From positions 1 through 64,000 of the forward strand of contig NZ_MWLO01000065.1 in assembly GCF_002198735.1 (NCBI RefSeq): 64,000 nucleotides of DNA, read 5' to 3'. A program made the translations under genes and the position numbers. The notes under the pieces are model-generated. The model was given only the letters and a program-made list of their open reading frames with translations. It did no database searches and was not told where the DNA came from. This document shows positions 1 to 64,000 of the stretch, piece after piece (the stretch's first letter is position 1; each line of letters begins with the position of its first letter). The DNA is from Ideonella sp. A 288. GTDB lineage: Bacteria; Pseudomonadota; Gammaproteobacteria; Burkholderiales; Burkholderiaceae_C.

Positions 1-398
1 TTCTGCGGCGCGACCCCGAGACGAGCATCGCAGCGCAGTCGGCGCAGCCGACCGCCACAGTCAGCGCCACCGCCGGCTGCCGCCTGCCGCGCCGCGCCGC
101 GCAGATCGTCGGACGGAACAAACGGCTGCAATGAGCCCCGAAGCCAACCACCGCCTCGCGCGATCCCATGCAAGCACCTGTATCTGCCCCGGGGTGCGGC
201 GGCGGTCTGGGCACACTCGGCCGCCCGCGTGACGAAAGTCCGCCATAGTAGACTTCGTCGCGTCGCATCGCTGCGCGCCCGAGACTTTCGACCTCCGATC
301 CACGCACCGCGCCGGGCATTCGCTCCGGGCGCCCCACGAAACCCAGACTGCACCGGCGCGCCCGGCCGACGGGTTGGCACCCGTCGATTCGTCCCCCC
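1..398. other. Upstream region of minC, no supported gene
   Basis: GC-rich sequence with only short overlapping reading frames, none with recognisable protein character. It should hold the promoter of minC, but no convincing -35/-10 pair or operator was found by eye. Confidence 0.4.
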
Positions 399-1319
399 AT
401 GTCACACGCCCCCACGGCCAAACCCCCGTTCGACCTCAAGAGCACCTCCTGGATCCTGACCGCCCTGCGGCTGCACAGCGCCGACCTCGGCGCGCTGGCT
501 GCGGCGCTGGACGAGCGCTTCGCCGACAGCCCGGGGCTGTTCGACGACGATCCGCTGGTGATCGACCTCAGCCCGCTGCGCGAGGCCGATGCCGACCTGG
601 ATGTCGGCGGGCTGCTCACTCACCTGCGGCGACTGGGCATGACGGCCATCGCTGCGCAGGGCGGTTCGCCCGCACAGATGGCCGCCGCGCGCGCGGCCGG
701 GCTGGTGCAGGCGATGGAGCCGGACACGCGGCATGAGCCGCGCCACGACCCGCGCGCCGAACCGCCGGCCGCCGTGCGCGACGAGCCACCCGCCGCCACC
801 ACAGCGGCTGCCGTGCCGATGGATGGGCTGCCGGTGATGATGGACGAAGTGAGCGTGGCGGCCCTCGAGGCCCTGCACACGGCACCACGCGACGAGGCGG
901 CCGAGCCCGCGGCGGACGAGGTGGTCGAACTGGCGGCAGGCCAGCCACCAGAGACCGCCCCGCAGCCCGCCGCCGCAACCCGCACGCCGGCGCTGGTGGT
1001 CGACAAGCCGCTGCGATCGGGCCAGCGCGTGTATGCGCGGGGCCGCGACCTGGTGGTGCTGTCGGTGGTCAGCTTCGGCGCCGAGGTCATCGCCGACGGC
1101 AGCATCCACGTCTACGCGCCGCTGCGCGGCCGCGCGATGGCCGGCGCGCGCGGCGACACCGAGGCGCGCATCTTCAGCACCTGCATGGAGCCGCAGTTGA
1201 TGTCGATCGCCGGCATCTACCGCACCACCGAGACCCCGCTCACCGCCGATGTGGCTGGCAAGCCCGCCCAGGTGCGGCTGGTGGGCGAGAAGATTCTCGT
1301 CGAGCCCCTGGGCGGCTGA
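399..1319 (+). CDS. minC: Septum site-determining protein MinC
   Basis: MinC is the FtsZ-antagonising part of the Min system, which keeps the division ring at mid-cell. The N-terminal domain (about residues 8-105) is followed by a long Ala/Pro/Glu-rich linker (about 106-205). The conserved C-terminal beta-helix (about 206-305) carries the family pattern RSGQRVYARGRDLVVL, then GAEVIADGSIHVYAPLRGRA, which binds MinD and mediates dimerisation. At 306 aa it is longer than the enterobacterial protein because of the linker. ATG at 399 is used because family similarity begins just after it; no strong ribosome site is visible. minD starts 40 bp downstream and minE follows, the usual minCDE operon. 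Confidence 0.95.
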   Translation: MSHAPTAKPPFDLKSTSWILTALRLHSADLGALAAALDERFADSPGLFDDDPLVIDLSPLREADADLDVGGLLTHLRRLGMTAIAAQGGSPAQMAAARAAGLVQAMEPDTRHEPRHDPRAEPPAAVRDEPPAATTAAAVPMDGLPVMMDEVSVAALEALHTAPRDEAAEPAADEVVELAAGQPPETAPQPAAATRTPALVVDKPLRSGQRVYARGRDLVVLSVVSFGAEVIADGSIHVYAPLRGRAMAGARGDTEARIFSTCMEPQLMSIAGIYRTTETPLTADVAGKPAQVRLVGEKILVEPLGG

Positions 1320-1359
1320 TGCGGCTGCCGAATTCACTCAGCAAAGGACACCCCTCCCA

Positions 1360-2175
1360 ATGACCAGAATCATTGTCGTCACGTCCGGCAAGGGCGGCGT
1401 GGGCAAGACCACGACCAGTGCCAGCTTTTCGTCGGGCCTGGCCCTGCGCGGCCACAAGACCGCGGTGATCGACTTCGACGTCGGCCTGCGCAATCTCGAC
1501 CTGATCATGGGCTGCGAGCGGCGCGTGGTGTACGACCTGATCAACGTGATCCAGGGCGAGGCCAACCTGAACCAGGCGCTCATCAAGGACAAGAACTGCG
1601 AGAACCTGTTCGTGCTGGCCGCCAGCCAGACGCGCGACAAGGATGCGCTCAGCCAGGAGGGCGTCAAGAAGGTGCTCGACGACCTGGCCGAGATGGGCTT
1701 CGAGTACATCGTCTGCGATTCACCGGCCGGCATCGAGACCGGCGCGCTGATGGCCATGCACTATGCCGACGAGGCGCTGGTCGTCACCAACCCCGAGGTC
1801 TCGTCGGTGCGCGACAGCGACCGCATCCTGGGCATGCTGTCGAGCAAGACCCGCCGCGCCATCGAGGGCAAGGAGCCGATCAAGGAGCACCTGCTGATCA
1901 CGCGTTACAACCCCACGCGCGTGGAAGGCGGGCAGATGCTGTCGCTGCAGGACGTGCAGGAGATCTTGCGCATCCCGCTGATCGGCGTGATCCCCGAGAG
2001 CGAGAACGTGCTGCACGCCAGCAACCAGGGCGTGCCGGCCATCCACCTGAAGGGCGTGGACGTGAGCGAGGCCTACAGCGACGTGGTCGGCCGCTTCCTG
2101 GGCGAGACGGTGCCGATGCGCTTCACCAGCGCAGAGAAGGTCGGCCTGCTGCAGCGCCTGTTCGGCCGGAGGTGA
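1360..2175 (+). CDS. minD: Septum site-determining ATPase MinD
   Basis: This membrane-cycling ATPase recruits MinC to the cell poles and is released by MinE. The deviant Walker A motif GKGGVGKTT lies at residues 10-18, and the C-terminal amphipathic membrane-targeting helix ([11 protein letters not shown]) is intact. The 271-aa length is normal. An in-frame start exists upstream at 1249 inside minC, but ATG 1360 is chosen because family similarity begins with [17 protein letters not shown] and an AAAGGA ribosome site lies just upstream. minE follows after 5 bp. Confidence 0.97.
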
Positions 2176-2180
2176 GCGCG

Positions 2181-2444
2181 ATGTCGTTCCTGTCGTTCTT
2201 TCTCGGCGAAAAGAAGAAGTCTGCCTCGGTCGCCAAGGAGCGGCTGCAGATCATCCTGGCGCACGAGCGCTCGGGCCGCGGCGTCTCGCGCGCCGACTAC
2301 CTGCCCAAGCTGCAGGAAGAGCTGATCGCGGTGATCAGCAAGTACGTCAACATCTCGCCCAATGACGTGAAGGTGAGCCTGGAGCGCCAGGACGATTTCG
2401 AGGTGCTCGAGGTGAAGATCGAGCTGCCCGACCAGGCGAAGTAG
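2181..2444 (+). CDS. minE: Cell division topological specificity factor MinE
   Basis: MinE stimulates the MinD ATPase and drives the pole-to-pole oscillation of MinCD. The 87-aa protein starts with the membrane-binding MSFLSFFLG segment. The anti-MinCD helix follows (about 13-30, [15 protein letters not shown]), then the topological-specificity dimerisation domain. ATG 2181 is preferred to the upstream GTG at 2172, which lies inside the minD stop region. The last 98 bp are overlapped on the other strand by the PEP-CTERM gene. Confidence 0.96.
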
Positions 2445-3027
2445 GCGGGCGTCGCCGCAGGCGCAGGGCCAGCGCCAGCGCCACGACGCCTAGCGCAGCG
2501 GTGCCGGGCTCGGGCACCGTGAACACCCGCCCCGTGAACTCGAAGTGCGTGCGCGCCTCCGAGGCCGACACGAACTGACCCGTGGCCACGAACGACGCGG
2601 TGCCCACGGCGCCCACGAAGCCGCCGGTGCCGCCGTCGAACACCACCTCGCCGAACAGGTCGAACAGCGACGGGTCGGCGCCCGGCACCAGTTGCACGGT
2701 GAACCGGCCGAACAGTTCGTCGCCGTCGTCGGTGACGAAGCGGTTGGTGCCCGAGCCCAGCCCGGTGGCCAGGTCGATGACATCGCCGGAGTGGTAGCGC
2801 AGCGACCCGGGCGAGCCGGTGCCGAAGGCCAGCGTCTGCACGCGCACCACCGGGCCAGCGGGATCGACGACCTCGACGATCTGAGAGACGCCGTCGACCA
2901 CCGCGTCGAAGGGCATGAGGGCCGCCTGTGCCAATCCGGCGGTGACCCACAGCAGGCCCACGGCAAGGATCCGCGAGACTTTTTCGCTGGCGCTGCGGGC
3001 CAGGTTGGGGAGGAAGGTCCGGTTCAT
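2347..3027 (-). CDS. PEP-CTERM sorting-domain exported protein with antisense tail
   Basis: A signal peptide (about residues 1-35, ending AGLAQA) precedes a beta-rich extracellular region with no recognised catalytic motif. A PEP-CTERM sorting signal follows at about 172-193: VPEPGTAAL, a hydrophobic stretch, then RLRRR. In this family the arginine cluster ends the protein and exosortase processes the signal at the inner membrane. Here the frame stays open for 33 more low-complexity residues and stops inside minE. The sorting signal is therefore not C-terminal, which suggests a lost stop codon or a non-canonical product. No exosortase gene lies in the window. Confidence 0.75.
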
Positions 3028-3036
3028 CGCGACCCC

Positions 3037-3435
3037 TCAGGCGTGCACCAGCGGTGCCGCCGACAGGCCGCGCAAGGCCAGCGCGGTCCAGGCCGCCGCG
3101 GCGATGTCGACCGCGGCGAACAGCGTCACCGCCGGTGGCGCCAGGCCGATCGCCACCAACCCCAGCATCGCGGCGGCGGCAGCCAGCCGGCGCCACACCG
3201 ACGCGCGCATCAAGGCCGCCACGCCCTGGCGCGCGATCAGCAGGTCGGTGAAGCCCAACGCCAGCGCCAGGACCCCGACAAGGCGGATCCACACGTCCTG
3301 CGGCACCTCGAGTTGTAGCGGCGCCAGCACCAGCGACGGCGCCAGCAGCAGCAGCGCGCCGGTGGTGCACAGGTACACGCCAAAGACATGGATCGATCGC
3401 GCGGCGGCGTTCGGGCTCGGGGGTGGTCGGCTCAT
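3037..3435 (-). CDS. Small four-helix inner-membrane protein
   Basis: This 132-aa hypothetical protein has about four hydrophobic segments (near residues 18-35, 45-60, 75-92, 98-118) separated by short Arg-containing loops, so it is probably an inner-membrane protein. No catalytic motif or family name is recognised. The start is taken at 3435 because a good GGAG ribosome site precedes it; longer reading to 3660 lacks coding character. It lies 9 bp upstream of the PEP-CTERM gene on the same strand and may be cotranscribed. Confidence 0.7.
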   Translation of the reverse strand: MSRPPPSPNAAARSIHVFGVYLCTTGALLLLAPSLVLAPLQLEVPQDVWIRLVGVLALALGFTDLLIARQGVAALMRASVWRRLAAAAAMLGLVAIGLAPPAVTLFAAVDIAAAAWTALALRGLSAAPLVHA

Positions 3436-3610
3436 CGTGGGCTCCTTCGTTGTGGACGGGCCCATTGCACGCCACGGTGCGCTGCGTGGCCACGGGACAT
3501 CCGTCCTCGGGTCGCCCGGCAGCACCGGAGTCGCAGGACAGATGTCCCGCCGACGGCGCAGCGAAGGCGGGCCGGGGCAGGCGCTCAGCCCGCCCCGCGG
3601 GCCGCCATGA

Positions 3611-4678
3611 TCAGGAGAAGCCCAGCTCGCGCGCCCGCACCACGGCATGGGTGCGGCCATCCACCCCCAGGCGCGTGTACAGGCTGGACAGCGCGTTGCG
3701 CACCGTCTTCTCGGCCAGGCCGAGCTGTGCGGCGATCTGCAGGTTGTCGCAGCCGCGGGCCACCAGCGTCAGCAGCTCGCGCTCGCGTGGCGTGAAGGCG
3801 CGCCCATCGACCTGCGCTGCACCCGGGCCGATGAACTCGGCCACAGCCTCGCAGAAGCGATCGAAGGCCGGCTCGCCGGCCAGCGGCACGTGGTTGCGGG
3901 TGCGCAGCGACTCGAAACGCGCGCCAGGGATGGCGGCCGCCAGTTCGCGGCCGGACTCGACGGCCACCGCGGCGTCGCCTTCGGCGTGCAGCACCAGCGT
4001 CGGGCAGCGCACCGCGGCGATCTCGTCCCGCACGTCCAGCGCAAGCCGAGAGCGGAACAGGGCAGCCGCGCGCCGGCCGTCGCACGAGCGCCGCTGCTGC
4101 TCGTTCAACGCCGCCGCCTGCTCGGGCGTGGCGTCGGGGATCATCGTCGCGGTGAAGAACTGCTGCACCGGCGCATCGCGCACGCCCCAGCCGAGTTCGA
4201 TCAGGCGGGCCTGCGCCTCGAGGTAGGCGCGCTGCGCGTCGCCCAGCGCGCGGTGCAGCAGGCCATGCGAATAGCCCCCCAGCACCACCAGGTGGCTCAC
4301 CCGCTCGGGGTGGCGCGCGGCATAGGCGATGGAGGGCGCCGCACCGCCCGAGATGCCCAGCAGGGCCACGCGGTCGAGCCCTGCCGCGTCGACCACGGCG
4401 CCGATCTCCTCCACCGACGAGGCCAGGCCCGGGGGCACGTCGTCCACCCCCGACAAGCCGCAGCCACGCTCGTCGTAGCGGTAGACCGTGACGCCACGGC
4501 CCAGCCGCTCGAGCCAGGGGCGGAACAGCGCCGACACGGCGTCGTGCTCGAGGTGGGTCATCCAATGCCCGGCGCGCAGCAGCGGCGGCCCGCGTCCGCT
4601 GCGCGCCCAGGCGATGCGCGCGCCCGACGCCACATGCGCGAATCGCAGTTCCTGGCGCAGCGCGGTCGGCGACGGCAT
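3611..4678 (-). CDS. Alpha/beta hydrolase fused to LuxR-type HTH
   Basis: A two-domain protein of 355 aa. Residues about 10-285 form an alpha/beta-hydrolase fold with nucleophile Ser110 in GISGG, a likely acid Asp in the HAEGDAAV strand and a His in RNHVPLAG, so the triad looks complete. Residues about 290-355 form a LuxR/GerE helix-turn-helix (FTPRERELLTLVARGCDNLQIAAQLGLAEKTVRNALSSLYTRLGV). The hydrolase domain may sense or hydrolyse a small ligand while the HTH controls transcription; this is inference from similar fusions. The start at 4678 is chosen because the hydrolase homology begins soon after it. Confidence 0.8.
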   Translation of the reverse strand: MPSPTALRQELRFAHVASGARIAWARSGRGPPLLRAGHWMTHLEHDAVSALFRPWLERLGRGVTVYRYDERGCGLSGVDDVPPGLASSVEEIGAVVDAAGLDRVALLGISGGAAPSIAYAARHPERVSHLVVLGGYSHGLLHRALGDAQRAYLEAQARLIELGWGVRDAPVQQFFTATMIPDATPEQAAALNEQQRRSCDGRRAAALFRSRLALDVRDEIAAVRCPTLVLHAEGDAAVAVESGRELAAAIPGARFESLRTRNHVPLAGEPAFDRFCEAVAEFIGPGAAQVDGRAFTPRERELLTLVARGCDNLQIAAQLGLAEKTVRNALSSLYTRLGVDGRTHAVVRARELGFS

Positions 4679-4979
4679 GGCCTGCACTCTACGCGCTCGA
4701 TGAGCAATCGGCGACCGCGCAAATCCACCCGGCCAGGCGCCGATGCGCGTTGGCGGCCGAACCCTGCCCGGCGCGGGGTGCTGTACTTCCGGCGGCCGAA
4801 CGGCTACGGTACAGGCTGCGCGCGCAGGCACAGGCGTCAGACAGCCGATTCATCTTTCTTGCGCTGAACCGCACCCGTGTCGGGGTCGACCACGGGGGCG
4901 TCCAGCGGCAGGCACGCGGTGCGGTCGAGAATTCGCGGCGACGGCACCTGAGGGGACACCCCGCCGGAGCAACGCCATC

Positions 4980-6677
4980 ATGGACCCCCGTCCGCACGAC
5001 CCCCTCATCGACGCCCTGCGCGCCGAGAACGAGGCCATGCGCAGCGAACTGGAACTGCTGCGCGACGCGCTCGAGCGCATCCCGCACGGCATGTGCGCCT
5101 TCAGCGGCGACGACCGGCTGGTGCTGGCCAATGCGCGCTACCGCAAGATCTGGAACCTGCCGCCGGACGTGGTGCGCCCCGGGGCCACCTTCCGGCAGAT
5201 CATGGACGCCACGCCGGGCAGCGAGACCGACGCCAGCCGCAGCCGACCGCAGCCCGCACCCGGCACCGAAGGCACGCGCTCGCGCGAATGGCAGCTGGAC
5301 GACGGCCGCCTCATCGAGATCGTGGTCTCGCGCCGCGCCGACGGCAGTTGCGTGGCGCTGCACGAGGACGTGACCGAGCAGCGCGAGGCGCAGGCGCGCA
5401 TCAGCTACCTGGCGCGGCACGACCTGCTCACCGGCCTGGCCAACCGGGCCGTGCTGCGCGAAGAGCTGGAGCGCGCCCTGGCCGGCAACCGGCGCGGCGA
5501 GACGCTGGCGCTGCTGTGCCTGGACCTGGACCGCTTCAAGCCGGTGAACGACACCTATGGCCATGCCGCCGGCGACGACCTGCTGCGGCAGGTGGCCGAG
5601 CGCCTGCGCGGTTGCGTGCGCGAGATCGACGTCGTGGGCCGCATGGGCGGCGACGAGTTCACCGTGGTGCAGCGCGGGGCCGCGCAGCCGGAGGGCTCGA
5701 CGCGGCTGGGGCAGCGCATCATCGAGGCGCTATCCCACCCGTTCGACGTCGACGGCCATGTGGTGCACATCGGCACCAGCGTCGGCATCGCCCTGGCCCC
5801 CGTCGACGGCGACGACCCCGAGACGCTGCTGCACCACGGCGACCTGGCGCTGTACCGCGCCAAGTCGGACGGGCGCGCGCGCATCAGCTACTTCGAGCCG
5901 GCAATGAACGAGCGCATCGACGCCCGCCGCGGCGTGGAGAGCAGCCTGCGCGAGGCGATCGAGCTCGACCAGCTGCAGCTGCTATACCAGCCGCGGTTCG
6001 ACCTGCGGGACGGCCGCATCGTGGGCGTCGAAGCCCTGCTGCGCTGGCGGCATCCGCAGCGCGGCATGGTGGTGCCGGACGAGTTCATCCCGCTGTCGAA
6101 GGAGACCGGGCTGATCGTGCCGATCGGCCGCTGGGTGCTCGAGCACGCCTGCCGCGACGCCCTGCCCTGGCCGCCGCACGTGACGGTGGCCGTCAACGTG
6201 TCGGCGGTGCAGTTTGCGCAGAGCGCCGTGGTCATCGACGTGCTGCACGCCCTGGCCGACAGCGGCCTGCCGGCCCGCCGGCTGGAACTGGAGATCACCG
6301 AGACGGCGATGGTCAGGGACCCGACCACGGTGCTGACCGCGCTGCACACGCTGCGCGAGAAGGGCGTGCGGATCGCGCTGGACGACTTCGGCTCGGGCGA
6401 ATCGTCGCTGAGCCAGTTGCGCAGCTTTCCGTTCGACCAGCTCAAGATCGACCGCTCGTACGTGCACGACATGCCCGACCGCGCCGACCTGCGCGCCATC
6501 GTGCGCGGCGTGATCACCATCGCCGAGGGCATGGGCATGCAGACCACCGCCGAAGGCGTCGAGACCGAGGCCCAGCTGTCGGCGGTGCGCGACCTGGGCT
6601 GCACCGCGGCGCAGGGCTTCCTGCTGGGGCCGCCGATGGCGGCTGAGGCCATCGCGGCGTTGCTGGCAGGCGCTTGA
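4980..6677 (+). CDS. PAS-GGDEF-EAL cyclic-di-GMP turnover protein
   Basis: A 565-aa signalling protein without membrane segments, so probably cytoplasmic. An N-terminal coiled stretch and PAS domain (about 12-125) precede a GGDEF domain (about 140-300) with intact GGDEF at 223-227 and an RxxD inhibitory site (REID) five residues before it. The EAL domain (about 320-560) has EAL at 351-353 plus the conserved NVS, ELEITE, DDFGSG, LKID and AEGVE segments. Both diguanylate cyclase and phosphodiesterase activities look possible; which dominates cannot be told. The start is ATG 4980 with a GGAG ribosome site. Confidence 0.93.
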   Translation: MDPRPHDPLIDALRAENEAMRSELELLRDALERIPHGMCAFSGDDRLVLANARYRKIWNLPPDVVRPGATFRQIMDATPGSETDASRSRPQPAPGTEGTRSREWQLDDGRLIEIVVSRRADGSCVALHEDVTEQREAQARISYLARHDLLTGLANRAVLREELERALAGNRRGETLALLCLDLDRFKPVNDTYGHAAGDDLLRQVAERLRGCVREIDVVGRMGGDEFTVVQRGAAQPEGSTRLGQRIIEALSHPFDVDGHVVHIGTSVGIALAPVDGDDPETLLHHGDLALYRAKSDGRARISYFEPAMNERIDARRGVESSLREAIELDQLQLLYQPRFDLRDGRIVGVEALLRWRHPQRGMVVPDEFIPLSKETGLIVPIGRWVLEHACRDALPWPPHVTVAVNVSAVQFAQSAVVIDVLHALADSGLPARRLELEITETAMVRDPTTVLTALHTLREKGVRIALDDFGSGESSLSQLRSFPFDQLKIDRSYVHDMPDRADLRAIVRGVITIAEGMGMQTTAEGVETEAQLSAVRDLGCTAAQGFLLGPPMAAEAIAALLAGA

Positions 6678-7030
6678 ACGGGGCCCCAGGCGCGCTTGCA
6701 CGCGCCGGCGTCCGCCAGCCACCACGCGCAACTCAGGAGCATTTCCCGGGTCGCGGTCGCGGCCCGGCCCCTAGACTGGCCGCGGGCCTGCGCCCATGTT
6801 CTCTGCATCGATCCTGCAAGCCCGCCCTGCAGGTCTTGGCGGGATGGTCGGCTTGATCGGGCGACCGTCCCGCGCTTCTTCTTCGTCAGGCCTTCGGTCG
6901 GCATCCGGACGCTGGGCACCTTCAACGCCTCGACCTGTGCGCAGCCGCCGGCCTGCATCGCCGTGGCGAGGAAGCGCCGAGCGAGCCCATGACGATGGCA
7001 ACGCAGGGGATCCCTGCTTTCGGGCCAAGG
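6678..7030. other. Intergenic region, no gene seen
   Basis: 353 bp between the c-di-GMP gene and the convergent lipoprotein gene. Short reading frames exist on both strands but none looks coding. No clear terminator hairpin with a T-run and no known riboswitch consensus was recognised. Confidence 0.4.
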
Positions 7031-7705
7031 TCAATCGGCGGCAAAGCAGTAGAGCAGCCCCGCGCCGCCAGTGACGCGCAGTTGCGCCAGCCCGCAGCCG
7101 CGCGTCTGGTGCGAGCTGTTCCAGGATTGCGCCCAGGGCTCGGCCACCGGCCCGACGCGGTCGTGGTGGCCCGTCATCGCAGCGCCCTCCGGTCCGCTCT
7201 GGGTCCAGTTGCCGCAGGTCAGGTTGGGGGTGGGCGACAGCGAGGTGCCGTCCATGCGCGAACCGGTGAGGATGTCGTGGTCGTGCGGTGTGTCCCCGCG
7301 GCCCTTCACGATGGCGCCGGTTTCGGTCAATGCCGTGGCCTTGGTGATGTTGTTGCCGGGGCCGTGCAGCTGTTCCAGGTTGGCGGCGATCAGCACGCCC
7401 TGGGCGTTGAACCAGGGACCCTTGCCAATCCGGTCTCGGGCGTTGACGGCTTCATTGGCCACGGTGACCGCCGCAGGGCTGGTGCTGAGGTAGGCGCGCC
7501 ACGTGCGGCTTCCAGCGCCAGCGGCCGCGGCCAAGCGCTGGCAGTGCGCGTCGGCGCCTGCCAGGCCGCCGAAGTCGGCGCCCTTGCCGGGGTTGGTGCT
7601 GGTGATGAAGAAGCCCATCGGCCCGGTGGCCGGCACGGTGGTACAGGCTGTCAGCCACAGGGCAGCCGACAAGAGAAGGAACCGGGCATCGAGAAGGTGG
7701 CGCAT
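7031..7705 (-). CDS. Lipoprotein with DUF1554/endostatin-like fold
   Basis: The 224-aa precursor has a lipobox (LTAC, Cys about 21) after a short hydrophobic signal, so it is probably a lipid-anchored envelope protein. The mature part contains GADAHCQRLAAAAGAGSRTWRAYLST and ends in several Trp/Cys/Gly-rich blocks (NLTCGNWTQSG, HQTRGCGL, GGAGLLYCF). This resembles the C-type-lectin/endostatin-like domain found in DUF1554 proteins. The function is unknown. The start is set at 7705 so that the signal peptide is of normal length. No operon partner is evident. Confidence 0.75.
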   Translation of the reverse strand: MRHLLDARFLLLSAALWLTACTTVPATGPMGFFITSTNPGKGADFGGLAGADAHCQRLAAAAGAGSRTWRAYLSTSPAAVTVANEAVNARDRIGKGPWFNAQGVLIAANLEQLHGPGNNITKATALTETGAIVKGRGDTPHDHDILTGSRMDGTSLSPTPNLTCGNWTQSGPEGAAMTGHHDRVGPVAEPWAQSWNSSHQTRGCGLAQLRVTGGAGLLYCFAAD

Positions 7706-7739
7706 GGTCTGGGGTTGGGTTGAGGCGTGCACAGGATGA

Positions 7740-8614
7740 CACCGCGCAGTGCTGGAGTCTGGCAGACCTTGCTCCTACGGAACACCGCGCCGCAAGCCCC
7801 TGCCCGTTATTCGACGGTCACGGACTTGGCAAGGTTTCTCGGTCTGTGTCTCCGGCCGGCCCTGCGGGCCATGACTTGGCTGCGCCAAGTCAGCCTGCGA
7901 CGCAAGCCGCGCCATTTGCGCGCCGATGGCGCGGGCGCTTCGCTGTTCCGGCCAAATACAGTCGTAAACAGCGCCCCGCGGAAATCCTCGCGATCCGGCG
8001 TGGCGATTCGACCACACGGCACTGAGAAGTCGTAAACACGCACCCTCAGAACCGCCTGGAAGGTCCCGGATCCACAAACAAAGTCGTAAACGACCGTGTA
8101 GACCACGGCCTGCGCGGTTGGCAGAGGCCGTTTGCAGGCCACGGCGGCCTCGACGACAGGACTTGATCGTCACCTATCGGACCAAGAAGCAGAAGATCAT
8201 TGGTCTCGAATAATTCACGATAACTTCGGGAGAACCAGCGAACGGACGGTGTTGCTACCGATGCCTCCCATCCGCAGTCACCCTCTGCTTTCAATCCTCT
8301 TGCGAGGAATGCGACCAACAGGCACGCGCTGCCAACTCACGACGAACCGAGGCTGATGGGCGGCAAAGGGCAGCAGTGCAGCGTAAGGAGCCGGTCGCTG
8401 GGTGAGACCGAACTCACGATCATCGTCATGGAGCCGACCTTCAACCAGCCGGCCCGCGACGCCATGAGAGTCGGCAATGCGCTGGACACCTGCCGTCCGT
8501 GTTGCCCCCTCGCTGCAGTGCTCCGCGAGCGACCGGTCCCCACCAGCGTCGCCGACTCGATCCGACCCAAAGCAGTCTTACCGATCGGCGATTTCGCCGC
8601 CGCCAAGCCGACGT
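7740..8614. other. Non-coding debris zone with short repeats
   Basis: 875 bp without a supported gene. It holds a stretch whose translation reads STVTDLARFLG, a hairpin near 7870-7889 (gacttggctgcgccaagtc), three copies of AGTCGTAAAC at 7960, 8028 and 8082, and a TGCTTTGGGTCGG-like motif near 8565-8580 (minus strand). It looks like an accumulation of intergenic repeats rather than a gene. Confidence 0.45.
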
Positions 8615-9202
8615 TCAAGCTCCCGAACTGATCGAGCGGCTGGAGCTATCCGCAAGCAACTTCTCACCCGCCTGCCGCAGCGCAGTCAAGATCTCTCGCT
8701 GGAGCTTTCCATCGGGGATTGCACGGGCAAGCATCACGGCGCCGACGTTCTGCGCCATGAGCGCCCATGCGTCCTCCGCGGTGCCTGTCAGACGCCGCAA
8801 CTTGGCGTGTATTTCCAGCAGTCCAGCTTGGTAGGCCGCCTTGGCGGCATCGTCAGCGCGCGTGATTTCGGGCGTGAGCGATGGCAATGGGCACCCCTGC
8901 TCCGGATGCCTGACGTGCTGGATGCTAAGGTAGCCCGCCAATGACTTGGCGGCACTGGCATCGTCGGCTGGGTCGAAGCCGTCGTACATCTTCGCCGTGC
9001 GCTCCAGCTCGGCAGTGATCACTGCAGCGAACAGATCGGCCTTGCCATCGAAGTGCTTGTACAGCGCGCCGGTGGTCACCCCGGCTGATGCGGCCAGCGA
9101 TGCCATACCGCTCTCATTGAACCCATGCTTCTTCGCATGGCTTCCGCTCAGCTCGATGAGACGCTGACGAGAGGTGTCCTTGTGATCCTTGGAGTAGCGC
9201 AT
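8615..9202 (-). CDS. TetR/AcrR family transcriptional regulator
   Basis: A 195-aa repressor-type regulator. The HTH covers about residues 12-58 (RLIELSGSHAKKHGFNESGMASLAASAGVTTGALYKHFDGKADLF), and the rest is the helical ligand-binding domain. It is divergent from the molybdopterin oxidoreductase gene, 108 bp away. The spacer contains an inverted repeat (9252-9267) that is a natural operator, so it probably represses itself and the oxidoreductase operon. The inducer is unknown. Confidence 0.9.
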   Translation of the reverse strand: MRYSKDHKDTSRQRLIELSGSHAKKHGFNESGMASLAASAGVTTGALYKHFDGKADLFAAVITAELERTAKMYDGFDPADDASAAKSLAGYLSIQHVRHPEQGCPLPSLTPEITRADDAAKAAYQAGLLEIHAKLRRLTGTAEDAWALMAQNVGAVMLARAIPDGKLQREILTALRQAGEKLLADSSSRSISSGA

Positions 9203-9251
9203 GGCCTGTCTGTGATGTCCCGAGGTTGACAGCGGGGGTGCGTGTTTATAG

Positions 9252-9267
9252 GATAACGTTCATTATC
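9252..9267. promoter_or_regulatory. Candidate TetR operator
   Basis: GATAACGTTCATTATC has perfect 5-bp arms (GATAA/TTATC) around a 6-bp spacer. It lies between the divergent TetR and oxidoreductase genes, where a TetR protein would control both. Binding is inferred. Confidence 0.5.
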
Positions 9268-9310
9268 TCATGGCGCAACCCTGTGCCTGACAGAAGGAAC
9301 GAGGCAACGG

Positions 9311-11638
9311 ATGAGCGCACCGCTGGCGGCAGAGTGGAAGAAGACGGCCTGCATCATCTGCTCGCTGAACTGCGGCCTGGAGGTGCAGACCGAGGGCGGC
9401 CGCATCGTCAAGGCTCGGGGTGACAAGGACCATCCCACGTCACAGGGTTATGTCTGCGAGAAGTCGCAGCGGATGGACTTCTATCAGAACGGCGCCGACC
9501 GCATCACCAGCCCGAAGCGCCGGCGCGCCGACGGCAGCTACGAAGACATTGACTGGGCCACCGCCATCTCAGAGATCGCCGAAAAGCTGGCGGCCGTCAA
9601 AGCCCAGCACGGCGGCGCCAGCATCCTCCACTACGGTGGCGGCAGCCAGGGCAACCACCTCGGCGGCACCTATGCAGACAGCACCATCAAGGCCCTGGGC
9701 GTCGTCTACCGCTCCAACGCCCTGGCGCAGGAGAAGACCGGCGAAGCCTGGGTCCAGGGCAAGATGATGGGCGCCGGCGTGCACGGCGACTTCGAGCACG
9801 CCGAGGTCTCGGTCTTCCTGGGCAAGAACCCGTTCCAGTCGCACGGCTTCGCGCGCACACGGGTGATCCTGCGCGAGATCCAGAAGGACCCGAAGCGCTC
9901 GATGATCGTCATCGACCCGCGCCGCAGCGAAACCGCCGAGATGGCCGACTACCACCTCGCCGTGCGCCCGGGCACCGATGCGTGGTGCCTGGCGGCGTTG
10001 GGAGCGATCCTGGTCCAGGAAGGACTGGTCGCCAAGGATTGGCTGGCCGAGCACACGACTGGCTACTCGCGCGTGGCCGAGGTCCTGCAGCGTATTCCGG
10101 TGCCCGACTTCGCGAAGACGTGCGGCATCGACATCACGTTGCTGCGCCAGGTGGCCGAACGCATCGCCCGGGCCAAGAGCGTGTCGATGATCGAGGACCT
10201 GGGCGTGCAGATGAACTTGCACTCCACACTCAACAGCTACCTGAACCGTCTGGTGTGGTTGCTGACCGGGCACTACGCCCGGCCGGGGACCAACAACGCG
10301 TTCGTGCCGCTGCTCAACCTGTCGTCGTCGACGCGCGAAACCGCGGCAAAGTCAGGTGCGAGCCCCGGTGCAGGTGGCAAGCCGAGGCCCGGATCGCACA
10401 GCCCGGTCACAGGCGCTAAGGTGATCATGGGGCTGATCCCCTGCAACGTGATTCCCGAGGAGATCCTCACCGACCACCCCAAGCGCTTCCGGGCGATGTT
10501 CATCGAGAGCAGCAACCCGGTGCACTCGCTGGCCGACAGCCAGCGCATGCGGCAGGCCCTGAGGGCACTCGACGTCAGCGTCGTGATCGACGTGGCGATG
10601 ACCGAGACCGCGAGGCAGGCCGACTATGTGTTGCCGGCCACCAGCCAGTTCGAGAAAGCCGAGGCCACGTTCTTCAACGTGGAGTTTCCGCGCAATGGCT
10701 TCCACCTCAGGCAGCCCTTGTTCGCACCGCGCCCGGGCACGCTGACCGAGGCCGAGATCCACGCTCGTTTGATCGAGGCATTGGGAGAAATCGGCGAGGG
10801 CCAGTACCGCTTGCTGCGCGGCGCCGCACGCTGGGGCCGTACGGCCTTCGGACTGGCGTTCGCCTGGAAGGCAGCGCGAGACACGAAGGTGGCGCGCTAC
10901 GCGCCGGTCGTTCTGTACCGAACGTTGGGCGAGACCTTGCCCAAGGGCTTTGCGCCGGCTGCTTCGCTTTGGGGTCTCAGTCAAATGTTCGTTCGCAAGA
11001 ACAGGAAGGCGGCCGTCCGGGCCGGCTTCGGCGGCGGCGTGCTGGCGGCTGGCAACAAGCTGTTTGATGCCATCCTCACCCGACCCTCCGGGGTGATCTA
11101 TTCGGTCAGCGAGTACGCCGATAGCTGGCACGCGGTGCGCCTGCCCGACCACAAGATCAACCTGTGCATCGAAGAGATGCTGGCGGAGCTGGAAGCGCTG
11201 GGCAGCAAGCTGCCGCAACAGGACGCCGACTACCCCTTCGTCCTGTCCGCCGGCGAGCGCCGCAGCGATACCAGCAACACCTCGATCCGCGATGCCGGAT
11301 GGCACCGCCGCGGCACTTTCGGCACGCTGCGCATGCACCCCACCGACGCCGAGAAGATTGGCTGCAAGGAGGGCGACTGGGTCCGCATGACGACGCGCCG
11401 CGGACATGCGCAAGCACCAGTCGAACTGGGTGAAGACCTGCAGCCCGGCCACGTGGCACTGCCCAATGGCCACGGGCTTGACTACACAACAGCGGACGGA
11501 ACGCCGGTACACAAGGGCGTATCACTCAACGAACTCACCGACACAACAAGCCGCGACCCGTTCGCCGGCACACCGTGGCACAAGCACGTGCCTGTCCAGA
11601 TCGTGCGGCTGGGCGCAACGCAGGAGACCACTGTATGA
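9311..11638 (+). CDS. Molybdopterin-dependent oxidoreductase with N-terminal 4Fe-4S site
   Basis: A 775-aa member of the formate dehydrogenase/nitrate reductase/DMSO reductase superfamily. An N-terminal 4Fe-4S motif uses Cys14, Cys17, Cys21 and Cys49. The molybdopterin-binding core and a C-terminal molydopterin-dinucleotide-binding domain (about 640-770, [18 protein letters not shown]...) follow. There is no Tat or Sec signal, so it is cytoplasmic. The substrate cannot be deduced. The ferredoxin gene overlaps its stop (ATGA), so that ferredoxin is its likely electron partner. A GAGG ribosome site precedes ATG 9311. Confidence 0.92.
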
Positions 11639-11964
11639 CGCACGTCGTGACCGAAGCCTGCATCCGCTGCAAGTACACCGACTGCGTCGATGTCTGCCCC
11701 GTGGACTGCTTCCGCGAGGGCCCCAACTTCCTGACCATCGATCCGGATGAATGCATCGACTGCGCCGTGTGCATCCCGGAATGCCCGGTGAACGCCATCG
11801 TCCCCGAAGAGGATGTGCCGTCGGGCCAGCGGCACATGCTCGTACTGAACGCAGAACTCGCCCGCACTGCAGGCTGGCCGGTCATCACCAAACGCAAGGC
11901 GCCCTTGCCGGATGCGGACGAGTGGAAGGCCCGGACTGAAAAGCTGGTGCACCTTATCCGCTGA
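11635..11964 (+). CDS. fdxA: 7Fe ferredoxin (FdxA type)
   Basis: A 109-aa seven-iron ferredoxin. The N-terminal Cys pattern ([17 protein letters not shown]) and the second cluster motif [16 protein letters not shown] match FdxA-type [3Fe-4S][4Fe-4S] ferredoxins, which carry low-potential electrons in the cytoplasm. It begins inside the stop of the oxidoreductase gene (4-bp overlap), implying coupled translation and a dedicated role as electron carrier. A housekeeping fdxA elsewhere in the genome cannot be excluded. Confidence 0.93.
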
Positions 11965-12033
11965 GGATCACCACGCTCAGCCACAGCAAACCGTCACCCC
12001 CTCCAGCGTGAGTCAATCCAAGAGAGCGTCCCC

Positions 12034-12762
12034 ATGACCGACAAGAAAGCCATCCTCGTCATCGGTGCCGGCGACGCCACCGGTGGCGCCATCGCCCGGC
12101 GCTTCGCGCGCGAGGGCTACATCGCGTGCGTGACCCGACGCACTGCCGACAAGCTCGAGCCCCTGGTCAAGCAGATCACGGCCGACGGCGGACAAGCCCA
12201 CGGATTCGGCAGCGATGCGCGCAAGGAGGAAGAAATGGTCGCACTGGTCGAGCGCATCGAGCGCGACATCGCGCCCATCGAGGTGGCCGTCTTCAACATC
12301 GGCGCCAACGTGCGCTTCGGCATCACGGAAACCACTGCGCGGGTCTACTACAAGGTGTGGGAGATGGCCTGCTTCGGCGGCTTCCTGATGGGACGTGAGG
12401 CAGCCAAGGTGATGCTTCCGCGTGGGCGCGGGACGATCATCTTCACTGGTGCCACTGCGAGCCTGCGCGGGCGCGAAGGCTTCGCTGCATTTGCCGGTGC
12501 CAAGCACGCCCTGCGCGCCCTGGCACAGAGCATGGCCCGCGAACTCTGGCCCAAGGGCATCCACGTGGCGCACCCGGTGATCGACGGCGCCATCGACACG
12601 GAGTTCATCCGATCGAATTTTCCCGAGCGCTACGCGATGAAGGACCAGCAAGGCATCCTGAGCCCGGACTCGATCGCCGAGGCGTATTGGCAGATTCACC
12701 GGCAGCCCCGCGACGCCTGGACCCACGAAACCGAACTGCGGCCCTGGATGGAATCATGGTGA
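12034..12762 (+). CDS. SDR-family oxidoreductase with catalytic Tyr replaced by Phe
   Basis: A 242-aa short-chain dehydrogenase/reductase. The dinucleotide-binding loop is GAGDATGGAIARRF (residues 11-24), and the NAG-type segment reads NIGAN (about 88-92). The catalytic Lys is Lys157, but the usual Tyr four residues before it is Phe153 (FAGAK). This variant belongs to a recognisable SDR subgroup (ASLRGREGFAAFAGAKHALRALAQSMARELWPKGIHV), so it may be a real subgroup property rather than decay. It sits 69 bp after fdxA in the same direction. Confidence 0.85.
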   Translation: MTDKKAILVIGAGDATGGAIARRFAREGYIACVTRRTADKLEPLVKQITADGGQAHGFGSDARKEEEMVALVERIERDIAPIEVAVFNIGANVRFGITETTARVYYKVWEMACFGGFLMGREAAKVMLPRGRGTIIFTGATASLRGREGFAAFAGAKHALRALAQSMARELWPKGIHVAHPVIDGAIDTEFIRSNFPERYAMKDQQGILSPDSIAEAYWQIHRQPRDAWTHETELRPWMESW

Positions 12763-12803
12763 ATGCAGAACACGAGCGCATCGACACCTTGCACCCAAAC
12801 GCC

Positions 12804-13424
12804 ATGAAGCCACTTCTAGTTCAGTTCCTCTTCGACTTCGGCAGCCCGAATGCGTACCTGTGCCACAAGGTGCTGGCGGACATTGAGGCGCGCACCAGCG
12901 TGCGCTTCGAGTACCTGCCCATCCTGCTCGGCGGACTTTTCAAGCTCAGCAACAACCGCTCTCCGGCCGAGGCCTTCGCCGACATTCCCAACAAACGAGC
13001 CTATGCCAAGCTGGAGGTGCAGCGCTTCATTGCCAGGCACCAACTCACCCGCTTCAAGTTCAATCCGCACTTTCCGGTGAACACGCTGAAGATCATGCGG
13101 TTGGCGGTGGCGGCGCAGGTGTTGGGGTGCGGACCCCAAACCATCGATGCGATGTATTCGGCGATGTGGGAGCAGGCCCGCAACATGGACGACCCTGACG
13201 AGATCGCCGCCGTGTTGCGCGAAGCCAGTCTTGACGGCCCCGCTCTACTGGCGCGGGCGCAAGACCCAGAGGTCAAGGCGCGACTGGCGGCCAACACGCA
13301 GTCAGCATTCGAGCGTGGCGCCTTCGGATCACCTTCGTTCTTCGTACGCGACCAGTTGTTCTTTGGCAAGGATCGCTTGAGAGAAGTCGAGGAAGAGATC
13401 GTCAGGCAGAGGTCTGAGCCGTGA
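12804..13424 (+). CDS. DsbA-like / 2-hydroxychromene-2-carboxylate isomerase family protein
   Basis: A 206-aa thioredoxin-fold protein of the kappa-GST/HCCA isomerase group. The N-terminal FDFGSPNAYL carries the conserved Ser in place of CxxC, and the C-terminal GVxGSPSFFV-like segment is AFGSPSFFVRDQLFFGKDRL. Relatives use glutathione in aromatic degradation. An alternative ATG at 12756 overlaps the SDR stop and would suggest coupling, but family similarity starts at 12804. It is probably in one catabolic operon with the SDR and ferredoxin. Confidence 0.85.
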   Translation: MKPLLVQFLFDFGSPNAYLCHKVLADIEARTSVRFEYLPILLGGLFKLSNNRSPAEAFADIPNKRAYAKLEVQRFIARHQLTRFKFNPHFPVNTLKIMRLAVAAQVLGCGPQTIDAMYSAMWEQARNMDDPDEIAAVLREASLDGPALLARAQDPEVKARLAANTQSAFERGAFGSPSFFVRDQLFFGKDRLREVEEEIVRQRSEP

Positions 13425-13898
13425 AGACGCGCAGTGCCTGACCCTTTGGCAGCATGACCTCAATGATCGGTGGCTGCAGCAGTCTCCAGCGGGTCTGGCC
13501 TGGGCATCACCACCGGTCTGGCGTAGCGCATGTCGCAACTCCGCGCGAGCGAGACTCGCCGTTGCCGCGCAACCGCGAACCAGCCTCCCGGGAACGACCC
13601 CTTGGGGCCGGCAACGTGAGTACGAGGCCGAGCCAAGAAGCCCACGTTCGACGGGCGCGCCTTGACCGACGAGGGGGTTTGACAGCGAATCTTGGGAATT
13701 CGCTCAGCCAGCCAGAACGAGACGTTCAAACCGTTGATCGGCAGTGCCCAGCCGGTCGAGCAAGGCGCGCATACTGAGCAAGGTCTTTCGGTGGCGGCCG
13801 CATAGCCGGTGAATGGGTCGGGCGGCTTCAGCGGCCGACTGTCCGTCTGCGAGCGATGGGGCAGCAGGGATCACAGGGGCAGTCTGTTGGAGGGGCAG
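13425..13898. other. Intergenic region before the Rieske gene
   Basis: 474 bp with only incoherent short reading frames. No tRNA, terminator or operator was recognised; it may contain the promoter of the Rieske oxygenase gene. Confidence 0.35.
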
Positions 13899-14852
13899 AT
13901 GATGGAAATGCAGTTGTGGCATCCGCTGAGCAGGGACGATCACCTCGCTGAAGCGCCGCTGGCGTTGACCCTGCTGGGTCGGTCCTTGGTGCTTTGGCGT
14001 GATGCAAGCGGGCAACCGGTTCTGATGAGGGACCAATGCCCGCACCGCGGTGCGCAACTGTCGATGGGCCGCGTGCAAGGCGACAGTATCGAGTGCCCCT
14101 ACCACGGTTGGCGATTCGATCCGCAAGGGGCTTGTGTGGGCACACCTGCAGTGCCTGGATTCAAGCCTCCAGCGTCTCACCGGGCGTGCGCCTATCAGGT
14201 GATGGAGCGCCATGGGCTGCTCTGGGGCACTTTGGGTGACGCGGTCACTGAAGCGCCTGTCCTTCGGGGTTTGGCCGAGCGTCGCCTGGTCTACGGGCCG
14301 TTCGATGTCGCCGTCGCCGCTCCACGCGTGGTGGAGAACTTCCTGGACACCGCTCACTTCGCCTATGTGCACCGCGGCTGGCTGGGTGAAACCAGCCATG
14401 CCGAAGTGCCAGACCATGAAGTCACACACACCGCCGACGGCCGACCCCTGATTGAGCGATACAAGGCATGGCAGCCGCGCGCGACCGCCGCCGCCGCCGA
14501 GGGCGGCTGGGTGACCTACCGCTACGAGGTGCTCAGCCCTTACTGCGCTTTGCTGACCAAGCAGCCAGATGACGGCAGCCCGGGGGACAGCTTCACTATG
14601 TGGACCAGTCCGCTGGACGCCGAAAGCTGCCGCGTCTGGATGGGTCAATACACGGCTGATACCTCGACCACAGAAGAGCAACTCCGTGAATTCCAGCTCA
14701 CCATCTTTGGGCAGGACAAGCCGGTTCTCGAATCACAAAGGCCCAAGCGCCTGCCCATCAGCGGCGGTGAAGTGCACTCTGCCGCCGACCGCCTGAGCGC
14801 TGCCTACCGTCGCTATCTGAAGAACTCGGGCGTGACTTGCGGCGTGTGTTGA
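13899..14852 (+). CDS. Rieske non-heme iron oxygenase (ring-hydroxylating/O-demethylase type)
   Basis: A 317-aa oxygenase subunit. The N-terminal Rieske domain has CPHRG (about 47-51) and CPYHGW (about 66-71) for the 2Fe-2S cluster. The catalytic iron site follows in FLDTAHFAYVHRGW, the D-x2-H-x4-H type motif. Such enzymes hydroxylate or demethylate aromatic or steroid substrates using electrons from a reductase not present here. ATG 13899 is chosen because a purine-rich ribosome site (gagggg) precedes it and family similarity starts there; the frame is open to 13809. Confidence 0.9.
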   Translation: MMEMQLWHPLSRDDHLAEAPLALTLLGRSLVLWRDASGQPVLMRDQCPHRGAQLSMGRVQGDSIECPYHGWRFDPQGACVGTPAVPGFKPPASHRACAYQVMERHGLLWGTLGDAVTEAPVLRGLAERRLVYGPFDVAVAAPRVVENFLDTAHFAYVHRGWLGETSHAEVPDHEVTHTADGRPLIERYKAWQPRATAAAAEGGWVTYRYEVLSPYCALLTKQPDDGSPGDSFTMWTSPLDAESCRVWMGQYTADTSTTEEQLREFQLTIFGQDKPVLESQRPKRLPISGGEVHSAADRLSAAYRRYLKNSGVTCGVC

Positions 14853-15310
14853 ACGCCATGGCGCCGCAGTTCAGGCAGCGCTTGGCGTCGAGATCAAGGA
14901 CTTGATTGACGGCCGCGCAAAACCCATCAAGTAGGTCACCCTGAACCGGACCCTCGTCAGCACCCGCAACTGGCCGGGACCTGCCGCGAGCAGACGGTGC
15001 AGACAGCTGACCTTCAAATTAGGGGGGTCCCACTGCGAAGGCTGCGTAGCAGCCACCTTGCCGAGCGCTGAATGGCTGGTGTCGGCATCAACCGCGAACT
15101 GGTAGTCACGGCCACAAGCGGGCTTTCGTCTCCGGCTGCTTGCGGGTAGTCCCTGCGTGACGTTCCGAAGAATTATTCCCTCCTTCAGCAAGCGACCAAC
15201 AGGGGACATCAATAGCGGTCTCAGTGATCGCATTGGGACGCGTACCGCTCCCTCCAACGTGTGAGACTGCATCCGGTCGCGATAAGCTCCGTCGAAAGGG
15301 GGTGAACATC
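14853..15310. other. Intergenic boundary between catabolic block and accessory island
   Basis: 458 bp with no supported gene. Short frames on both strands lack family character. It may be degenerated mobile-element DNA marking the left edge of the 15.3-24 kb island. Confidence 0.35.
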
Positions 15311-18300
15311 GTGGCGACGGTCGAGTTCAGCGGGGATGAGGTCGAGGGAAGAGCTGCGGCAGACCGGTTGGCCAACGAATGGGCCGACCGTGGATGGGTG
15401 CCGCTCGATCCCTCGGTGGATTGGGCGCGGGCCGCGATCGGGCGGCTCGGCGAGATCATCGCCACGCAGCCGTCGATGCTCCGCGCAAGCATGCGGGGCG
15501 CCGGCAAGGGCGCTAGCACGTTGAGCCCGCGTCCGTTCCAGGGTCTGGTGGAGTGCCTCCAGAACGCAGACGACCTCGGTGCAGCTTCCATGCGGATCGC
15601 CTATCGAACGTCGCCCCGCCCCGAACTTCTGATTGCCCATGATGGGTCGCCGGTCACGTTGGCGAACGTCGGCGCGATGCTGCTTCCATGGCTGTCGACC
15701 AAGGAAGACGATCCCGAGGCATCCGGCCGTTTTGGTATCGGCCAGCGCACGCTCAGCTCGCTGGGCGGCCCCATCGAGATGCACGCTCCGCCGTTTCACT
15801 TCGTCATGGGGGACGATGGTCCGGAACCGTGCGAGCCGGAGGCAGACGTCGAGAACATCTATGTCTCGGCTCTGCGTCACACCATGCTCGTCATTCCCCT
15901 GCTCCCGATCGTTTCCGGCAGTGCGATCGCCGCAGCGGTGCTCGAGTTGAACGTCGACTCCCTGATCTTCCTGAAGAGCATCCGCGGGCTTCACTTCAGG
16001 AGCTTCGAAGATCCTTCCCAGGATCTGGATTTCGCCGTCGAGGTGACGTCTGCAGGCAGCGGAGCGATCGACTTTGGGGGCGAAGCAGCCGCGGTGGACG
16101 TGACGGAGGTTAGGGTTCTTGCGCCAGCCGAGGAGGCGGAGCGGACACGCTACCGCCGCTACACAACCCGACGTGCTGTCGGACCCGCTGAGAAGCGATC
16201 CAATAAAGCGACGGGATCCAGCACGCCCATCGGGATCTGCGTGCCGCTGGCGACGGCGCGACCGCTGCGGCTGTATGACCGAATGCCGCTGCCGGGCCGG
16301 ACCGGTCTCCCCATTGGACTCAACGCTCAATTCGATCCGGACTCAGCCAGGTCCACGCTGCAGCCCAACGACTGGAACGTCGCACGCTTCGCCGATCTCC
16401 GACGTCTGGTCACCTGGGCTGCGCTGAAGAGTTTCACCGAGGGGCGAGACTCGTCATGGAGCCACGTCCCACTCCAGGCGGAGGCCAACGACGGAGAAGG
16501 CTGGACGGAGGAACGGGTCCGTACACTCATCACGAATTGCCAGAACGATCTCCGAGAACAGCTGCGTATCGGCACCGACGCGGGTCCGATAGCCCTCACG
16601 GACATAGCTTACGAGCACGAAGATCTCGAAGCGCTGCTAACGGAGGCCGACGTCGAGCGGCTCCGGCCGAATAGTGTGGCGATGCCTCGCGCCCGCCGAG
16701 ATGCCGAAGGGCGGTGGCGACAGGTGCTCGACGAGCTCGACCGTTGCGAGGTTGTCCAGGTCATCAACGCGCTTGACGTGGTCGATGGGCAGGGTGAGCG
16801 CGGGCCGGAGTGGTACGTGTTGTTCGCGGAACTGGCGGAGCGCCATCAGTTGACTGACGAGTTCTCGGTTCGTCCCGGCATCTTGCTCGACGACGGCGTG
16901 GCGACAGCCCGGCCTAAGCAAGGCGATCCTTGGGTGCTCGTCAGGAGATCGTCGCCCGATGCCCTCTCGACACGGCTCGGTCTGGCCCGCCGCATCCATC
17001 CGGCTTACCTCGACTCCGCGGCGCCCACTACGGCGTTCCTCTCCAAACTAGAGAAGTTCGGCGTTCTGTTTGACGATCGTGACTCGGACGGCGACGTGTT
17101 AGCCGTGCTCGGCCGTGGTCCTGCGACCGGCGCCGGACTGGATGTGCCAGTGAGGCTGCAGGACGATGACCTCATCGCCCTGCGCGACGCATGGTCGCAG
17201 CTGTCCCGCGACCAGCATGCGATGCTAGGTCAGAGGATCGGCCGCAGCATCGTGCTCAAGGCCATGTGGTTTGGTGCCGACGGCAAGCGTATGACGGGCT
17301 GGGCGCGGCCCATCGAGACCTACCTTCCCGCCGCCATCGATCGCGAAGTCGACAGTTTCGCCAAGGCGGCCGGCCGTGCGTCGGGTCTCAAGTGGGTCGC
17401 CCCCGAATATGCTCGGCTCCTCAAACAGCAGTCCGGCCGCTCAGCCATCGGTGCCCAGCGGCTCCTAGCGGCCTGGGGCGTCGCGCGCGAACCGCGGCTC
17501 GTGAAGCCGGCCGACGAGGCGGCCCGCTGGGCGCGCGACAGGACTCCGGCGAGTTCGGTCGGACACATGCAGACTTCGGAGCAACTGCAGGTGATCCGGG
17601 CGGGTGGGAACAACCACCTGATCGACGACCACTGGTCGCCCGACGCAGACATCGTGGCCGCCGACATCGCGAAGGCGGCCGTGAAGTTGAGACGCACACG
17701 TGCGGGGGCGCTCCTCGCGACGCTGAGTCGCGGGTGGGAGCGGCGCTACTCCGAAGCCGCGACCGCGATCCCGGCCTATGCTTACAACGGCTACTGGCAT
17801 CGCAGCACCGAGGTCCGCGCGACATGGCTGGCTCGATTGGCCATCGTGAAGTGGATGCCGGATGCCGCAAACGGCCTCCAGCGGCCCACGGACCTGCAAC
17901 TCCAGGTGCCGGGCAGTCCGCCTAGCCCGTCGGAGCGATCGACAACGGTCGCCAAGTTCGACAGCCAGATACTGCGTTCGGGCGTCCTCGCCGCGCTGGG
18001 GGTGAAGGCCGGTCCGACGCAGCGGGATCTCGTCGCCAGACTCCAAGTGCTGCGCAAGCAGGTAGTCACGGCGTCCGTCAGCGAGGAGGCCTCCGCAACC
18101 TATCAGTTGCTAGCGGCGTCCCTGCGCGATCGGAGCGATGGGGTTCCGGAAGGGCGGATGACCCAGGCGCAGCTTAGGAACTCATTCCGCGCGGAGGTCG
18201 ACGGCCGTGGCCTGCTGCTGGTCGGCGGTCAATGGAACTCGCCAGAGCAGGTGTTCCGGGGCCCCGGGGTGTTCGGCGCGCGACGCGCGTTTGCGCCGCA

Positions 18301-19867
18301 CGTCGAGGGTCTAGAACCGCTATGGAAGGTGCTCGGAATCGGCCTGCCGACTGCTGCTGACGCGATCGCCGTCCTCAAGGATATTGCGGTGGGCCGGCCG
18401 TCCGTCGCCGACCTTGGCATCGCCATCCGCGCTTACACGCTGATCGCGGCCGAGTTGGGGGAGATGTCACCACAGTTGCGCACTACGCTGAAGCGACTGC
18501 CGCTCTGGACCGGGAGCGCGTGGGTGACCGCGCGGCCAGTTTACGCGCTCGAGGGTGAGGCGCTCATTGCGAGCGCTCCTCCGGAGATGCGCGTCTGGCG
18601 AGCTGGGATCACCTCCTTCTCGGCGGTGGAGGCGCTGCTGGAGCCGCTCGGAGTAGTGCGGCTCACGCCGGCGGACTTCCAGGCGGCATCGACGCCCGCT
18701 TACGGGCTGGCCGAAGGCGAGTCGCACCGCCCGGTCTTCGCCGGCGCCGTCTCTCTCCTGCGGCAGGAGCTAGTCAGGGCTGATCAGGTCCTGCTCGACT
18801 CGCTCGCCCTCGACTGGGACGAGTTGCTCGGCGCACCCGTCGTGATCGACCCCCAGCTGTCGATCGTCGCAAACCTATCCTCTGGACAGGTCGTCCTGCC
18901 GGCCCGTGCCCACATGGGTCGTGACCCGTTGCGCCTGATCGTGCGGGACGCGGGCGAGCTGGTGACGGCCGAAGGTGCGGGCGCAGCAGTCGCGTCCTTG
19001 TTTTCCGGCGACCGCCAGAAAGCGGCTTGGGCATGGGCTTCGATCTGGCCGCGCGCGGTCGCCGGTGAGCAGGCCGAGGGTGCGGTGATGCCGAAGACGC
19101 GCGCGGAGCGCGGCGATGGCAAGGCGCGTCTTGACAGGCTCGCTAAGCAGGCCGCGCAGCGCACCAAGCCAAAGAAGGGGGCGAAGAAAAGCGAAGCTCC
19201 GAAGCCGATAGGCAAGCAGCCGGTACAGGTGCGGAAGCTGCGGGAGCTGGAGGATCTGGAGCCATCGGCGGGCGTGATCGTGAACGAGGGTGCCAAGCCC
19301 TCGGGCGGGATGGTCTTCGCGAAGCGTCGGATGGCCAAGCCACGCGTTTTCACCGACGGCGAAAGGAAGGCGGAGCAGTCCGGCGGGCCCCAAGTACGGA
19401 CAGTGCTGCCACCCAGCAGTGACCGTGAGCAGATGGCGCTCGATGCTGTCCGCAGTGCGCTGCGGTTGGACGTGAAGCAGCTCAACGACCTGCGCGCGAC
19501 CAGGGGCGTTGGAGTCGACGCGATCGATGAGCTCAGGCAGTGCTACGAGATCAAAATGAGTTCGGGCACTGGCATGCCCAGCGATGTGACCCTGACCGCC
19601 AGCGAGGTGGAGGCTGCGCGGAACGATGAGGACTTTTTCCTAGCCATCGTCAGCGGCCTTGAGGACGGCGCGGGTCAGCTGCGCGTCCGCTTCATCTTCG
19701 ACCCGCTGACCAACCTGGACGTGAGGGTCCGAGGGGATTTGACCCTCACCGGTGTCGACAAGGCAGAGGCCTTGGAGTTCCGCTTCGACAAGCGCCCGAC
19801 GGTGTCAGAAGAGGGCCAGCCGTCCAACAAGGAGCTTCCCACCTTCCATAGCGGCCAACATACGTAG
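15311..19867 (+). CDS. Giant sacsin-like Bergerat ATPase with C-terminal NOV-like YEIK domain
   Basis: A 1518-aa protein. The N-terminus is a GHKL/Bergerat ATPase of sacsin type: N-box GLVECLQNADDLGA (Glu81, Asn85), G1 box IAHDGSPV (Asp111), and G2 box with STKEDDPEASGRFGIGQRTL (about 130-147). A long region without recognised motifs follows. A Lys-rich segment lies at about 1275-1310. The C-terminal domain (about 1375-1505) has YEIK at 1412-1415 and LTASEVEAARNDEDFFLAIV, resembling NOV/DUF3883 domains with a nuclease-like E-x-K. Such combinations occur in suspected anti-phage loci. GTG 15311 is selected because AAGGGGG lies 8 bp upstream; the frame is open from 15224. Confidence 0.75.
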   Translation: MATVEFSGDEVEGRAAADRLANEWADRGWVPLDPSVDWARAAIGRLGEIIATQPSMLRASMRGAGKGASTLSPRPFQGLVECLQNADDLGAASMRIAYRTSPRPELLIAHDGSPVTLANVGAMLLPWLSTKEDDPEASGRFGIGQRTLSSLGGPIEMHAPPFHFVMGDDGPEPCEPEADVENIYVSALRHTMLVIPLLPIVSGSAIAAAVLELNVDSLIFLKSIRGLHFRSFEDPSQDLDFAVEVTSAGSGAIDFGGEAAAVDVTEVRVLAPAEEAERTRYRRYTTRRAVGPAEKRSNKATGSSTPIGICVPLATARPLRLYDRMPLPGRTGLPIGLNAQFDPDSARSTLQPNDWNVARFADLRRLVTWAALKSFTEGRDSSWSHVPLQAEANDGEGWTEERVRTLITNCQNDLREQLRIGTDAGPIALTDIAYEHEDLEALLTEADVERLRPNSVAMPRARRDAEGRWRQVLDELDRCEVVQVINALDVVDGQGERGPEWYVLFAELAERHQLTDEFSVRPGILLDDGVATARPKQGDPWVLVRRSSPDALSTRLGLARRIHPAYLDSAAPTTAFLSKLEKFGVLFDDRDSDGDVLAVLGRGPATGAGLDVPVRLQDDDLIALRDAWSQLSRDQHAMLGQRIGRSIVLKAMWFGADGKRMTGWARPIETYLPAAIDREVDSFAKAAGRASGLKWVAPEYARLLKQQSGRSAIGAQRLLAAWGVAREPRLVKPADEAARWARDRTPASSVGHMQTSEQLQVIRAGGNNHLIDDHWSPDADIVAADIAKAAVKLRRTRAGALLATLSRGWERRYSEAATAIPAYAYNGYWHRSTEVRATWLARLAIVKWMPDAANGLQRPTDLQLQVPGSPPSPSERSTTVAKFDSQILRSGVLAALGVKAGPTQRDLVARLQVLRKQVVTASVSEEASATYQLLAASLRDRSDGVPEGRMTQAQLRNSFRAEVDGRGLLLVGGQWNSPEQVFRGPGVFGARRAFAPHVEGLEPLWKVLGIGLPTAADAIAVLKDIAVGRPSVADLGIAIRAYTLIAAELGEMSPQLRTTLKRLPLWTGSAWVTARPVYALEGEALIASAPPEMRVWRAGITSFSAVEALLEPLGVVRLTPADFQAASTPAYGLAEGESHRPVFAGAVSLLRQELVRADQVLLDSLALDWDELLGAPVVIDPQLSIVANLSSGQVVLPARAHMGRDPLRLIVRDAGELVTAEGAGAAVASLFSGDRQKAAWAWASIWPRAVAGEQAEGAVMPKTRAERGDGKARLDRLAKQAAQRTKPKKGAKKSEAPKPIGKQPVQVRKLRELEDLEPSAGVIVNEGAKPSGGMVFAKRRMAKPRVFTDGERKAEQSGGPQVRTVLPPSSDREQMALDAVRSALRLDVKQLNDLRATRGVGVDAIDELRQCYEIKMSSGTGMPSDVTLTASEVEAARNDEDFFLAIVSGLEDGAGQLRVRFIFDPLTNLDVRVRGDLTLTGVDKAEALEFRFDKRPTVSEEGQPSNKELPTFHSGQHT

Positions 19868-19911
19868 CGTCCCATTCAGGGCGGTCTTACGAATCCTCAC
19901 CTCGCAAGTGT

Positions 19912-20629
19912 TTATGTCCACATCACGATGTCATTCGGCCTGTAATCGGCGGCACGCTGAACGTTCGGATCGTCCCAGTTGACGGCGCGAAGCCCGTAGC
20001 GGATGAGCGCCGGAACGAGTTCAGTGTCACCCACGGGGATAAACACATTCGGAAGCGCCCGTTCGTCGCCGAAGTCGAGCGCATGCGCTCGCTCTTCAAG
20101 CGGAACATCTCCTGCCGCCCTTGCAAAGTAAGTCAGATGCCTCACCAGCACTACCGCGTCTATGTTCGCGAACTGCACAGGCGCGCCCGCAGAATCCCTC
20201 AAATAGGAGTTGGCGGTGAGGAGCCCACACGCCTCATGCTTCAGCGCGGTTATGGGCTCGTAGATGAAGTCGTCCCACACAATGATGAGCACCGAGGTCT
20301 CGTGCTGAACCGCCCTAAAGGCGGCAAACTTGGCATCCGCATCTAGCAGGAAGTCCTTGACGGGGTTGTCGCGCGGAAGGGTGAGCCCCCTGTCTCCGAC
20401 AAGTTGCTGGACCCGCTCCCTCGGCAGCGCTCGCCCCGGAACCTGGAAATCATTGGTTCGCCTGGCACCTGCGTGCTCGCGCAGGGCTGGCGCCTTGACC
20501 TCGAAGAGGTACGGGCGCTGGGGCGTGACAACGCGAAGCTCAGGACGCTTCCCGTCGGCCGTGAGCGCTGGCTCGTGTTGGAAAGTTGTGCCTTCGGGCC
20601 AGTCAAAGGTCAGCAGGCGCCGGACAACC
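19912..20629 (-). pseudogene. C-terminal part of a nuclease-like gene interrupted by IS66
   Basis: Reading the minus strand from the IS edge gives an uninterrupted coding frame: VVRRLLTFDWPEGTTFQHEP..., then KRPELRVVTPQRPYLFEVKAP, then LIIVWDDFIYEP, ending NDIVMWT. The P-E...E-V-K arrangement between hydrophobic strands resembles a PD-(D/E)XK nuclease core, but this is inference. Joined to the fragment at 23768-24053 with one target copy removed, the frame is restored exactly: 286 + 710 bp, 332 codons including stop. It ends 44 bp from the end of the sacsin-like gene, tail to tail. An internal GTG at 20292 could start a shorter product. Confidence 0.8.
20622..20629. repeat. Target-site duplication, left copy
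   Basis: ggacaacc, identical to 23768-23775. An 8-bp duplication is the known IS66-family size. Confidence 0.92.
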
Positions 20630-20733
20630 GTAAGCGTGGCCTTAAGGCCCTATTGCCCGGCGCCCCGGTCGTGAGCACGATCAGGTGACGTCGCCACACT
20701 TGGGTGTGTGCACGTAACCCGACAAGTGCACAC

Positions 20734-21150
20734 ATGGACAAGCGAGTCACGAAGCCCCAGGACACCCGGCGTCGGCATGCCGAGGATTTCAAGCAGGCGC
20801 TGGTGCGCCGCACCTTGGAGCCCGGTGCGTCGGTGGCGGCCATTGCCCAGGAGGCTGGCGTCAACGCCAACCTGCTGTTCAACTGGCGGCGTCTGCACCT
20901 GCAGGCCCAGGGGCCTTCAACGTGCGGCAAGCCGGCTGCGGTGCTGCTGCCGGTCAAGGTGCTGGGCTCAGAGTCGGCGCCGGAGCCGGTGACACCACCA
21001 CCAGCAGCAGCAGCAGCAGCGCTCCCACACCGCGCCGTCCCGGCCGGCACCATCGAGATCGATATCAACGGCGCCCGAGTCCGCTTGCGTGGCGCCGTCG
21101 ATGAGACCAGCATCCACGCCGTGCTGCGTGCGCTGGCCCGTGTCACATGA
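20734..21150 (+). CDS. tnpA: IS66 accessory protein TnpA (HTH)
   Basis: A 138-aa first protein of the IS66 element. The N-terminal HTH (about 15-58: DFKQALVRRTLEPGASVAAIAQEAGVNANLLFNWRR) is of the IS3/IS66 OrfA type and probably binds the element ends. A Pro/Ala-rich linker encoded in part by a CAG-like run (about 21000-21020) leads to a small C-terminal domain. Its TGA overlaps the ATG of tnpB by 4 bp. ATG 20734 is used rather than the upstream start at 20704. Confidence 0.9.
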   Translation: MDKRVTKPQDTRRRHAEDFKQALVRRTLEPGASVAAIAQEAGVNANLLFNWRRLHLQAQGPSTCGKPAAVLLPVKVLGSESAPEPVTPPPAAAAAALPHRAVPAGTIEIDINGARVRLRGAVDETSIHAVLRALARVT

Positions 21151-21494
21151 TTGGCCTCCCAGCAGGCACCCGCGTATGGATCGTGGCCGGCCACACCGAC
21201 ATGAGGAAGGGCTTCGACGGTCTGGCCGCGCTGGTGCAGACCGCGCTGGCCGAGAACCCGTTCAAGGGCCACGTCTTCGTCTTCCGAGGCCGGCGCGGCG
21301 ACATCCTCAAGGTGCTGTGGTTCGACGGCCAGGGCCTGATGCTGCTGGCCAAGCGACTGGAGCGCGGGCGCTTCGTCTGGCCGCAGGCCACCTCCGGCAG
21401 CGTGTCGCTCACCCCCGCGCAGTTGTCCATGCTGCTGGAGGGCATCGACTGGCGCATGCCGGTGAGAACGCACCCTCCGGAACTGGCGGCATAG
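21147..21494 (+). CDS. tnpB: IS66 accessory protein TnpB
   Basis: A 115-aa protein with the characteristic IS66 Orf2 sequence: VWIVAGHTDMRKGFDGLAALVQ, then VFVFRGRRGDILKVLWFDGQGLMLLAKRLERGRFVWP. It is required for efficient transposition in IS66 elements, although its biochemical role is unclear. Length is normal. It is translationally coupled to tnpA and followed after 72 bp by tnpC. Confidence 0.95.
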   Translation: MIGLPAGTRVWIVAGHTDMRKGFDGLAALVQTALAENPFKGHVFVFRGRRGDILKVLWFDGQGLMLLAKRLERGRFVWPQATSGSVSLTPAQLSMLLEGIDWRMPVRTHPPELAA

Positions 21495-21566
21495 CGGTGT
21501 GATCAGCGTCGCCTGAGGGGCAGCACCAATGGTCATTGGTACGCGCATATCGGACACTAGGTTCCT

Positions 21567-23144
21567 GTGTCGACACCCACTCATCCGACCCCCACGATCG
21601 ACTCGCTGCTGCGGGTCATCGAGGCACGCGACTCCGAGGTGGCGCTGCTCAAGCTGATGGTCGACAAGCTCAAGCTGCAACTGCTGCGGCGCGTGCGGGC
21701 CGAGTTCGGCAGTTCCAGCGAACAGCTCGACACCCAGATCAACCTGATCGACTTCACCGCGGTGCAGACACAGCCTGCGGCTGCCGCACCGGCAAGGACC
21801 CCGCCAGCCAACGCGCCCGAGATCGACCGCAGCCTGCCGTCACACCTGCCGCGCGTTGCTGAGGTCCATCGGCCCGACGCCACGGCTGCGCACCACGACA
21901 CCGCGGGCCAGCGTTGCGGCTGCACGGCCTGCGGAGGCCGGCTGCGCCAGATCGGGCAGGATGTCTCCGAGCAGCTCGAGTACGTGCCCTCGCACTTCAA
22001 GGTGATCCGCCATGTGCGGCCGAAGCTGGCCTGCGTGACCTGCCAGACGATCTTCCAGGCCGCAGCGCCGAGCCGGCCGATCGCGCGCGGCGTTGCGGGG
22101 CCCGGGCTGATCGCCCATGTGATGGTCTCGAAGTATTGCGACCACATCCCGCTGTACCGGCAGAGCGGCATCTACGCCCGCGACGGCGTGGAGATCGATC
22201 GCTCCACCATGGCGGGCTGGGTCGACCGGGGCGATCGGCTGCTGGACCCCCTGGTGGCCGCGCTCGCTCGCTACACGCTGGCTGGGGCCAAGGTGCATGC
22301 CGATGACACGCCAGTGCCCGTGCTCAGCCCCGGCCTGGGCAAGACCAAGACCGGCCGGCTGTGGGTGTACGTGCGCGATGACCGGCCTGCCGGATCGAAG
22401 GATGCGCCCGCGGCCTGGTACCAGTACTCGCCCGACCGCAAGGGCGAACACCCGCAGCGCCACCTCGGGAGTTACAGCGGCATCCTGCAGGCCGACGCCT
22501 ACGGCGGCTGGAACAAGCTGTACGACTCGGGCCACGTGACCGAAGCAGCGTGCTGGGCTCACGCGCGGCGACCCTGGTGGGATCTGTACCTGAGCACGGG
22601 CAAGGCGCAGGACTCGATCGCTGCCCAGGCGCTGCGGCGCATCGCGGCGCTGTATGCGGTGGAGAAGGAGATCCGCGGCCAGCCGCCCGACATCCGACGG
22701 GCGCACCGTCAGGCCCGGGCTGGCCCGCTGCTCGACGACCTGCACGCCTGGCTGAGCAGCTTGGTCGGACGCGTCTCGGCCAAGTCCGAGCTCGCCCAGG
22801 CGATCGGCTACAGCCTGGTGCGCTGGCAGGCGCTGACGCGCTACCGCGACGACGGCCGCATCGAGATCGACAACAACGCGGCCGAGCGTGCCCTGCGCGG
22901 CGTGGCCCTGGGCAGGGGCAACTTCCTGTTCATGGGGTCGGACGCCGGCGGGCAGCGGGCGGCGGCGATCTACAGTCTGGTGCAGACGGCCAAGCTCAAC
23001 GGGCTGGATCCTGAGGGATACCTGCGCGAGGTGCTGGGTCGCATCGCAGACCATCCCATCAACCGCATCGACGAGTTGCTGCCGTGGAACATCGGGCGGC
23101 AGTGCGACGAGCAACGACAGACTGTTGGCAGCATGGCCGCTTGA
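21567..23144 (+). CDS. tnpC: IS66 transposase TnpC
   Basis: A 525-aa DDE transposase. In order it has an N-terminal leucine-rich coiled region (about 10-50), a Cys-x-x-Cys zinc-ribbon-like segment (CGCTACGGRL and LACVTC), the catalytic core with Asp in HADDTPVPVL and in LQADAYGGW, and Glu in NNAAERALRGVALGRGNFLFMGSDAGG. It ends with the IS66 C-terminal pattern NRIDELLPWNI. It starts at GTG 21567. No frameshift was seen, so the element is probably active. Confidence 0.95.
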   Translation: MSTPTHPTPTIDSLLRVIEARDSEVALLKLMVDKLKLQLLRRVRAEFGSSSEQLDTQINLIDFTAVQTQPAAAAPARTPPANAPEIDRSLPSHLPRVAEVHRPDATAAHHDTAGQRCGCTACGGRLRQIGQDVSEQLEYVPSHFKVIRHVRPKLACVTCQTIFQAAAPSRPIARGVAGPGLIAHVMVSKYCDHIPLYRQSGIYARDGVEIDRSTMAGWVDRGDRLLDPLVAALARYTLAGAKVHADDTPVPVLSPGLGKTKTGRLWVYVRDDRPAGSKDAPAAWYQYSPDRKGEHPQRHLGSYSGILQADAYGGWNKLYDSGHVTEAACWAHARRPWWDLYLSTGKAQDSIAAQALRRIAALYAVEKEIRGQPPDIRRAHRQARAGPLLDDLHAWLSSLVGRVSAKSELAQAIGYSLVRWQALTRYRDDGRIEIDNNAAERALRGVALGRGNFLFMGSDAGGQRAAAIYSLVQTAKLNGLDPEGYLREVLGRIADHPINRIDELLPWNIGRQCDEQRQTVGSMAA

Positions 23145-23183
23145 GGACGGTGAGCCACGCCGGCAGGTCTAAAGGACCCAGGC

Positions 23184-23711
23184 GTGAACCTGCAAGCCAT
23201 CGACCCGCGGATGATCGAAGCCCTGGAGGGCGCCAGCAGCCTGCAGCTGTACCAGCTCAAGGCGATCATCGAAGGCATGCTGGCCGACCCGCGTCGCGGC
23301 CTGGCCGCGCGCGCCAACCTGCATCTCGGCCAGCCCGTGCGCTTCGTCGACTTCCGCGACGGGCAGATGCGCAGCGGCAAGATCATCGCCTTCAAGGACA
23401 CCCAGGCCACCGTGCTCGAACAAGGCACGAAGCGAACCTGGAAGATCCCCTGCGTGTCGATGCAGGGCTACACCGACGCCGAACGGCAGGACGAGCAAAC
23501 GCAGTACATCCCACCGCCGGAGCCTGCCACCGCGGCAACCAAGGCGCGTGAGTTCCAGCGCGGCGACACCGTGACCTTCGACGATCGCGATGGACGCAGC
23601 ATCAACGGCGTGATCGTGCGCATCAACCAGCGAACCGCCACGATCGGCACCGGTGACGGCGGCACCTGGCGGGTGCCCTTCCACATGCTGCGCCACGTGC
23701 TCGACATCTGA
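23184..23711 (+). CDS. IS66 passenger protein with two SH3-like repeats
   Basis: A 175-aa protein inside the element, 39 bp after tnpC. A helical N-terminus (about 1-45: LYQLKAIIEGMLADPRRGLAARANLHLGQ) precedes two similar beta-rich modules. The first, about 50-95, runs PVRFVDFRDG...GKIIAFKDTQATVLEQGTKRTWKIP. The second, about 125-172, runs TVTFDDRDG...GVIVRINQRTATIGTGDGGTWRVP. The repeats resemble SH3/KOW-like barrels. It is not one of the three standard IS66 proteins. Start GTG 23184 with an AAAGGA ribosome site. Function unknown. Confidence 0.75.
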   Translation: MNLQAIDPRMIEALEGASSLQLYQLKAIIEGMLADPRRGLAARANLHLGQPVRFVDFRDGQMRSGKIIAFKDTQATVLEQGTKRTWKIPCVSMQGYTDAERQDEQTQYIPPPEPATAATKAREFQRGDTVTFDDRDGRSINGVIVRINQRTATIGTGDGGTWRVPFHMLRHVLDI

Positions 23712-23767
23712 CCGTCGCTGCCTTCAAGCCGCAGCGGAGGTCAAGAGGGCCTTGGGGCGACGCTTAC

Positions 23768-23775
23768 GGACAACC
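23768..23775. repeat. Target-site duplication, right copy
   Basis: ggacaacc, identical to 20622-20629; it directly abuts the right inverted repeat (…cgcttac). Confidence 0.92.
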
Positions 23776-24053
23776 AAGATTTCGGCTAGCTTCTGCAGCA
23801 ACTGGTCGTAGTGAGGGAGGTGTCCCTCCCTCCCGCCAATAGCGGCCACTTCCGTGATGAACTGCGCCCCCAGGCCTGGCACCTTCATCTCACAGTCGGC
23901 GCAGGCATCGATGATGCTGCGCGCCATCGGGTGCGGCGGCAAATTGGCGAAGTGATAGCGGAACCAGTGCCAATCTTCAGCTCGCCCAACGCTTAGCACG
24001 GCGTCTCTGAGCAGGCGGGCCCAGGTCTGTCGGTAGGTTTCCGGCATAGGCAA
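23768..24053 (-). pseudogene. N-terminal part of the IS66-interrupted nuclease-like gene
   Basis: Encodes about 95 residues (MPMPETYRQTWARLLRDAVLSVGRAEDWHWFRYHFANL... LLQKLAEILVV), then reads into the IS and stops at 23724 after a short IS-encoded tail. The helical N-terminal domain has no named family. Removing the IS and one 8-bp duplicate joins ...EILVVR in frame to ...RLLTFDW of the C-terminal fragment, giving a 331-aa parent protein. Confidence 0.8.
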
Positions 24054-24425
24054 GCCCCAATCTCACGGTTTTCTCAAGCCACCACTTTACTGGCGGCTCG
24101 GCCCGCGGCCCCGAGTTCGATAACGGCAAGTCGCTAGCATCTTCCGAACTTGGAACCTGCCAGCATGATCGCTTCCAACCAAGCGCCGTTCATCGCAAAC
24201 GTGATTGTCCGCTTCTGGGCCACCCACCTGCGGTGGACCGAGTTCTGCTTCGGGTCGAGTCCGGGTCTTCCCAGACGTCGGCTGTGCTGCCGGCCAACGT
24301 GAACGGCAGCTTTGCGGTTGTGCGATCGGGGACGCATAAGGCAGCCCTCGACCCGCAGCGGTCGTACTTCACTAGCGAAAGCGGTCACTCAAAGCGCATA
24401 CGGAGTTCAGTGCGCATACCTACAT
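24054..24425. other. Intergenic region between island and sox operon
   Basis: 372 bp with no gene supported. It contains pieces like GTCCGCTTCTGGG (near 24208), CTGCTTCGGGTCGAG (near 24246) and, reversed, TGCTTTGGGTTGA (near 24430). They resemble motifs in other debris zones of the window. Confidence 0.35.
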
Positions 24426-25001
24426 TCAACCCAAAGCAGCACGCCACGCATGGCCGATCCATTGGACCGCATAGCTTCCGTGCGGTCGTTCAACCGCGAG
24501 CAAGACCCGGTCTGGCCCCACGCGCATGACCACGGCGCTGACGTCCATGAACCTTGCGCGCGCGCCCTGACCCGCGTGCCGAGGGATGGCGTTGGCATCG
24601 AACAGACGCGGCAGTAAATCGTCCATGCCCGCGCCGAGCAATTCGAACGCCAGCCAACCGGCCGACTGATCCACCACGCAGGCCAGGCTGTTGCAACCCG
24701 GGTGCAGTGCCGCCAGAACGTCGTCGGCGGCCCTGCCGCTTGCCGTCAGCAGCAGGCTCTCTGCGGGGCCGATCCACACCTGCCACGGGTCGTCGCCGAG
24801 GCAAGTTCCCGGCGTGGGCATGGCAGTGAGATGGTTGGCCGCGAGAACTTCATGGACGGCCGCTGCTCCTCCCGCGAGATGGCGAAAGACCAGCACACGC
24901 AGGCCTTCAACCACGGACACTTTCAGTGCCTGCGTGGCGATTGGCAACGCTGCCTGCAACTCAGCTTCGAAATTGCTTGAAGCGACCAGACGCTCAACCA
25001 T
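24426..25001 (-). CDS. soxG: Sarcosine oxidase gamma-subunit-type protein
   Basis: A 191-aa small subunit of heterotetrameric sarcosine-oxidase-type enzymes. Its pattern CNSLACVVDQSAGWLAFELLGAGMDDLLPRLFDANAIP...RARFMDVSAVVMRVGPDRVLLAVERPHGSYAVQWI matches the SoxG/GcvT-related fold. The gene overlaps the end of the alpha-subunit gene by 8 bp and is last in the order B-D-A-G. It is probably a structural partner of the folate-binding part of SoxA. In N-methylglutamate dehydrogenases the equivalent subunit is MgdD. Confidence 0.88.
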   Translation of the reverse strand: MVERLVASSNFEAELQAALPIATQALKVSVVEGLRVLVFRHLAGGAAAVHEVLAANHLTAMPTPGTCLGDDPWQVWIGPAESLLLTASGRAADDVLAALHPGCNSLACVVDQSAGWLAFELLGAGMDDLLPRLFDANAIPRHAGQGARARFMDVSAVVMRVGPDRVLLAVERPHGSYAVQWIGHAWRAALG

Positions 25002-27882
25002 TCAAACGATCTCCGGCGACATCGAAGAATGGAGTCTTGACCACTTCGGCTGCAAACGGCCGCCCCAGGTGATAAGCCGTCACGTGCTCTCCGACGCGTT
25101 GGCCGCCACGCCTGAGCATGGCCAGCGCGACGGGGTGACCCAGCACCGGACTGAAGGCGCTGGAGGTGACGTAGCCTTCGATCGGAGCTGGTGGGGCGTC
25201 CACAGTGATGTGGGCGCCGACGGGCAGTCGGCTGCGGCGATCCAGCGTCAGCAATCCGACCAATTGCATGCGGTCGGCATCGGTCGCCACCGGCCGCAAC
25301 AGCGAGCGCCGGCCGACGAAGTTGGCTGCCTTCCTGGAGATGCCGCGGTCCAGGCCGACGTCACCCGGGAAGGTCGTGCCATCGGTGTCGGCGCCCAGAT
25401 GCAGGTAGCCCTTCTCGGTGCGCAGGATCATCAGCGCCTCCACGCCGTAGGGCATCACTGCAAAGGGCCGGCCGGCCTGCCAAAGTTGTTCGAGCAGCGC
25501 CTGCGTGTGCTGCGCAGGCACATTGATCTCATAGCCGAGCTCGCCACTGAAGCTGGCGCGCAAGACGCGCATCGTGACGCCGCCATGGTTCACCTCGCGG
25601 AAGGTCATGTGCCGCATCGCCGTGGGTGCCAGGGCGTCATCGAAACCGGCGGCCTGCAGCACGGCCCAGGCCTTGGGTCCCGCCACGGTGACGTTGCCCC
25701 ACGCAGATGTGACGGGCGTGACCAGCACACGGCAGTTCACATGCTCGCACTGGAGCCATTCCTCGAAAGCCAGACCGACACGCTCTGCGCCACCCGACGT
25801 GGTGTTGACCCAGTAGTGCTGCTCACCCAGGCGTGCCACGATGCCGTCGTCGAAGATCACGCCGTCTTCGCGCAGCAGCAGGCCGTAGCGCGCCTGGCCG
25901 ATGGCGAGTGTGGACATGGTGCCGACGTACATCAGATCGAGGAAGCTCGCTGAATCGGGCCCGTAGAGTTCGATCTTGCCCAGCGGTGAGGCCTCGAACA
26001 GACCGACGTGTGTGCGAACGTGGAGTGCTTCGCGCTCGGCGGCGTCGTTCAGCGACTCACCATCCCGAACGTATGCCGCAGGACGTTGCCAGCCGCCAAA
26101 CTCTTCCCACACCGGTGCGTGCGCGTCGTGCCAGGCGTGCCCCGGCATGCGCTTGAGTGGTTTGTAGCGGGCGCCGCAGCGCCCCGCCGCGAGTGCGCCC
26201 AAGGTCACCGGCTTGAACGGCGGACGAAACTTGGTCGTGCCGACCTGCCCGGGGCTGCGGTCGGTCAGCTGGCCCATCAACACGAGCGCGTTGACATTGC
26301 TGGTCTTGCCCTGGTCGGTGGCCATGCCCATGGTCGTGTAGCGCTTGAGATGCTCGACCGAGCGGTAGTTTTCGCGCGCGGCCAAGGACACGTCGTCGGC
26401 TGTGACATCGTTCTGCAGGTCAACGAAGACCTTGCCGGGTTTGCGCCGCACAGCCGCCAGTGCTGCAGCCGAGGGGCTGCTGTTCGACGAGACCACGCCC
26501 AGGCCACCCACCGGTGCCGGCTGCGCGGTGCCGCGGCCCACCGCCGCGGGATGTGGGATGCCGCGGCCTACAGCCGCGGCGTGCGCCAGCGCTCGCGCTT
26601 CGTCGAACACGCCGGCACAGGCACCCACCGAATCGATGTCGGGCACCGCGCGATCCGGCACGAACATGGCGGCCTCGTCCACCCAGCGCAGCTTGCCGCC
26701 GGCCATCGAATACAGGTTGACGGCAGGCGACCAGCCGCCGGCACTGGCAATGCAGTCGGCGTCCAGGTGCTGCAGCGCACCGCCACCGTGGGCGGCCACC
26801 ACAACGCCTTTCACCGCTCGCTGGCCCTGTACGGCCACGATGGCACTGCCCCGAAACACCGGCACGCCAGCGGGTGAATCGATGGCGGCGGCGCTGCGGT
26901 GGTCGACGATGGCAGCGACATGGATACCAGCGGCCACCAGTTCCCGCGCCGCCAGAAAGCCGCTGTCGCAAGCGGTGGCCACCACCACGCGGCGGCCGCA
27001 GGCCACGCCGTAGTGGGTGGCATAGCGCAGCACGGCACTGGCCAGCATCACACCGGGCCGGTCGTTGTCGGGGAAGAGCATGGGCCGCTCGAAGGCGCCG
27101 GTGGCCAGGATGATGCGACCGGCGCGGATCTGCCACAGCCGCTCGCGCACGGCACCCGCCACGGTCTGCACCGCCGCCGCCAGGCCGTGGTCGTACAGGC
27201 CAAACACGGTGCAAGCCGTGAGCACCTCGATACCCGCCAGCGCCAGGTCTGGCAGGCGCGCGGCAGCGGCCGGCTCCAACCGCGCCGCACCCTCGACCAG
27301 CAGCACCTGCTGACCGCCCTGCGCTGCCGCCAGCGCGGCCTGCACGCCCGCCGCACCGGCACCCACCACCAGCACCTGCGCCTGGCGCGAGACCTGGTCA
27401 TAGCGGTCGGGGTCGGGCGCATCGGCGGCCACCCCCAGACCCGCGATGCGCCGGATCACGGGCTCGAACAGGTGCCAGTGCGGCCACATGAAGGTCTTGT
27501 AGTAGAAGCCCGCAGGCAGCAGCGCCGCAAATCGCGAGGTCAGCGCCGCCAGGTCGAAGCCCAGGCTGGGCCAGGCATTGCCGGTGAAGGCCTGCAGGCC
27601 CGCGCTGGCGGCAAGGTCGGTGGCCCGCGTGTTGGGCGTGCGCGCGCCACCCTGGCCGATGTCGACCAGACCGGTGGGCTCTTCCACGCCGCAGCTGAAG
27701 ATGCCGCGTGGCCGGTGCAGCTTGAAGCTGCGGCCCACATGCACGATGCCCTGGGCCAGCAGGGCCGAGGCCACCGTGTCACCGGCAAAGCCCTGCACTT
27801 CGCGGCCGTTGAACTGAAAACGAAGCGCTTGGGTCCGGTCGATCCAGGCGCCATGGGGTGCCGGCAGTCGGAAGCCGCTCAT
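24994..27882 (-). CDS. soxA: Sarcosine oxidase alpha-subunit-type protein
   Basis: A 962-aa large subunit. The N-terminal region (about 10-90: FNGREVQGFAGDTVASALLAQGI...) is ferredoxin-like. A dinucleotide-binding Rossmann domain has GAGAAGVQAALAAA (about 168-182). The C-terminal third (about 590-955) is a GcvT-type aminomethyltransferase fold that binds tetrahydrofolate. The known enzyme demethylates sarcosine to glycine, passing the one-carbon unit to folate or releasing formaldehyde. ATG 27882 overlaps the SoxD stop by 4 bp. A linker around residue 440 contains a short repeated AVGRG segment. An N-methylglutamate dehydrogenase role is possible. Confidence 0.92.
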   Translation of the reverse strand: MSGFRLPAPHGAWIDRTQALRFQFNGREVQGFAGDTVASALLAQGIVHVGRSFKLHRPRGIFSCGVEEPTGLVDIGQGGARTPNTRATDLAASAGLQAFTGNAWPSLGFDLAALTSRFAALLPAGFYYKTFMWPHWHLFEPVIRRIAGLGVAADAPDPDRYDQVSRQAQVLVVGAGAAGVQAALAAAQGGQQVLLVEGAARLEPAAAARLPDLALAGIEVLTACTVFGLYDHGLAAAVQTVAGAVRERLWQIRAGRIILATGAFERPMLFPDNDRPGVMLASAVLRYATHYGVACGRRVVVATACDSGFLAARELVAAGIHVAAIVDHRSAAAIDSPAGVPVFRGSAIVAVQGQRAVKGVVVAAHGGGALQHLDADCIASAGGWSPAVNLYSMAGGKLRWVDEAAMFVPDRAVPDIDSVGACAGVFDEARALAHAAAVGRGIPHPAAVGRGTAQPAPVGGLGVVSSNSSPSAAALAAVRRKPGKVFVDLQNDVTADDVSLAARENYRSVEHLKRYTTMGMATDQGKTSNVNALVLMGQLTDRSPGQVGTTKFRPPFKPVTLGALAAGRCGARYKPLKRMPGHAWHDAHAPVWEEFGGWQRPAAYVRDGESLNDAAEREALHVRTHVGLFEASPLGKIELYGPDSASFLDLMYVGTMSTLAIGQARYGLLLREDGVIFDDGIVARLGEQHYWVNTTSGGAERVGLAFEEWLQCEHVNCRVLVTPVTSAWGNVTVAGPKAWAVLQAAGFDDALAPTAMRHMTFREVNHGGVTMRVLRASFSGELGYEINVPAQHTQALLEQLWQAGRPFAVMPYGVEALMILRTEKGYLHLGADTDGTTFPGDVGLDRGISRKAANFVGRRSLLRPVATDADRMQLVGLLTLDRRSRLPVGAHITVDAPPAPIEGYVTSSAFSPVLGHPVALAMLRRGGQRVGEHVTAYHLGRPFAAEVVKTPFFDVAGDRLNG

Positions 27883-28154
27883 GACGACCCTTCCGGGCGA
27901 GTGGCCGTGATCCCGTAGACGGCTTTCACCTCGTGAGTGACGGTGTCGCGCAAGAGGTTGAACCACAGGCCGCAGCCATAGGTATGGCGCCAGCGCTCGG
28001 CATGGTCACCCTTGGGGTTGTCGCGAAAGTAGAGGTAGGTGCCCCAGGTCTCGTCGCTGCAGTCGAGAGGCGGCCGCGCAATGCCGGTGGTGCCACCACA
28101 GTGGAACTCGTTCTCGGCGCGCGGGCCGCACAGGGGGCAGGTCAATTGCATCAT
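27879..28154 (-). CDS. soxD: Sarcosine oxidase delta-subunit-type zinc protein
   Basis: A 91-aa subunit with CPLCGPRAENEFHCGG at the N-terminus (zinc ligands from the CxxC and a later His/Cys), a WGTYLYFRDNPKGDHAERWRHTYGCGLWFNLLRDT core, and the usual short C-terminus. Length and sequence fit SoxD/MgdB. It is 13 bp after soxB and overlaps soxA by 4 bp, so it is coexpressed in a fixed stoichiometry. Confidence 0.93.
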   Translation of the reverse strand: MMQLTCPLCGPRAENEFHCGGTTGIARPPLDCSDETWGTYLYFRDNPKGDHAERWRHTYGCGLWFNLLRDTVTHEVKAVYGITATRPEGSS

Positions 28155-28167
28155 CGCGCCAGGCTCC

Positions 28168-29439
28168 TCAATGCGCGATGCCCGCCGCGGCGGCTTCGTC
28201 GATCAGCCGGCCGGTGTGGAAGCGCTGCAGCTGGAAGGGTTCTGCCAGTTCATGGTTGTGTCCCGTGGCCAGCACATGGGCCAGCGTCCAACCGCCCACC
28301 GGGATGGCCTTGAAGCCACCGGTGCCCCAGCCGCAGTTGATGTAGAGGCCCGGCACCGGCGTGGCGCCGATGATGGGGCTGCTGTCCTGCACCACGTCGA
28401 CGATGCCGGCCCATTGGCGCAGCAGGCGCAGTCGGCTGAAGCTCGGGAACATCTCCACGGTGGCGGCCACCACGTGCTGCATCACGTCGAAGCTGCCGCG
28501 CTGGGCGTAGGACGGAAAGTGGTCCAGCGCCCCGCCGATCACCACTTCGCCCTTGTCGCTCTGGCTCCAGTAAGCGCCCAGGGAAGGAGACAAGGTCACC
28601 GTGTTGAGCACGGGCTTGACGGGTTCGCTGACCATGGCCTGCAGCGCATAGCTGGTGACTGGCAATCGAAAGCCCGCCATGTCGGCCAGCACCGACGAAT
28701 GCCCTGCCACCGCCATGGCCACCTTGTCGGCGCGGATCTCGCCGCGGTTGGTCGCCACCCCCACCACGGCCTTGCCTTGCTTGAGGAAACCCGTCACGGC
28801 ACAGTTCTGCACGATGTCCACACCCATGGCCGACGCGCCACGGGCATAGCCCCAGGCCACGGCGTCGTGCCGCGCCGACCCGCCGCGGCGCTGGATGAAG
28901 CCGCCCAGGATCGGGAACCGCGCATCGGCGCTGGAGTTCAGGCGCGGCTCCAGTTCCTGCACCTGCCGGGCGTCGAGCAGTTCGGCATCGATGCCGTTGC
29001 ACAGCATGGCGTTGGCCCAGCGTGACTGGGCGTCCAGGTCGTGCCGCGAATGGGCCAGCGTGACGATTCCACGCTGGCTGAACATGATGTTGAAGTTGAG
29101 CGCCTGCGCCAGGTGCTCGTACTGGCGCACCGAGAAGTCGTACAAGCGCGCACTCTCTGGATAGAGGTAGTTCGAGCGCACGATGGTGGTGTTGCGCCCG
29201 GTGTTGCCGCCACCGATCCAGCCGGCTTCCAGCACCGCGACATTGGTGACGCCGTGGTTCTTGGCCAGGTAGTAGGCAGTGGCCAGGCCGTGTCCACCGC
29301 CGCCGATGACGATGACGTCATAGCGCGGCTTGGGCTCGGCCTCGCGCCATGCAGGCGCCCAGTCGCTGTGGCCTGTGCGGGCAGCGGCGAACAGGTTCCA
29401 GGCAGAGTAGCGCTTGCGCGGCGGTGTCGGGTTGGGCAT
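28168..29439 (-). CDS. soxB: Sarcosine oxidase beta-subunit-type flavoprotein
   Basis: A 423-aa FAD-dependent subunit that carries the demethylating active site. FAD-binding GGGGHGLATAYYLA lies at about 46-59. His191 in SARHDAVAWG corresponds to the His that holds FMN covalently in this family. The C-terminal GWGTGGFKAIPVGG is conserved. ATG 29439 is used because similarity begins there; the frame is open to 29604. First gene of a soxBDAG-order operon, divergent from the M20 peptidase gene, with a shared operator-like site at 29605-29624. Substrate may be sarcosine or another N-methyl amino acid. Confidence 0.93.
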   Translation of the reverse strand: MPNPTPPRKRYSAWNLFAAARTGHSDWAPAWREAEPKPRYDVIVIGGGGHGLATAYYLAKNHGVTNVAVLEAGWIGGGNTGRNTTIVRSNYLYPESARLYDFSVRQYEHLAQALNFNIMFSQRGIVTLAHSRHDLDAQSRWANAMLCNGIDAELLDARQVQELEPRLNSSADARFPILGGFIQRRGGSARHDAVAWGYARGASAMGVDIVQNCAVTGFLKQGKAVVGVATNRGEIRADKVAMAVAGHSSVLADMAGFRLPVTSYALQAMVSEPVKPVLNTVTLSPSLGAYWSQSDKGEVVIGGALDHFPSYAQRGSFDVMQHVVAATVEMFPSFSRLRLLRQWAGIVDVVQDSSPIIGATPVPGLYINCGWGTGGFKAIPVGGWTLAHVLATGHNHELAEPFQLQRFHTGRLIDEAAAAGIAH

Positions 29440-29604
29440 CAAGGTGATCCGAGCGTAGTGCGAGTGAGAGGCCAGGACTTGTGCCTGCCGCACGAATAGT
29501 TGGTCGTTTGCAATTTCCGTTCGGCCGCTATTGCGGGTGGCCTGCGGGTTCTCTCTGGCGCAACTCTGTCGAGACAAGTTGTCGAGCGTCCACCACGCCA
29601 ACAA

Positions 29605-29624
29605 GTGGACAATATACTATCCAT
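29605..29624. promoter_or_regulatory. Candidate regulon operator 1 with embedded -10
   Basis: GTGGACAATATACTATCCAT; TGGA/TCCA arms around a 10-bp AT-rich centre. TATACT at 29613-29618 is a good -10 for the M20 peptidase gene (start 29667). The site lies in the divergent spacer with soxB. It matches 18/20 to the site at 33154. Confidence 0.65.
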
Positions 29625-29666
29625 TTTTTGCAACGGTCCGTGCAACATTCGATAGGGGATCCCTGA

Positions 29667-30812
29667 ATGACCAGTACCCAATCCCTGAACTTGGACGAAA
29701 TATTGGCCGGAATCCGCGCCTGGATCGAAATCGAGAGCCCCACTGACGACCCCGAAGGCATGGCCCGTATGGCCTCCCGGGTGCAGGCCGACTACGAAGC
29801 CATCGGGGTGCGCGTTGAGCGCATTGCCGGCAGGGACGGGTTTGGCGACCATTTGCTGGCCATCGCCGACAAGCACTGCCCACCCGAGGCCGCCGGCGGA
29901 CCGGGGCTGCTGATCCTGAGCCACATCGATACCGTGCACCCCATCGGCACCCTGGCCGGGCCTTTGCCTTTCCGCATTGAGGGCGACCGTGCCTATGGCC
30001 CAGGCGCCGAGGACATGAAGGGCGGCACTTACCTGGCGCTGGCCGCCGTGCGCCAGATCGGTCGGGCCGGCCTGCAGACGCACCTGCCGGTGCGGCATCT
30101 GATGGTCAGCGACGAGGAGATGGGCAGCGACACCTCGCGCGAGCACATCGTGCGCGAAGCACGACGGGCCAAGTTCGTGCTCGTCACCGAACCGGCCCGC
30201 TCGGGCGGCAAGATCGTCACGGCGCGCAAGGGGATCGCGGGTTTCACGGTCACGGCCCATGGCGTGGCGGCGCACGCCGGCGTCGAACACCACCTCGGTC
30301 GCAACGCCATCCACGAGATTGCGCACCAGGTGCTGGCACTGGAAGCGATGACCGACTACACGCGCGAGCTCACCGTCAGTGTGGGCCTGATCAAGGGCGG
30401 CACGCGGTCCAACGTGGTGCCAGACACAGCATCCGTGGAAGTGGATGTGCGCATGCCCAACCCCGAAATCGGCGAGGAAATCGTGCGTCGCATCCGAGGC
30501 CTCAAGCCCCACCTGGAAGGCGTCACGCTGACCGTCGAGGGCGGCATCAACCGCCCAGGGTACGAAAAGACGCCCGGGATCGCAGCGCTGTACGAGCATG
30601 CCAAAGGGCTGGCTGCCGAGATCGGCTTCGAGCTGATCGACCTGAAGACCGGCGGCGGCAGTGATGGCAACTTCACCGCCGCCATCGCTCCCACGCTCGA
30701 TGGCCTTGGCGTCGATGGCGATGGAGGCCATACCCTGGACGAGAGGCTGTACATCAGCAGCATCATTCCGCGCACCCGGTTGTTGATGCGGTTGATGGAG
30801 ACTCTGCGATAG
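29667..30812 (+). CDS. M20 metallopeptidase, glutamate carboxypeptidase (CPG2) type
   Basis: A 381-aa dizinc peptidase of the ArgE/DapE/CPG2 family. Metal and catalytic residues: His86 and Asp88 (SHIDTVHP), Asp116 (GAEDMKGG), Glu150-Glu151 (SDEEMGS), Glu175 (VTEPA) and a late His in GGHTLDE. The dimerisation lid domain has AHGVAAHAGV. Relatives remove C-terminal glutamate from folates or N-acyl-glutamates. No signal peptide is seen, so it acts in the cytoplasm. Divergent from soxBDAG under a shared operator-like site, which links it to glutamate and methyl-amino-acid use. Confidence 0.9.
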   Translation: MTSTQSLNLDEILAGIRAWIEIESPTDDPEGMARMASRVQADYEAIGVRVERIAGRDGFGDHLLAIADKHCPPEAAGGPGLLILSHIDTVHPIGTLAGPLPFRIEGDRAYGPGAEDMKGGTYLALAAVRQIGRAGLQTHLPVRHLMVSDEEMGSDTSREHIVREARRAKFVLVTEPARSGGKIVTARKGIAGFTVTAHGVAAHAGVEHHLGRNAIHEIAHQVLALEAMTDYTRELTVSVGLIKGGTRSNVVPDTASVEVDVRMPNPEIGEEIVRRIRGLKPHLEGVTLTVEGGINRPGYEKTPGIAALYEHAKGLAAEIGFELIDLKTGGGSDGNFTAAIAPTLDGLGVDGDGGHTLDERLYISSIIPRTRLLMRLMETLR

Positions 30813-30852
30813 CGGCGGCGGTTTCGCGTCGGTCAATCCCACCCGCAGCCCA

Positions 30853-30890
30853 CCAGGCAGTGCCGCTCAGTTCGGCGGCACTGCACCTGG
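30853..30890. terminator. Hairpin between convergent genes, possible bidirectional terminator
   Basis: GCAGTGCCGC (30857-30866) pairs perfectly with GCGGCACTGC (30875-30884) around an 8-base loop, and flanking CCAGG/CCTGG extends it. It lies between the ends of the M20 peptidase and TonB-receptor genes. No T-run follows, so termination is inferred from position. Confidence 0.5.
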
Positions 30891-30979
30891 GCATTCAGCG
30901 ATCCGGCTGCAGGCCTGGGGCTTGCAATGGGTCGCAGCCGCGATCGTGATGACGCGGCCCATCGCGTGCCGGCCGAGCT

Positions 30980-33112
30980 CTAGAACTGGGCCCGCGCCAG
31001 CACGCCGAGTGAGCGCGGTGCGACCCTGAAATCGGGCAAGCCGAAGATTCCCGGGAACGTCACGCCATTCGAATTGGTGAGGTTCTTGCCTTCCAGGTAG
31101 ACCTGCCAGGTGGGCATTTCCACCCCGAGGCGTGCGTTCAGCGTGTCGATGTTGTTGCTGGCGGCATTCACACCTTGATTGCGGACGATGAACTTCACGG
31201 GATCGGAGTGCTGGTAGTCGAGCCGAGCCATGCCGGGCAAACCAGGCGCCCAGCTGAAACGATGGTTCAGTGACACCGAAGCCGTCTTCTTGGGCACGAA
31301 GTTCAACGGATCGCCCTGGTTGCGCTCCGCGGTCTTCACGTCGTACACAAGGTCAGAGTAGCCCAGCGCCACGTCGAGCGTCGTGGATTTGGTCAGCGCC
31401 GCCGACACAGTGATGTCCAGACCCGGCCCCGAGGCCTTGCCGGAGTTGACCGTGAGCGCCTGACAAGTTGCGGGCGTGCAACCAGGCGCCAGGTCTTGCG
31501 CCTGCACGTTGCTGTACTTGCTGCGGTACGCAGCCACTTCGTACTGCAGGGCGTCGGAAAACAAGGATCCTCGATTGCCGATCTCGACGCTGACGATGTC
31601 TTCGGGTCCGTAGTTGCGCGGCGTTGCCGTGGAATTGAAGCCACCGCTTCGGAAGCCCTTGGAGGCGGTGGCATAGAGCGCACCCTTGGCTGAATAGCGC
31701 CACAGCATGTTCAGCCGGGGCGTCGTGGCACTGAACTCCGCATGGTCGTTGTAGAGGGTCGAAGGCGTGCCTGGAGGCGCAAAGCCAGACGGCAGCTTGG
31801 AGCCGACGTTCTCCGCCTTCTCCTTGAACGAGCGCAGGCCACCGGTGAGCGACAACTGAGGCGACAGGGCGTAAGTCAGTTCGCCGAACAGGGCCGTCTG
31901 GGTGACGTTGGTGGGGCCGGTGCCATCGAAGCCACCCTGCAGCCGAAGCGTGGCATCGGTCCACACGTCCGAGGTGACGGAGTGCGTGTCGGTCTTGCGG
32001 TAGTAGGCTCCCGCCGTCCAGGTCAGAGGCCCCTTGTCATCCGACTCCAGGCGAAGCTCCTGGGTCGTGATCTTCTGCGACATGTCTTGCCGGTAGGCGC
32101 CGCCGGAGCTTGGTTTGGGCAGGACCAGCGCCTTGAAGGGCGCACCAGCATAGACGGCAGTCAGTTCAGAGGTGGTGTCGATCTTGCGATCGAGGTAGCC
32201 TGTGGAACTGACCAGTCGCACGCTGCCCAGGTCGACGTTCACCGCCAGGTTGAACAGGTCGGTCTTGTCCTTGGTCGGCGACGCGATGTACGAAGCGATG
32301 GCGCGCTCGGCGTTCGAGCCTGAACTGTTCTTGGTGTCGGTTTCGGTGTGGAAGAACATCGCCGTCACCTCGACATTCGCGCCTGGCTTCACCAGCAACT
32401 TGCCACGCAAGAAGTCGCGCTTGGCGCTGTTGATGTCCTTGGCACCGTTTGCGCTGTTGTCCACCCAGCCCGGCAGGTCTTCATGGCCGGCCACCAGCCG
32501 CATGCCCGCGACTCCCGTCGACAAGGGCACGTTCACCACGCCATTGGCGCGCCAGCCTGTCTGGCCGCCGCTCAGTTGGCTGAAGCCGGCTTCAACGCTG
32601 CCCTCGAACTTGTCCAACCGCGGCGCCCGGGTGATGAAGCGGATGGTGCCGCCCATCGAACCATCGCCGTACAGCGTGCCTTGTGGCCCCCGCAACACTT
32701 CGATGCGGGCCATGTCGACCAGGGGAACGTCGAGCGAGCGCTGCGCGTCCGGCATGTTCAGCGAGATCTCGTCGAGGTAGGTGCCGACCAGCGCGGCGCC
32801 GAAGCCCACGCCTTGCGAGAGGCCGCGCAGTTGGATACGGCTGGCGCCCGGTGCGTTCTGGTTGATGAACAGCGACGGCACCACCGATTGCATCTGCTGG
32901 ATGTCGGTGACGCCGCGGTCGGCAATTTCGCTGCCACCAATGGCGGTGATCGAGTACGGCACATCGATCACCAACTGCTTGCGCTTGGACGCCGTGACCT
33001 CGACCAGCTGCTTGCCCGTTGACGCGTCGCCTGTGGTCTGGGCCATTGCCGGCCAAGACGCCAACACTGCGGCAATCGGGGTCAGCAAGATTTTGAGTGT
33101 GCGCGTGTCCAT
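30980..33112 (-). CDS. TonB-dependent outer-membrane receptor 1
   Basis: A 710-aa receptor. A signal peptide (1-24, ending AMA-Q) is followed by the plug domain (about 40-150: VPYSITAIGGSEIADRGVTDIQQM..., RIEVLRGPQGTLYGDGSMGGTIRFIT) and a 22-strand-type beta-barrel ending in FRVAPRSLGVLARAQF with terminal Phe. Its class resembles catecholate/vitamin-type receptors, but here the regulatory site at 33154 and the peptidase neighbours suggest uptake of a peptide or conjugated amino acid. Confidence 0.9.
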   Translation of the reverse strand: MDTRTLKILLTPIAAVLASWPAMAQTTGDASTGKQLVEVTASKRKQLVIDVPYSITAIGGSEIADRGVTDIQQMQSVVPSLFINQNAPGASRIQLRGLSQGVGFGAALVGTYLDEISLNMPDAQRSLDVPLVDMARIEVLRGPQGTLYGDGSMGGTIRFITRAPRLDKFEGSVEAGFSQLSGGQTGWRANGVVNVPLSTGVAGMRLVAGHEDLPGWVDNSANGAKDINSAKRDFLRGKLLVKPGANVEVTAMFFHTETDTKNSSGSNAERAIASYIASPTKDKTDLFNLAVNVDLGSVRLVSSTGYLDRKIDTTSELTAVYAGAPFKALVLPKPSSGGAYRQDMSQKITTQELRLESDDKGPLTWTAGAYYRKTDTHSVTSDVWTDATLRLQGGFDGTGPTNVTQTALFGELTYALSPQLSLTGGLRSFKEKAENVGSKLPSGFAPPGTPSTLYNDHAEFSATTPRLNMLWRYSAKGALYATASKGFRSGGFNSTATPRNYGPEDIVSVEIGNRGSLFSDALQYEVAAYRSKYSNVQAQDLAPGCTPATCQALTVNSGKASGPGLDITVSAALTKSTTLDVALGYSDLVYDVKTAERNQGDPLNFVPKKTASVSLNHRFSWAPGLPGMARLDYQHSDPVKFIVRNQGVNAASNNIDTLNARLGVEMPTWQVYLEGKNLTNSNGVTFPGIFGLPDFRVAPRSLGVLARAQF

Positions 33113-33153
33113 GCGGTCCGGTCCTTGGTGATGGGGTTGACTGCACCATGCTA

Positions 33154-33173
33154 GTGGTCAATATACTATCCGT
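33154..33173. promoter_or_regulatory. Candidate regulon operator 2
   Basis: GTGGTCAATATACTATCCGT, 41 bp upstream of the TonB-receptor start on the minus strand. It is 18/20 identical to operator 1 and its AT-rich centre could serve as the receptor -10. Confidence 0.65.
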
Positions 33174-33250
33174 CAACAGATCTGGTGCGGCTCGATGCAG
33201 GGTAAATCTGCCTATGCATGCGGCCTCTTGATCACTCGCCAGATGCTTCG

Positions 33251-33270
33251 GTGGTCTATTTAATAGACGA
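33251..33270. promoter_or_regulatory. Candidate regulon operator 3
   Basis: GTGGTCTATTTAATAGACGA; 14/20 identical to operator 2 and containing the near-palindrome GTCTATTTAATAGAC. It lies just upstream of an aminotransferase-like fragment. Confidence 0.45.
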
Positions 33271-33305
33271 CAGGTGGCCTCTCACATGACCGTACCGATC
33301 TCGGG

Positions 33306-33410
33306 TTCGCACACCGCACACGTCGATTCGCGCCCTCGATGATCGTGGCGCTGATGAAGCTCATGGGGCATCCGGGTCTGGTGTCGCTGGGCGGCGGCTT
33401 GCCATCGGAT
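33306..33410 (+). pseudogene. Fragment of a PLP-dependent aminotransferase N-terminus
   Basis: One frame reads RRFAPSMIVALMKLMGHPGLVSLGGGLPSDR. This resembles the start of MocR/2-aminoadipate-type class I aminotransferases (…IRELLKLTQ.PGxISFAGGLPxP). The frame then degenerates and meets the end of the serine-hydrolase gene, so the rest is missing. The fragment is short; identity is tentative. Confidence 0.4.
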
Positions 33411-33461
33411 CGCCCAAGGTGTGGCCACACCGGCGCAGATCGTGCGTGGTGCGCTGGCCGC

Positions 33462-34784
33462 TCAGAGCGGCCAGGCCCAGTAGATCTTGTCCTGCGGCGT
33501 GGTACCCACCAGCAGGTGCTCGACACGCTCCAGGTAGCGGATGCGGTAGCGCCGCAGGCTGTGCGTGGCATGGCGCTGCTGCTCCACCAGGTCAAAGGCC
33601 AGTGGTTCGACGCCTGTCCACAGGTCGATGACGTTGCGCACTGCACTGCCATGAGCCACCACATGCAGCAGTTCGTCGGCAAAGCAGTCCTGATCGAGCG
33701 CGGTGCCGTTGCGAAACAGTTGCGTCTTGATCCTGGCGGTGAGGGCCGGCGAGTCATCCGGGATGGGGCGCAGCGACAGGGGCGTGCTGCCGGGCGCAAA
33801 GCTCTCCAGCGCGAATTGCGCCAGATACCGAACGGCACGGGTATTGCCCGGCGCCAGGTTGCACATGGCCACCACGCCACAGCCCTGGGCGGGCACCAGG
33901 ACGGCCATTGCCGTCCAGCCGTCGTAGTGGCCTGCATGGTGACCGATGGCCGCTCCGCGGAGGGAATCGACAAACCAGCCGCATCCATAGGGCGATGGTC
34001 TCGACGTGCGCAGTGGCGCGGGCGAGAGCATCGTGGTCATGCTCGCCGTCGACAGCAGCCGAGGGCCCAACAGGGCCTGCAGCCAGACCAGCGCGCCTTG
34101 CGCCGTGAAGGAGATGTCGCCATCACCGATCACCTCACGCCGGGCACTGGCCCCATCGCGACCCGTGATGCCCAGGCCCTGCACGTTGGCATCCCGGGTC
34201 CATTGCGGGCTGGCCACCGTGGCGCCGACACAGCCCACCCGGTCGAACAGCGACTGCACTGCCGCTGCGTAGGGCCGCCCGGCCAACTCGGCGATCAGGA
34301 AGCCGAGCAGGATGTAGTTGGTGTTGGTGTAGATCCAGCCCTGGTCGGGCTCGAACGCCGTGGCCATGCTGCCGTAGGTGCGCATGAAGTCGCCGCGCCT
34401 TTCAGGCACCGTCTCGGACTCGGTATAGGCCAGGTACTCGGGCAGGCCGCTGGTGTGCCGCAGCAAGGACAGCACGGGGCGCTGCGACCATGCGGCCGGC
34501 AGATCGGCCAGGTAGCGGCCGATCGGTGCCTCGAGGTCCAATGCGCCGGCCTGGGCCAGGTCCAGCACCGCGCAAGCCGTGACATGCTTGCCCAAGGAAG
34601 CCACCGAGAACCAGGTGTCGGCGGTCACCGGCCGTTCGGAACCTGGGGCTTCGACGCCCGTGGTGAAGACACTGTGGCGCCCGGGCGCCACCAGGCCGAT
34701 CGCCAGCCCCGGGATGCCGAATTCGCGCGCCTTGTCGGTCAGGGTGGCGGCCAGTGCGGCGGGCAGGGGTGATTGTTCGTGCAT
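33462..34784 (-). CDS. Serine hydrolase, class C beta-lactamase fold
   Basis: A 440-aa penicillin-binding-protein-like hydrolase. Ser63-x-x-Lys66 (SLGK) is the nucleophile motif. YTN at about 152-154 supplies the YxN element, and a HHAGHYDG segment stands in the KTG region. No export signal is evident. The family includes D-aminopeptidases, esterases and MlrB-type peptidases; the precise reaction cannot be told. It is divergent from the XRE-cupin regulator with an operator-like site at 34800-34819. Confidence 0.85.
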   Translation of the reverse strand: MHEQSPLPAALAATLTDKAREFGIPGLAIGLVAPGRHSVFTTGVEAPGSERPVTADTWFSVASLGKHVTACAVLDLAQAGALDLEAPIGRYLADLPAAWSQRPVLSLLRHTSGLPEYLAYTESETVPERRGDFMRTYGSMATAFEPDQGWIYTNTNYILLGFLIAELAGRPYAAAVQSLFDRVGCVGATVASPQWTRDANVQGLGITGRDGASARREVIGDGDISFTAQGALVWLQALLGPRLLSTASMTTMLSPAPLRTSRPSPYGCGWFVDSLRGAAIGHHAGHYDGWTAMAVLVPAQGCGVVAMCNLAPGNTRAVRYLAQFALESFAPGSTPLSLRPIPDDSPALTARIKTQLFRNGTALDQDCFADELLHVVAHGSAVRNVIDLWTGVEPLAFDLVEQQRHATHSLRRYRIRYLERVEHLLVGTTPQDKIYWAWPL

Positions 34785-34799
34785 GGGCGGCCTTGGGTA

Positions 34800-34819
34800 G
34801 TGTTCAGTATCCTAGCCAC
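34800..34819. promoter_or_regulatory. Candidate regulon operator 4
   Basis: GTGTTCAGTATCCTAGCCAC; 14/20 identical to operator 2. Lies between the divergent serine hydrolase and XRE-cupin genes, so it could control both. Confidence 0.5.
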
Positions 34820-34869
34820 TGACATGGGGCGCGGCAAGACCCGCAGGGTGGTCGCTAAACTCGCCATGC

Positions 34870-34881
34870 CACTTCGAAGTG
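34870..34881. repeat. Perfect 12-bp palindrome before the regulator gene
   Basis: CACTTCGAAGTG, 10 bp upstream of the XRE-cupin ATG. A second possible autoregulatory site, unlike the five-member operator set. Confidence 0.35.
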
Positions 34882-34891
34882 CCATTGCCCC

Positions 34892-35557
34892 ATGAAGACC
34901 AAGACGACGCAAGACGCCCGGCCCCGCAGGAAGTCGGCCGCCCCCAAGGCAAGCCCTGCAGTCGACGCCGGCGCTCCCGCCAAGCCGGGCACCGAGCGGT
35001 CCGATGTCGAACCTTCGGCCGGCGTCGGCGCACGGCTGCGCTACGTTCGCGAGTTGCACGGCCTGTCTCAGCGTGAACTCGCACGCCGCGCGGGCCTCAA
35101 CCACGGCACCATCGGCTGCATCGAGAAGGAAACGATCTCGCCCTCTGTCGGCTCGCTGCGCAAGATCCTGGACAGCCTGCCGATGACGCTGTCGGAGTTC
35201 TTCTCGCTTGATCCGGACGTCGAGACGCAGATCTTCTTCCAGCGCGATGAGTTGCTTGAAGTCGGTGCCGGCGGCATCTCTCTGCTGCAGGTTGGACACA
35301 ACCTCAAGGGTCGCCCCCTGCAGGTGCTGCTGGAGCGTTATGCACCCGGGGCAGAGACGGCTGCGCAGCCGTACAGCCACCAGGGTGACGAGGGCGGCGT
35401 CGTGATTCAGGGTCAGGTCGAAGTCACGGTCGGCGGCGTAGCCAAGGTGTTGGGGCCGGGCGACGGTTACCTCTTCTCCAGCCGCCTGCCGCATCGGTTC
35501 CGCAATGTGGGCGACGCCGAGGCGGTCGTGGTCAGCGCCAACACACCACCGCTGTAA
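34892..35557 (+). CDS. XRE-family regulator with C-terminal cupin
   Basis: A 221-aa transcription factor. After a basic disordered N-terminus (1-45) comes an HTH_XRE domain (about 48-105: LRYVRELHGLSQRELARRAGLNHGTIGCIEKETISPSVGSLRKIL), then a cupin_2 sensor domain (about 150-220: YSHQGDEGGVVIQGQVEVTVGGVAKVLGPGDGYLFSSRLPHRFRN). PuuR-like proteins of this build respond to amines or amino acids. Its position in the middle of the five operator-like sites makes it the likely regulator. No clear ribosome site precedes ATG 34892. Confidence 0.9.
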   Translation: MKTKTTQDARPRRKSAAPKASPAVDAGAPAKPGTERSDVEPSAGVGARLRYVRELHGLSQRELARRAGLNHGTIGCIEKETISPSVGSLRKILDSLPMTLSEFFSLDPDVETQIFFQRDELLEVGAGGISLLQVGHNLKGRPLQVLLERYAPGAETAAQPYSHQGDEGGVVIQGQVEVTVGGVAKVLGPGDGYLFSSRLPHRFRNVGDAEAVVVSANTPPL

Positions 35558-35610
35558 GTCGCTGCGACGTTGCCGCGCCCTGGGGGCGAATCTCGGCTTT
35601 ACGGCATTGA

Positions 35611-35630
35611 GTGGATGAAATAATATCCAC
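35611..35630. promoter_or_regulatory. Candidate regulon operator 5 with embedded -10
   Basis: GTGGATGAAATAATATCCAC; perfect 6-bp arms GTGGAT/ATCCAC. TAATAT at 35621-35626 is a strong -10. The site ends 3 bp before the dgcN ATG, so no ribosome site is possible and the transcript would be nearly leaderless. Confidence 0.65.
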
Positions 35631-35633
35631 TGT

Positions 35634-36638
35634 ATGCCCAGTCTGCGAAAGCCCTATCTCCTGTTCCTCGGCAGCGTCACGCTGAAGTCGGATGCCAAGA
35701 CCGGCTTCGGCCTGCGCGACTGGTGCCCCGCCGATGTGATCGGCCAATGGGCATTGCCCCAGGCCACCGTGAGCCTGGGTCTGCCGGTGATCGCGCCTGC
35801 AGAGGCTGCGGCGCAGGGCGCGGGCTCTTTGCTGATCGGTGTGGCACCGGTGGGCGGCCAGTTGCCGGAGTCCTGGGTGCCGACCCTGGTGCAGGCCTTG
35901 GACGCGGGGCTGGACATCGTCAGCGGCATGCACACGCGGCTGGAGAGCCATCCCGCCCTCGCCGCTGCAGCGGCACGCAGCGGTGCGCGGCTGGTGAACG
36001 TGCGTCACAGCGACGGGCCCTTGCCCACAGGCACGGGCCGCAAGCGCAGCGGCCTGCGTGTGTTGACCGTGGGCACCGACTGTGCGCTGGGAAAGAAGTA
36101 CACCGCGCTGGCCCTGACCAAGGCGCTCCAGGCCCGCGGCGCGAAGGCCAGCTTCCGGGCCACCGGCCAGACCGGCATCATGATTGCCGGAGAAGGCATC
36201 GCCATCGACGCCGTCGTGGCCGACTTCATCGCCGGTGCAGCCGAGCAGCTGTCGCCCGACAACGCGGCCGACCACTGGGACGTGATCGAGGGCCAAGGCG
36301 CCCTGTTCCACCCGGCCTATTCGGGTGTGACCCTCGGGCTGCTGCACGGCTCGCAGCCTGACGCCCTCGTGCTCTGCCACGACCCCTCGCGCACCACGAT
36401 CGAGGACTACCCGCACATCCCCTTGCCCAGCCTGCGAGAGGCCATCCGCCGCTATGTCGAGGCCGCGCAACTGACCAATTCTGCCGTGCGCTGCGTGGGC
36501 GTGGCGATCAACTCGTCCACACTGGGCGACGGCGCATGGACGCACTATCGCCAAGCGGTGGCTGGCGAGCTGGGCCTGCCGGTCTGCGACCCCATGCGTG
36601 GCGGAGTGGATGCCATTGCCCGGGTCTTGCTGGCATGA
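35634..36638 (+). CDS. dgcN: D-glutamate N-acetyltransferase-type protein (DUF1611)
   Basis: A 334-aa DUF1611 protein. The N-terminal alpha/beta domain precedes a P-loop-like core (about 140-: VLTVGTDCALGKKYTALALTKAL) and the family block VIEGQGALFHPAYSGVTLGLLHGSQPDALVLCHD. Proteins of this family named DgcN acetylate D-glutamate, and the partner DgcA then epimerises it. The dgcA start overlaps this stop by 4 bp, which is the arrangement known for that pathway. Start ATG 35634 follows a regulatory site closely. Cytoplasmic. Confidence 0.85.
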   Translation: MPSLRKPYLLFLGSVTLKSDAKTGFGLRDWCPADVIGQWALPQATVSLGLPVIAPAEAAAQGAGSLLIGVAPVGGQLPESWVPTLVQALDAGLDIVSGMHTRLESHPALAAAAARSGARLVNVRHSDGPLPTGTGRKRSGLRVLTVGTDCALGKKYTALALTKALQARGAKASFRATGQTGIMIAGEGIAIDAVVADFIAGAAEQLSPDNAADHWDVIEGQGALFHPAYSGVTLGLLHGSQPDALVLCHDPSRTTIEDYPHIPLPSLREAIRRYVEAAQLTNSAVRCVGVAINSSTLGDGAWTHYRQAVAGELGLPVCDPMRGGVDAIARVLLA

Positions 36639-37621
36639 CCTTGCGTGTCGAGCTTGCCATCGAGCACTGGCCGCTGCTGGAGCCCTTCGAGATCGCCCGT
36701 GAGGTGATGCACGACCTGCCCCTGATCGCGCTCAAACTGAGCGACAACGCAGAGCGTACGGGCTGCGCCGAAGCGGCAGGCGTGGACTACGACGGCGAAA
36801 CGCTGGCATCGATGGCAGCGCAGATCGATTCGGTGGCCGCGCATCTGCGCGACGACCTCAGCGGAGCAGATCTGCTGAGGCTGATGCCAGCCGGCGGCGC
36901 ACGTAACGCGCTCGACTGCGCGCTGTGGGACCTGCGGGCCAAGCAGGCCGACGTCCCGGCCTGGGTCTCGGCCGGCCTGCCGGCGCCCAAGCCCGTGATC
37001 ACGGCCTTCACCCTCGGGCTGGGCAGCCCCGACGACGTTCGACGCAGAGCCCGTGCGGCGCGCGGTCTGCCGCTGATCAAGCTGAAGCTCGACGCGCACC
37101 GCCATCTCGAGCTCTTGCGCATCGTTCGCGACGAATTGCCCGACGCCCGCATCCTGGTCGATGCCAATCAATCGTGGACGGCCAGGCTGCTGTCGGAGCT
37201 GATGGACGGGTTGATTGCAGCAGGCGTCGAGCTCATCGAGCAGCCCCTGCCGCGTGGCGAGGATGCTGCCCTGGCGGGCCTGCGTTCGCCGATCCCGATC
37301 TGCGCCGACGAGTCCTGTACCGATCGGTCTTCTTTGCCCGCCCTGCAAGGCCGCTATCAGGTCGTGAACATCAAGCTCGACAAGTGCGGTGGTTTCACCG
37401 AGGCGCTGGCCTTGGCGCACGAGGCGCGGTCGCTGGGGTTCGAACTGATGGTGGGCAACATGTGCGGTACCTCCTTGGGCATGGCACCCGCCTTCCTGGT
37501 GGCCCAGTTCGCCCGGTGGGCCGATCTCGACGGACCTTTGCTGCAGGTGGGCGACCGCGCTGCGGCCATGACCTTCCACCTGGGCATCGTGCAGCCGCCT
37601 GAGACCGCCTTGTGGGGTTGA
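36635..37621 (+). CDS. dgcA: Enolase-superfamily epimerase, N-acetyl-D-glutamate racemase type
   Basis: A 328-aa member of the muconate-lactonising/dipeptide-epimerase branch. Catalytic Lys149-x-Lys151 (IKLKLD), metal ligands Asp176 (VDANQSW), Glu202 (IEQPLP) and Asp225 (ADES), and second-face Lys in NIKLDKCGG (247-250). All residues for 1,1-proton transfer are present. Next to dgcN it should racemise N-acetyl-D-glutamate to the L-form; dipeptide epimerase activity is the alternative. Confidence 0.88.
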   Translation: MTLRVELAIEHWPLLEPFEIAREVMHDLPLIALKLSDNAERTGCAEAAGVDYDGETLASMAAQIDSVAAHLRDDLSGADLLRLMPAGGARNALDCALWDLRAKQADVPAWVSAGLPAPKPVITAFTLGLGSPDDVRRRARAARGLPLIKLKLDAHRHLELLRIVRDELPDARILVDANQSWTARLLSELMDGLIAAGVELIEQPLPRGEDAALAGLRSPIPICADESCTDRSSLPALQGRYQVVNIKLDKCGGFTEALALAHEARSLGFELMVGNMCGTSLGMAPAFLVAQFARWADLDGPLLQVGDRAAAMTFHLGIVQPPETALWG

Positions 37622-37671
37622 CCGCGCAGATGCAAGACGACCCCTCACCCACCCCCATCAGGAAGCACCCA

Positions 37672-38565
37672 ATGGAACCTGCCGAGAGCACAGCGCCCAC
37701 CGCCGAGATGGCCCTGAACGCCCGAGTGATCGATTTCACCTCGAAGGTCAACGGCCGTGCCTATCGGCTGTTTGTCTCCATCCCCACGCGGCGGCCGACA
37801 CCGCCCGAGGGGCATGCGGTGCTTTACCTGATCGACGGCAACCTGCACTTCGGCATCGCCGTCGACACAGCCCGCATCCAGGCCTGCTGGCCCGATGTCA
37901 TCGACCCTGTCGTCGTGGGCATCGGCTACCCCACCGACAGTGTCAGCACCGCGCTGGACCTGCGCATGATCGACCTGACGACGCCGATCTCCGAAGAACG
38001 GTTGAAGAAGGGTTTCATCGCGAAGATGCCTCGGCCATCCGAAGGTTTTGGCGGCATGGACCACTACTTTCGCGTCATCGAGGAAGAGGTCAAGCCGCGT
38101 GTCGAGGCGTTGGTGGCCATCAACCGGCAGGACCAGGTGCTGATGGGCCATTCGCTGGGCGGGCTGACGACGCTGCATGCGTTGTTCCGCCACACCGCGT
38201 CGTTCCAGCAGTTCGTGGCCATCAGCCCATCCATTTGGTACAACGACCGTGCGGTGCTGGCGAACGAGGCCGGCTTCAGTGACCGGGTCCGGTCGGGGCA
38301 GGTCAAGGCCCGCGCGTTGATCACGGTGGGCGCGCTGGAGTCCACGTTTCGCTTTGTCCCCGGACTTCCCGCTGGCGAGCAAGACTTCCGCGACATGACC
38401 GAAGAGTGCCGCATGGTGCCCAACACGGTCGAGCTCGGCGCCAGGCTCGCAGCGCTCGCATCGCCCGGCTTCCATGTGGAAACCGTGGTGCACGAGGGCG
38501 ACGACCACAACATGGTGCCGCCCGCAGGCATCGCGCGCGGCGTGCGCTTCGCCTTTCGGCGATAG
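37672..38565 (+). CDS. Alpha/beta-hydrolase esterase (IroE/Fes-like)
   Basis: A 297-aa putative esterase of the Esterase_D/IroE type. Nucleophile elbow GHSLGG (about 157-162), downstream acid region near VGALEST and a late His in EGDDHNMVPP. Family members hydrolyse esters or amides of siderophores and other conjugates. The start is ATG 37672 with AGGAAG six bases upstream; the frame is open from 37612. Third gene of the dgc operon, 50 bp after dgcA. No convincing signal peptide. Confidence 0.85.
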   Translation: MEPAESTAPTAEMALNARVIDFTSKVNGRAYRLFVSIPTRRPTPPEGHAVLYLIDGNLHFGIAVDTARIQACWPDVIDPVVVGIGYPTDSVSTALDLRMIDLTTPISEERLKKGFIAKMPRPSEGFGGMDHYFRVIEEEVKPRVEALVAINRQDQVLMGHSLGGLTTLHALFRHTASFQQFVAISPSIWYNDRAVLANEAGFSDRVRSGQVKARALITVGALESTFRFVPGLPAGEQDFRDMTEECRMVPNTVELGARLAALASPGFHVETVVHEGDDHNMVPPAGIARGVRFAFRR

Positions 38566-38603
38566 ACGCGGCGCTGCCGGGAACCGAATGCCGAGAGGTC
38601 TGA

Positions 38604-40103
38604 ATGAGCCCGTCGCCTGCCTACGACGCCCTGGTGGCACACCACCGACGCGTGCATGACCTGGAGCATCTGCAGGCCATCGCCACGTGGGACCGAATGA
38701 CCCACATGCCGCCCGCAGGCGGACCCGCTCGCGCGGCCGCTCAGGCGGCGCTTGCCGTGTTGATCAAGCAGTTGCAGGCCGATCCCACCCTCGCCCGGCA
38801 GTTCGAGGCCGCCGCTGACGAGCCCTTGCTGGGCGATGCGGCACTGAACTTCGCGCGCATGCGACAGGCGCGTCGCATCGAAGCCGCGATTCCCGCGGCC
38901 CTGGCCGAACGCCGTGAACTCGCCACTGGTGCGGCCATGCAGGCCTGGGGCCGCGCCCGGCAGGACGACAACTGGGACACCTTTGCCGACGCGTGGGCGC
39001 CGGTGGTGGCCGTGACGCGCGAATCGGCCACGCGGCTGGGCGATGCCTTGGGTCTGCAGCCCATGGACGCCTTGCTGGAGCGTTGGGAGCCGGGCCTGCG
39101 CATGGCTCGGGTCAACGCCTTGTTTGGGCAAGTTCAGGGGTGGCTGCCGCCGCTGCTTGAACAGGCCTTGGTTGCGCAGGCCAACTCGCCGCAGCCGTTG
39201 GAGCCTGTCGGCCCTTTTCCAGCGTCAGCGCAGCAACGGCTGTGCGAACAGGTGATGGCCTTGCTCGGCTTCGACTTCGATGCCGGCCGCCTGGACACCA
39301 CGCAGCACCCCTTCACCGGTGGCGTGCCCGAAGACGTGCGGACGGCCACCCGTTTCGACGAGGCCAACTTCCTGCCGGCCCTGGTCGGCACCATTCACGA
39401 GACGGGGCATGCGCGTTACCAACAGAACCTGCCACGGGCCTGGCTGGGCCAGCCGCTGGCCGGGCCACACTCGGCCGCCCTGCACGAAGGCCAGGCGTTG
39501 ATCTTCGAGCGCCAGCTGGCGCCCGAGCCCGCCTTCTGCCAGCTGCTGGCGCCGCTGCTGCACCAGGCCTTTGGTCCTCAGCCCGCGTTCGAGCCGGGCA
39601 ACCTGACGCGGCTGCTGCAACGCATCCGGCCCGGCCCCATCCGCGTTGCGGCCGACGAGTTGACCTACCCACTGCACGTCATCGTTCGCGTCGACATCGA
39701 GCAGGCTCTGGTGGCGGGCGAGATCGGGGTGGGTGACGTGCCCGCCTGGTGGCACGAGCGCATGCAAGCTCTGCTGGGCGTGGGACCGCAGGCCGCTTTC
39801 AGCCAAGGCCCCTTGCAAGACCCGCACTGGGTGCACGGCATGTTCGGCTACTTCCCGGCCTACCTGCTGGGTGCCATGGTGGCGGCGCAGTGTTTCGACG
39901 CCCTGCGGCGTGAAGTGCCAGACCTGCCAGACCAGGTGGCGGGCGGCAACTGCAGGCCCATCGGTGATTGGCTCGCCCCGCGCATCTGGCAACAGGGTGC
40001 GCGCCACGATCTGGATGCCATGTTGAAACAAGCCACCGGCAAACCCTTGTCCGCCACCGCACTGCGTGAGCAACTGGAGCAGCGCCATGGCCGCCTCCAC
40101 TGA
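38604..40103 (+). CDS. M32 metallocarboxypeptidase (Taq type)
   Basis: A 499-aa carboxypeptidase. Zinc motif HETGH at His265-His269, with the family signature DLEHLQAIATWDRMTHMPPAGGPAR at the N-terminus and conserved GPFP-, TQHPF- and R-I-rich blocks. M32 enzymes release C-terminal residues from short peptides with broad specificity in the cytoplasm. 38 bp after the esterase gene; its last 17 bp overlap the MFS gene, so both are translated together. Confidence 0.93.
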   Translation: MSPSPAYDALVAHHRRVHDLEHLQAIATWDRMTHMPPAGGPARAAAQAALAVLIKQLQADPTLARQFEAAADEPLLGDAALNFARMRQARRIEAAIPAALAERRELATGAAMQAWGRARQDDNWDTFADAWAPVVAVTRESATRLGDALGLQPMDALLERWEPGLRMARVNALFGQVQGWLPPLLEQALVAQANSPQPLEPVGPFPASAQQRLCEQVMALLGFDFDAGRLDTTQHPFTGGVPEDVRTATRFDEANFLPALVGTIHETGHARYQQNLPRAWLGQPLAGPHSAALHEGQALIFERQLAPEPAFCQLLAPLLHQAFGPQPAFEPGNLTRLLQRIRPGPIRVAADELTYPLHVIVRVDIEQALVAGEIGVGDVPAWWHERMQALLGVGPQAAFSQGPLQDPHWVHGMFGYFPAYLLGAMVAAQCFDALRREVPDLPDQVAGGNCRPIGDWLAPRIWQQGARHDLDAMLKQATGKPLSATALREQLEQRHGRLH

Positions 40104-41457
40104 GGCCGCAGTACCACTGCCAGAGGGCGCTGCCGCCGAGCGGGCGCCGATGTCCGCATGGGTCAGCCTGCTGGTGCTGGTGGCCTTGGGCCTGTACACC
40201 TACATGGACCGGCAGATCTTCGGATTGCAGGCCGAGCCCTTGCGCAAGGCGCTGGGGCTGTCTGACTTGCAGTTCGGCCTGTTGCAGGGGGTCAGTGTGG
40301 CCCTGTTCGCGGCCGTGGTCGGCTACCCCATCGCGTGGTTGTCAGACCGCTTTGACCGCCGCACGGTGCTGGCCGGCTGCATCGCCACCTGGAGCCTGGC
40401 CGTTGGTGCCTGCGGCCTGGCGCGTGACTTCAACGAACTGTTTGTCACCAGTGCCTTGGTGGGCGCGGCCGAGGCCGGCTTGCTGCCGATCGCCTATGCC
40501 TTGATTCCTGAACTGTTCCGCGGCGGCCAGCGGCAGTTGGCCAACTCCTTGTTCATCGTCACCGGGCGCTTGGTGGTGGGTCTGGTCATTGCGATGTGCG
40601 GGTGGATGATCCACGCCATTGACCTCTGGCGGCCGCTGCTGCCCGACGTGCTGCAGGCCTTGCCGACCTGGCGACTGGCATTCTTTGCCACGGCCCTGCC
40701 GGGCATCGTGTTCGTGCCGATGATCCTGTTGCTGCCCATCAACAAGCGTGGGCCGGCCCGACCGCCCCCGGGTGCCGCGACGGCTGTGCAAGCCAAGCAG
40801 CCGTCGGTCTGGCCGTTCTTGCGCAGCCAGCGTTTCTCGTTTGCCACCTTCATGTTGTCGGTGGGCTTGCTGGTGTTCGGCTTTGGCGCCACCGGCGCCT
40901 TCATCCCCGTGGTGGCCATGCGCCAGATGGGCGTGACATCGCTGGACCTGGGCAATGCGATGGGCATCGCCACGTTCGTGTCATCGGCCGTGGGGTTGTT
41001 GATCGCCAATGTGGGCATGAAGTGGCTGACACCTCGGCTGGGCCCGATGTTGCCCGTGCGGGTTCTGGCCTTCGCCGCGGCAGCCAGCGGTGTCTTTGCC
41101 GCAACGCTCTACTTGGCGAGGACGCCGGTGGAGCTGTTCACACTGATGGCCTTGCACCACACCTTCCTGATGGCCGGCACGATGGTCTTCCCCACGGCAC
41201 TTCAAGAGATGACGCCGCAACCTATGCGTGCGCGCCTGATTTCGCTGGTCATCATGTTCAACATGGTGCTGGGTTCCCTGAGCCCCGCCGTGGTGGGCGC
41301 CATCTCCGACGCCCTGAAGTCGCGTCCCGATGGCCTGATGCTGGCGATGACGGCCACATCCACGACCGCCCTGATGTTGGCCGCTGGATTGATGCTGCTC
41401 TGCGGCCGTGGCTATGTGCAGACCACACGCGCAGCGCGCGCCGTGGAGGCGGGCTGA
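40087..41457 (+). CDS. MFS transporter 1
   Basis: A 456-aa major facilitator with about 12 membrane segments. The A-motif-like loop between helices 2 and 3 is WLSDRFDRRTV. A YMDRQIFGL segment in helix 1 is like the Spns/sugar-phosphate-type MFS group. Substrate probably a peptide, amino acid or its conjugate, judged from the operon only. It begins inside the M32 gene. Confidence 0.88.
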   Translation: MAASTEAAVPLPEGAAAERAPMSAWVSLLVLVALGLYTYMDRQIFGLQAEPLRKALGLSDLQFGLLQGVSVALFAAVVGYPIAWLSDRFDRRTVLAGCIATWSLAVGACGLARDFNELFVTSALVGAAEAGLLPIAYALIPELFRGGQRQLANSLFIVTGRLVVGLVIAMCGWMIHAIDLWRPLLPDVLQALPTWRLAFFATALPGIVFVPMILLLPINKRGPARPPPGAATAVQAKQPSVWPFLRSQRFSFATFMLSVGLLVFGFGATGAFIPVVAMRQMGVTSLDLGNAMGIATFVSSAVGLLIANVGMKWLTPRLGPMLPVRVLAFAAAASGVFAATLYLARTPVELFTLMALHHTFLMAGTMVFPTALQEMTPQPMRARLISLVIMFNMVLGSLSPAVVGAISDALKSRPDGLMLAMTATSTTALMLAAGLMLLCGRGYVQTTRAARAVEAG

Positions 41458-41541
41458 GCATCCGCCTGCGCGCTTGAAGTGGCGCAGAAGCCCTGCTGCA
41501 TTGCGCCGCGGGGCGTCTTGGCCTTCAGTCTTCGGCGGGTC

Positions 41542-42231
41542 CTACCCAAGCCATTGCGCAATAGCGGTCAGCGGCTTCTTGATGCCACCGTGCACCGGCA
41601 CCTGGCAGCCCGCCTTCGGGTAGCCCACGACGAGCAGGATGATCGGTTTCTCTGAACTCGGCCGGCCACACAGCTTGTTGAGAAAGCTCATCGGGTTGGG
41701 CGTGTGCGTCAGCGTCGCCAACCCGGCGTGGTGCAGTGCGGCGATCAGGAAGCCCGAGGCGATGCCCACCGACTCGGGCACGTAGTAGTGGCTGAACTTC
41801 TCACCATCCGGATGCACGCCGTACTTCTGCGCAAAGATGGCGATCAGCACCGGCGCCTCTTCCAGGAAGGGCTTGTTCGAGTCGGTGCCCAGCGGCGCCA
41901 GTGCGTCCAGCCATTCCTGCGGCGCGCGTTCGTTGTAGAAGCTGCGCTCCTCGACCTCGGCCGCCTCGCGCACGCGACGCTTGTGCTCGGGGTCGGTGAT
42001 GACGCTGAAGAACCAGGGCTGCTGGTTGGCGCCCGATGGCGCGGTGCCAGCGGCCAGAAGGCAGTGTTCGATGACCTCGCGCGGCACGGGCCGGCTGTCG
42101 AAGTCGCGCACCGTACGGCGGCGCTGCAGATCGGCATGGAAGGCGCGTGCGCGCTCCACCATCTCTGGTTGCGGGTACTCGCGGTAGGCGGGCAGCGGCT
42201 CCAGGATGTACGGGTCAGGGTTGCGGGTCAT
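41542..42231 (-). CDS. Nitroreductase-fold flavoprotein, iodotyrosine-deiodinase-like
   Basis: A 229-aa FMN enzyme. [14 protein letters not shown] and [12 protein letters not shown] are nitroreductase FMN-binding blocks. The middle part [41 protein letters not shown], with [27 protein letters not shown] and [17 protein letters not shown], follows the layout of iodotyrosine deiodinase (IYD), which reductively dehalogenates halotyrosines. BluB is a more distant alternative. Last gene of the eight-gene minus operon; start overlaps the M3 stop by 4 bp. Confidence 0.85.
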
Positions 42232-44339
42232 GTCTTTGGCATTTCGGCAGGGAGCTGCAACCCGAATCGCCGGTGCAGCGGCGTCGGGTCGGGGTCATGG
42301 CCGGCGAAGCTGCGGAACGCCTGGTCGGCCGGCACGCGGTGGCCCACGCTCAGGATGTGGTCGATCCACCGCTTGGACGTGGCTGCATCGTAGATGCCGC
42401 CGGGCGAAAGCTCGAAGGCTTGCACCGCATCGGCCGCCATCACATCGGCCCACAGGTACGCGTACAGCCCGGCCGCATAGGCACCGATGAAGACATGGAA
42501 GTTGTGCGTCACGCGCATGATCAGGTCCCAGGCCTCGGGCATGCCCAGTTCGGCCAGCGTATCGTTCTCCACCTGCACCGGGTCGATCGGCTGGCCGCTG
42601 CCATCAGCCCGCAGATGCAGCCGCATGTCGACGATGGCCGGCAGCAGGAAGTCGGGGTTCAGGCTGAAGATGCGGTCGTACTTCAGGCCCTGTTCGATGC
42701 GGTCGACCAACTGCGGCGCAATCGGCTCGCCGGTGACATGGTGGCGCGCAAAGCGGGCCAGCAGTTCGCGGTCGCGCAGCCAGCGTTCGTTGATGAGCGC
42801 CGGCAGTTCGACGAAGTCCCAGGCCACATGCTGGCTGCCCAATGACCGGTACGCGGAGGTGCAATGCAGCATGTGCAGCGCATGGCCGAACTCGTGGAAG
42901 AAGACGTTGGCGTACTCCCAGGGCAGCAGCGCGGGCTGGCCTTTGTCCATGTCAGGCGGCGGTGGGAATGTGGAGTACACGCCTGAGATCGGCAGCACGC
43001 GGCCGCGGAAGTGCTCGGCCTCGCGGTACTGGGTCTGGTAAGAGCCGTGCGCCTTGCCAGGGCGGTTGAACAGGTCGAAGTAGATGACGCCGATGACCTC
43101 GTCGCCGCGGCTGACCTCAAAGACGCGCACCGTGGGGTGGATGAGTGGCGCGCCTTCGATGGCCTTGAAGGCCAGACCGTGCACGCGGCCCGCGGCCCAG
43201 AACATGGCCTGCAGTACGGCATCCAGTGGGAAATGCGCCTTCACAGCGTCGCCGTCGAGGCCGAAGCGTTCGCGGCGCAGCCTTTCGGCGTAGAACTGCC
43301 GGTCCCAGGGGGCCAGTCGGATGCCAGCCCCTTCGCGGTCGGCCAGGGCCTGATAGTCCGCGATCTGCGCCAGCGCGCGCGGCTTCACGCTGGCCCAGGT
43401 GCGATGCAGCAGGGCCAGTGAGGTTTCAGGCGTGCCAGCCATGCGGTCGGCCAGCGCCAGGTGCGCGTAGCTCGGGTAGCCCATCAGGCGCGCCAGTTCG
43501 CCGCGCAGTTGCAGGATCTCGGTGGCCACGGGCTTGTTGTCCTGGGGACCGGTGTTGTCGCCGCGGTTCGTCCACATGCGCCAGACCTGTTCGCGCAGGT
43601 CACGCCGGGTGCACAGCGTCAGAAATGGCCACACGGCGCCGCGCGCATTTGGAATGGCCCATTGGCCCGGCCGGCCCCTCTCGGCCGCAGCCGTTGCGGC
43701 GGCGGCGCGCAGCGCATCGGGCAAGCCGTCCAGCCCTGACTCGTCACCGATGAAGACGACTTGCTCGCCGGCCTCTTCGATCAGGTTCTGGTTGTAACGC
43801 GAAGACAGGGTGGCCAGACGCCCGTTGATGGCTGCCAACCGCGCCTTGGCCGCAGGCGCCAACCCGGCGCCAAGGCGCTGCAGGCGCTTGCGCAAGACTT
43901 CTACCAGCCGTTGCTGCTCGAGCGACAGGCCAGCCTGCATGCGCTTGTCCCACACGGCGTTCAGCCTCGTGTACAGACGCTCGTCGTGCGCGATTTCGTT
44001 GTCCAGCGCTGCCAGCATGGGCGCAATGCGCCGCGTGACCGCGGGCATGTCGCCCAGGCTCAGGCTGTTCGCGTGCACCTGGTAGACGCACAGCACCCGG
44101 CGCAGGGCACAGCCACAGGCTTCCAGGGCCTCGGCCGTGTTCTCGAAGGTGGGCGGTGCGGTGCTCGACACAATGGCCTGCACCTCGGCACGCTTCATCT
44201 CTATCGCCGCGCGCACGGCATCTTCGATGGCGGCAGGGCTGACACCTTCCAGCGGCGGCAGGCCGCCATAGGGGCCGGGCCAGGGGGCAAGCAGGGCCTG
44301 GGCGTCGGCCGAGACGGTTGCGTTCGGTTCCATCGTCAT
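42228..44339 (-). CDS. M3 oligopeptidase (thimet/Dcp family)
   Basis: A 703-aa zinc oligopeptidase. HEFGH at His482-His486 with the family pattern [14 protein letters not shown], and downstream [10 protein letters not shown] providing the third ligand region. M3 enzymes cleave peptides up to about 20 residues in the cytoplasm. Start ATG 44339 overlaps the upstream gene stop by 4 bp; a long open frame further upstream is not coding. Codon use and spacing tie it to the neighbouring hydrolases. Confidence 0.93.
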
Positions 44340-45355
44340 TCGATCGCAGTTCGCATCATCGCGCGTGCCAGGCCGCTGGCCATCCTCTCGCGCAGGTCGG
44401 CATCGGGCGCCTGCTGGCCGAGCCGCACCAGGATCAGAGCCAGTGACGGCACGACCATCAGCACGCGATTCTCCGAGCCGAGGGCAAACAGGGCATCGGC
44501 CGGCGCGGTCGGCACCAGGCTGCCGTCGCCCTGACCGCGGTTCGGTACGATCCAATGCGTGCCGCCGTTGAGCCACCACAGGCGGCCGTAAGCCGGGTGC
44601 AGGGCAGTGCGGCGAAAGATCGCCGACAGTCCCGCTGAGCTGACTAGGCGTGCACCGTTCTCAGCGAGTCCGCCGTCGAGCACAAACTGGCCCAGGCGCG
44701 CCATGTCGCGCGGCGTCGTCACGAGGCCGCGCGAGTTGCCAAGGAGGGCAGCGAGTTCGTTGCTGCGCTGACACCACCCGGTGTCCACCATGCCAAGTGG
44801 TCCCGTCAACCTCGTCTGGGTCAACGCACCGATCGACTGACCTTCCGCCGCTTCGAGTACGGGCAGCATCAGCGCATAAGCCGGCGTGTTGTAGTGGTGG
44901 CGGGTACCGGCCGGCGCCTCAAAGCGAAGTGAGTCGTCCAGGCCCGAGCACATTTCGAGCAGGTGCCGCACGACGATCGCAAGCTCCTGCGCTGGGTCTG
45001 CATGCGACCAGCCGCGGCCGACGTAGTTCGATACCGGCTGTTCCAGGTCGAGCCGGCCATCGTCAACCGCGATCGCGGCCAACAGCGCGACCAGGCTCTT
45101 CTGCTGCGAAGCCACGTCTTCGCGCAGAGCGCCGTCGCACGCAGTGCCATGCAGGTAGCGCCGCTCGAACACGTCGCTGCCGGCGGCCACCGGCCAGTTC
45201 CGTTCGAGCACCGTGCGACGGTTCTCCAGCACGAGCAGGCCGGTCGTGCGCTGGCTCTCGCAGTACGACGCCAGGTCGCCGAGGGCGGCTTGATCCCAGG
45301 CCATTGCGCCAGCAACGCCCGGCTGTTCCAAAGGTGTTGAGCTTGACGGTTTCAC
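44336..45355 (-). CDS. Serine hydrolase, beta-lactamase fold, second copy in the region
   Basis: A 339-aa beta-lactamase-family hydrolase. Ser83-x-x-Lys86 (SQQK) is the nucleophile motif; YNTPAY at about 155-160 fills the YxN position. It is distinct in sequence from the one at 33.5-34.8 kb. GTG 45355 is taken as start because GTGA overlaps the preceding stop, as elsewhere in the operon. The alternative ATG 45304 would remove the coupling. Cytoplasmic by absence of a signal. Confidence 0.82.
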   Translation of the reverse strand: MKPSSSTPLEQPGVAGAMAWDQAALGDLASYCESQRTTGLLVLENRRTVLERNWPVAAGSDVFERRYLHGTACDGALREDVASQQKSLVALLAAIAVDDGRLDLEQPVSNYVGRGWSHADPAQELAIVVRHLLEMCSGLDDSLRFEAPAGTRHHYNTPAYALMLPVLEAAEGQSIGALTQTRLTGPLGMVDTGWCQRSNELAALLGNSRGLVTTPRDMARLGQFVLDGGLAENGARLVSSAGLSAIFRRTALHPAYGRLWWLNGGTHWIVPNRGQGDGSLVPTAPADALFALGSENRVLMVVPSLALILVRLGQQAPDADLRERMASGLARAMMRTAIE

Positions 45356-46119
45356 GTCAGCACGGAATCGAGGAAGCTGCGCACTGGCGGCACCGCCAGC
45401 TCTGGCACCATGCACACGCCATGGCCCTGGCCCGCGATTTCGTGCACCGTCCAACCCTGCTCCTCGAGCTGCACGCGGTGCTCCCGGATGATCGACGCGA
45501 TGCGGATCGGGATGCCAGCCTCAATGAGGTCGCCTTCACCGCCGAAGAACGCCATCTTCGGGCAGGCGATGCGGGCCACGGACTCGGCCTCGGCCTCGGG
45601 CCAGTTCAGCATGCTCGCGTAGTAGGTTTCCCACTGACGGTACTGGCCCTTCGACCGCAGCACCTTGAGCGATGAAGGCTCGGGGTCGGCCTGCTTCAGC
45701 CGCGTGGCCTGCAGGATGCCCGCATAGGGCGCACCCAGCGGGGGCCAGCCGCCCAGCACCAAGGCCGTCAGCCGGTCGGTGCGCGCGGCCAGTTGAAGCC
45801 CGACGGCGGCGCCCCAGGAATAGCCCCAGTAGACGAAGCGGTCGAAGCCGGCCGCGCTGGCCACGGCCAGCAGATCGGCGCACACGCGATCGGCCGTGAG
45901 AGCTTCCGGCGCGATGTCACGGCTGCCGCCGATGCTGGGGTAGTCAACGCGCAGCACACGGTAGCGGTCGGTCAGCCGGTTCAGATAGCCGTCGAGCACC
46001 GGCTGCATCTCGCTGCCGAACAGCTCGGTGAACGAGGCCATCAGCGGCAGGCCGATGAGCAGGGGTTGGCCATGTCCCTGCACGTCGTAGAACACGCCGC
46101 TGGCCGGGTCAAGGGGCAT
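45352..46119 (-). CDS. Alpha/beta hydrolase
   Basis: A 255-aa hydrolase. Nucleophile Ser101 in GYSWG, acid Asp in GGEGDLIE and His in GQGHGV complete a triad. No closer family identified; substrate unknown. Start overlaps the DUF885 stop by 11 bp and its stop overlaps the beta-lactamase-fold gene. Confidence 0.85.
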   Translation of the reverse strand: MPLDPASGVFYDVQGHGQPLLIGLPLMASFTELFGSEMQPVLDGYLNRLTDRYRVLRVDYPSIGGSRDIAPEALTADRVCADLLAVASAAGFDRFVYWGYSWGAAVGLQLAARTDRLTALVLGGWPPLGAPYAGILQATRLKQADPEPSSLKVLRSKGQYRQWETYYASMLNWPEAEAESVARIACPKMAFFGGEGDLIEAGIPIRIASIIREHRVQLEEQGWTVHEIAGQGHGVCMVPELAVPPVRSFLDSVLT

Positions 46120-47854
46120 GCGATACCTCGTCGGGCTTCCCCAGGGCGGAGGTCTGGCGCCGCAGCCAGTCGCTCACGAGGTCATCCAGCACCGGCAGTG
46201 TCACCGCGCCGGCGTTCATCACGGCAGCATGGAAGTCGCGGTGCCGAAAGCGCGTGCCGAGTGTCGCTTCGGCCCTGCGACGCAGTTCGCGGAACTTGAG
46301 GTTGCCGATCTGATAACCCAGCGCCTGCGCTGGCAGCGCAGCGTAGCGGTCGACTTCGCCCTCGATCGTCTCGCGCGAGAGGCTCAGGCGTTCGGACATA
46401 TACGCCACCGCCTGCTCTCGGCTCCAGCCGCGCACGTGGATGCCGGTGTCGACCACCAGGCGCACGGCGCGCCACATCTCCATTTCCAGGCGGCCATAGT
46501 GCTCATGGGGCGTGGTGTACAGCCCCATCTCGACGCCCAGCGTCTCGCAATACAGCGCCCAGCCTTCGACGCAGGCGGTGTACTTCACCGCGCCATAGCG
46601 GCGGAAGGCCGGCAGCTCGGTCTGCTCGTTCATCAGCGCCATGTGCATCAGGTGGCCGGGCCAGGCTTCGTGCACGACGAGTGCGGGGTGCAGATAGCTC
46701 GGCGCCTTGGACGGCAGCCCGCTGATCCAGAAGATGCCGGCAGACGTTCCGTCGGCCGGGCTGGGCTGCGCGTAGGCCGGCGGCATGCGCGCCGACACGG
46801 CGTCCGGGATGCTCTGCACGCCGTAGGTGATGCGTGGGATCAGGCCGAAGAATTCCGGGATGCGCCGGTCCACGCGCTTGCACAAGGCCTCGATGCTTTC
46901 ACGCAAGGCGTCGCGCGACGGGGCGATGAACTGAGGGTCTGACGCCAGGAAGGCGCGGTAGCCCGGCACGTCGCCGGCGTGGCCCGCGTCGCCTGCGACG
47001 GCTTGGATGTCGCGTTCCAGGCGCGCCACCTCGGCCAGGCCCAGTGCATGCACCTCTTCGGGATCGGCGGTGGTGCTGGTGAAGTGCTGCAACCAGGTAC
47101 GGTAGTACGCGGCACCGGCAGGGCCGTCCACGCAACTCAGTGATTCGCGCGCGCCGCGCTCCACCAGGCTCTCCACGAAATCGGCCCAAGCCTGCAGTGC
47201 GGGCAGCAAGGCGTCGCGAACCACGCCCAGGGCGCGTTCGGACTGGGCCCGCACCCCAGGTTGCGCCGCAGCCGGTGAACGCTGGAAGGGCGACATCCAG
47301 GCCGAGGCTTCGGGTATGGCGCCCAGGATGCCGCGCGTGTTGGCAGCCGCGCTCTGCAGCACGACCCGGGGATAGCGGTAACCGCGCGCATGGCCGGCTT
47401 CGATGTTGGACTGCACGTCGCGCAGGTAGGCTGGCAGGCCGGCGAGACGGTCCACGTACAGCGCTGCGGCCGCGGCATCGGTGAGGCTGGTCGAGTTGGC
47501 CCAGAACATGGCCGTGAAGTCGGGCCCGGCCGGGAACAACCAGGGCCGCTGCCAGGAATCGACAGCGTGCTGCGCCCGCAGCCCCGCCAATTCGCGCTTG
47601 ATGAGCGCCAGTGTGGCGCGCTCTTGGGCATTCAAGGGGCCGGCGTCGATCTGTTCCGCAAGCGCCAGCAAATGCCCTGCATCGTTGTCGCGGCGTTGGT
47701 GGTCGGCCGCAGATTCACGGAACAGCACCGCGTCGTGCAGCGTCTGGCCGGCGAGTACGGCCGACAAGGGCAGCTCACGACACTCGAAGGCCCAATAGTG
47801 CTCAGCCAGCGTTGCCAACGCCTGCGGTGCGATCTGCTGGGTCTGCTCGTTCAT
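46109..47854 (-). CDS. DUF885 family zinc hydrolase
   Basis: A 581-aa DUF885 protein. The HExxxGH-type motif HEAWPGHLMHMAL with downstream CVEGWALYCE is the family zinc site. DUF885 proteins are predicted metallo-carboxypeptidases or oligopeptidases related to M32. No signal peptide, so probably cytoplasmic. Start ATG 47854 overlaps the preceding stop by 4 bp. Together with M3 and M32 it gives the region three different zinc peptidases. Confidence 0.88.
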   Translation of the reverse strand: MNEQTQQIAPQALATLAEHYWAFECRELPLSAVLAGQTLHDAVLFRESAADHQRRDNDAGHLLALAEQIDAGPLNAQERATLALIKRELAGLRAQHAVDSWQRPWLFPAGPDFTAMFWANSTSLTDAAAAALYVDRLAGLPAYLRDVQSNIEAGHARGYRYPRVVLQSAAANTRGILGAIPEASAWMSPFQRSPAAAQPGVRAQSERALGVVRDALLPALQAWADFVESLVERGARESLSCVDGPAGAAYYRTWLQHFTSTTADPEEVHALGLAEVARLERDIQAVAGDAGHAGDVPGYRAFLASDPQFIAPSRDALRESIEALCKRVDRRIPEFFGLIPRITYGVQSIPDAVSARMPPAYAQPSPADGTSAGIFWISGLPSKAPSYLHPALVVHEAWPGHLMHMALMNEQTELPAFRRYGAVKYTACVEGWALYCETLGVEMGLYTTPHEHYGRLEMEMWRAVRLVVDTGIHVRGWSREQAVAYMSERLSLSRETIEGEVDRYAALPAQALGYQIGNLKFRELRRRAEATLGTRFRHRDFHAAVMNAGAVTLPVLDDLVSDWLRRQTSALGKPDEVSHAP

Positions 47855-49041
47855 GGGCCCTGCTCCCTGGGTGCGCCGCAGATCGCCTCGCGCATCACCG
47901 CAATCGTCCAGTCCGGCATCTCGTAGACGAAGTTGTGGCCAGCCCCTTTGGGCGCGACGATGCGCCGCGAGCGGGTGGACGTGGCCAGGTAGCGTTCGCG
48001 CGTGGCTGCAAAGAAGTGGAACATGCGCCGGGCGTTCTCGGCGCCGCCGGTCTGGGCTTCGGGCAACAAGGCAATGTCGCCGTCCTCGTCGTCCTTCGGG
48101 CCCACCAGCCACACCGGCAGGTCGCCCAGGTCGCGGTCATAGACCACCGTGTCCCAGGCCACGGCGGCCACGCCTTCGGGGCTGAGTTCGCTGTAGATGG
48201 ACGCTTGCGCGAAGAAGTTGCCCGCGTTCGCCTCCACCGTGCGCGCGGCGGCCACCTCGGGCCCCAGCACGGCCTGGGTGGCCTCCATGGCTTGTTTGTA
48301 GGCAGGCACCTGGGCCATGCGGGCGTTGTGCCGGGCCAGCAGGTTCACGCCAAAGAGCTGCGCGAAGCCGCCCAGCCAGGCGGTGCGGCGCATCTCCTTC
48401 AGCGCGCCCAGGCGCGGGCCGAACACGATGGTTTCCAGCGGCGTGGGGTCGAGCAGCACCAGCGTGTGCACCAGGTCCGGCCGGCGGCGCGCGATGTTGG
48501 CTGCGAGCAGCCCGCCGAAGGAATGACCCGCCCAGATGAACGGGCCTTGTTCGCCAGCACGCTCCAGCGCCAGCACAATCTCGTCGGCCTCGCGCGCGGT
48601 GGTGCGCGGGAAGGGGCCGGCGTCGCTCCACCCGGTGCCGGGGCGGTCGATCAGGATCGAGCGGGTCTCACCGCGGAACGCGCGGTGCAGGTGGTGCATG
48701 GCGTAGCCGCTGGCGTGGCCGCCGGCAAACCAGATCACGGGCACACGACCGGGCGGTGTGCTGCCTTCGGCCGTCAGGTGCACGCGGTAGCCGCCCAGAT
48801 CGACCAGCCGGCCGGGCGGCGGCGTGGCCCGGCGTGCGCGCGACAGTGCCCACAGATGGTGGATGGAGGCCGAACCAAGCACCACGCCCAGCACGACCCC
48901 CAGTGTGGCCAGTGGCCAGCGCAACGCGGCGGGGGCCACCATTGCCAGGCCGAAGAAGGGCAGGCCGACGACCGCGGCGATGAGCAGCCCGGATGCATCG
49001 TGGCTGAGCACGGCCAGCAGGGTGTTGCGCCAGCGATTCAC
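47851..49041 (-). CDS. Membrane-anchored alpha/beta hydrolase
   Basis: A 396-aa protein with two N-terminal transmembrane helices (about 15-35 and 40-65) followed by an alpha/beta-hydrolase domain. GHSFGG holds the nucleophile, LLDPTPLE follows the usual strand, and GAGHNFV holds the His. The placement suggests an inner-membrane-bound enzyme acting on an imported substrate. It is 3 bp after the MFS gene. Confidence 0.85.
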   Translation of the reverse strand: MNRWRNTLLAVLSHDASGLLIAAVVGLPFFGLAMVAPAALRWPLATLGVVLGVVLGSASIHHLWALSRARRATPPPGRLVDLGGYRVHLTAEGSTPPGRVPVIWFAGGHASGYAMHHLHRAFRGETRSILIDRPGTGWSDAGPFPRTTAREADEIVLALERAGEQGPFIWAGHSFGGLLAANIARRRPDLVHTLVLLDPTPLETIVFGPRLGALKEMRRTAWLGGFAQLFGVNLLARHNARMAQVPAYKQAMEATQAVLGPEVAAARTVEANAGNFFAQASIYSELSPEGVAAVAWDTVVYDRDLGDLPVWLVGPKDDEDGDIALLPEAQTGGAENARRMFHFFAATRERYLATSTRSRRIVAPKGAGHNFVYEMPDWTIAVMREAICGAPREQGP

Positions 49042-49044
49042 GGC

Positions 49045-50355
49045 TCAGGCCACCTTGGTCAAGGTGGATTCACCACCAGTGGTGGCCTCGCGGCTTTCAG
49101 GCAGCCACCAGGCAGCCAGCGCCGCGGCGCCCATGCAGGCTGCCGCCATGATCAAGGCCAGGTCGTAGCTGCCGGTACGGTCGTGCACCAGGCCGGCCAG
49201 CCAGGGCGAGATGCCGCCGCCCGCTGCAGTGGCCACCATCTGCGTGGCGCTGGCGCGGCCGAAGGTTTCGGCGCTGAAGTAACGCCGCGCCAGCAGCAGG
49301 CTGACGCTGTTGTCCCCGCCCGAGCACAAGCCCAGCAAGCCGCCCGCCGCGATGCTGACCCACAGCCCCCCACCGGCATAGATCACCAGCGTGGCCAGCA
49401 TGGGCACGGCCATCACGATCACCGCCAGTCGCGAAGCTGGCATGCGGTCGGCCAGCCAGCCGGCCAGCAGGTTGCCGGTCAGGCCACCCAGGCCGACCAG
49501 ACTCATCGCGAACGCCGCCTGCCCGGGGGTGGCGCCGCGGTCTTGAAGCAGTGCGGCGAAGTGCATGAAGATGGCCCCCACGCCCAGGGCGAACAGCATG
49601 TTGAACAAGGCCAGTTTCCACCAGATGGCGTCGCGCAGGAAGGCGGCCATCGACCCGGGGCCGTTGGCACCGGGAGCCGCTGCCATGGAGGCAGGTGGGC
49701 GCGCATCCGGCATGGCTGATACGCCGCGGCGCGCCGCCGGGTCGCGTTCGCGGACGAACAAGAGCGCCGCCACGCCGCAGGTCATCAGACTCAGGCCCGC
49801 CATGACCATGAATGCCTGGCGCCAGCCGAACTGGCTGATGACGGCCTGCGTCCACAGTGGATGCAGGATGCCGCCGACGCCGCCGCACGCGAACAGCAGG
49901 CCCAGGGCCCTGCCCAAGGATTGGTCGAACCAGCCTTGCACCAGCTTGGCCAGGCTGAGCAAGGACGCGCCGGCGGCGGTCACCATCAACGCCAGACACA
50001 AGCCGTAGTACACCCACACGCTGCCCTGCATCATCGAGAAGGCGGCGAAGTTGAGCGACTGCAGCACCACGCCCGCCAGGATCAGCGGGCGCAGCGGCAC
50101 CTTGTCGACGACCCACCCGGTCAGCGGCGCGACCAGCGGCGTGAACAAGGTGGCCAGGGTGAGGGCAAAGGCGATCTCGCCGCGGCTCCAGCCCAGGCTC
50201 TGCTGCAAGGGCAGCAGAAACAGGCCGAAGGTGCTGCCATAGAGCGCGGACACGCCGAACATGGCGAGCACGCCGCTGCCGGCCAGCGCACGCCAGCTGG
50301 CAGCGGAGTCGAGGGGCGCGACCTGCGGTGAAGGCCGTGGGGCGGTCGCGTCCAT
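49045..50355 (-). CDS. MFS transporter 2 (monocarboxylate/OFA-like)
   Basis: A 436-aa transporter with 12 predicted helices. The N-terminal half resembles the oxalate/formate and monocarboxylate type (YGSTFGLFLLPLQQSLGWSRGEIAFALTL, GWVVDKVPLRPLI). It starts 6 bp after the TonB receptor stop, so import across outer and inner membranes is encoded as a pair. Substrate not determined. Confidence 0.9.
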   Translation of the reverse strand: MDATAPRPSPQVAPLDSAASWRALAGSGVLAMFGVSALYGSTFGLFLLPLQQSLGWSRGEIAFALTLATLFTPLVAPLTGWVVDKVPLRPLILAGVVLQSLNFAAFSMMQGSVWVYYGLCLALMVTAAGASLLSLAKLVQGWFDQSLGRALGLLFACGGVGGILHPLWTQAVISQFGWRQAFMVMAGLSLMTCGVAALLFVRERDPAARRGVSAMPDARPPASMAAAPGANGPGSMAAFLRDAIWWKLALFNMLFALGVGAIFMHFAALLQDRGATPGQAAFAMSLVGLGGLTGNLLAGWLADRMPASRLAVIVMAVPMLATLVIYAGGGLWVSIAAGGLLGLCSGGDNSVSLLLARRYFSAETFGRASATQMVATAAGGGISPWLAGLVHDRTGSYDLALIMAAACMGAAALAAWWLPESREATTGGESTLTKVA

Positions 50356-50361
50356 CCAGCC

Positions 50362-52533
50362 TCAGAAGTCGTAGCGCACCGAGAAATCCAGCGTGCGGGG
50401 GCGCTGCAGGTAGTACTGCTGGAAGGCCTGGTTGCCGTCCGGTGTGCCCTGGATGTTCATGATGCCCCGCTTGTCGGCCAGGTTGCTCAGGCCTGCCGCC
50501 AGGGTCCAGTTGCCCTTGTTGAAGTTCACGCCCAGGTCCACCGTGTCGTAGGCGGGCGCCTTGTAGAACGCAGTGAGATCGATCACACGTTCACCGACAT
50601 GCGTGTGCGTGATGTTGAACCGCCCCGCCGAGCCCAGCGGACCCGTGAAGCGGTAATTGCCCTGCAGGGCGGTCTGCAGTTTGGCGGTGCCTGGCAGCCG
50701 CGCACCGGAGGCGATGGTCACGGGTCTGCGGCCCGCCAGCGTCTGCACGTCCTTGGTGGTCTTGGCGTCGATGCTGGCCAGCGAGGCCGCCACGTCGAAG
50801 GCCGGGTTGATGCGCCAGCGCAGCGCGGCTTCCAGCCCGGTGCTGCGGGCCTTGCCGACATTGCCGATGCCCGAGAAGGCCAGTTGGCCACGCTGCTCGA
50901 AGTAGGTGAACTGCGCGTTGGTCCAGTCCAGCAGGAAGGCCGTCAGGTCCAGTTGCACACCCGTTGCCGGCGACAGGCGAACACCCGTCTCGTAGTTCCA
51001 CAGGCTGTCGGACTTGAAGGTCGACTGCGGCGGCCCTTCGTTCACGCCACCGTAACGGTAGCCCTTGGAAGCCAGGGCGTACCACATGTTGTCTCCGAAG
51101 CGGTACTTGACGCTGACCTTGGGCGTGTTGCCGCTGTCGCCGCCGGCCAGCACTGGCCCGTTGCTCGGGGCACCGAAGACCGAACCGGTCTGCTGGAACG
51201 AGGTGCTGGTCTTGTAGACACGGCCACCCAGCCCTGCGCTCCAGCCGCCGCCCAGGCTGTACTCGCCGTCAAAGAAGGCCGCCTTCTCCGTGCCTTTCGA
51301 GGTGGTCTTCAAGTCCACCAGGTCCACGACGCCAAACGCTGCCGTGGCGTCGCTTTGCTTGGCCGCACTGTTGCCCTTGTTGGTTTGGTAGAACACGCCA
51401 GCCACCCAGCTGAGCGCGCCACCGGGCTTGCTGCTGATGCGCAGTTCCTGCGATTTGGCGTCACTGCTGCTGGCGGCGATACGCGCCACCAGCGGCAGTT
51501 GCAGCCCCAGCGTGCCAAACAGCCGGGTGTCGTCTCCATTGGCGTTGGTCTTGGTCTTCCAGTAGCCGGTGACGGACGTCAGGATCGCGCCGCCCAGGTC
51601 GTAGTCCACCGTCAGGCTGGAGAAGTCGAACTGCGAGCTGCCGCGGCCGAGCGTGGGGTTGTCGTGTTCCAGCCTCTTCGGGTCACCAAAGACATAGCTG
51701 AAGTCGTCCTGCCTGGTCTTCTGCGTGCTGGCCAAGAAGGTGGCCGTCAGTTCACGCAAGGGCTTCACGGTGACCAGCACCCGGCCGCCGGTCTGGCGCA
51801 CTTCGTTGGCGTCCTGGGTGTTGGTGCCCTTGTTGTCGATGTAACCCGGTGAGGTTCGATCAAAGGCCACCACGCGCAGCGCCGCCGCGTCACCGAGAGG
51901 CGCATTGACCATGCCGTACAGCGACGCCGCGGTCTTGCCTTGCGACACGCTGCTGGTCCCCACCTGAACCGCGGCACCGAAGGCTTTCAGCTCTGGCTTG
52001 GCCAGCAGATAGCGCACCGCGCCGCCGAGTGACCCCGAACCGAACAGTGCGCCCTGCGGCCCGCGCAGCACCTCGATGCGGTCCAGGTCGAAGGGCAGGA
52101 TGTCTGTCACCACACCCTTGAAGATGGGCGAGGCCAGGGGCACGTCTTCCAGGTACGAGCCGCTCGCGTTCTGCTGCGCACCGCCGCTCTCGGGTGAGGC
52201 CTGACTGCTCAGGCCCCGGATGGTGATGCCACTGCCGTTGGGATCGCCTCGGTTGAGCTGGACGCCGGGCGTCAGCTTCAGAAAGTCTTCCTGGTCGCGC
52301 GCACCGCGGCGCTCGAGATCGCTGCCCTGCAACACCGACACCGTGCCGGCCACCTCGCGCTGCTTCTCGAGCCGCTTGTTGGCCGAGATGACGATGGTTT
52401 GCGTGCGGTCCTCGTCAGCCTTGTCTGCCGGCGACTGCTGCGCCGCGGCTGGCTGCGATGCCATCAAACCCGCCACGGCGAGGGCGGCTCCCAGGCCGGT
52501 CAAGCGAAAGGGAAAGCGTTGCGGGCTTGTCAT
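50362..52533 (-). CDS. TonB-dependent outer-membrane receptor 2
   Basis: A 723-aa receptor. Signal peptide (1-32, ending AAAQ), TonB-box region (DRTQTIVISANKR), plug with RIEVLRGPQGALFGSGSLGGAVRYLL, and a barrel ending in TLDFSVRYDF with terminal Phe. First gene of the eight-gene minus operon; a GAAGGA ribosome site precedes ATG 52533. The frame is open to 52704 but the signal peptide fixes the start. 145 bp downstream of the AraC regulator gene. Confidence 0.92.
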   Translation of the reverse strand: MTSPQRFPFRLTGLGAALAVAGLMASQPAAAQQSPADKADEDRTQTIVISANKRLEKQREVAGTVSVLQGSDLERRGARDQEDFLKLTPGVQLNRGDPNGSGITIRGLSSQASPESGGAQQNASGSYLEDVPLASPIFKGVVTDILPFDLDRIEVLRGPQGALFGSGSLGGAVRYLLAKPELKAFGAAVQVGTSSVSQGKTAASLYGMVNAPLGDAAALRVVAFDRTSPGYIDNKGTNTQDANEVRQTGGRVLVTVKPLRELTATFLASTQKTRQDDFSYVFGDPKRLEHDNPTLGRGSSQFDFSSLTVDYDLGGAILTSVTGYWKTKTNANGDDTRLFGTLGLQLPLVARIAASSSDAKSQELRISSKPGGALSWVAGVFYQTNKGNSAAKQSDATAAFGVVDLVDLKTTSKGTEKAAFFDGEYSLGGGWSAGLGGRVYKTSTSFQQTGSVFGAPSNGPVLAGGDSGNTPKVSVKYRFGDNMWYALASKGYRYGGVNEGPPQSTFKSDSLWNYETGVRLSPATGVQLDLTAFLLDWTNAQFTYFEQRGQLAFSGIGNVGKARSTGLEAALRWRINPAFDVAASLASIDAKTTKDVQTLAGRRPVTIASGARLPGTAKLQTALQGNYRFTGPLGSAGRFNITHTHVGERVIDLTAFYKAPAYDTVDLGVNFNKGNWTLAAGLSNLADKRGIMNIQGTPDGNQAFQQYYLQRPRTLDFSVRYDF

Positions 52534-52678
52534 GGTGCGGGTCCTTCTTTGGGCAGGTGGGCTGAAGACTCCATGCCACGATAGGGGCCCGTCAAACCGG
52601 CAGCATTTGAACTTGCACCAAAGATTTAGGCGATCGGCACGACCTCGCGTTCGCATGGCCTGCCTGATCGGGTGAACC

Positions 52679-53752
52679 CTAGGTTCGAGCAGGGTCGCCC
52701 ACATCGCCTGCGTTCAGCGACAGGTTGAAGGGCGCGCGGTGCTGTCGATACTGGCGCGGCGACATCCCCACATGGCCGCTGAATGCCGCCGCAAAGCTGC
52801 TTTGGTGCCCGTAGCCCACGCGCTCGGCGACCTGGGCAATCGTGAGCGTGGCGGCAAGCAACAGTTGCTGCGCCTCGCGCATCCGGCGCTCCAGGCAGTA
52901 CTCCGCCATCGTCACGCCAAAGGCTTCCTTGAAGACGGCCTTGAGCTTGTTCTGGTTGGTGCCGATTTCGCTGGCCAGCTCGGCGAAAAGCGGTGGTTTT
53001 CGATAGCTGTGCTCCAGCCGGGCCAAGGCGGCATGCGCCAGTTCCACGTCGCGCAGCCGGTTCAGCGCAGTGCCACGCAGCAGCGGCACATGCTGCATGG
53101 CGTCCAGGGTGTAGGCCACCAGTTCAGCCAGGCGGCCGGCGTATTGCAACACGCGCATCTCGCCTTCCAGGCGTGTGTCGATGGTGTCGGCCAGCAGCGC
53201 AGCCAAACGATGGTCGAGCGGAAACGACGCGATGCGACCGACCTCGGCCGATCCGGTGACCGCGTCTCGCACCAAAGGCGGCAGATCGCCCGGCAGCAGC
53301 CCATAGCGCGCCGCGAAGGCTGACGCACGAAAGATGGCCACCAGGCCCTGCTGGCGGACGCCGCCTGCGATGTCGACGGTTTGCGGCCGGCCTTTGGGCA
53401 GGCACACCAGCGTCACTTCCGGACGGTTGAAGACCAGTTGTGCCGAACTGCCCACCTCAAAGGCGACATCGCAGCACAGCGATGCGCGCAGCATGATCAA
53501 CGCCTCATCGGTGTCGTAGCGCCAGCGTGTGGTGCGAGGCAGCACGCAGTTGATCACCGTCAGCAGCAGGTCCTGGTCGAGGCGCACGGTGTCCGATGTG
53601 CCGCTGCCGCCTTCGTGAGCATGCAAGGTGCGCACGCCTTGGCGTGCAAAGCGCTTGAAGCTATGTTCACTGGCGCCGGCGCGAAAGGCTTCCTGGTCGA
53701 AGTCCAGCGGCGACCAGGCGTCTTCGGTGGGCTTTGCTGCACGGCTGGGCAT
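52679..53752 (-). CDS. AraC-family regulator (PchR-like)
   Basis: A 357-aa regulator. An N-terminal sensor part without known motif precedes two C-terminal HTHs (about 245-345): PPLFAELASEIGTNQNKLKAVFKEAFGVTMAEYCLERRMREAQQLLLAATLTIAQVAERVGYGHQSSFAAAFSGHVGMSPRQYRQ. This layout with a neighbouring TonB receptor matches PchR-type regulators that activate uptake genes when their ligand is present. It probably activates the minus-strand operon and perhaps the divergent M19 gene. Confidence 0.92.
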   Translation of the reverse strand: MPSRAAKPTEDAWSPLDFDQEAFRAGASEHSFKRFARQGVRTLHAHEGGSGTSDTVRLDQDLLLTVINCVLPRTTRWRYDTDEALIMLRASLCCDVAFEVGSSAQLVFNRPEVTLVCLPKGRPQTVDIAGGVRQQGLVAIFRASAFAARYGLLPGDLPPLVRDAVTGSAEVGRIASFPLDHRLAALLADTIDTRLEGEMRVLQYAGRLAELVAYTLDAMQHVPLLRGTALNRLRDVELAHAALARLEHSYRKPPLFAELASEIGTNQNKLKAVFKEAFGVTMAEYCLERRMREAQQLLLAATLTIAQVAERVGYGHQSSFAAAFSGHVGMSPRQYRQHRAPFNLSLNAGDVGDPART

Positions 53753-53827
53753 GCGTTCGGTACTCCTAAATTTCCGTGTTCAGAGCCTAACCCATCCAGG
53801 CCCGAGCTGGCCTATGGTTCGCTCTGC

Positions 53828-54856
53828 ATGAACCCGACACCCAAGCCAGCCCGAGAGAAAGCGGCAGCCTTGCTGCGCCAGAGCATCGTCTGGGACAACC
53901 ACGGCTGCATGCCGGTAGCACGCCCTCACGACACATCCTTCCTCCCGCAGTTGCAGCGCTACCGTGCAGCCGGCATGAGTGCGGTGATGCTCAATGTGGG
54001 TTTCGGCGACATGGGCATCGAAGAGCACGTGCGCACCTTGGCCAGCCTGCGCCACTGGATCCGGTCACGGCCCGAGGAATACATCCTGCTGAGCACCGCC
54101 GAGGACGTCGAGCAGGCGCATGCCACGGGCCGGCTGGCGGTCGGATTCGACATCGAAGGCGCCAACGCGGTGGCCGACCAGCCCAGTCTGGTGTCGCTGT
54201 ACTACGACTTGGGCGTGCGCTGGATGCTGCTGGCCTACAACAACAACAACCGTGTCGGCGGGGGCTGTCAGGACGAAGACACCGGTCTGACGGCGTTTGG
54301 CCGCGAAGTCGTCGCAGAGATGGAGCGGGTTGGCATGCAAGTCTGCTGCAGCCACACCGGGCACCGGACGGTTCGAGATGTCTTCGACGTGGCGACCCGG
54401 CCCGTCATCTTCTCGCACAGCAACCCCAGCGCGTTGCATCCGCACCCGCGCAACATCCCCGACGACCTGATCCGAGCCTGCGCCGCAACCGGCGGCGTGG
54501 TGGGCATCAATGGCATCGGCAGCTTCCTGGGCCAGAACGACAACAGCAGCGAGACCTTTGCCCGCCACATCGACCATGTGGCGCAGCTGGTCGGGCCGCA
54601 GCACGTGGCACTGGGCCTGGACTATGTGTTCGACACCCAAGAGCTGGATGACTACCTGGCCAAGATGGGCCACACCTTTCCGGCTGAACTGGGCTACGTG
54701 AAGGGCATGCGCATGGTGGCACCGGAACAGTTGCCAGGTATCGTGGAGACACTGCAGAACTGGGGTTACGGCGATGCGGACCTGCAAGCCGTACTCGGTG
54801 GCAACTTGATGCGGCTCGCACGCGCCGTTTGGAAGCCCGGCAGTAACCTGGATTGA
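53828..54856 (+). CDS. M19 dipeptidase (renal dipeptidase family)
   Basis: A 342-aa zinc dipeptidase. The N-terminal metal motif reads WDNHGC, so Cys replaces the usual Asp of HxD. The bridging Glu lies in FDIEGANAV, His residues in CSHTGHRT and FSHSNPSAL, and Asp in LGLDYVFD. M19 enzymes hydrolyse dipeptides, including those with a D-residue at the C-terminal position. No signal peptide. Divergent from the AraC gene with 75 bp between. Fits the D-amino-acid peptide theme. Confidence 0.9.
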   Translation: MNPTPKPAREKAAALLRQSIVWDNHGCMPVARPHDTSFLPQLQRYRAAGMSAVMLNVGFGDMGIEEHVRTLASLRHWIRSRPEEYILLSTAEDVEQAHATGRLAVGFDIEGANAVADQPSLVSLYYDLGVRWMLLAYNNNNRVGGGCQDEDTGLTAFGREVVAEMERVGMQVCCSHTGHRTVRDVFDVATRPVIFSHSNPSALHPHPRNIPDDLIRACAATGGVVGINGIGSFLGQNDNSSETFARHIDHVAQLVGPQHVALGLDYVFDTQELDDYLAKMGHTFPAELGYVKGMRMVAPEQLPGIVETLQNWGYGDADLQAVLGGNLMRLARAVWKPGSNLD

Positions 54857-55389
54857 ACCCAGTTGCTGTCTATCGAATACCGCATTGACGGGTTGATCAA
54901 CTCGCAGCAACGCAAGTTGGCTATGCGCGTTCGAATGCGGAAATTGAGCATCAATGACGGCTTTGTGCGGATGAACTGAGTGACAGCTCATGGCCGGCTC
55001 TAGGTGGCCGCGAACGGCGGCTTCGTAGACTCACAGCCCGGAAGAAGTCGGTCCCAGTGTCAGGCAGGCTGGGGGGCACCTGACCGGCCGGTTTGGGTCG
55101 GCAGCACCCGTTCGCGAAACATGGGAGCTGTCGTTGGATGCGGTGACCTAGTGGCCTCACCACTTATCCACAAAGTTGGGGACGAACGGCAGGTATCTGA
55201 TCAGAGCGGCCAACTGGCCCGGCGAACCCTGAGCGGCAGGTATCGGCGTGCACCGACATTCGTCCGCCAGAACCGAACGGCTGCTGGCAGTCTGCAGCCG
55301 CCATGTCACCGCCTTCGCTCGCGAGCTTGTTCAGCTCTCCGGGTTCACCAAACTAGTCAGGCTCTGAACCCAGGGACCATGCGCCACTC
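54857..55389. other. Intergenic debris before the IS66 remnant
   Basis: About 530 bp with no supported gene. It contains GGTTTGGGTCGGCAG near 55092, like motifs in the other debris zones, and probably decayed mobile-element DNA. Confidence 0.4.
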
Positions 55390-55568
55390 GAACGATATCT
55401 GTCGGCTGCCATCGATGGCTACCGCTACCTCAGTGCGTTGCTGGTTGCGCTGCCCAGAGCCAAGACCGTCGAAGACTACGAGGCCCTGCTGCCCTGGCGC
55501 ATTGCCGCGGCCGATCGCTGATCAATGACCGGCGCACAGCGCAAGGACGCGGTTGACTGACCGCTTAC
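55390..55568 (+). mobile_element. 3' remnant of an IS66-family element
   Basis: A frame reading ERYLSAAIDGYRYLSALLVALPRAKTVEDYEALLPWRIAAADR and stop (55519-55521) matches the C-terminus of IS66 TnpC proteins (…EALLPW). The DNA ends CGCTTAC at 55562-55568, the reversed IS66 terminal sequence GTAAGCG. Everything upstream of the tnpC tail is missing or unrecognisable. It is a different IS66 type from the intact element at 20.6 kb. Confidence 0.7.
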
Positions 55569-55762
55569 CTCACTTCTGCCGCGTGGCGCTTTCCTTTCGC
55601 GCGCACCACGGGGACCACGACGTCCCTCATCCACTGCGCCAACTCAAGCTTCTCAGTCAATTTCATGAGGGTCCTCCACTTACGGCTTCTGGTGAATGTG
55701 GCGCCTACGCAACTATTAGCGTCGGCAACCACGCCGTACTCCTTGGTCGGAGTGCTGCTCAC
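55565..55762 (-). pseudogene. Small gene truncated by the IS66 remnant
   Basis: MSSTPTKEYGVV...MKLTEKLELAQWMRDVVVPVVRAKGKRHAAEV is open until the IS end supplies a TAA (55565-55567). The natural C-terminus is lost. It starts in the stop of the upstream minus-strand gene (4-bp overlap), so the two were an operon. No family recognised. Confidence 0.5.
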
Positions 55763-56697
55763 GACTCGCCTGCGGTGCCGATGTCAAAGACCGTCGGCAG
55801 TGAGCCTGCTCCATTTGAGCGAATGACGCTCGGCTCGCCACTTGCCAGATCTCCCCTGACCACGATGAACGCCTTCCTTGCCCTCATGAGTCTGGCGAGT
55901 TGGTACTCGACGTTCCCAGGGTGGGTAGGTCCCACATGAATCCGGCTAAAGCACGCAGTCAAGTAGTCCTTGAGTGCTGGGAGCATGAACGCGAAGTCAG
56001 GATCTGGGACTGGAACAATGCATCGCTCGATTACCTCGAGCAACTGAAGGTAGTAGGCGATCAGATTTCCGTGTACCTCCCACCGGCGCAGTTGAAGCAG
56101 TGTCAGAAGCAGGCCCCATCTTGATGAACCATGGGATCGGGGAATGAAGTATTCCAAGGCCTCACGACCTTCCTGATCGATCGGCAATTCCACAACCCAG
56201 GCTGCGAACTTCTCCCGCCGCTCCAGCACCGACATGGCGAGCCGCTGCATCGTCTCGGCAGCCAGATGCCACTCAATGTGGCTCATGGGCGTCGGATCGA
56301 GCAGTCTCCATGTAGGCTCGTACAAGAGGTCTTCTACTTCTGGAGCGCGTGACAGGGCCCGCCGTATCCATGGTGCGCTGCTCGAGTCGTTCCGCGCAAG
56401 CTCACGCAAAACCGCCGGCTCACCGCTTGCCAACATGCGATGGAACAACCGAGGTCGATCAATCTGAAAGTCGAGGTGAGAGATTTCTGTCATCAGCTTC
56501 TGCTCAAGCTGGTAACCGTTACTCACCTGCCACGAGTTGAAGAGAGCCTGTGTCAACGCCTGGGTCTGCCATCGTTCGATCTGGCGTGCCGCCTCACGTT
56601 TGGTCAAGCTCGCGAGGTCCGGACCAACCAATTGCACAACTGGCAGATCCGCCGGGCTGTCAAACGCGTTGGAGAAGACGGCAAGGTCGGTATACAT
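55759..56697 (-). CDS. Unknown alpha-helical protein
   Basis: A 312-aa protein of unknown function, rich in aromatic and charged helices (HRMLASGEPAVLRELARND, HIEWHLAAETMQRLAMSVLERREKFAAWVVELP, LARLMRARKAFIVVRGDL). No membrane segment, signal peptide or catalytic motif was recognised. Lower GC than the catabolic genes suggests transfer. Start ATG 56697; another ATG lies at 56709. It is divergent from an XRE regulator across a palindromic site at 56735-56751, so it is likely repressed by that protein. Confidence 0.65.
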   Translation of the reverse strand: MYTDLAVFSNAFDSPADLPVVQLVGPDLASLTKREAARQIERWQTQALTQALFNSWQVSNGYQLEQKLMTEISHLDFQIDRPRLFHRMLASGEPAVLRELARNDSSSAPWIRRALSRAPEVEDLLYEPTWRLLDPTPMSHIEWHLAAETMQRLAMSVLERREKFAAWVVELPIDQEGREALEYFIPRSHGSSRWGLLLTLLQLRRWEVHGNLIAYYLQLLEVIERCIVPVPDPDFAFMLPALKDYLTACFSRIHVGPTHPGNVEYQLARLMRARKAFIVVRGDLASGEPSVIRSNGAGSLPTVFDIGTAGES

Positions 56698-56734
56698 GAC
56701 AGGCGCCATCGTAAACGCCCTGCAGCGGGGACTT

Positions 56735-56751
56735 GGTACGGAAAACGTACC
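56735..56751. promoter_or_regulatory. Palindromic operator candidate for the XRE gene
   Basis: GGTACG-GAAAA-CGTACC: perfect 6-bp arms and 5-bp spacer, midway between the divergent unknown gene and the XRE regulator. Confidence 0.55.
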
Positions 56752-56795
56752 TGAGTTTCTGCCTAGACCTGTGTGTCGAGACTGTGCACAGTGGG

Positions 56796-57257
56796 ATGGA
56801 TTTCCGTCCTCACTGCGTGCACGAACAGACTGACCCGAAACCCAAAGCGGCGACCTCTGCCGCGGGCGTTGTCTCGCCCGCGCGACGAGACTCCAAATCC
56901 TTTGGCGCGATCCTGTTCGACGCGCGAACCCGGCGTGCCCTGACGCAACGAGAGCTTGCACGTCGGGCTGGTGTCGCGTTCTCAATCGTCAGCGAGATCG
57001 AGAACGGACGACGACCGCCTCCATCAGGCGAAGTACTTCATCGACTGAGTTGGGCGCTGGGCCCGAACGCGCCAGAAGCTGACTTGCTCAAACACGCCGC
57101 CCGTGCAGAGAGGCAGTCGCTCGGTCTCCGGATCAGCCGCGCCACACCACGACACGTCGCCGACCTCCTCCGAGACATCTCGCGGTTGGGCCATCAGTTG
57201 TCGACTCGGCAGGTCGCTGCGATCAGGACAAGCTTGACGGAGGAAGCCATGAAATAA
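56796..57257 (+). CDS. XRE-family regulator
   Basis: A 153-aa protein with an HTH_XRE domain at about 30-85 (FGAILFDARTRRALTQRELARRAGVAFSIVSEIENGRRPPPSGEVLHRLSWALG) and a short C-terminal helical region. Likely represses itself and the divergent unknown gene through the site at 56735-56751. ATG 56796 is chosen as the first standard start after the operator; a TTG at 56733 also opens the frame. It lies 278 bp upstream of tnsA in the same direction. Confidence 0.8.
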   Translation: MDFRPHCVHEQTDPKPKAATSAAGVVSPARRDSKSFGAILFDARTRRALTQRELARRAGVAFSIVSEIENGRRPPPSGEVLHRLSWALGPNAPEADLLKHAARAERQSLGLRISRATPRHVADLLRDISRLGHQLSTRQVAAIRTSLTEEAMK

Positions 57258-57534
57258 CGAACGGCGAGACCCCTTTCGAAGCCCCGCCGTCCGGGTAGCT
57301 CAGACAAACCGCCTTCGCAACCGGCAGAACGAAGGTTATCAGGTCAGGGCCACACGGGGTGGATTTGTTCGCGCCTTAGCCGCGAACACTCCTGGACGCT
57401 GATTCCAGTTCTGTCTTGTCACCCTGAGCGCAAGTTCTGACTGAACTTGCGCTCCTCCGGGTGCGCAGTAGACGAAGCCGGGTGGCGTCCCCGCTCTTGT
57501 GGTCTCGACTCGCCTCGAGCCGCATGGGGGGTCC
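57258..57534. other. Spacer before tnsA with two perfect inverted repeats
   Basis: 277 bp. Inverted repeats: GTTCGCG/CGCGAAC (57367-57373 and 57381-57387) and AGCGCAAGTTC/GAACTTGCGCT (57427-57437 and 57443-57453, 5-bp loop). No T-run follows either. They could be regulatory or transposase-binding sequences. No TGT-type transposon end was established. Confidence 0.5.
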
Positions 57535-58434
57535 ATGAAAACCGCCAAGCGCTTCTCCCCGCAAGTCCTTGCACGATTCGAGCGCCAGGGCCGCGGCACC
57601 GGCACCTACGCCGAGGCCCTTCCATGGCATCAGGTCACCCGCGGTGACCCTGCAAGTTCAGGCCGCAGTCACTTATTGAAATGGCGCGGACGCCTGAGAC
57701 ATCTGTTGTCCGACGGCGAACTAGGCCCACAACTCTTTGCGACGATGCTGCCCAACTTGGATGACTGCCTGGAACAGTGCAAGCTGTACGTGGACCCGGC
57801 GCCGCACCTCTTGGCAGCGTACTGCGAACGGGACCCAAATTCCCTTCTACCAGGCACTCTCCAGATTGCAACTGAGTTGGGTATTCGTCACCCTAAGGTG
57901 TACGGCGACGGGCAAGAGGCCTACTGGACTCTAACAACTGACCTAGTGCTCGTCTTCAGGGCTCCCGGTCAACCACGCGAACTGCTTGCGATTGCGTACA
58001 AGCCATCCGGCTTCGATGACAACCCCAGGAAAGTTCAACTCCTGAAACTTGAACGTGAGTACTGGGCGCGTCGGGGTGTGACTTGGCTCCTCATCACCCC
58101 GAGTCAGTCCATACCCGAAGTCGTACTCACCATTCGAAGGATTGCATGCTGGGCTCTCGATGGAGAGGCCTCTGAGAAGGAGCGCCGCACGGCCATCGAA
58201 GCCGCCCGTCAGCTTGGCGGCCACTCACAGACCAGCGTGCTACATGCGATCGCCTCGATTCAAGGAAGCATGGAGTCAGCACAGCGCTCGTTGTGGCAGG
58301 CCGTGTGGTACGGGGAGCTTCCTCTTGACCTGCGGCGTGACTGGCGCCCGCACCGCCCCCTCATCCTCATGCCTGAGGCTGAGTTTAGGACTTTCAATCC
58401 GGTTGGTTCCAGGAGGTCGGCATGGACTTCTTGA
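57535..58434 (+). CDS. tnsA: TnsA-type endonuclease
   Basis: A 299-aa protein of the TnsA family, which cuts the 5' ends during Tn7-like cut-and-paste transposition. Candidate catalytic residues Glu80 (LDDCLEQCKLYVDP), Asp136 (WTLTTDLVLVF) and Lys156 (ELLAIAYKP) keep nearly the spacing of Tn7 TnsA. The C-terminal part after 190 is helical and would contact TnsC. Start ATG 57535. tnsB begins 13 bp before this gene ends, behind a strong AGGAGGT site. Confidence 0.85.
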   Translation: MKTAKRFSPQVLARFERQGRGTGTYAEALPWHQVTRGDPASSGRSHLLKWRGRLRHLLSDGELGPQLFATMLPNLDDCLEQCKLYVDPAPHLLAAYCERDPNSLLPGTLQIATELGIRHPKVYGDGQEAYWTLTTDLVLVFRAPGQPRELLAIAYKPSGFDDNPRKVQLLKLEREYWARRGVTWLLITPSQSIPEVVLTIRRIACWALDGEASEKERRTAIEAARQLGGHSQTSVLHAIASIQGSMESAQRSLWQAVWYGELPLDLRRDWRPHRPLILMPEAEFRTFNPVGSRRSAWTS

Positions 58435-60791
58435 TCCACAACGCAACGTTCCGGCTGCTGAAGGAACCAGAACCTACGACGCCGCACGAACCTGGCATTT
58501 ACCGGGTCGTGCTGGATGCGCCGGCCATTGACCGGACTGTGACGGTACTCATTCAGGCGGATGCGCCGAACAGACGCGGCAAGGGCGGGCGGCCGCGCGC
58601 AGAGTCTCCTGCCAATTCAGAATGTGACGGCGATTCCGGTGCTTCTGTGGATCCCGATGGCGCCAGGACCGAGTCTCGCAAGGATGAACAAGGTACACCG
58701 CAGCAGGCAAAGAAGAAGAAGGGCAGCCCATCGCCCCTGGTAGGTCAACTCATCTGGATGATTCGCGGCGACATCATTCGCTTGGCCAAGGAGCGTGTAG
58801 TCCAGAAATTGCAGATTGAACGCGAGGTTCATGTATTTGCGAGCCCGCAGTCAGAGGCGGAGAAGGATCCGGATCAACGCGAGTATGAAAAGCGTGTGTT
58901 GGCGATGGCTGGTTTTCTGGACGTCAAGAAGATGCAGGAGAGCATCCTTGTTCATGAGAGCCTGGGTGGACTTGTCAAGCAGGCAACTGAAAATGCTGCC
59001 GTCAGTCGACCGTTTGTCTACAAGCAGTGGTCTACCCTCTGCCGGTTTGGATTCATTGAATCTAGCCTCAGAACAGGTTACAGAAACTGTGGCGCCCCCG
59101 GAAAAAATAGACCTGTCATTCCAGGCGTACGGAAGAAGGCTGGCAGGCTAACCGTCAAGCAGAGGATCAATCGTGCCTTTGGGCGCGACTATTCTCCAGA
59201 ACAGCCGGGCATGAGCATTGAATGGGCCGCCGCCATACGAGCGGCCGACAAACTCATCCCTGAGCCGAAGCCAAAGTGGTCAAAGCGCTGCACCCTCATC
59301 GTGTCTAGCGCTTTCGTCGGGAAGGGCAAACAGGTTGACGGGAAGATTGAGTTGATCAAGCCCGAGATGGGCGCGTATCCCAATGATCGTCAAATTCAGC
59401 GGGCACTGACCAAAGGGAAGTCGCGACTCCAACTGCTGCTGGAGAGGACCACCAAGAGGCACTTCAATAGCTCACTGCGCGGCCTCATTGCGCGCAACTG
59501 GCAAGGTGTGCCAGGCCCCGGTAGCCAATGGGCCATTGACTCCACGGTTGGTGATATTTACTTGAGATCCTCTTTCAACCGCGCATGGATCATTGGCAGG
59601 CCCATTGTCTACATCATTGTGGACATTTGGTCGACTGCTGTCGTCGGTTTCTATGTTTGCCTGACGGGTCCCAGTTGGAATACAGCAAAAGTTTCGCTGT
59701 TCAATTCGTCAGCAGACCCCGCTCTGCTCGGCGAAACCTGGGGGTACCAGCCAATACTGACGTTGGATCCTCAGCCATCTCTATGCTACGAGCTGATGTG
59801 TGACCGCGGAGAGTACCTGTCTGAAGGGGCACGTCAAACTGCCATGAAGCTCATTCCTCATACCGGCATCGCCATGCCGTATCGGGGAGATCTCAAGGGC
59901 TTAGCCGAAGTTCTGCATCGCATCGAAAAGGATGCGCAGTTCCTCTTTGTGCCCGGCGCGATGGACTTTCGGCGACAGGAGCTTGAACTTCGCCGGGTCG
60001 ACCCAAATGACAGCGTCTTGACGCTCCCTGAATACGTTCAATTCCTGCATGACCTCTTCGCTGAGTACAACCTCGCAGCGTGTCGAAGGCACCGGGTCGA
60101 TGCTCACATGTTTGCGGCGGGATGCCAACCATCTCCGGCTGGGCTGTGGCGCATGGGATTTGAAATGGGCATTGGTTTCCGGCGGCAGATCGAGGAGGCT
60201 GATCTCGTCACAGAGCTCCTGCCTCGTCGCACAGGTCGTGTCCGCAGAGATTGCGTCCGCTTCCTCAAGAACGACTACTCGTCGGAGGAGGTTAAGGCCG
60301 CGCACTGGACAGCGATCGCACGTAATTTCGGGGGGTGGGATGTCCCCGTTTATCACTACCCTGGGACTATGGGCCGCATCTGGACCCCAAACTCTGGCGG
60401 GTCAGGACTGCTTCGTTTGAAGCTCAGCGCTGAGTCTAAGGTTGCACCCGAGGCCTCCTACGAGGAACTGATGGACGTCCTCGCTATGGAGACCATGGCC
60501 CAGCCCGGCGTCAAGCACGCGAACAAGATGCACGCCATCGACTTCCTTGCACGCCGCACGGCTCTAATAGACCAGGCAAAGGTGTTGACTGCAGAGGCGA
60601 TAGCCCGAGCGACTGGGAAGGCTCCATCTTTCACGGAGGCTCGGCTCTTCGAGGTCGCAGCGACGCGCGGTGCCGAAGTGTCTGAGTCCAAGACTGCTGA
60701 CGAACTGCGGGATGAATCATTCCGACAACATGAGGCGATGATGGATTCGCTTCTGGCCTCGGCAAATCAAGGTGACGACTCTGATGACTGA
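58422..60791 (+). CDS. tnsB: TnsB-type DDE transposase
   Basis: A 789-aa transposase that joins the 3' ends to the target. A Lys-rich N-terminal region (about 50-110) and DNA-binding domains precede the rve core. Catalytic Asp373 (WAIDSTVGD), Asp461 (ELMCDRGEY) and Glu496 (KGLAEVLHR) have the classic D-35-E spacing between the last two. The C-terminal tail (about 650-789) would bind TnsC. Complete, no frameshift. GC lower than the chromosomal genes. Confidence 0.93.
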   Translation: MDFLIHNATFRLLKEPEPTTPHEPGIYRVVLDAPAIDRTVTVLIQADAPNRRGKGGRPRAESPANSECDGDSGASVDPDGARTESRKDEQGTPQQAKKKKGSPSPLVGQLIWMIRGDIIRLAKERVVQKLQIEREVHVFASPQSEAEKDPDQREYEKRVLAMAGFLDVKKMQESILVHESLGGLVKQATENAAVSRPFVYKQWSTLCRFGFIESSLRTGYRNCGAPGKNRPVIPGVRKKAGRLTVKQRINRAFGRDYSPEQPGMSIEWAAAIRAADKLIPEPKPKWSKRCTLIVSSAFVGKGKQVDGKIELIKPEMGAYPNDRQIQRALTKGKSRLQLLLERTTKRHFNSSLRGLIARNWQGVPGPGSQWAIDSTVGDIYLRSSFNRAWIIGRPIVYIIVDIWSTAVVGFYVCLTGPSWNTAKVSLFNSSADPALLGETWGYQPILTLDPQPSLCYELMCDRGEYLSEGARQTAMKLIPHTGIAMPYRGDLKGLAEVLHRIEKDAQFLFVPGAMDFRRQELELRRVDPNDSVLTLPEYVQFLHDLFAEYNLAACRRHRVDAHMFAAGCQPSPAGLWRMGFEMGIGFRRQIEEADLVTELLPRRTGRVRRDCVRFLKNDYSSEEVKAAHWTAIARNFGGWDVPVYHYPGTMGRIWTPNSGGSGLLRLKLSAESKVAPEASYEELMDVLAMETMAQPGVKHANKMHAIDFLARRTALIDQAKVLTAEAIARATGKAPSFTEARLFEVAATRGAEVSESKTADELRDESFRQHEAMMDSLLASANQGDDSDD

Positions 60792-62079
60792 GCAACTCGT
60801 GCTGGGTCCCTATGAAGGCAACATTCTCCAAATTCCGCTTGGCTCAATTCATTCGCGAGAGGAGGCATTGGAGCGCCTGATCGAGTTGCCCAAGATGCCG
60901 ATCAACCTAAGGGACCTGCCACGACATATCCGAGTGCACCACTTGATGGGCCTGAGAGACTTCCACGTACCGCCACTGGAGGAAGGGCGTCTCTTTGAGT
61001 CGATCGACCTGATGGTGCGGTCCGGCTATCACTACCGCGATCCTCGCTCTCCGGGCACCTTTGGCGTCATCAGTGGCGAACTGCCCATACGCATGTACCC
61101 TCGGATTCCGGCTCACGCTGCAGCAGTCGAAGGTGCCTCTGGGACGGGAAAGACGCAGGGCTGCCTGCGAAGCCTGAACCTATATCGTCACCAGACATTT
61201 CTGCACGGGCACTTTCCTGGTTTCAAGGATCCCCATTTTCAGGTCACACACCTGTCAGCTGACGTCCCGTCATCGGGTACCGCAGAGGACTTCGCGCGGG
61301 TCTTGATGCGTGCCTGGCAGCAAGCCACAGGAAGCACTCGGTTCGATCACCTGCTCAAGCGCGATCGATTCAGGAATCCAATGGAGGCACTGAACGAGTG
61401 GCGCCAAGTGGCCATTTCTCACTTTCTTGGCATTCTGCATCTGGACGAAGTCCAGAATTTCTTCAAGCTGGCCACGCTGGAGCAACGCCGGCGCCGGGAT
61501 GGAAAAGGCGGGACTCCTGAATTGAGCATTGTGGAAGATCGATGTCTGAAATGGATTCTTGAACTGCTCAACACCTGGGGCATACCCGTGCTGTTTTCGG
61601 GTACATCGGACGGCATTGGAGCATTGACAAAGCGACTCAGCAATCTGGAGCGGTTTGGAACGGGCGGCTACCACTCACTGTCAGTGTTCGATCAATGGGA
61701 CGATCCGGCATACAGGAAACAATTTCTTGGTCAACTTGGGCGCTATCAGTACACCATGCAGAAGCTCAAGGTCGACGACGATCTGGCCAAGCTCATCCTG
61801 GAACTGTCCGGCGGCATTCCGCGAGTTATCGTCGCCCTGTGGGTTTCAGCAAATCGCCTCGCGCTGGAGCGCCCGGACGACAAGTTGACAACCTCGGATT
61901 TCGTCTTGGCATCCCAAACTTACCTCGGCCCACTTGCGCCCGCGATTGCTGCTGTCCGCAGCAAAGACCCACTTCGGATGCGTGTATACGAAGATCTGGT
62001 TTCCCAGGACACGACCTTCTGGTCGCGGCTCTGGGGTCGGGTCGGGCAGTCAAGCCCCGTTCCACCGATCGCTTCGTAG
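60784..62079 (+). CDS. tnsC: TnsC-type AAA+ ATPase
   Basis: A 431-aa AAA+ regulator that connects target selection to the transposase. Walker A GASGTGKT (about 118-125), Walker B GILHLDEVQN (about 217-226), sensor region VLFSGTSDGIG. It overlaps the end of tnsB by 8 bp. ATG 60784 is used; a GTG at 60772 is also in frame. It ends facing tniQ with one base between the stops. Confidence 0.93.
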   Translation: MTEQLVLGPYEGNILQIPLGSIHSREEALERLIELPKMPINLRDLPRHIRVHHLMGLRDFHVPPLEEGRLFESIDLMVRSGYHYRDPRSPGTFGVISGELPIRMYPRIPAHAAAVEGASGTGKTQGCLRSLNLYRHQTFLHGHFPGFKDPHFQVTHLSADVPSSGTAEDFARVLMRAWQQATGSTRFDHLLKRDRFRNPMEALNEWRQVAISHFLGILHLDEVQNFFKLATLEQRRRRDGKGGTPELSIVEDRCLKWILELLNTWGIPVLFSGTSDGIGALTKRLSNLERFGTGGYHSLSVFDQWDDPAYRKQFLGQLGRYQYTMQKLKVDDDLAKLILELSGGIPRVIVALWVSANRLALERPDDKLTTSDFVLASQTYLGPLAPAIAAVRSKDPLRMRVYEDLVSQDTTFWSRLWGRVGQSSPVPPIAS

Positions 62080-62080
62080 T

Positions 62081-63460
62081 CTACGCAGTTGCTACGCGAC
62101 TCTGGGGCCGTCCAGCCGCTTTGCTGGCGCATTGAACGCGATTCGGCATGGATGGCCGCGATCGTGGTACGCGCGCTGGATCCTCGTTGGCCACGTCCAT
62201 TTCTCGCAGCGCGGCGATCAGCGGGGCGGCCATACGCCTGATCAGATCCAAGAGTTCGCCTACGGTGACCCCACCCTGAGCGGCCGACTCCTCAATATCG
62301 AGTTCTTCCAGCAACAGCGCACGAGCTGCTTCCAGCATCGATCGTCCGCCCTTCATTGCTAAGGTTGGCAGACCGATTCCGCCTAGCGATTTGCGAACTT
62401 GGTACTGCCCACTTCCAGCTGCGCGATTCGCCCGACCGTAGCTGCCTCTGCCCTTGATATAGAGGGCACGAAGGGCATTGAGGTCCGGAGGTGTGAGTAC
62501 GGCCTCCTCTTTCGGAGTTGCCGCTTGGGTCCTATCGGCTTCCATGAACTTGTGCAGCGCCTCATCCGCCGACTCGAAGAGGACGCATGCCGCCAGAACA
62601 TAGGCATCGGACGAGGACGCTGAGTTGGACATCCACAGCACGCCGTCGACTTGACTGACGATAGTGCCGGTTGGCTTACTGGCAATACCGGGAAGAATTG
62701 TTGCGAGCCACTCTGACGGAAAGGCTGAGGCAATCCAGTCGCTCAGCAAGGGTTCATTGCAGGTCTTCTTGCCGCTGGCATGCATGCGGAGCCCGGCGTT
62801 TCGTGCCGGCACCCGAAGGACATCGCGCACCGCCCGTACCGCGATGGGTTTCCGAGTGTCGAGCAGTCCAAGGCAAATCCGCGTGAAGCGGTCGACCATC
62901 GGGTGCTGCGTGGCGATGCAGACCCACGCCTGTCCAAGCTCCTGCGCTTGGGCGAGCCATGCTGACGGGGCCTTGAGATATGCGTCCTCGGACTCCACCA
63001 AGTGGAGCGCCATTCGGTGTTTTGCGCACCAATAGATTCCCGGTAGCTGGTGCGCCCGCCGCCAGTAGCTGCGCCCAAACGTTGCCTGGTCTGATTTGAC
63101 GCAGTCCTCACAGAGGTAAGCACCCTGGCGGGCCGTCCTCATCGCAGAGAGGCGCAGGATCTGCCGATTCGCCTTGCTGCCGTGCTCAAGCGTGTGCTGA
63201 TATGAGGTGATGCCGCGCCTGTATGGCAAAGTGGTGTGCTGCCTGACAAAGACGATCACCGACATACCTGCCACTCGGCTCAAGAGTTCAACGCAGGCAA
63301 CGTCTTCGTCGACGGTCTCAAGCTGCCGAGCCCAGCGTGCCATGGCTTGAACAGTTTCGGACGTCTTTCGAAAACCATTGCAACGCATCACCGCACCCAG
63401 GTAGGAACTGTCGAGCTCATCTGGCAGCGCCTCTGGCCTGACAAAGTCAGCTTCGATCAT
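62081..63460 (-). CDS. tniQ: TniQ-family target selector
   Basis: A 459-aa TniQ/TnsD-like protein. The zinc-finger region CEDCVKSDQATFGRSYWRRAHQLPGIYWCAKHRMALHLV (about 116-155) is the family signature with CxxC and CxxH. The remaining part is longer than the smallest TniQ proteins, and a Lys-Gly/Tyr-rich HTH-like stretch lies near 345-375. Such proteins recognise the target, by DNA binding or through CRISPR effectors in CASTs. Oriented against tnsABC. Confidence 0.9.
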   Translation of the reverse strand: MIEADFVRPEALPDELDSSYLGAVMRCNGFRKTSETVQAMARWARQLETVDEDVACVELLSRVAGMSVIVFVRQHTTLPYRRGITSYQHTLEHGSKANRQILRLSAMRTARQGAYLCEDCVKSDQATFGRSYWRRAHQLPGIYWCAKHRMALHLVESEDAYLKAPSAWLAQAQELGQAWVCIATQHPMVDRFTRICLGLLDTRKPIAVRAVRDVLRVPARNAGLRMHASGKKTCNEPLLSDWIASAFPSEWLATILPGIASKPTGTIVSQVDGVLWMSNSASSSDAYVLAACVLFESADEALHKFMEADRTQAATPKEEAVLTPPDLNALRALYIKGRGSYGRANRAAGSGQYQVRKSLGGIGLPTLAMKGGRSMLEAARALLLEELDIEESAAQGGVTVGELLDLIRRMAAPLIAALREMDVANEDPARVPRSRPSMPNRVQCASKAAGRPQSRVATA

Positions 63461-63815
63461 TGCTGCCCTCCTTTCTGCCGAGTTCGCCCTTTGGGCTCAG
63501 CAACGAAAGGGAGCGGATGACTGTCGACAGCGCCCTGGCGTGTGATGCCGAACCATCCCACGCGGCCTGGATCGCCTCAACGAGTTCAGCGTTCCCACGA
63601 ACGGCATCCGCCGTGACGCCGACGGAGAACTGTTCGACATAGAGGCACACCTCCTCCATGAGCCTGGAGTGGCGGAGGCCCTGGCCGGACAGGATCCGGC
63701 TCACCTGCGACTGGCTCGCGCCGACGGCCTCGGCGATCTGGGCCTGGGTGATTCCATGCTCCCTGCAGATTTCACCTGCCCTGAGAGCGCGAGCGACGGT
63801 CGCTACATCGTGCAT
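63447..63815 (-). CDS. Small HTH regulator upstream of tniQ
   Basis: A 122-aa protein with a helix-turn-helix at about 8-50 (ALRAGEICREHGITQAQIAEAVGASQSQVSRILSGQGLRHSRLMEEVCLYVEQF). It overlaps the tniQ start by 14 bp, so the two are coexpressed. Four TATGC repeats directly before its ATG suggest autoregulation. It may control transposition. Confidence 0.8.
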   Translation of the reverse strand: MHDVATVARALRAGEICREHGITQAQIAEAVGASQSQVSRILSGQGLRHSRLMEEVCLYVEQFSVGVTADAVRGNAELVEAIQAAWDGSASHARALSTVIRSLSLLSPKGELGRKEGSNDRS

Positions 63816-63847
63816 GCATACAGCATATCACAGCGCATATCCGCATA
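63816..63847 (-). promoter_or_regulatory. Cluster of four TATGC repeats at the HTH-tniQ promoter
   Basis: On the plus strand GCATA occurs at 63816, 63823, 63835 and 63843. The array abuts the HTH gene start at 63815, leaving no room for a ribosome site, so it is a probable operator and perhaps a leaderless promoter. Confidence 0.45.
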
Positions 63848-63857
63848 CCTCCGTCTC

Positions 63858-64000
63858 TCAGCCGAGCGGAGGCTCCTGCTGGAGCAAATCCGCCACGCTG
63901 CCGGCCCGACGACGCCCAAGTGCCCGTTCAATCACCTGCTGCGTCAGCGGCAGCCGGTGAAGTACCGCAAGTTTGGGCTTCAGTCCCGGGACGGCCTGGT
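63858..64000 (-). CDS. 3' end of an unidentified gene, cut by the window edge
   Basis: The last 46 codons (QAVPGLKPKLAVLHRLPLTQQVIERALGRRRAGSVADLLQQEPPLG, stop at 63858-63860) form a coherent helical C-terminus. The rest lies beyond the window. Family not recognised. It reads towards the HTH-tniQ genes. Confidence 0.45.
   Translation of the reverse strand, partial: QAVPGLKPKLAVLHRLPLTQQVIERALGRRRAGSVADLLQQEPPLG

What the first reader, a model, noticed from the sequence alone, without database searches (positions are those of the whole stretch)
29605..35630. Five copies of a 20-bp near-palindrome define a previously unlisted regulon
GTGGACAATATACTATCCAT (29605), GTGGTCAATATACTATCCGT (33154), GTGGTCTATTTAATAGACGA (33251), GTGTTCAGTATCCTAGCCAC (34800) and GTGGATGAAATAATATCCAC (35611) all sit at gene starts. 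They precede soxBDAG/M20, the TonB receptor, an aminotransferase relic, serine hydrolase/XRE-cupin, and dgcNA. The AT-rich centre doubles as the -10. The XRE-cupin protein at 34892 is the natural binder.
Basis: partly seen in the sequence, partly recalled or inferred. Interest (0 to 1): 0.75.

Follow-up and report, generated by a model that had tools for sequence, protein, structure and literature searches.

The report
Local repressor switch for D-glutamate genes
A short DNA "lock", repeated in front of neighbouring genes that look made for taking up and digesting D-glutamate compounds, is conserved in related bacteria together with one regulator gene that most likely binds it; it is a new example of a known kind of local gene switch.

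Summary
The five 20-bp sites are at the stated places. Three (29605, 33154, 35611) are strong: a matrix from relatives' sites alone ranks them 1-3 of 63,981 window positions, and the 20-mer pattern with up to 3 mismatches matches nowhere else in the 7-Mb genome. Site 34800 is a conserved hybrid, 33251 only half a site; a weak site at 34848 was missed. In six related loci sharing the XRE-cupin gene the motif (consensus GTGGATAATATATTATCCAC) stands at the same promoters, as far as their contigs hold them; eight other dgcN genes lack it. This makes the XRE-cupin protein the likely binder. Best reading: a local, autoregulated repressor of M20 hydrolase, TonB receptor, serine hydrolase and dgcNA, released by a D-glutamate-type metabolite. 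Membership of soxBDAG is not supported. Binding was not tested. Kind: new member of the XRE-cupin local repressors.

The parts
29605..29624 (.). Operator A, GTGGACAATATACTATCCAT, 42 bp before the M20 hydrolase start; contains TATACT (29613-29618), a plausible -10
   Evidence: rank 1 of 63,981 with leave-window-out matrix; aligned at the same place in the 5 of 7 loci whose sequence holds M20; identity 0.80 in operator vs 0.35 in the rest, rank 2 of 242 windows of 20 columns
29667..30812 (+). M20 hydrolase, related to carboxypeptidase G2 (glutamate carboxypeptidase type)
   Evidence: Pfam PF01546/PF07687; closest solved chain 1cg2, E 7.1e-42
30980..33112 (-). TonB-dependent receptor
   Evidence: PF00593, PF07715
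33154..33173 (.). Operator B, fills the 17-bp spacer between predicted -35 TTGACG (33176-33171) and -10 TAGCAT (33153-33148) of the TonB receptor promoter
   Evidence: rank 3 of 63,981; promoter scan, 2 such sites found in 6.3 kb with 0.9 expected; present in the 4 loci with this receptor ortholog in place; identity 0.83 vs 0.52, rank 9 of 160 windows
33251..33270 (.). Site C, weak/hybrid: right half like the homologues' operators; before the aminotransferase relic
   Evidence: score 2.9 with the clade matrix; right half 5.0-14.5 and left half -3.5 to 0.8 with the homologue matrix in 4 of 4 loci
33288..33483 (+). Aminotransferase relic: 40 aligned residues (31-70) and the last 25 (404-428) remain, in different frames
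   Evidence: tblastn with the 428-aa protein of L011 (coordinates)
33462..34784 (-). Serine hydrolase of the beta-lactamase/D-aminopeptidase fold; no signal peptide seen by eye
   Evidence: PF00144; best solved chains alkaline D-peptidase, DD-carboxypeptidase, D-amino acid amidase
34800..34819 (.). Operator D1, hybrid: left half TGTTCA (homologue type), right half TATCCA type (TAGCCA here); over GATACT, plausible -10 of the serine hydrolase
   Evidence: TGTTCA half in 7 of 7 loci; score 9.7 with the clade matrix
34848..34867 (.). Operator D2, weak in the window, 24 bp before the XRE-cupin start; stronger in L012/L013
   Evidence: score 3.1 in the window, 19.6 in L012 and L013; aligned
34892..35557 (+). 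XRE-cupin regulator, 221 aa, predicted binder; HTH 49-103, recognition helix region NHGTIGCI, cupin 147-215
   Evidence: PF01381, PF07883; PuuR model NF007408 138.1 bits, cut-off 211
35611..35630 (.). Operator E; TTTACG at 35598-35603, 17-bp spacer, TAATAT 35621-35626 inside the operator; ATG 7 nt after the -10 (leaderless mRNA likely)
   Evidence: rank 2 of 63,981; aligned in 7 of 7 loci; identity 0.89 vs 0.43, rank 1 of 86 windows; coordinates. The -35/-10 pair was read by eye and is not in the list
35634..36638 (+). dgcN, N-acetyltransferase DgcN-like
   Evidence: NF041892 439.3 bits, cut-off 480
36635..37621 (+). dgcA, N-acetyl-D-Glu racemase; ATG overlaps the dgcN stop
   Evidence: NF042940 401 bits, cut-off 400; start read
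37612..41457 (+). Likely same operon: esterase 37612-38565, M32 carboxypeptidase 38604-40103, MFS transporter 40066-41457
   Evidence: Pfam; same order in L010-L014

Best explanation
The sites are operators of the XRE-cupin protein encoded at 34892. As a dimer it binds a 20-bp palindrome (GTGGATAATATATTATCCAC) that overlaps the -10 or the -35/-10 spacer of the dgcNA, M20, TonB receptor and serine hydrolase promoters, and weaker hybrid sites around its own gene. It represses them by blocking RNA polymerase. A small acidic amino-acid metabolite (D-Glu, an N-acetyl-Glu or a D-Glu peptide), taken up through the TonB receptor, would bind the cupin and release it; the hydrolases free D-Glu, and DgcN/DgcA turn it into N-acetyl-L-Glu. 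Shown by sequence: sites, conservation, overlap with predicted promoters, co-occurrence, helix/half-site covariation. Inferred: binding, repression, ligand, pathway flux.
For: Own genome: three matches of the 20-mer pattern in 7 Mb, all here. 399 family genomes: matches without mismatch to a degenerate 18-mer at 7 places, 3 in G000 and 3 in G081, the only 2 of 399 with the 86-100% regulator; the seventh (G260) lies alone in an AT-rich intergenic stretch. E and D1 are kept in 6 of 6 related loci, A in the 4 and B in the 3 that hold those genes. Operators are among the most conserved 20 columns: rank 2 of 242 (A), 9 of 160 (B), 1 of 86 (E). Eight other dgcN genes, including a second one in G081, have no site above 3.4 in stretches of about 4 kb, against 28.9 and 33.1. 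TN[GS]-helix homologues have upstream palindrome aTGTttAaaATttTaaACAt, log-likelihood 155.6 vs 32-52 in six shuffles; PSSQIS ones have A[CT]GCTCAATATT[AT]TGAGCAA. The homologue matrix finds the five sites. Published XRE-cupin proteins are described as local inhibitors bound beside their own genes; DbuR covers a 20-bp palindrome with the -10.
Against: No binding or expression data. D1, D2 and C are weak with the clade matrix, so the sites upstream of the regulator's own gene are the weakest. The ligand is guessed from gene content. The pattern was written after seeing L011-L015, one of which (L014) is the G081 locus; with one mismatch it matches in 82 of 399 genomes, the reversed control in about 28 (my count of the table). 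In one search at most 7 candidates per genome were scored. With the ideal 18-mer and 3 mismatches the reversed control gives 1 (G000) and 2 (G081) matches per strand against 2 and 2. An XRE protein of this type, NceR, is reported as an activator (title seen in the references of PMC12724383), so the sign of control is inferred. The structure prediction did not finish.
Confidence: 0.8

Rival explanations
1. Another regulator, encoded elsewhere, binds the operators; the XRE-cupin gene is only one more target.
For: No binding data. There is an AraC-type regulator at 52679 in the window, one in L014 and a DeoR-type one in L015.
Against: Those differ from locus to locus; among the genes that I examined by Pfam or tblastn the XRE-cupin is the only regulator common to the seven loci, though not every ORF was examined. 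Homologues of the XRE-cupin carry upstream palindromes of the same length that change with the recognition helix.
Confidence: 0.12
2. Only A, B and E are real operators; D1, D2 and C are promoter sequence that resembles them by chance. (This can hold together with the best explanation.)
For: Scores 9.7, 3.1 and 2.9 with the clade matrix; C not in the four-copy repeat family.
Against: D1 keeps TGTTCA in 7 of 7 loci; the homologue matrix ranks D1 and C among the top five of 6.3 kb.
Confidence: 0.3
3. The palindromes are promoter elements (-10 regions) without a dedicated repressor.
For: AT-rich centres coincide with -10-like hexamers in E and perhaps A, D1.
Against: TGG/CCA ends are conserved outside any -10, B lies in a spacer, and the eight other dgcN loci lack the motif.
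Confidence: 0.04

Closest known systems
XRE-cupin local repressors of Pseudomonas (PauR, PsdR, ErfA; PMC7901475, passages read)
   Same: HTH plus cupin, one to 12 sites, at least one beside the own gene, palindromic operators, targets for uptake and processing of small molecules
   Different: Its targets differ: the words DgcN and glutamate do not occur in that paper's main text. The operator sequences are in figures that are not held, so they were not compared
DbuR of Pseudomonas putida (PMC12724383, passages read)
   Same: XRE-cupin repressor of a D-amino acid catabolic operon, 20-bp palindrome that includes the -10
   Different: Other half-site (palindrome AATTCTCATATATTAGAATT), D-branched-chain amino acids
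PuuR (NF007408)
   Same: Closest NCBIfam model, 138.1 bits over residues 44-219
   Different: Below the 211-bit cut-off. Homologues with the TN[GS]-type helix sit next to alanine and aldehyde dehydrogenase genes (L050, L074) or GABA genes (L090) in the three loci examined
DgcN-DgcA D-glutamate pathway (Yu et al. 2023; paper not held; known here from passages of PMC12363236 and PMC10845958)
   Same: dgcN and dgcA side by side
   Different: Linked here to M20, M32, serine hydrolase, TonB receptor and an XRE-cupin regulator; I cannot say how the published clusters are regulated

Membership tests
XRE-cupin transcriptional repressors | N-terminal Cro/CI-type HTH and C-terminal cupin | tested here: met
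   HTH_3 38.9 bits (cut-off 23), Cupin_2 62.3 bits (cut-off 27.2)
XRE-cupin transcriptional repressors | Palindromic operator beside the own gene and few sites in the genome | tested here: met
   E directly downstream of and weak D1/D2 upstream of the gene; three strong sites in 7 Mb
XRE-cupin transcriptional repressors | Operator overlaps the core promoter | tested here: met
   E over a -10-like hexamer, B over the spacer; hexamers are predicted, not mapped
XRE-cupin transcriptional repressors | Binding and repression shown | not testable with these tools
   needs EMSA and mutant
PuuR (NF007408 equivalog) | Score above curated cut-off | tested here: not met
   138.1 of 211 bits
DgcN (NF041892) | Score above curated cut-off | tested here: not met
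   439.3 of 480 bits, over profile positions 1-324 of 326; works-like claim stands, formal membership does not
DgcA (NF042940) | Score above curated cut-off | tested here: met
   401 bits, cut-off 400

The most novel reading that the evidence does not exclude
The locus is an inducible island for digesting D-Glu-containing peptides such as cyanobacterial cyclic peptides: two of the six related loci are titled Roseateles/Paucibacter toxinivorans, a species of which strain 2C20 is reported to degrade microcystins without mlr genes. The regulator was recruited from a PuuR-like polyamine/GABA repressor by changing its recognition helix (TNGTIS to NHGTIG) and operator half-site (TGTYTA to TGGATA), and the hybrid sites D1 and C keep one old half each as weak operators.
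Probability: 0.1. Interest if true: 0.75.

Novelty: new member of a known kind. Interest (0 to 1): 0.45.

Why it matters
It names a regulator, an operator and a candidate inducer class for a D-glutamate catabolic cluster in Burkholderiales, and gives a natural case of a repressor family in which recognition helix and operator half-site change together, with hybrid sites left over. If the link to cyanobacterial peptides holds, it would offer candidate genes for mlr-independent microcystin breakdown.

Tried and rejected
Palindrome counting (complementary pairs in 20-mers upstream of the regulator in 41 loci, homologues and six clade loci) did not discriminate: 14 of 41 with 8 or more pairs, 7.7 expected. 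A search for members elsewhere in the own genome gave none with the 20-mer or the ideal 18-mer; one match with one mismatch at 29692 lies inside M20 and is taken as chance. The G260 match was followed up and rejected as isolated. Sox as a target: in L011 an M19 dipeptidase gene lies between a SoxB-like gene and M20, and in L014 a SoxB-like gene lies at the other end of the cluster. The intact aminotransferase of L011 resembles MocR aminotransferase domains but shows no GntR domain in Pfam, so it is not a likely rival binder. A plasmid search found homologues only below 60% identity, in 197 records. The structure job was asked for ten times and had not finished, so fold and ligand pocket were not examined.

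Errors and limits of mine: soxB was translated out of frame, so its identities there are not those of the real protein; the SoxB-like calls for L011 and L014 rest on Pfam. D2 of L014 is one base out of register, so its score there is void; C of L011, L013 and L014 is one base out of register (right). The null of 71 loci (highest 26.0) included loci fetched by a motif pattern; one search gives one without them (53 loci, 390,775 bases, highest 16.3, in loci of homologues). The shuffles kept single-base composition only and had fewer starts (25 against 60) and iterations than the real run. Of 26 TN-type loci fetched, 18 were kept after removing near-duplicates; only 30 of the 42 places listed were fetched.

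Full report
Observation. The five 20-mers stand at 29605, 33154, 33251, 34800 and 35611. In the own genome (6,980,783 bases, 164 contigs) pattern GTGGWYNATATAATATCCAC with up to 3 mismatches finds three places, all in this window (A 29605, B 33154, E 35611); the reversed control finds none. The ideal 18-mer with up to 3 mismatches finds A and E in G000 and two places of the same locus in G081; the reversed control finds 1 and 2 matches per strand, so this looser scan is not discriminating by count, only by place.

Independent scoring. A matrix built from 12 sites of L011-L015, none from the window or its 96% relative L010, ranks A, E and B first, second and third of 63,981 positions (32.2, 30.2, 26.0), while 9.6 Mb of Markov sequence peaked at 19.2; D1 scores 9.7, D2 3.1, C 2.9. 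Leave-out scoring of the seven loci gives E rank 1 in six of seven and rank 2 in the window. The repeat finder on 29500-35700 groups A, B, D1 and E without being given a motif.

Relatives. The regulator occurs at 86-100% identity in 2 of 399 family genomes; 4 more have 51% homologues at E 1e-25 (at most 7 candidates scored per genome). Within the 21 genus genomes only the own one has it at E 1e-30. A scan of genome contigs gave six loci at 80-96% (L010 Rubrivivax MAG, L011 Limnohabitans 2KL-51, L012 Paucibacter toxinivorans MAG, L013 Burkholderiales MAG, L014 Roseateles toxinivorans DSM 16998, L015 Rubrivivax MAG) and ten weaker ones. M20, TonB receptor, serine hydrolase, XRE-cupin, dgcN, dgcA, esterase, M32 and MFS are found in that order in L011, L013 and L014; L010 and L012 begin inside or near the serine hydrolase and keep the rest to the right; L015 has M20, serine hydrolase, XRE-cupin, dgcN, dgcA, esterase and more distant MFS and TonB proteins, and no M32 hit. 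The aminotransferase was confirmed by Pfam in L011 only.

Anatomy. E is aligned directly before the dgcN ATG in 7 of 7 loci: TTTACG, 17 bp, TAATAT inside the operator, then 7 nt to the ATG, which suggests a leaderless transcript; these hexamers were read by eye and are not in the list. B fills the spacer between TTGACG and TAGCAT of the receptor promoter (2 promoter-like sites in 6.3 kb, 0.9 expected). A lies 42 bp before M20 in the window and is aligned in the 5 of 7 loci that hold M20. Between the serine hydrolase and the regulator there are two weak sites, D1 and D2. Operator identity against the rest of the block is 0.80/0.35 (A), 0.83/0.52 (B) and 0.89/0.43 (E).

Specificity. 399 family genomes scanned with TGGWYRRWATAHTRTCCR, one mismatch allowed: 82 have some match and about 28 have a match of the reversed control (my count of the table), but matches without mismatch fall at seven places, three in G000, three in G081 and one in G260. 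The last lies in an AT-rich gap on another contig than that genome's XRE-cupin homologue. The pattern was written after seeing the related loci. Ten dgcN matches were found in 9 of 250 family genomes; the eight outside the two clade loci have no site above 3.4 in stretches of about 4 kb, against 28.9 and 33.1.

Who binds. In 399 order genomes 40 have a match at E 1e-40, the own genome included. Helices fall into NHGT[IV][GR] (the seven loci), TN[GS]-type, PSSQIS and AHATIS. De novo palindromic EM on 18 upstream regions (of 26 TN-type loci fetched) gives aTGTttAaaATttTaaACAt, log-likelihood 155.6 against 32-52 for six shuffles that kept single-base composition and were run with fewer starts. 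An Azospirillum homologue outside the training set, next to gabT and a succinate-semialdehyde dehydrogenase gene, has its best place of 10.5 kb, ATGTTTAATAAATTAAACAA (31.2), upstream of the regulator; a Microvirga homologue gave only a weak site (10.3), and the four Halomonas/Billgrantia loci 12.1-23.8 just before the matched stretch. This foreign matrix, applied to 29400-35700, returns exactly D1, A, B, C and E as its five best; 0 of 500 column-permuted matrices do; over the whole window they rank 2, 3, 4, 6 and 8. D1 keeps the TN-type half TGTTCA on one side in 7 of 7 loci and a TGGATA-like half on the other; C shows a TN-type right half. The PSSQIS class has A[CT]GCTCAATATT[AT]TGAGCAA close to the regulator. 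Half-site and helix thus change together, which points to the XRE-cupin protein as the binder. For the AHATIS class I saw no clear site.

Function. M20 is nearest to carboxypeptidase G2 among solved chains, the serine hydrolase to D-peptidases and D-amino acid amidase; DgcA meets and DgcN narrowly misses its NCBIfam cut-off. PMC10845958 describes conversion of D-Glu to L-Glu by a DgcN-DgcA pathway and PMC12363236 an irreversible racemisation of acidic D-amino acids by it (passages); the acetylated intermediates are taken from the model names and from recall of Yu et al. 2023, which is not held. Export signals were judged by eye only. I infer uptake of a D-Glu conjugate, cytoplasmic hydrolysis and racemisation through acetylation, under a repressor relieved by a metabolite of the route.

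Literature. XRE-cupin proteins of Pseudomonas are described as local, specialised inhibitors that bind beside their own genes at palindromes (PMC7901475, passages); DbuR binds a 20-bp palindrome with the -10 and controls D-branched-chain amino acid genes (PMC12724383, passages), and its reference list names an XRE protein, NceR, as an activator. PMC8068134 (passages) reports that Paucibacter toxinivorans 2C20 degrades microcystins but lacks mlr genes; NCBI taxonomy gives that name as Roseateles toxinivorans; that DSM 16998 is strain 2C20 is recalled, not shown. The link to cyanobacterial peptides is a guess from gene content and names.

Verdict. A conserved, local operator set for a new XRE-cupin regulator, most likely a repressor; three strong sites with hybrid or weak sites around them; sox not shown to belong.

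Noticed in passing
35598-35636: dgcN appears to be transcribed from a leaderless promoter; in the alignment the operator with its -10 stands at the same short distance from the ATG in all seven loci.
   Followed up: partly
33288-33483: Aminotransferase gene reduced by an internal deletion to 40 aligned N-terminal residues and the last 25, while intact in L011.
   Followed up: partly
57499-63460: TnsA-like and TniQ genes (Tn7-like transposition proteins) to the right of the peptide-degradation genes.
   Followed up: no
42228-53752: M3 peptidase, alpha/beta hydrolases, DUF885 protein, MFS, second TonB receptor and AraC regulator: possibly a second peptide-use cluster next to the first.
   Followed up: no
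L015:15180-15265: Two operator-like places (scores 10.7 and 14.2) upstream of a different TonB receptor (40% identical) in a Rubrivivax MAG, which may mean receptor replacement under the same regulator.
   Followed up: partly
L088: Second dgcN paralogue (66%) of G081 on another contig without the operator.
   Followed up: partly
L006-L009:2098-2117: A possible third operator class, A[CT]GCTCAATATT[AT]TGAGCAA, about 30 bp beyond the 5' end of the matched stretch of XRE-cupin homologues with recognition helix PSSQIS; their start codons were not determined.
   Followed up: partly
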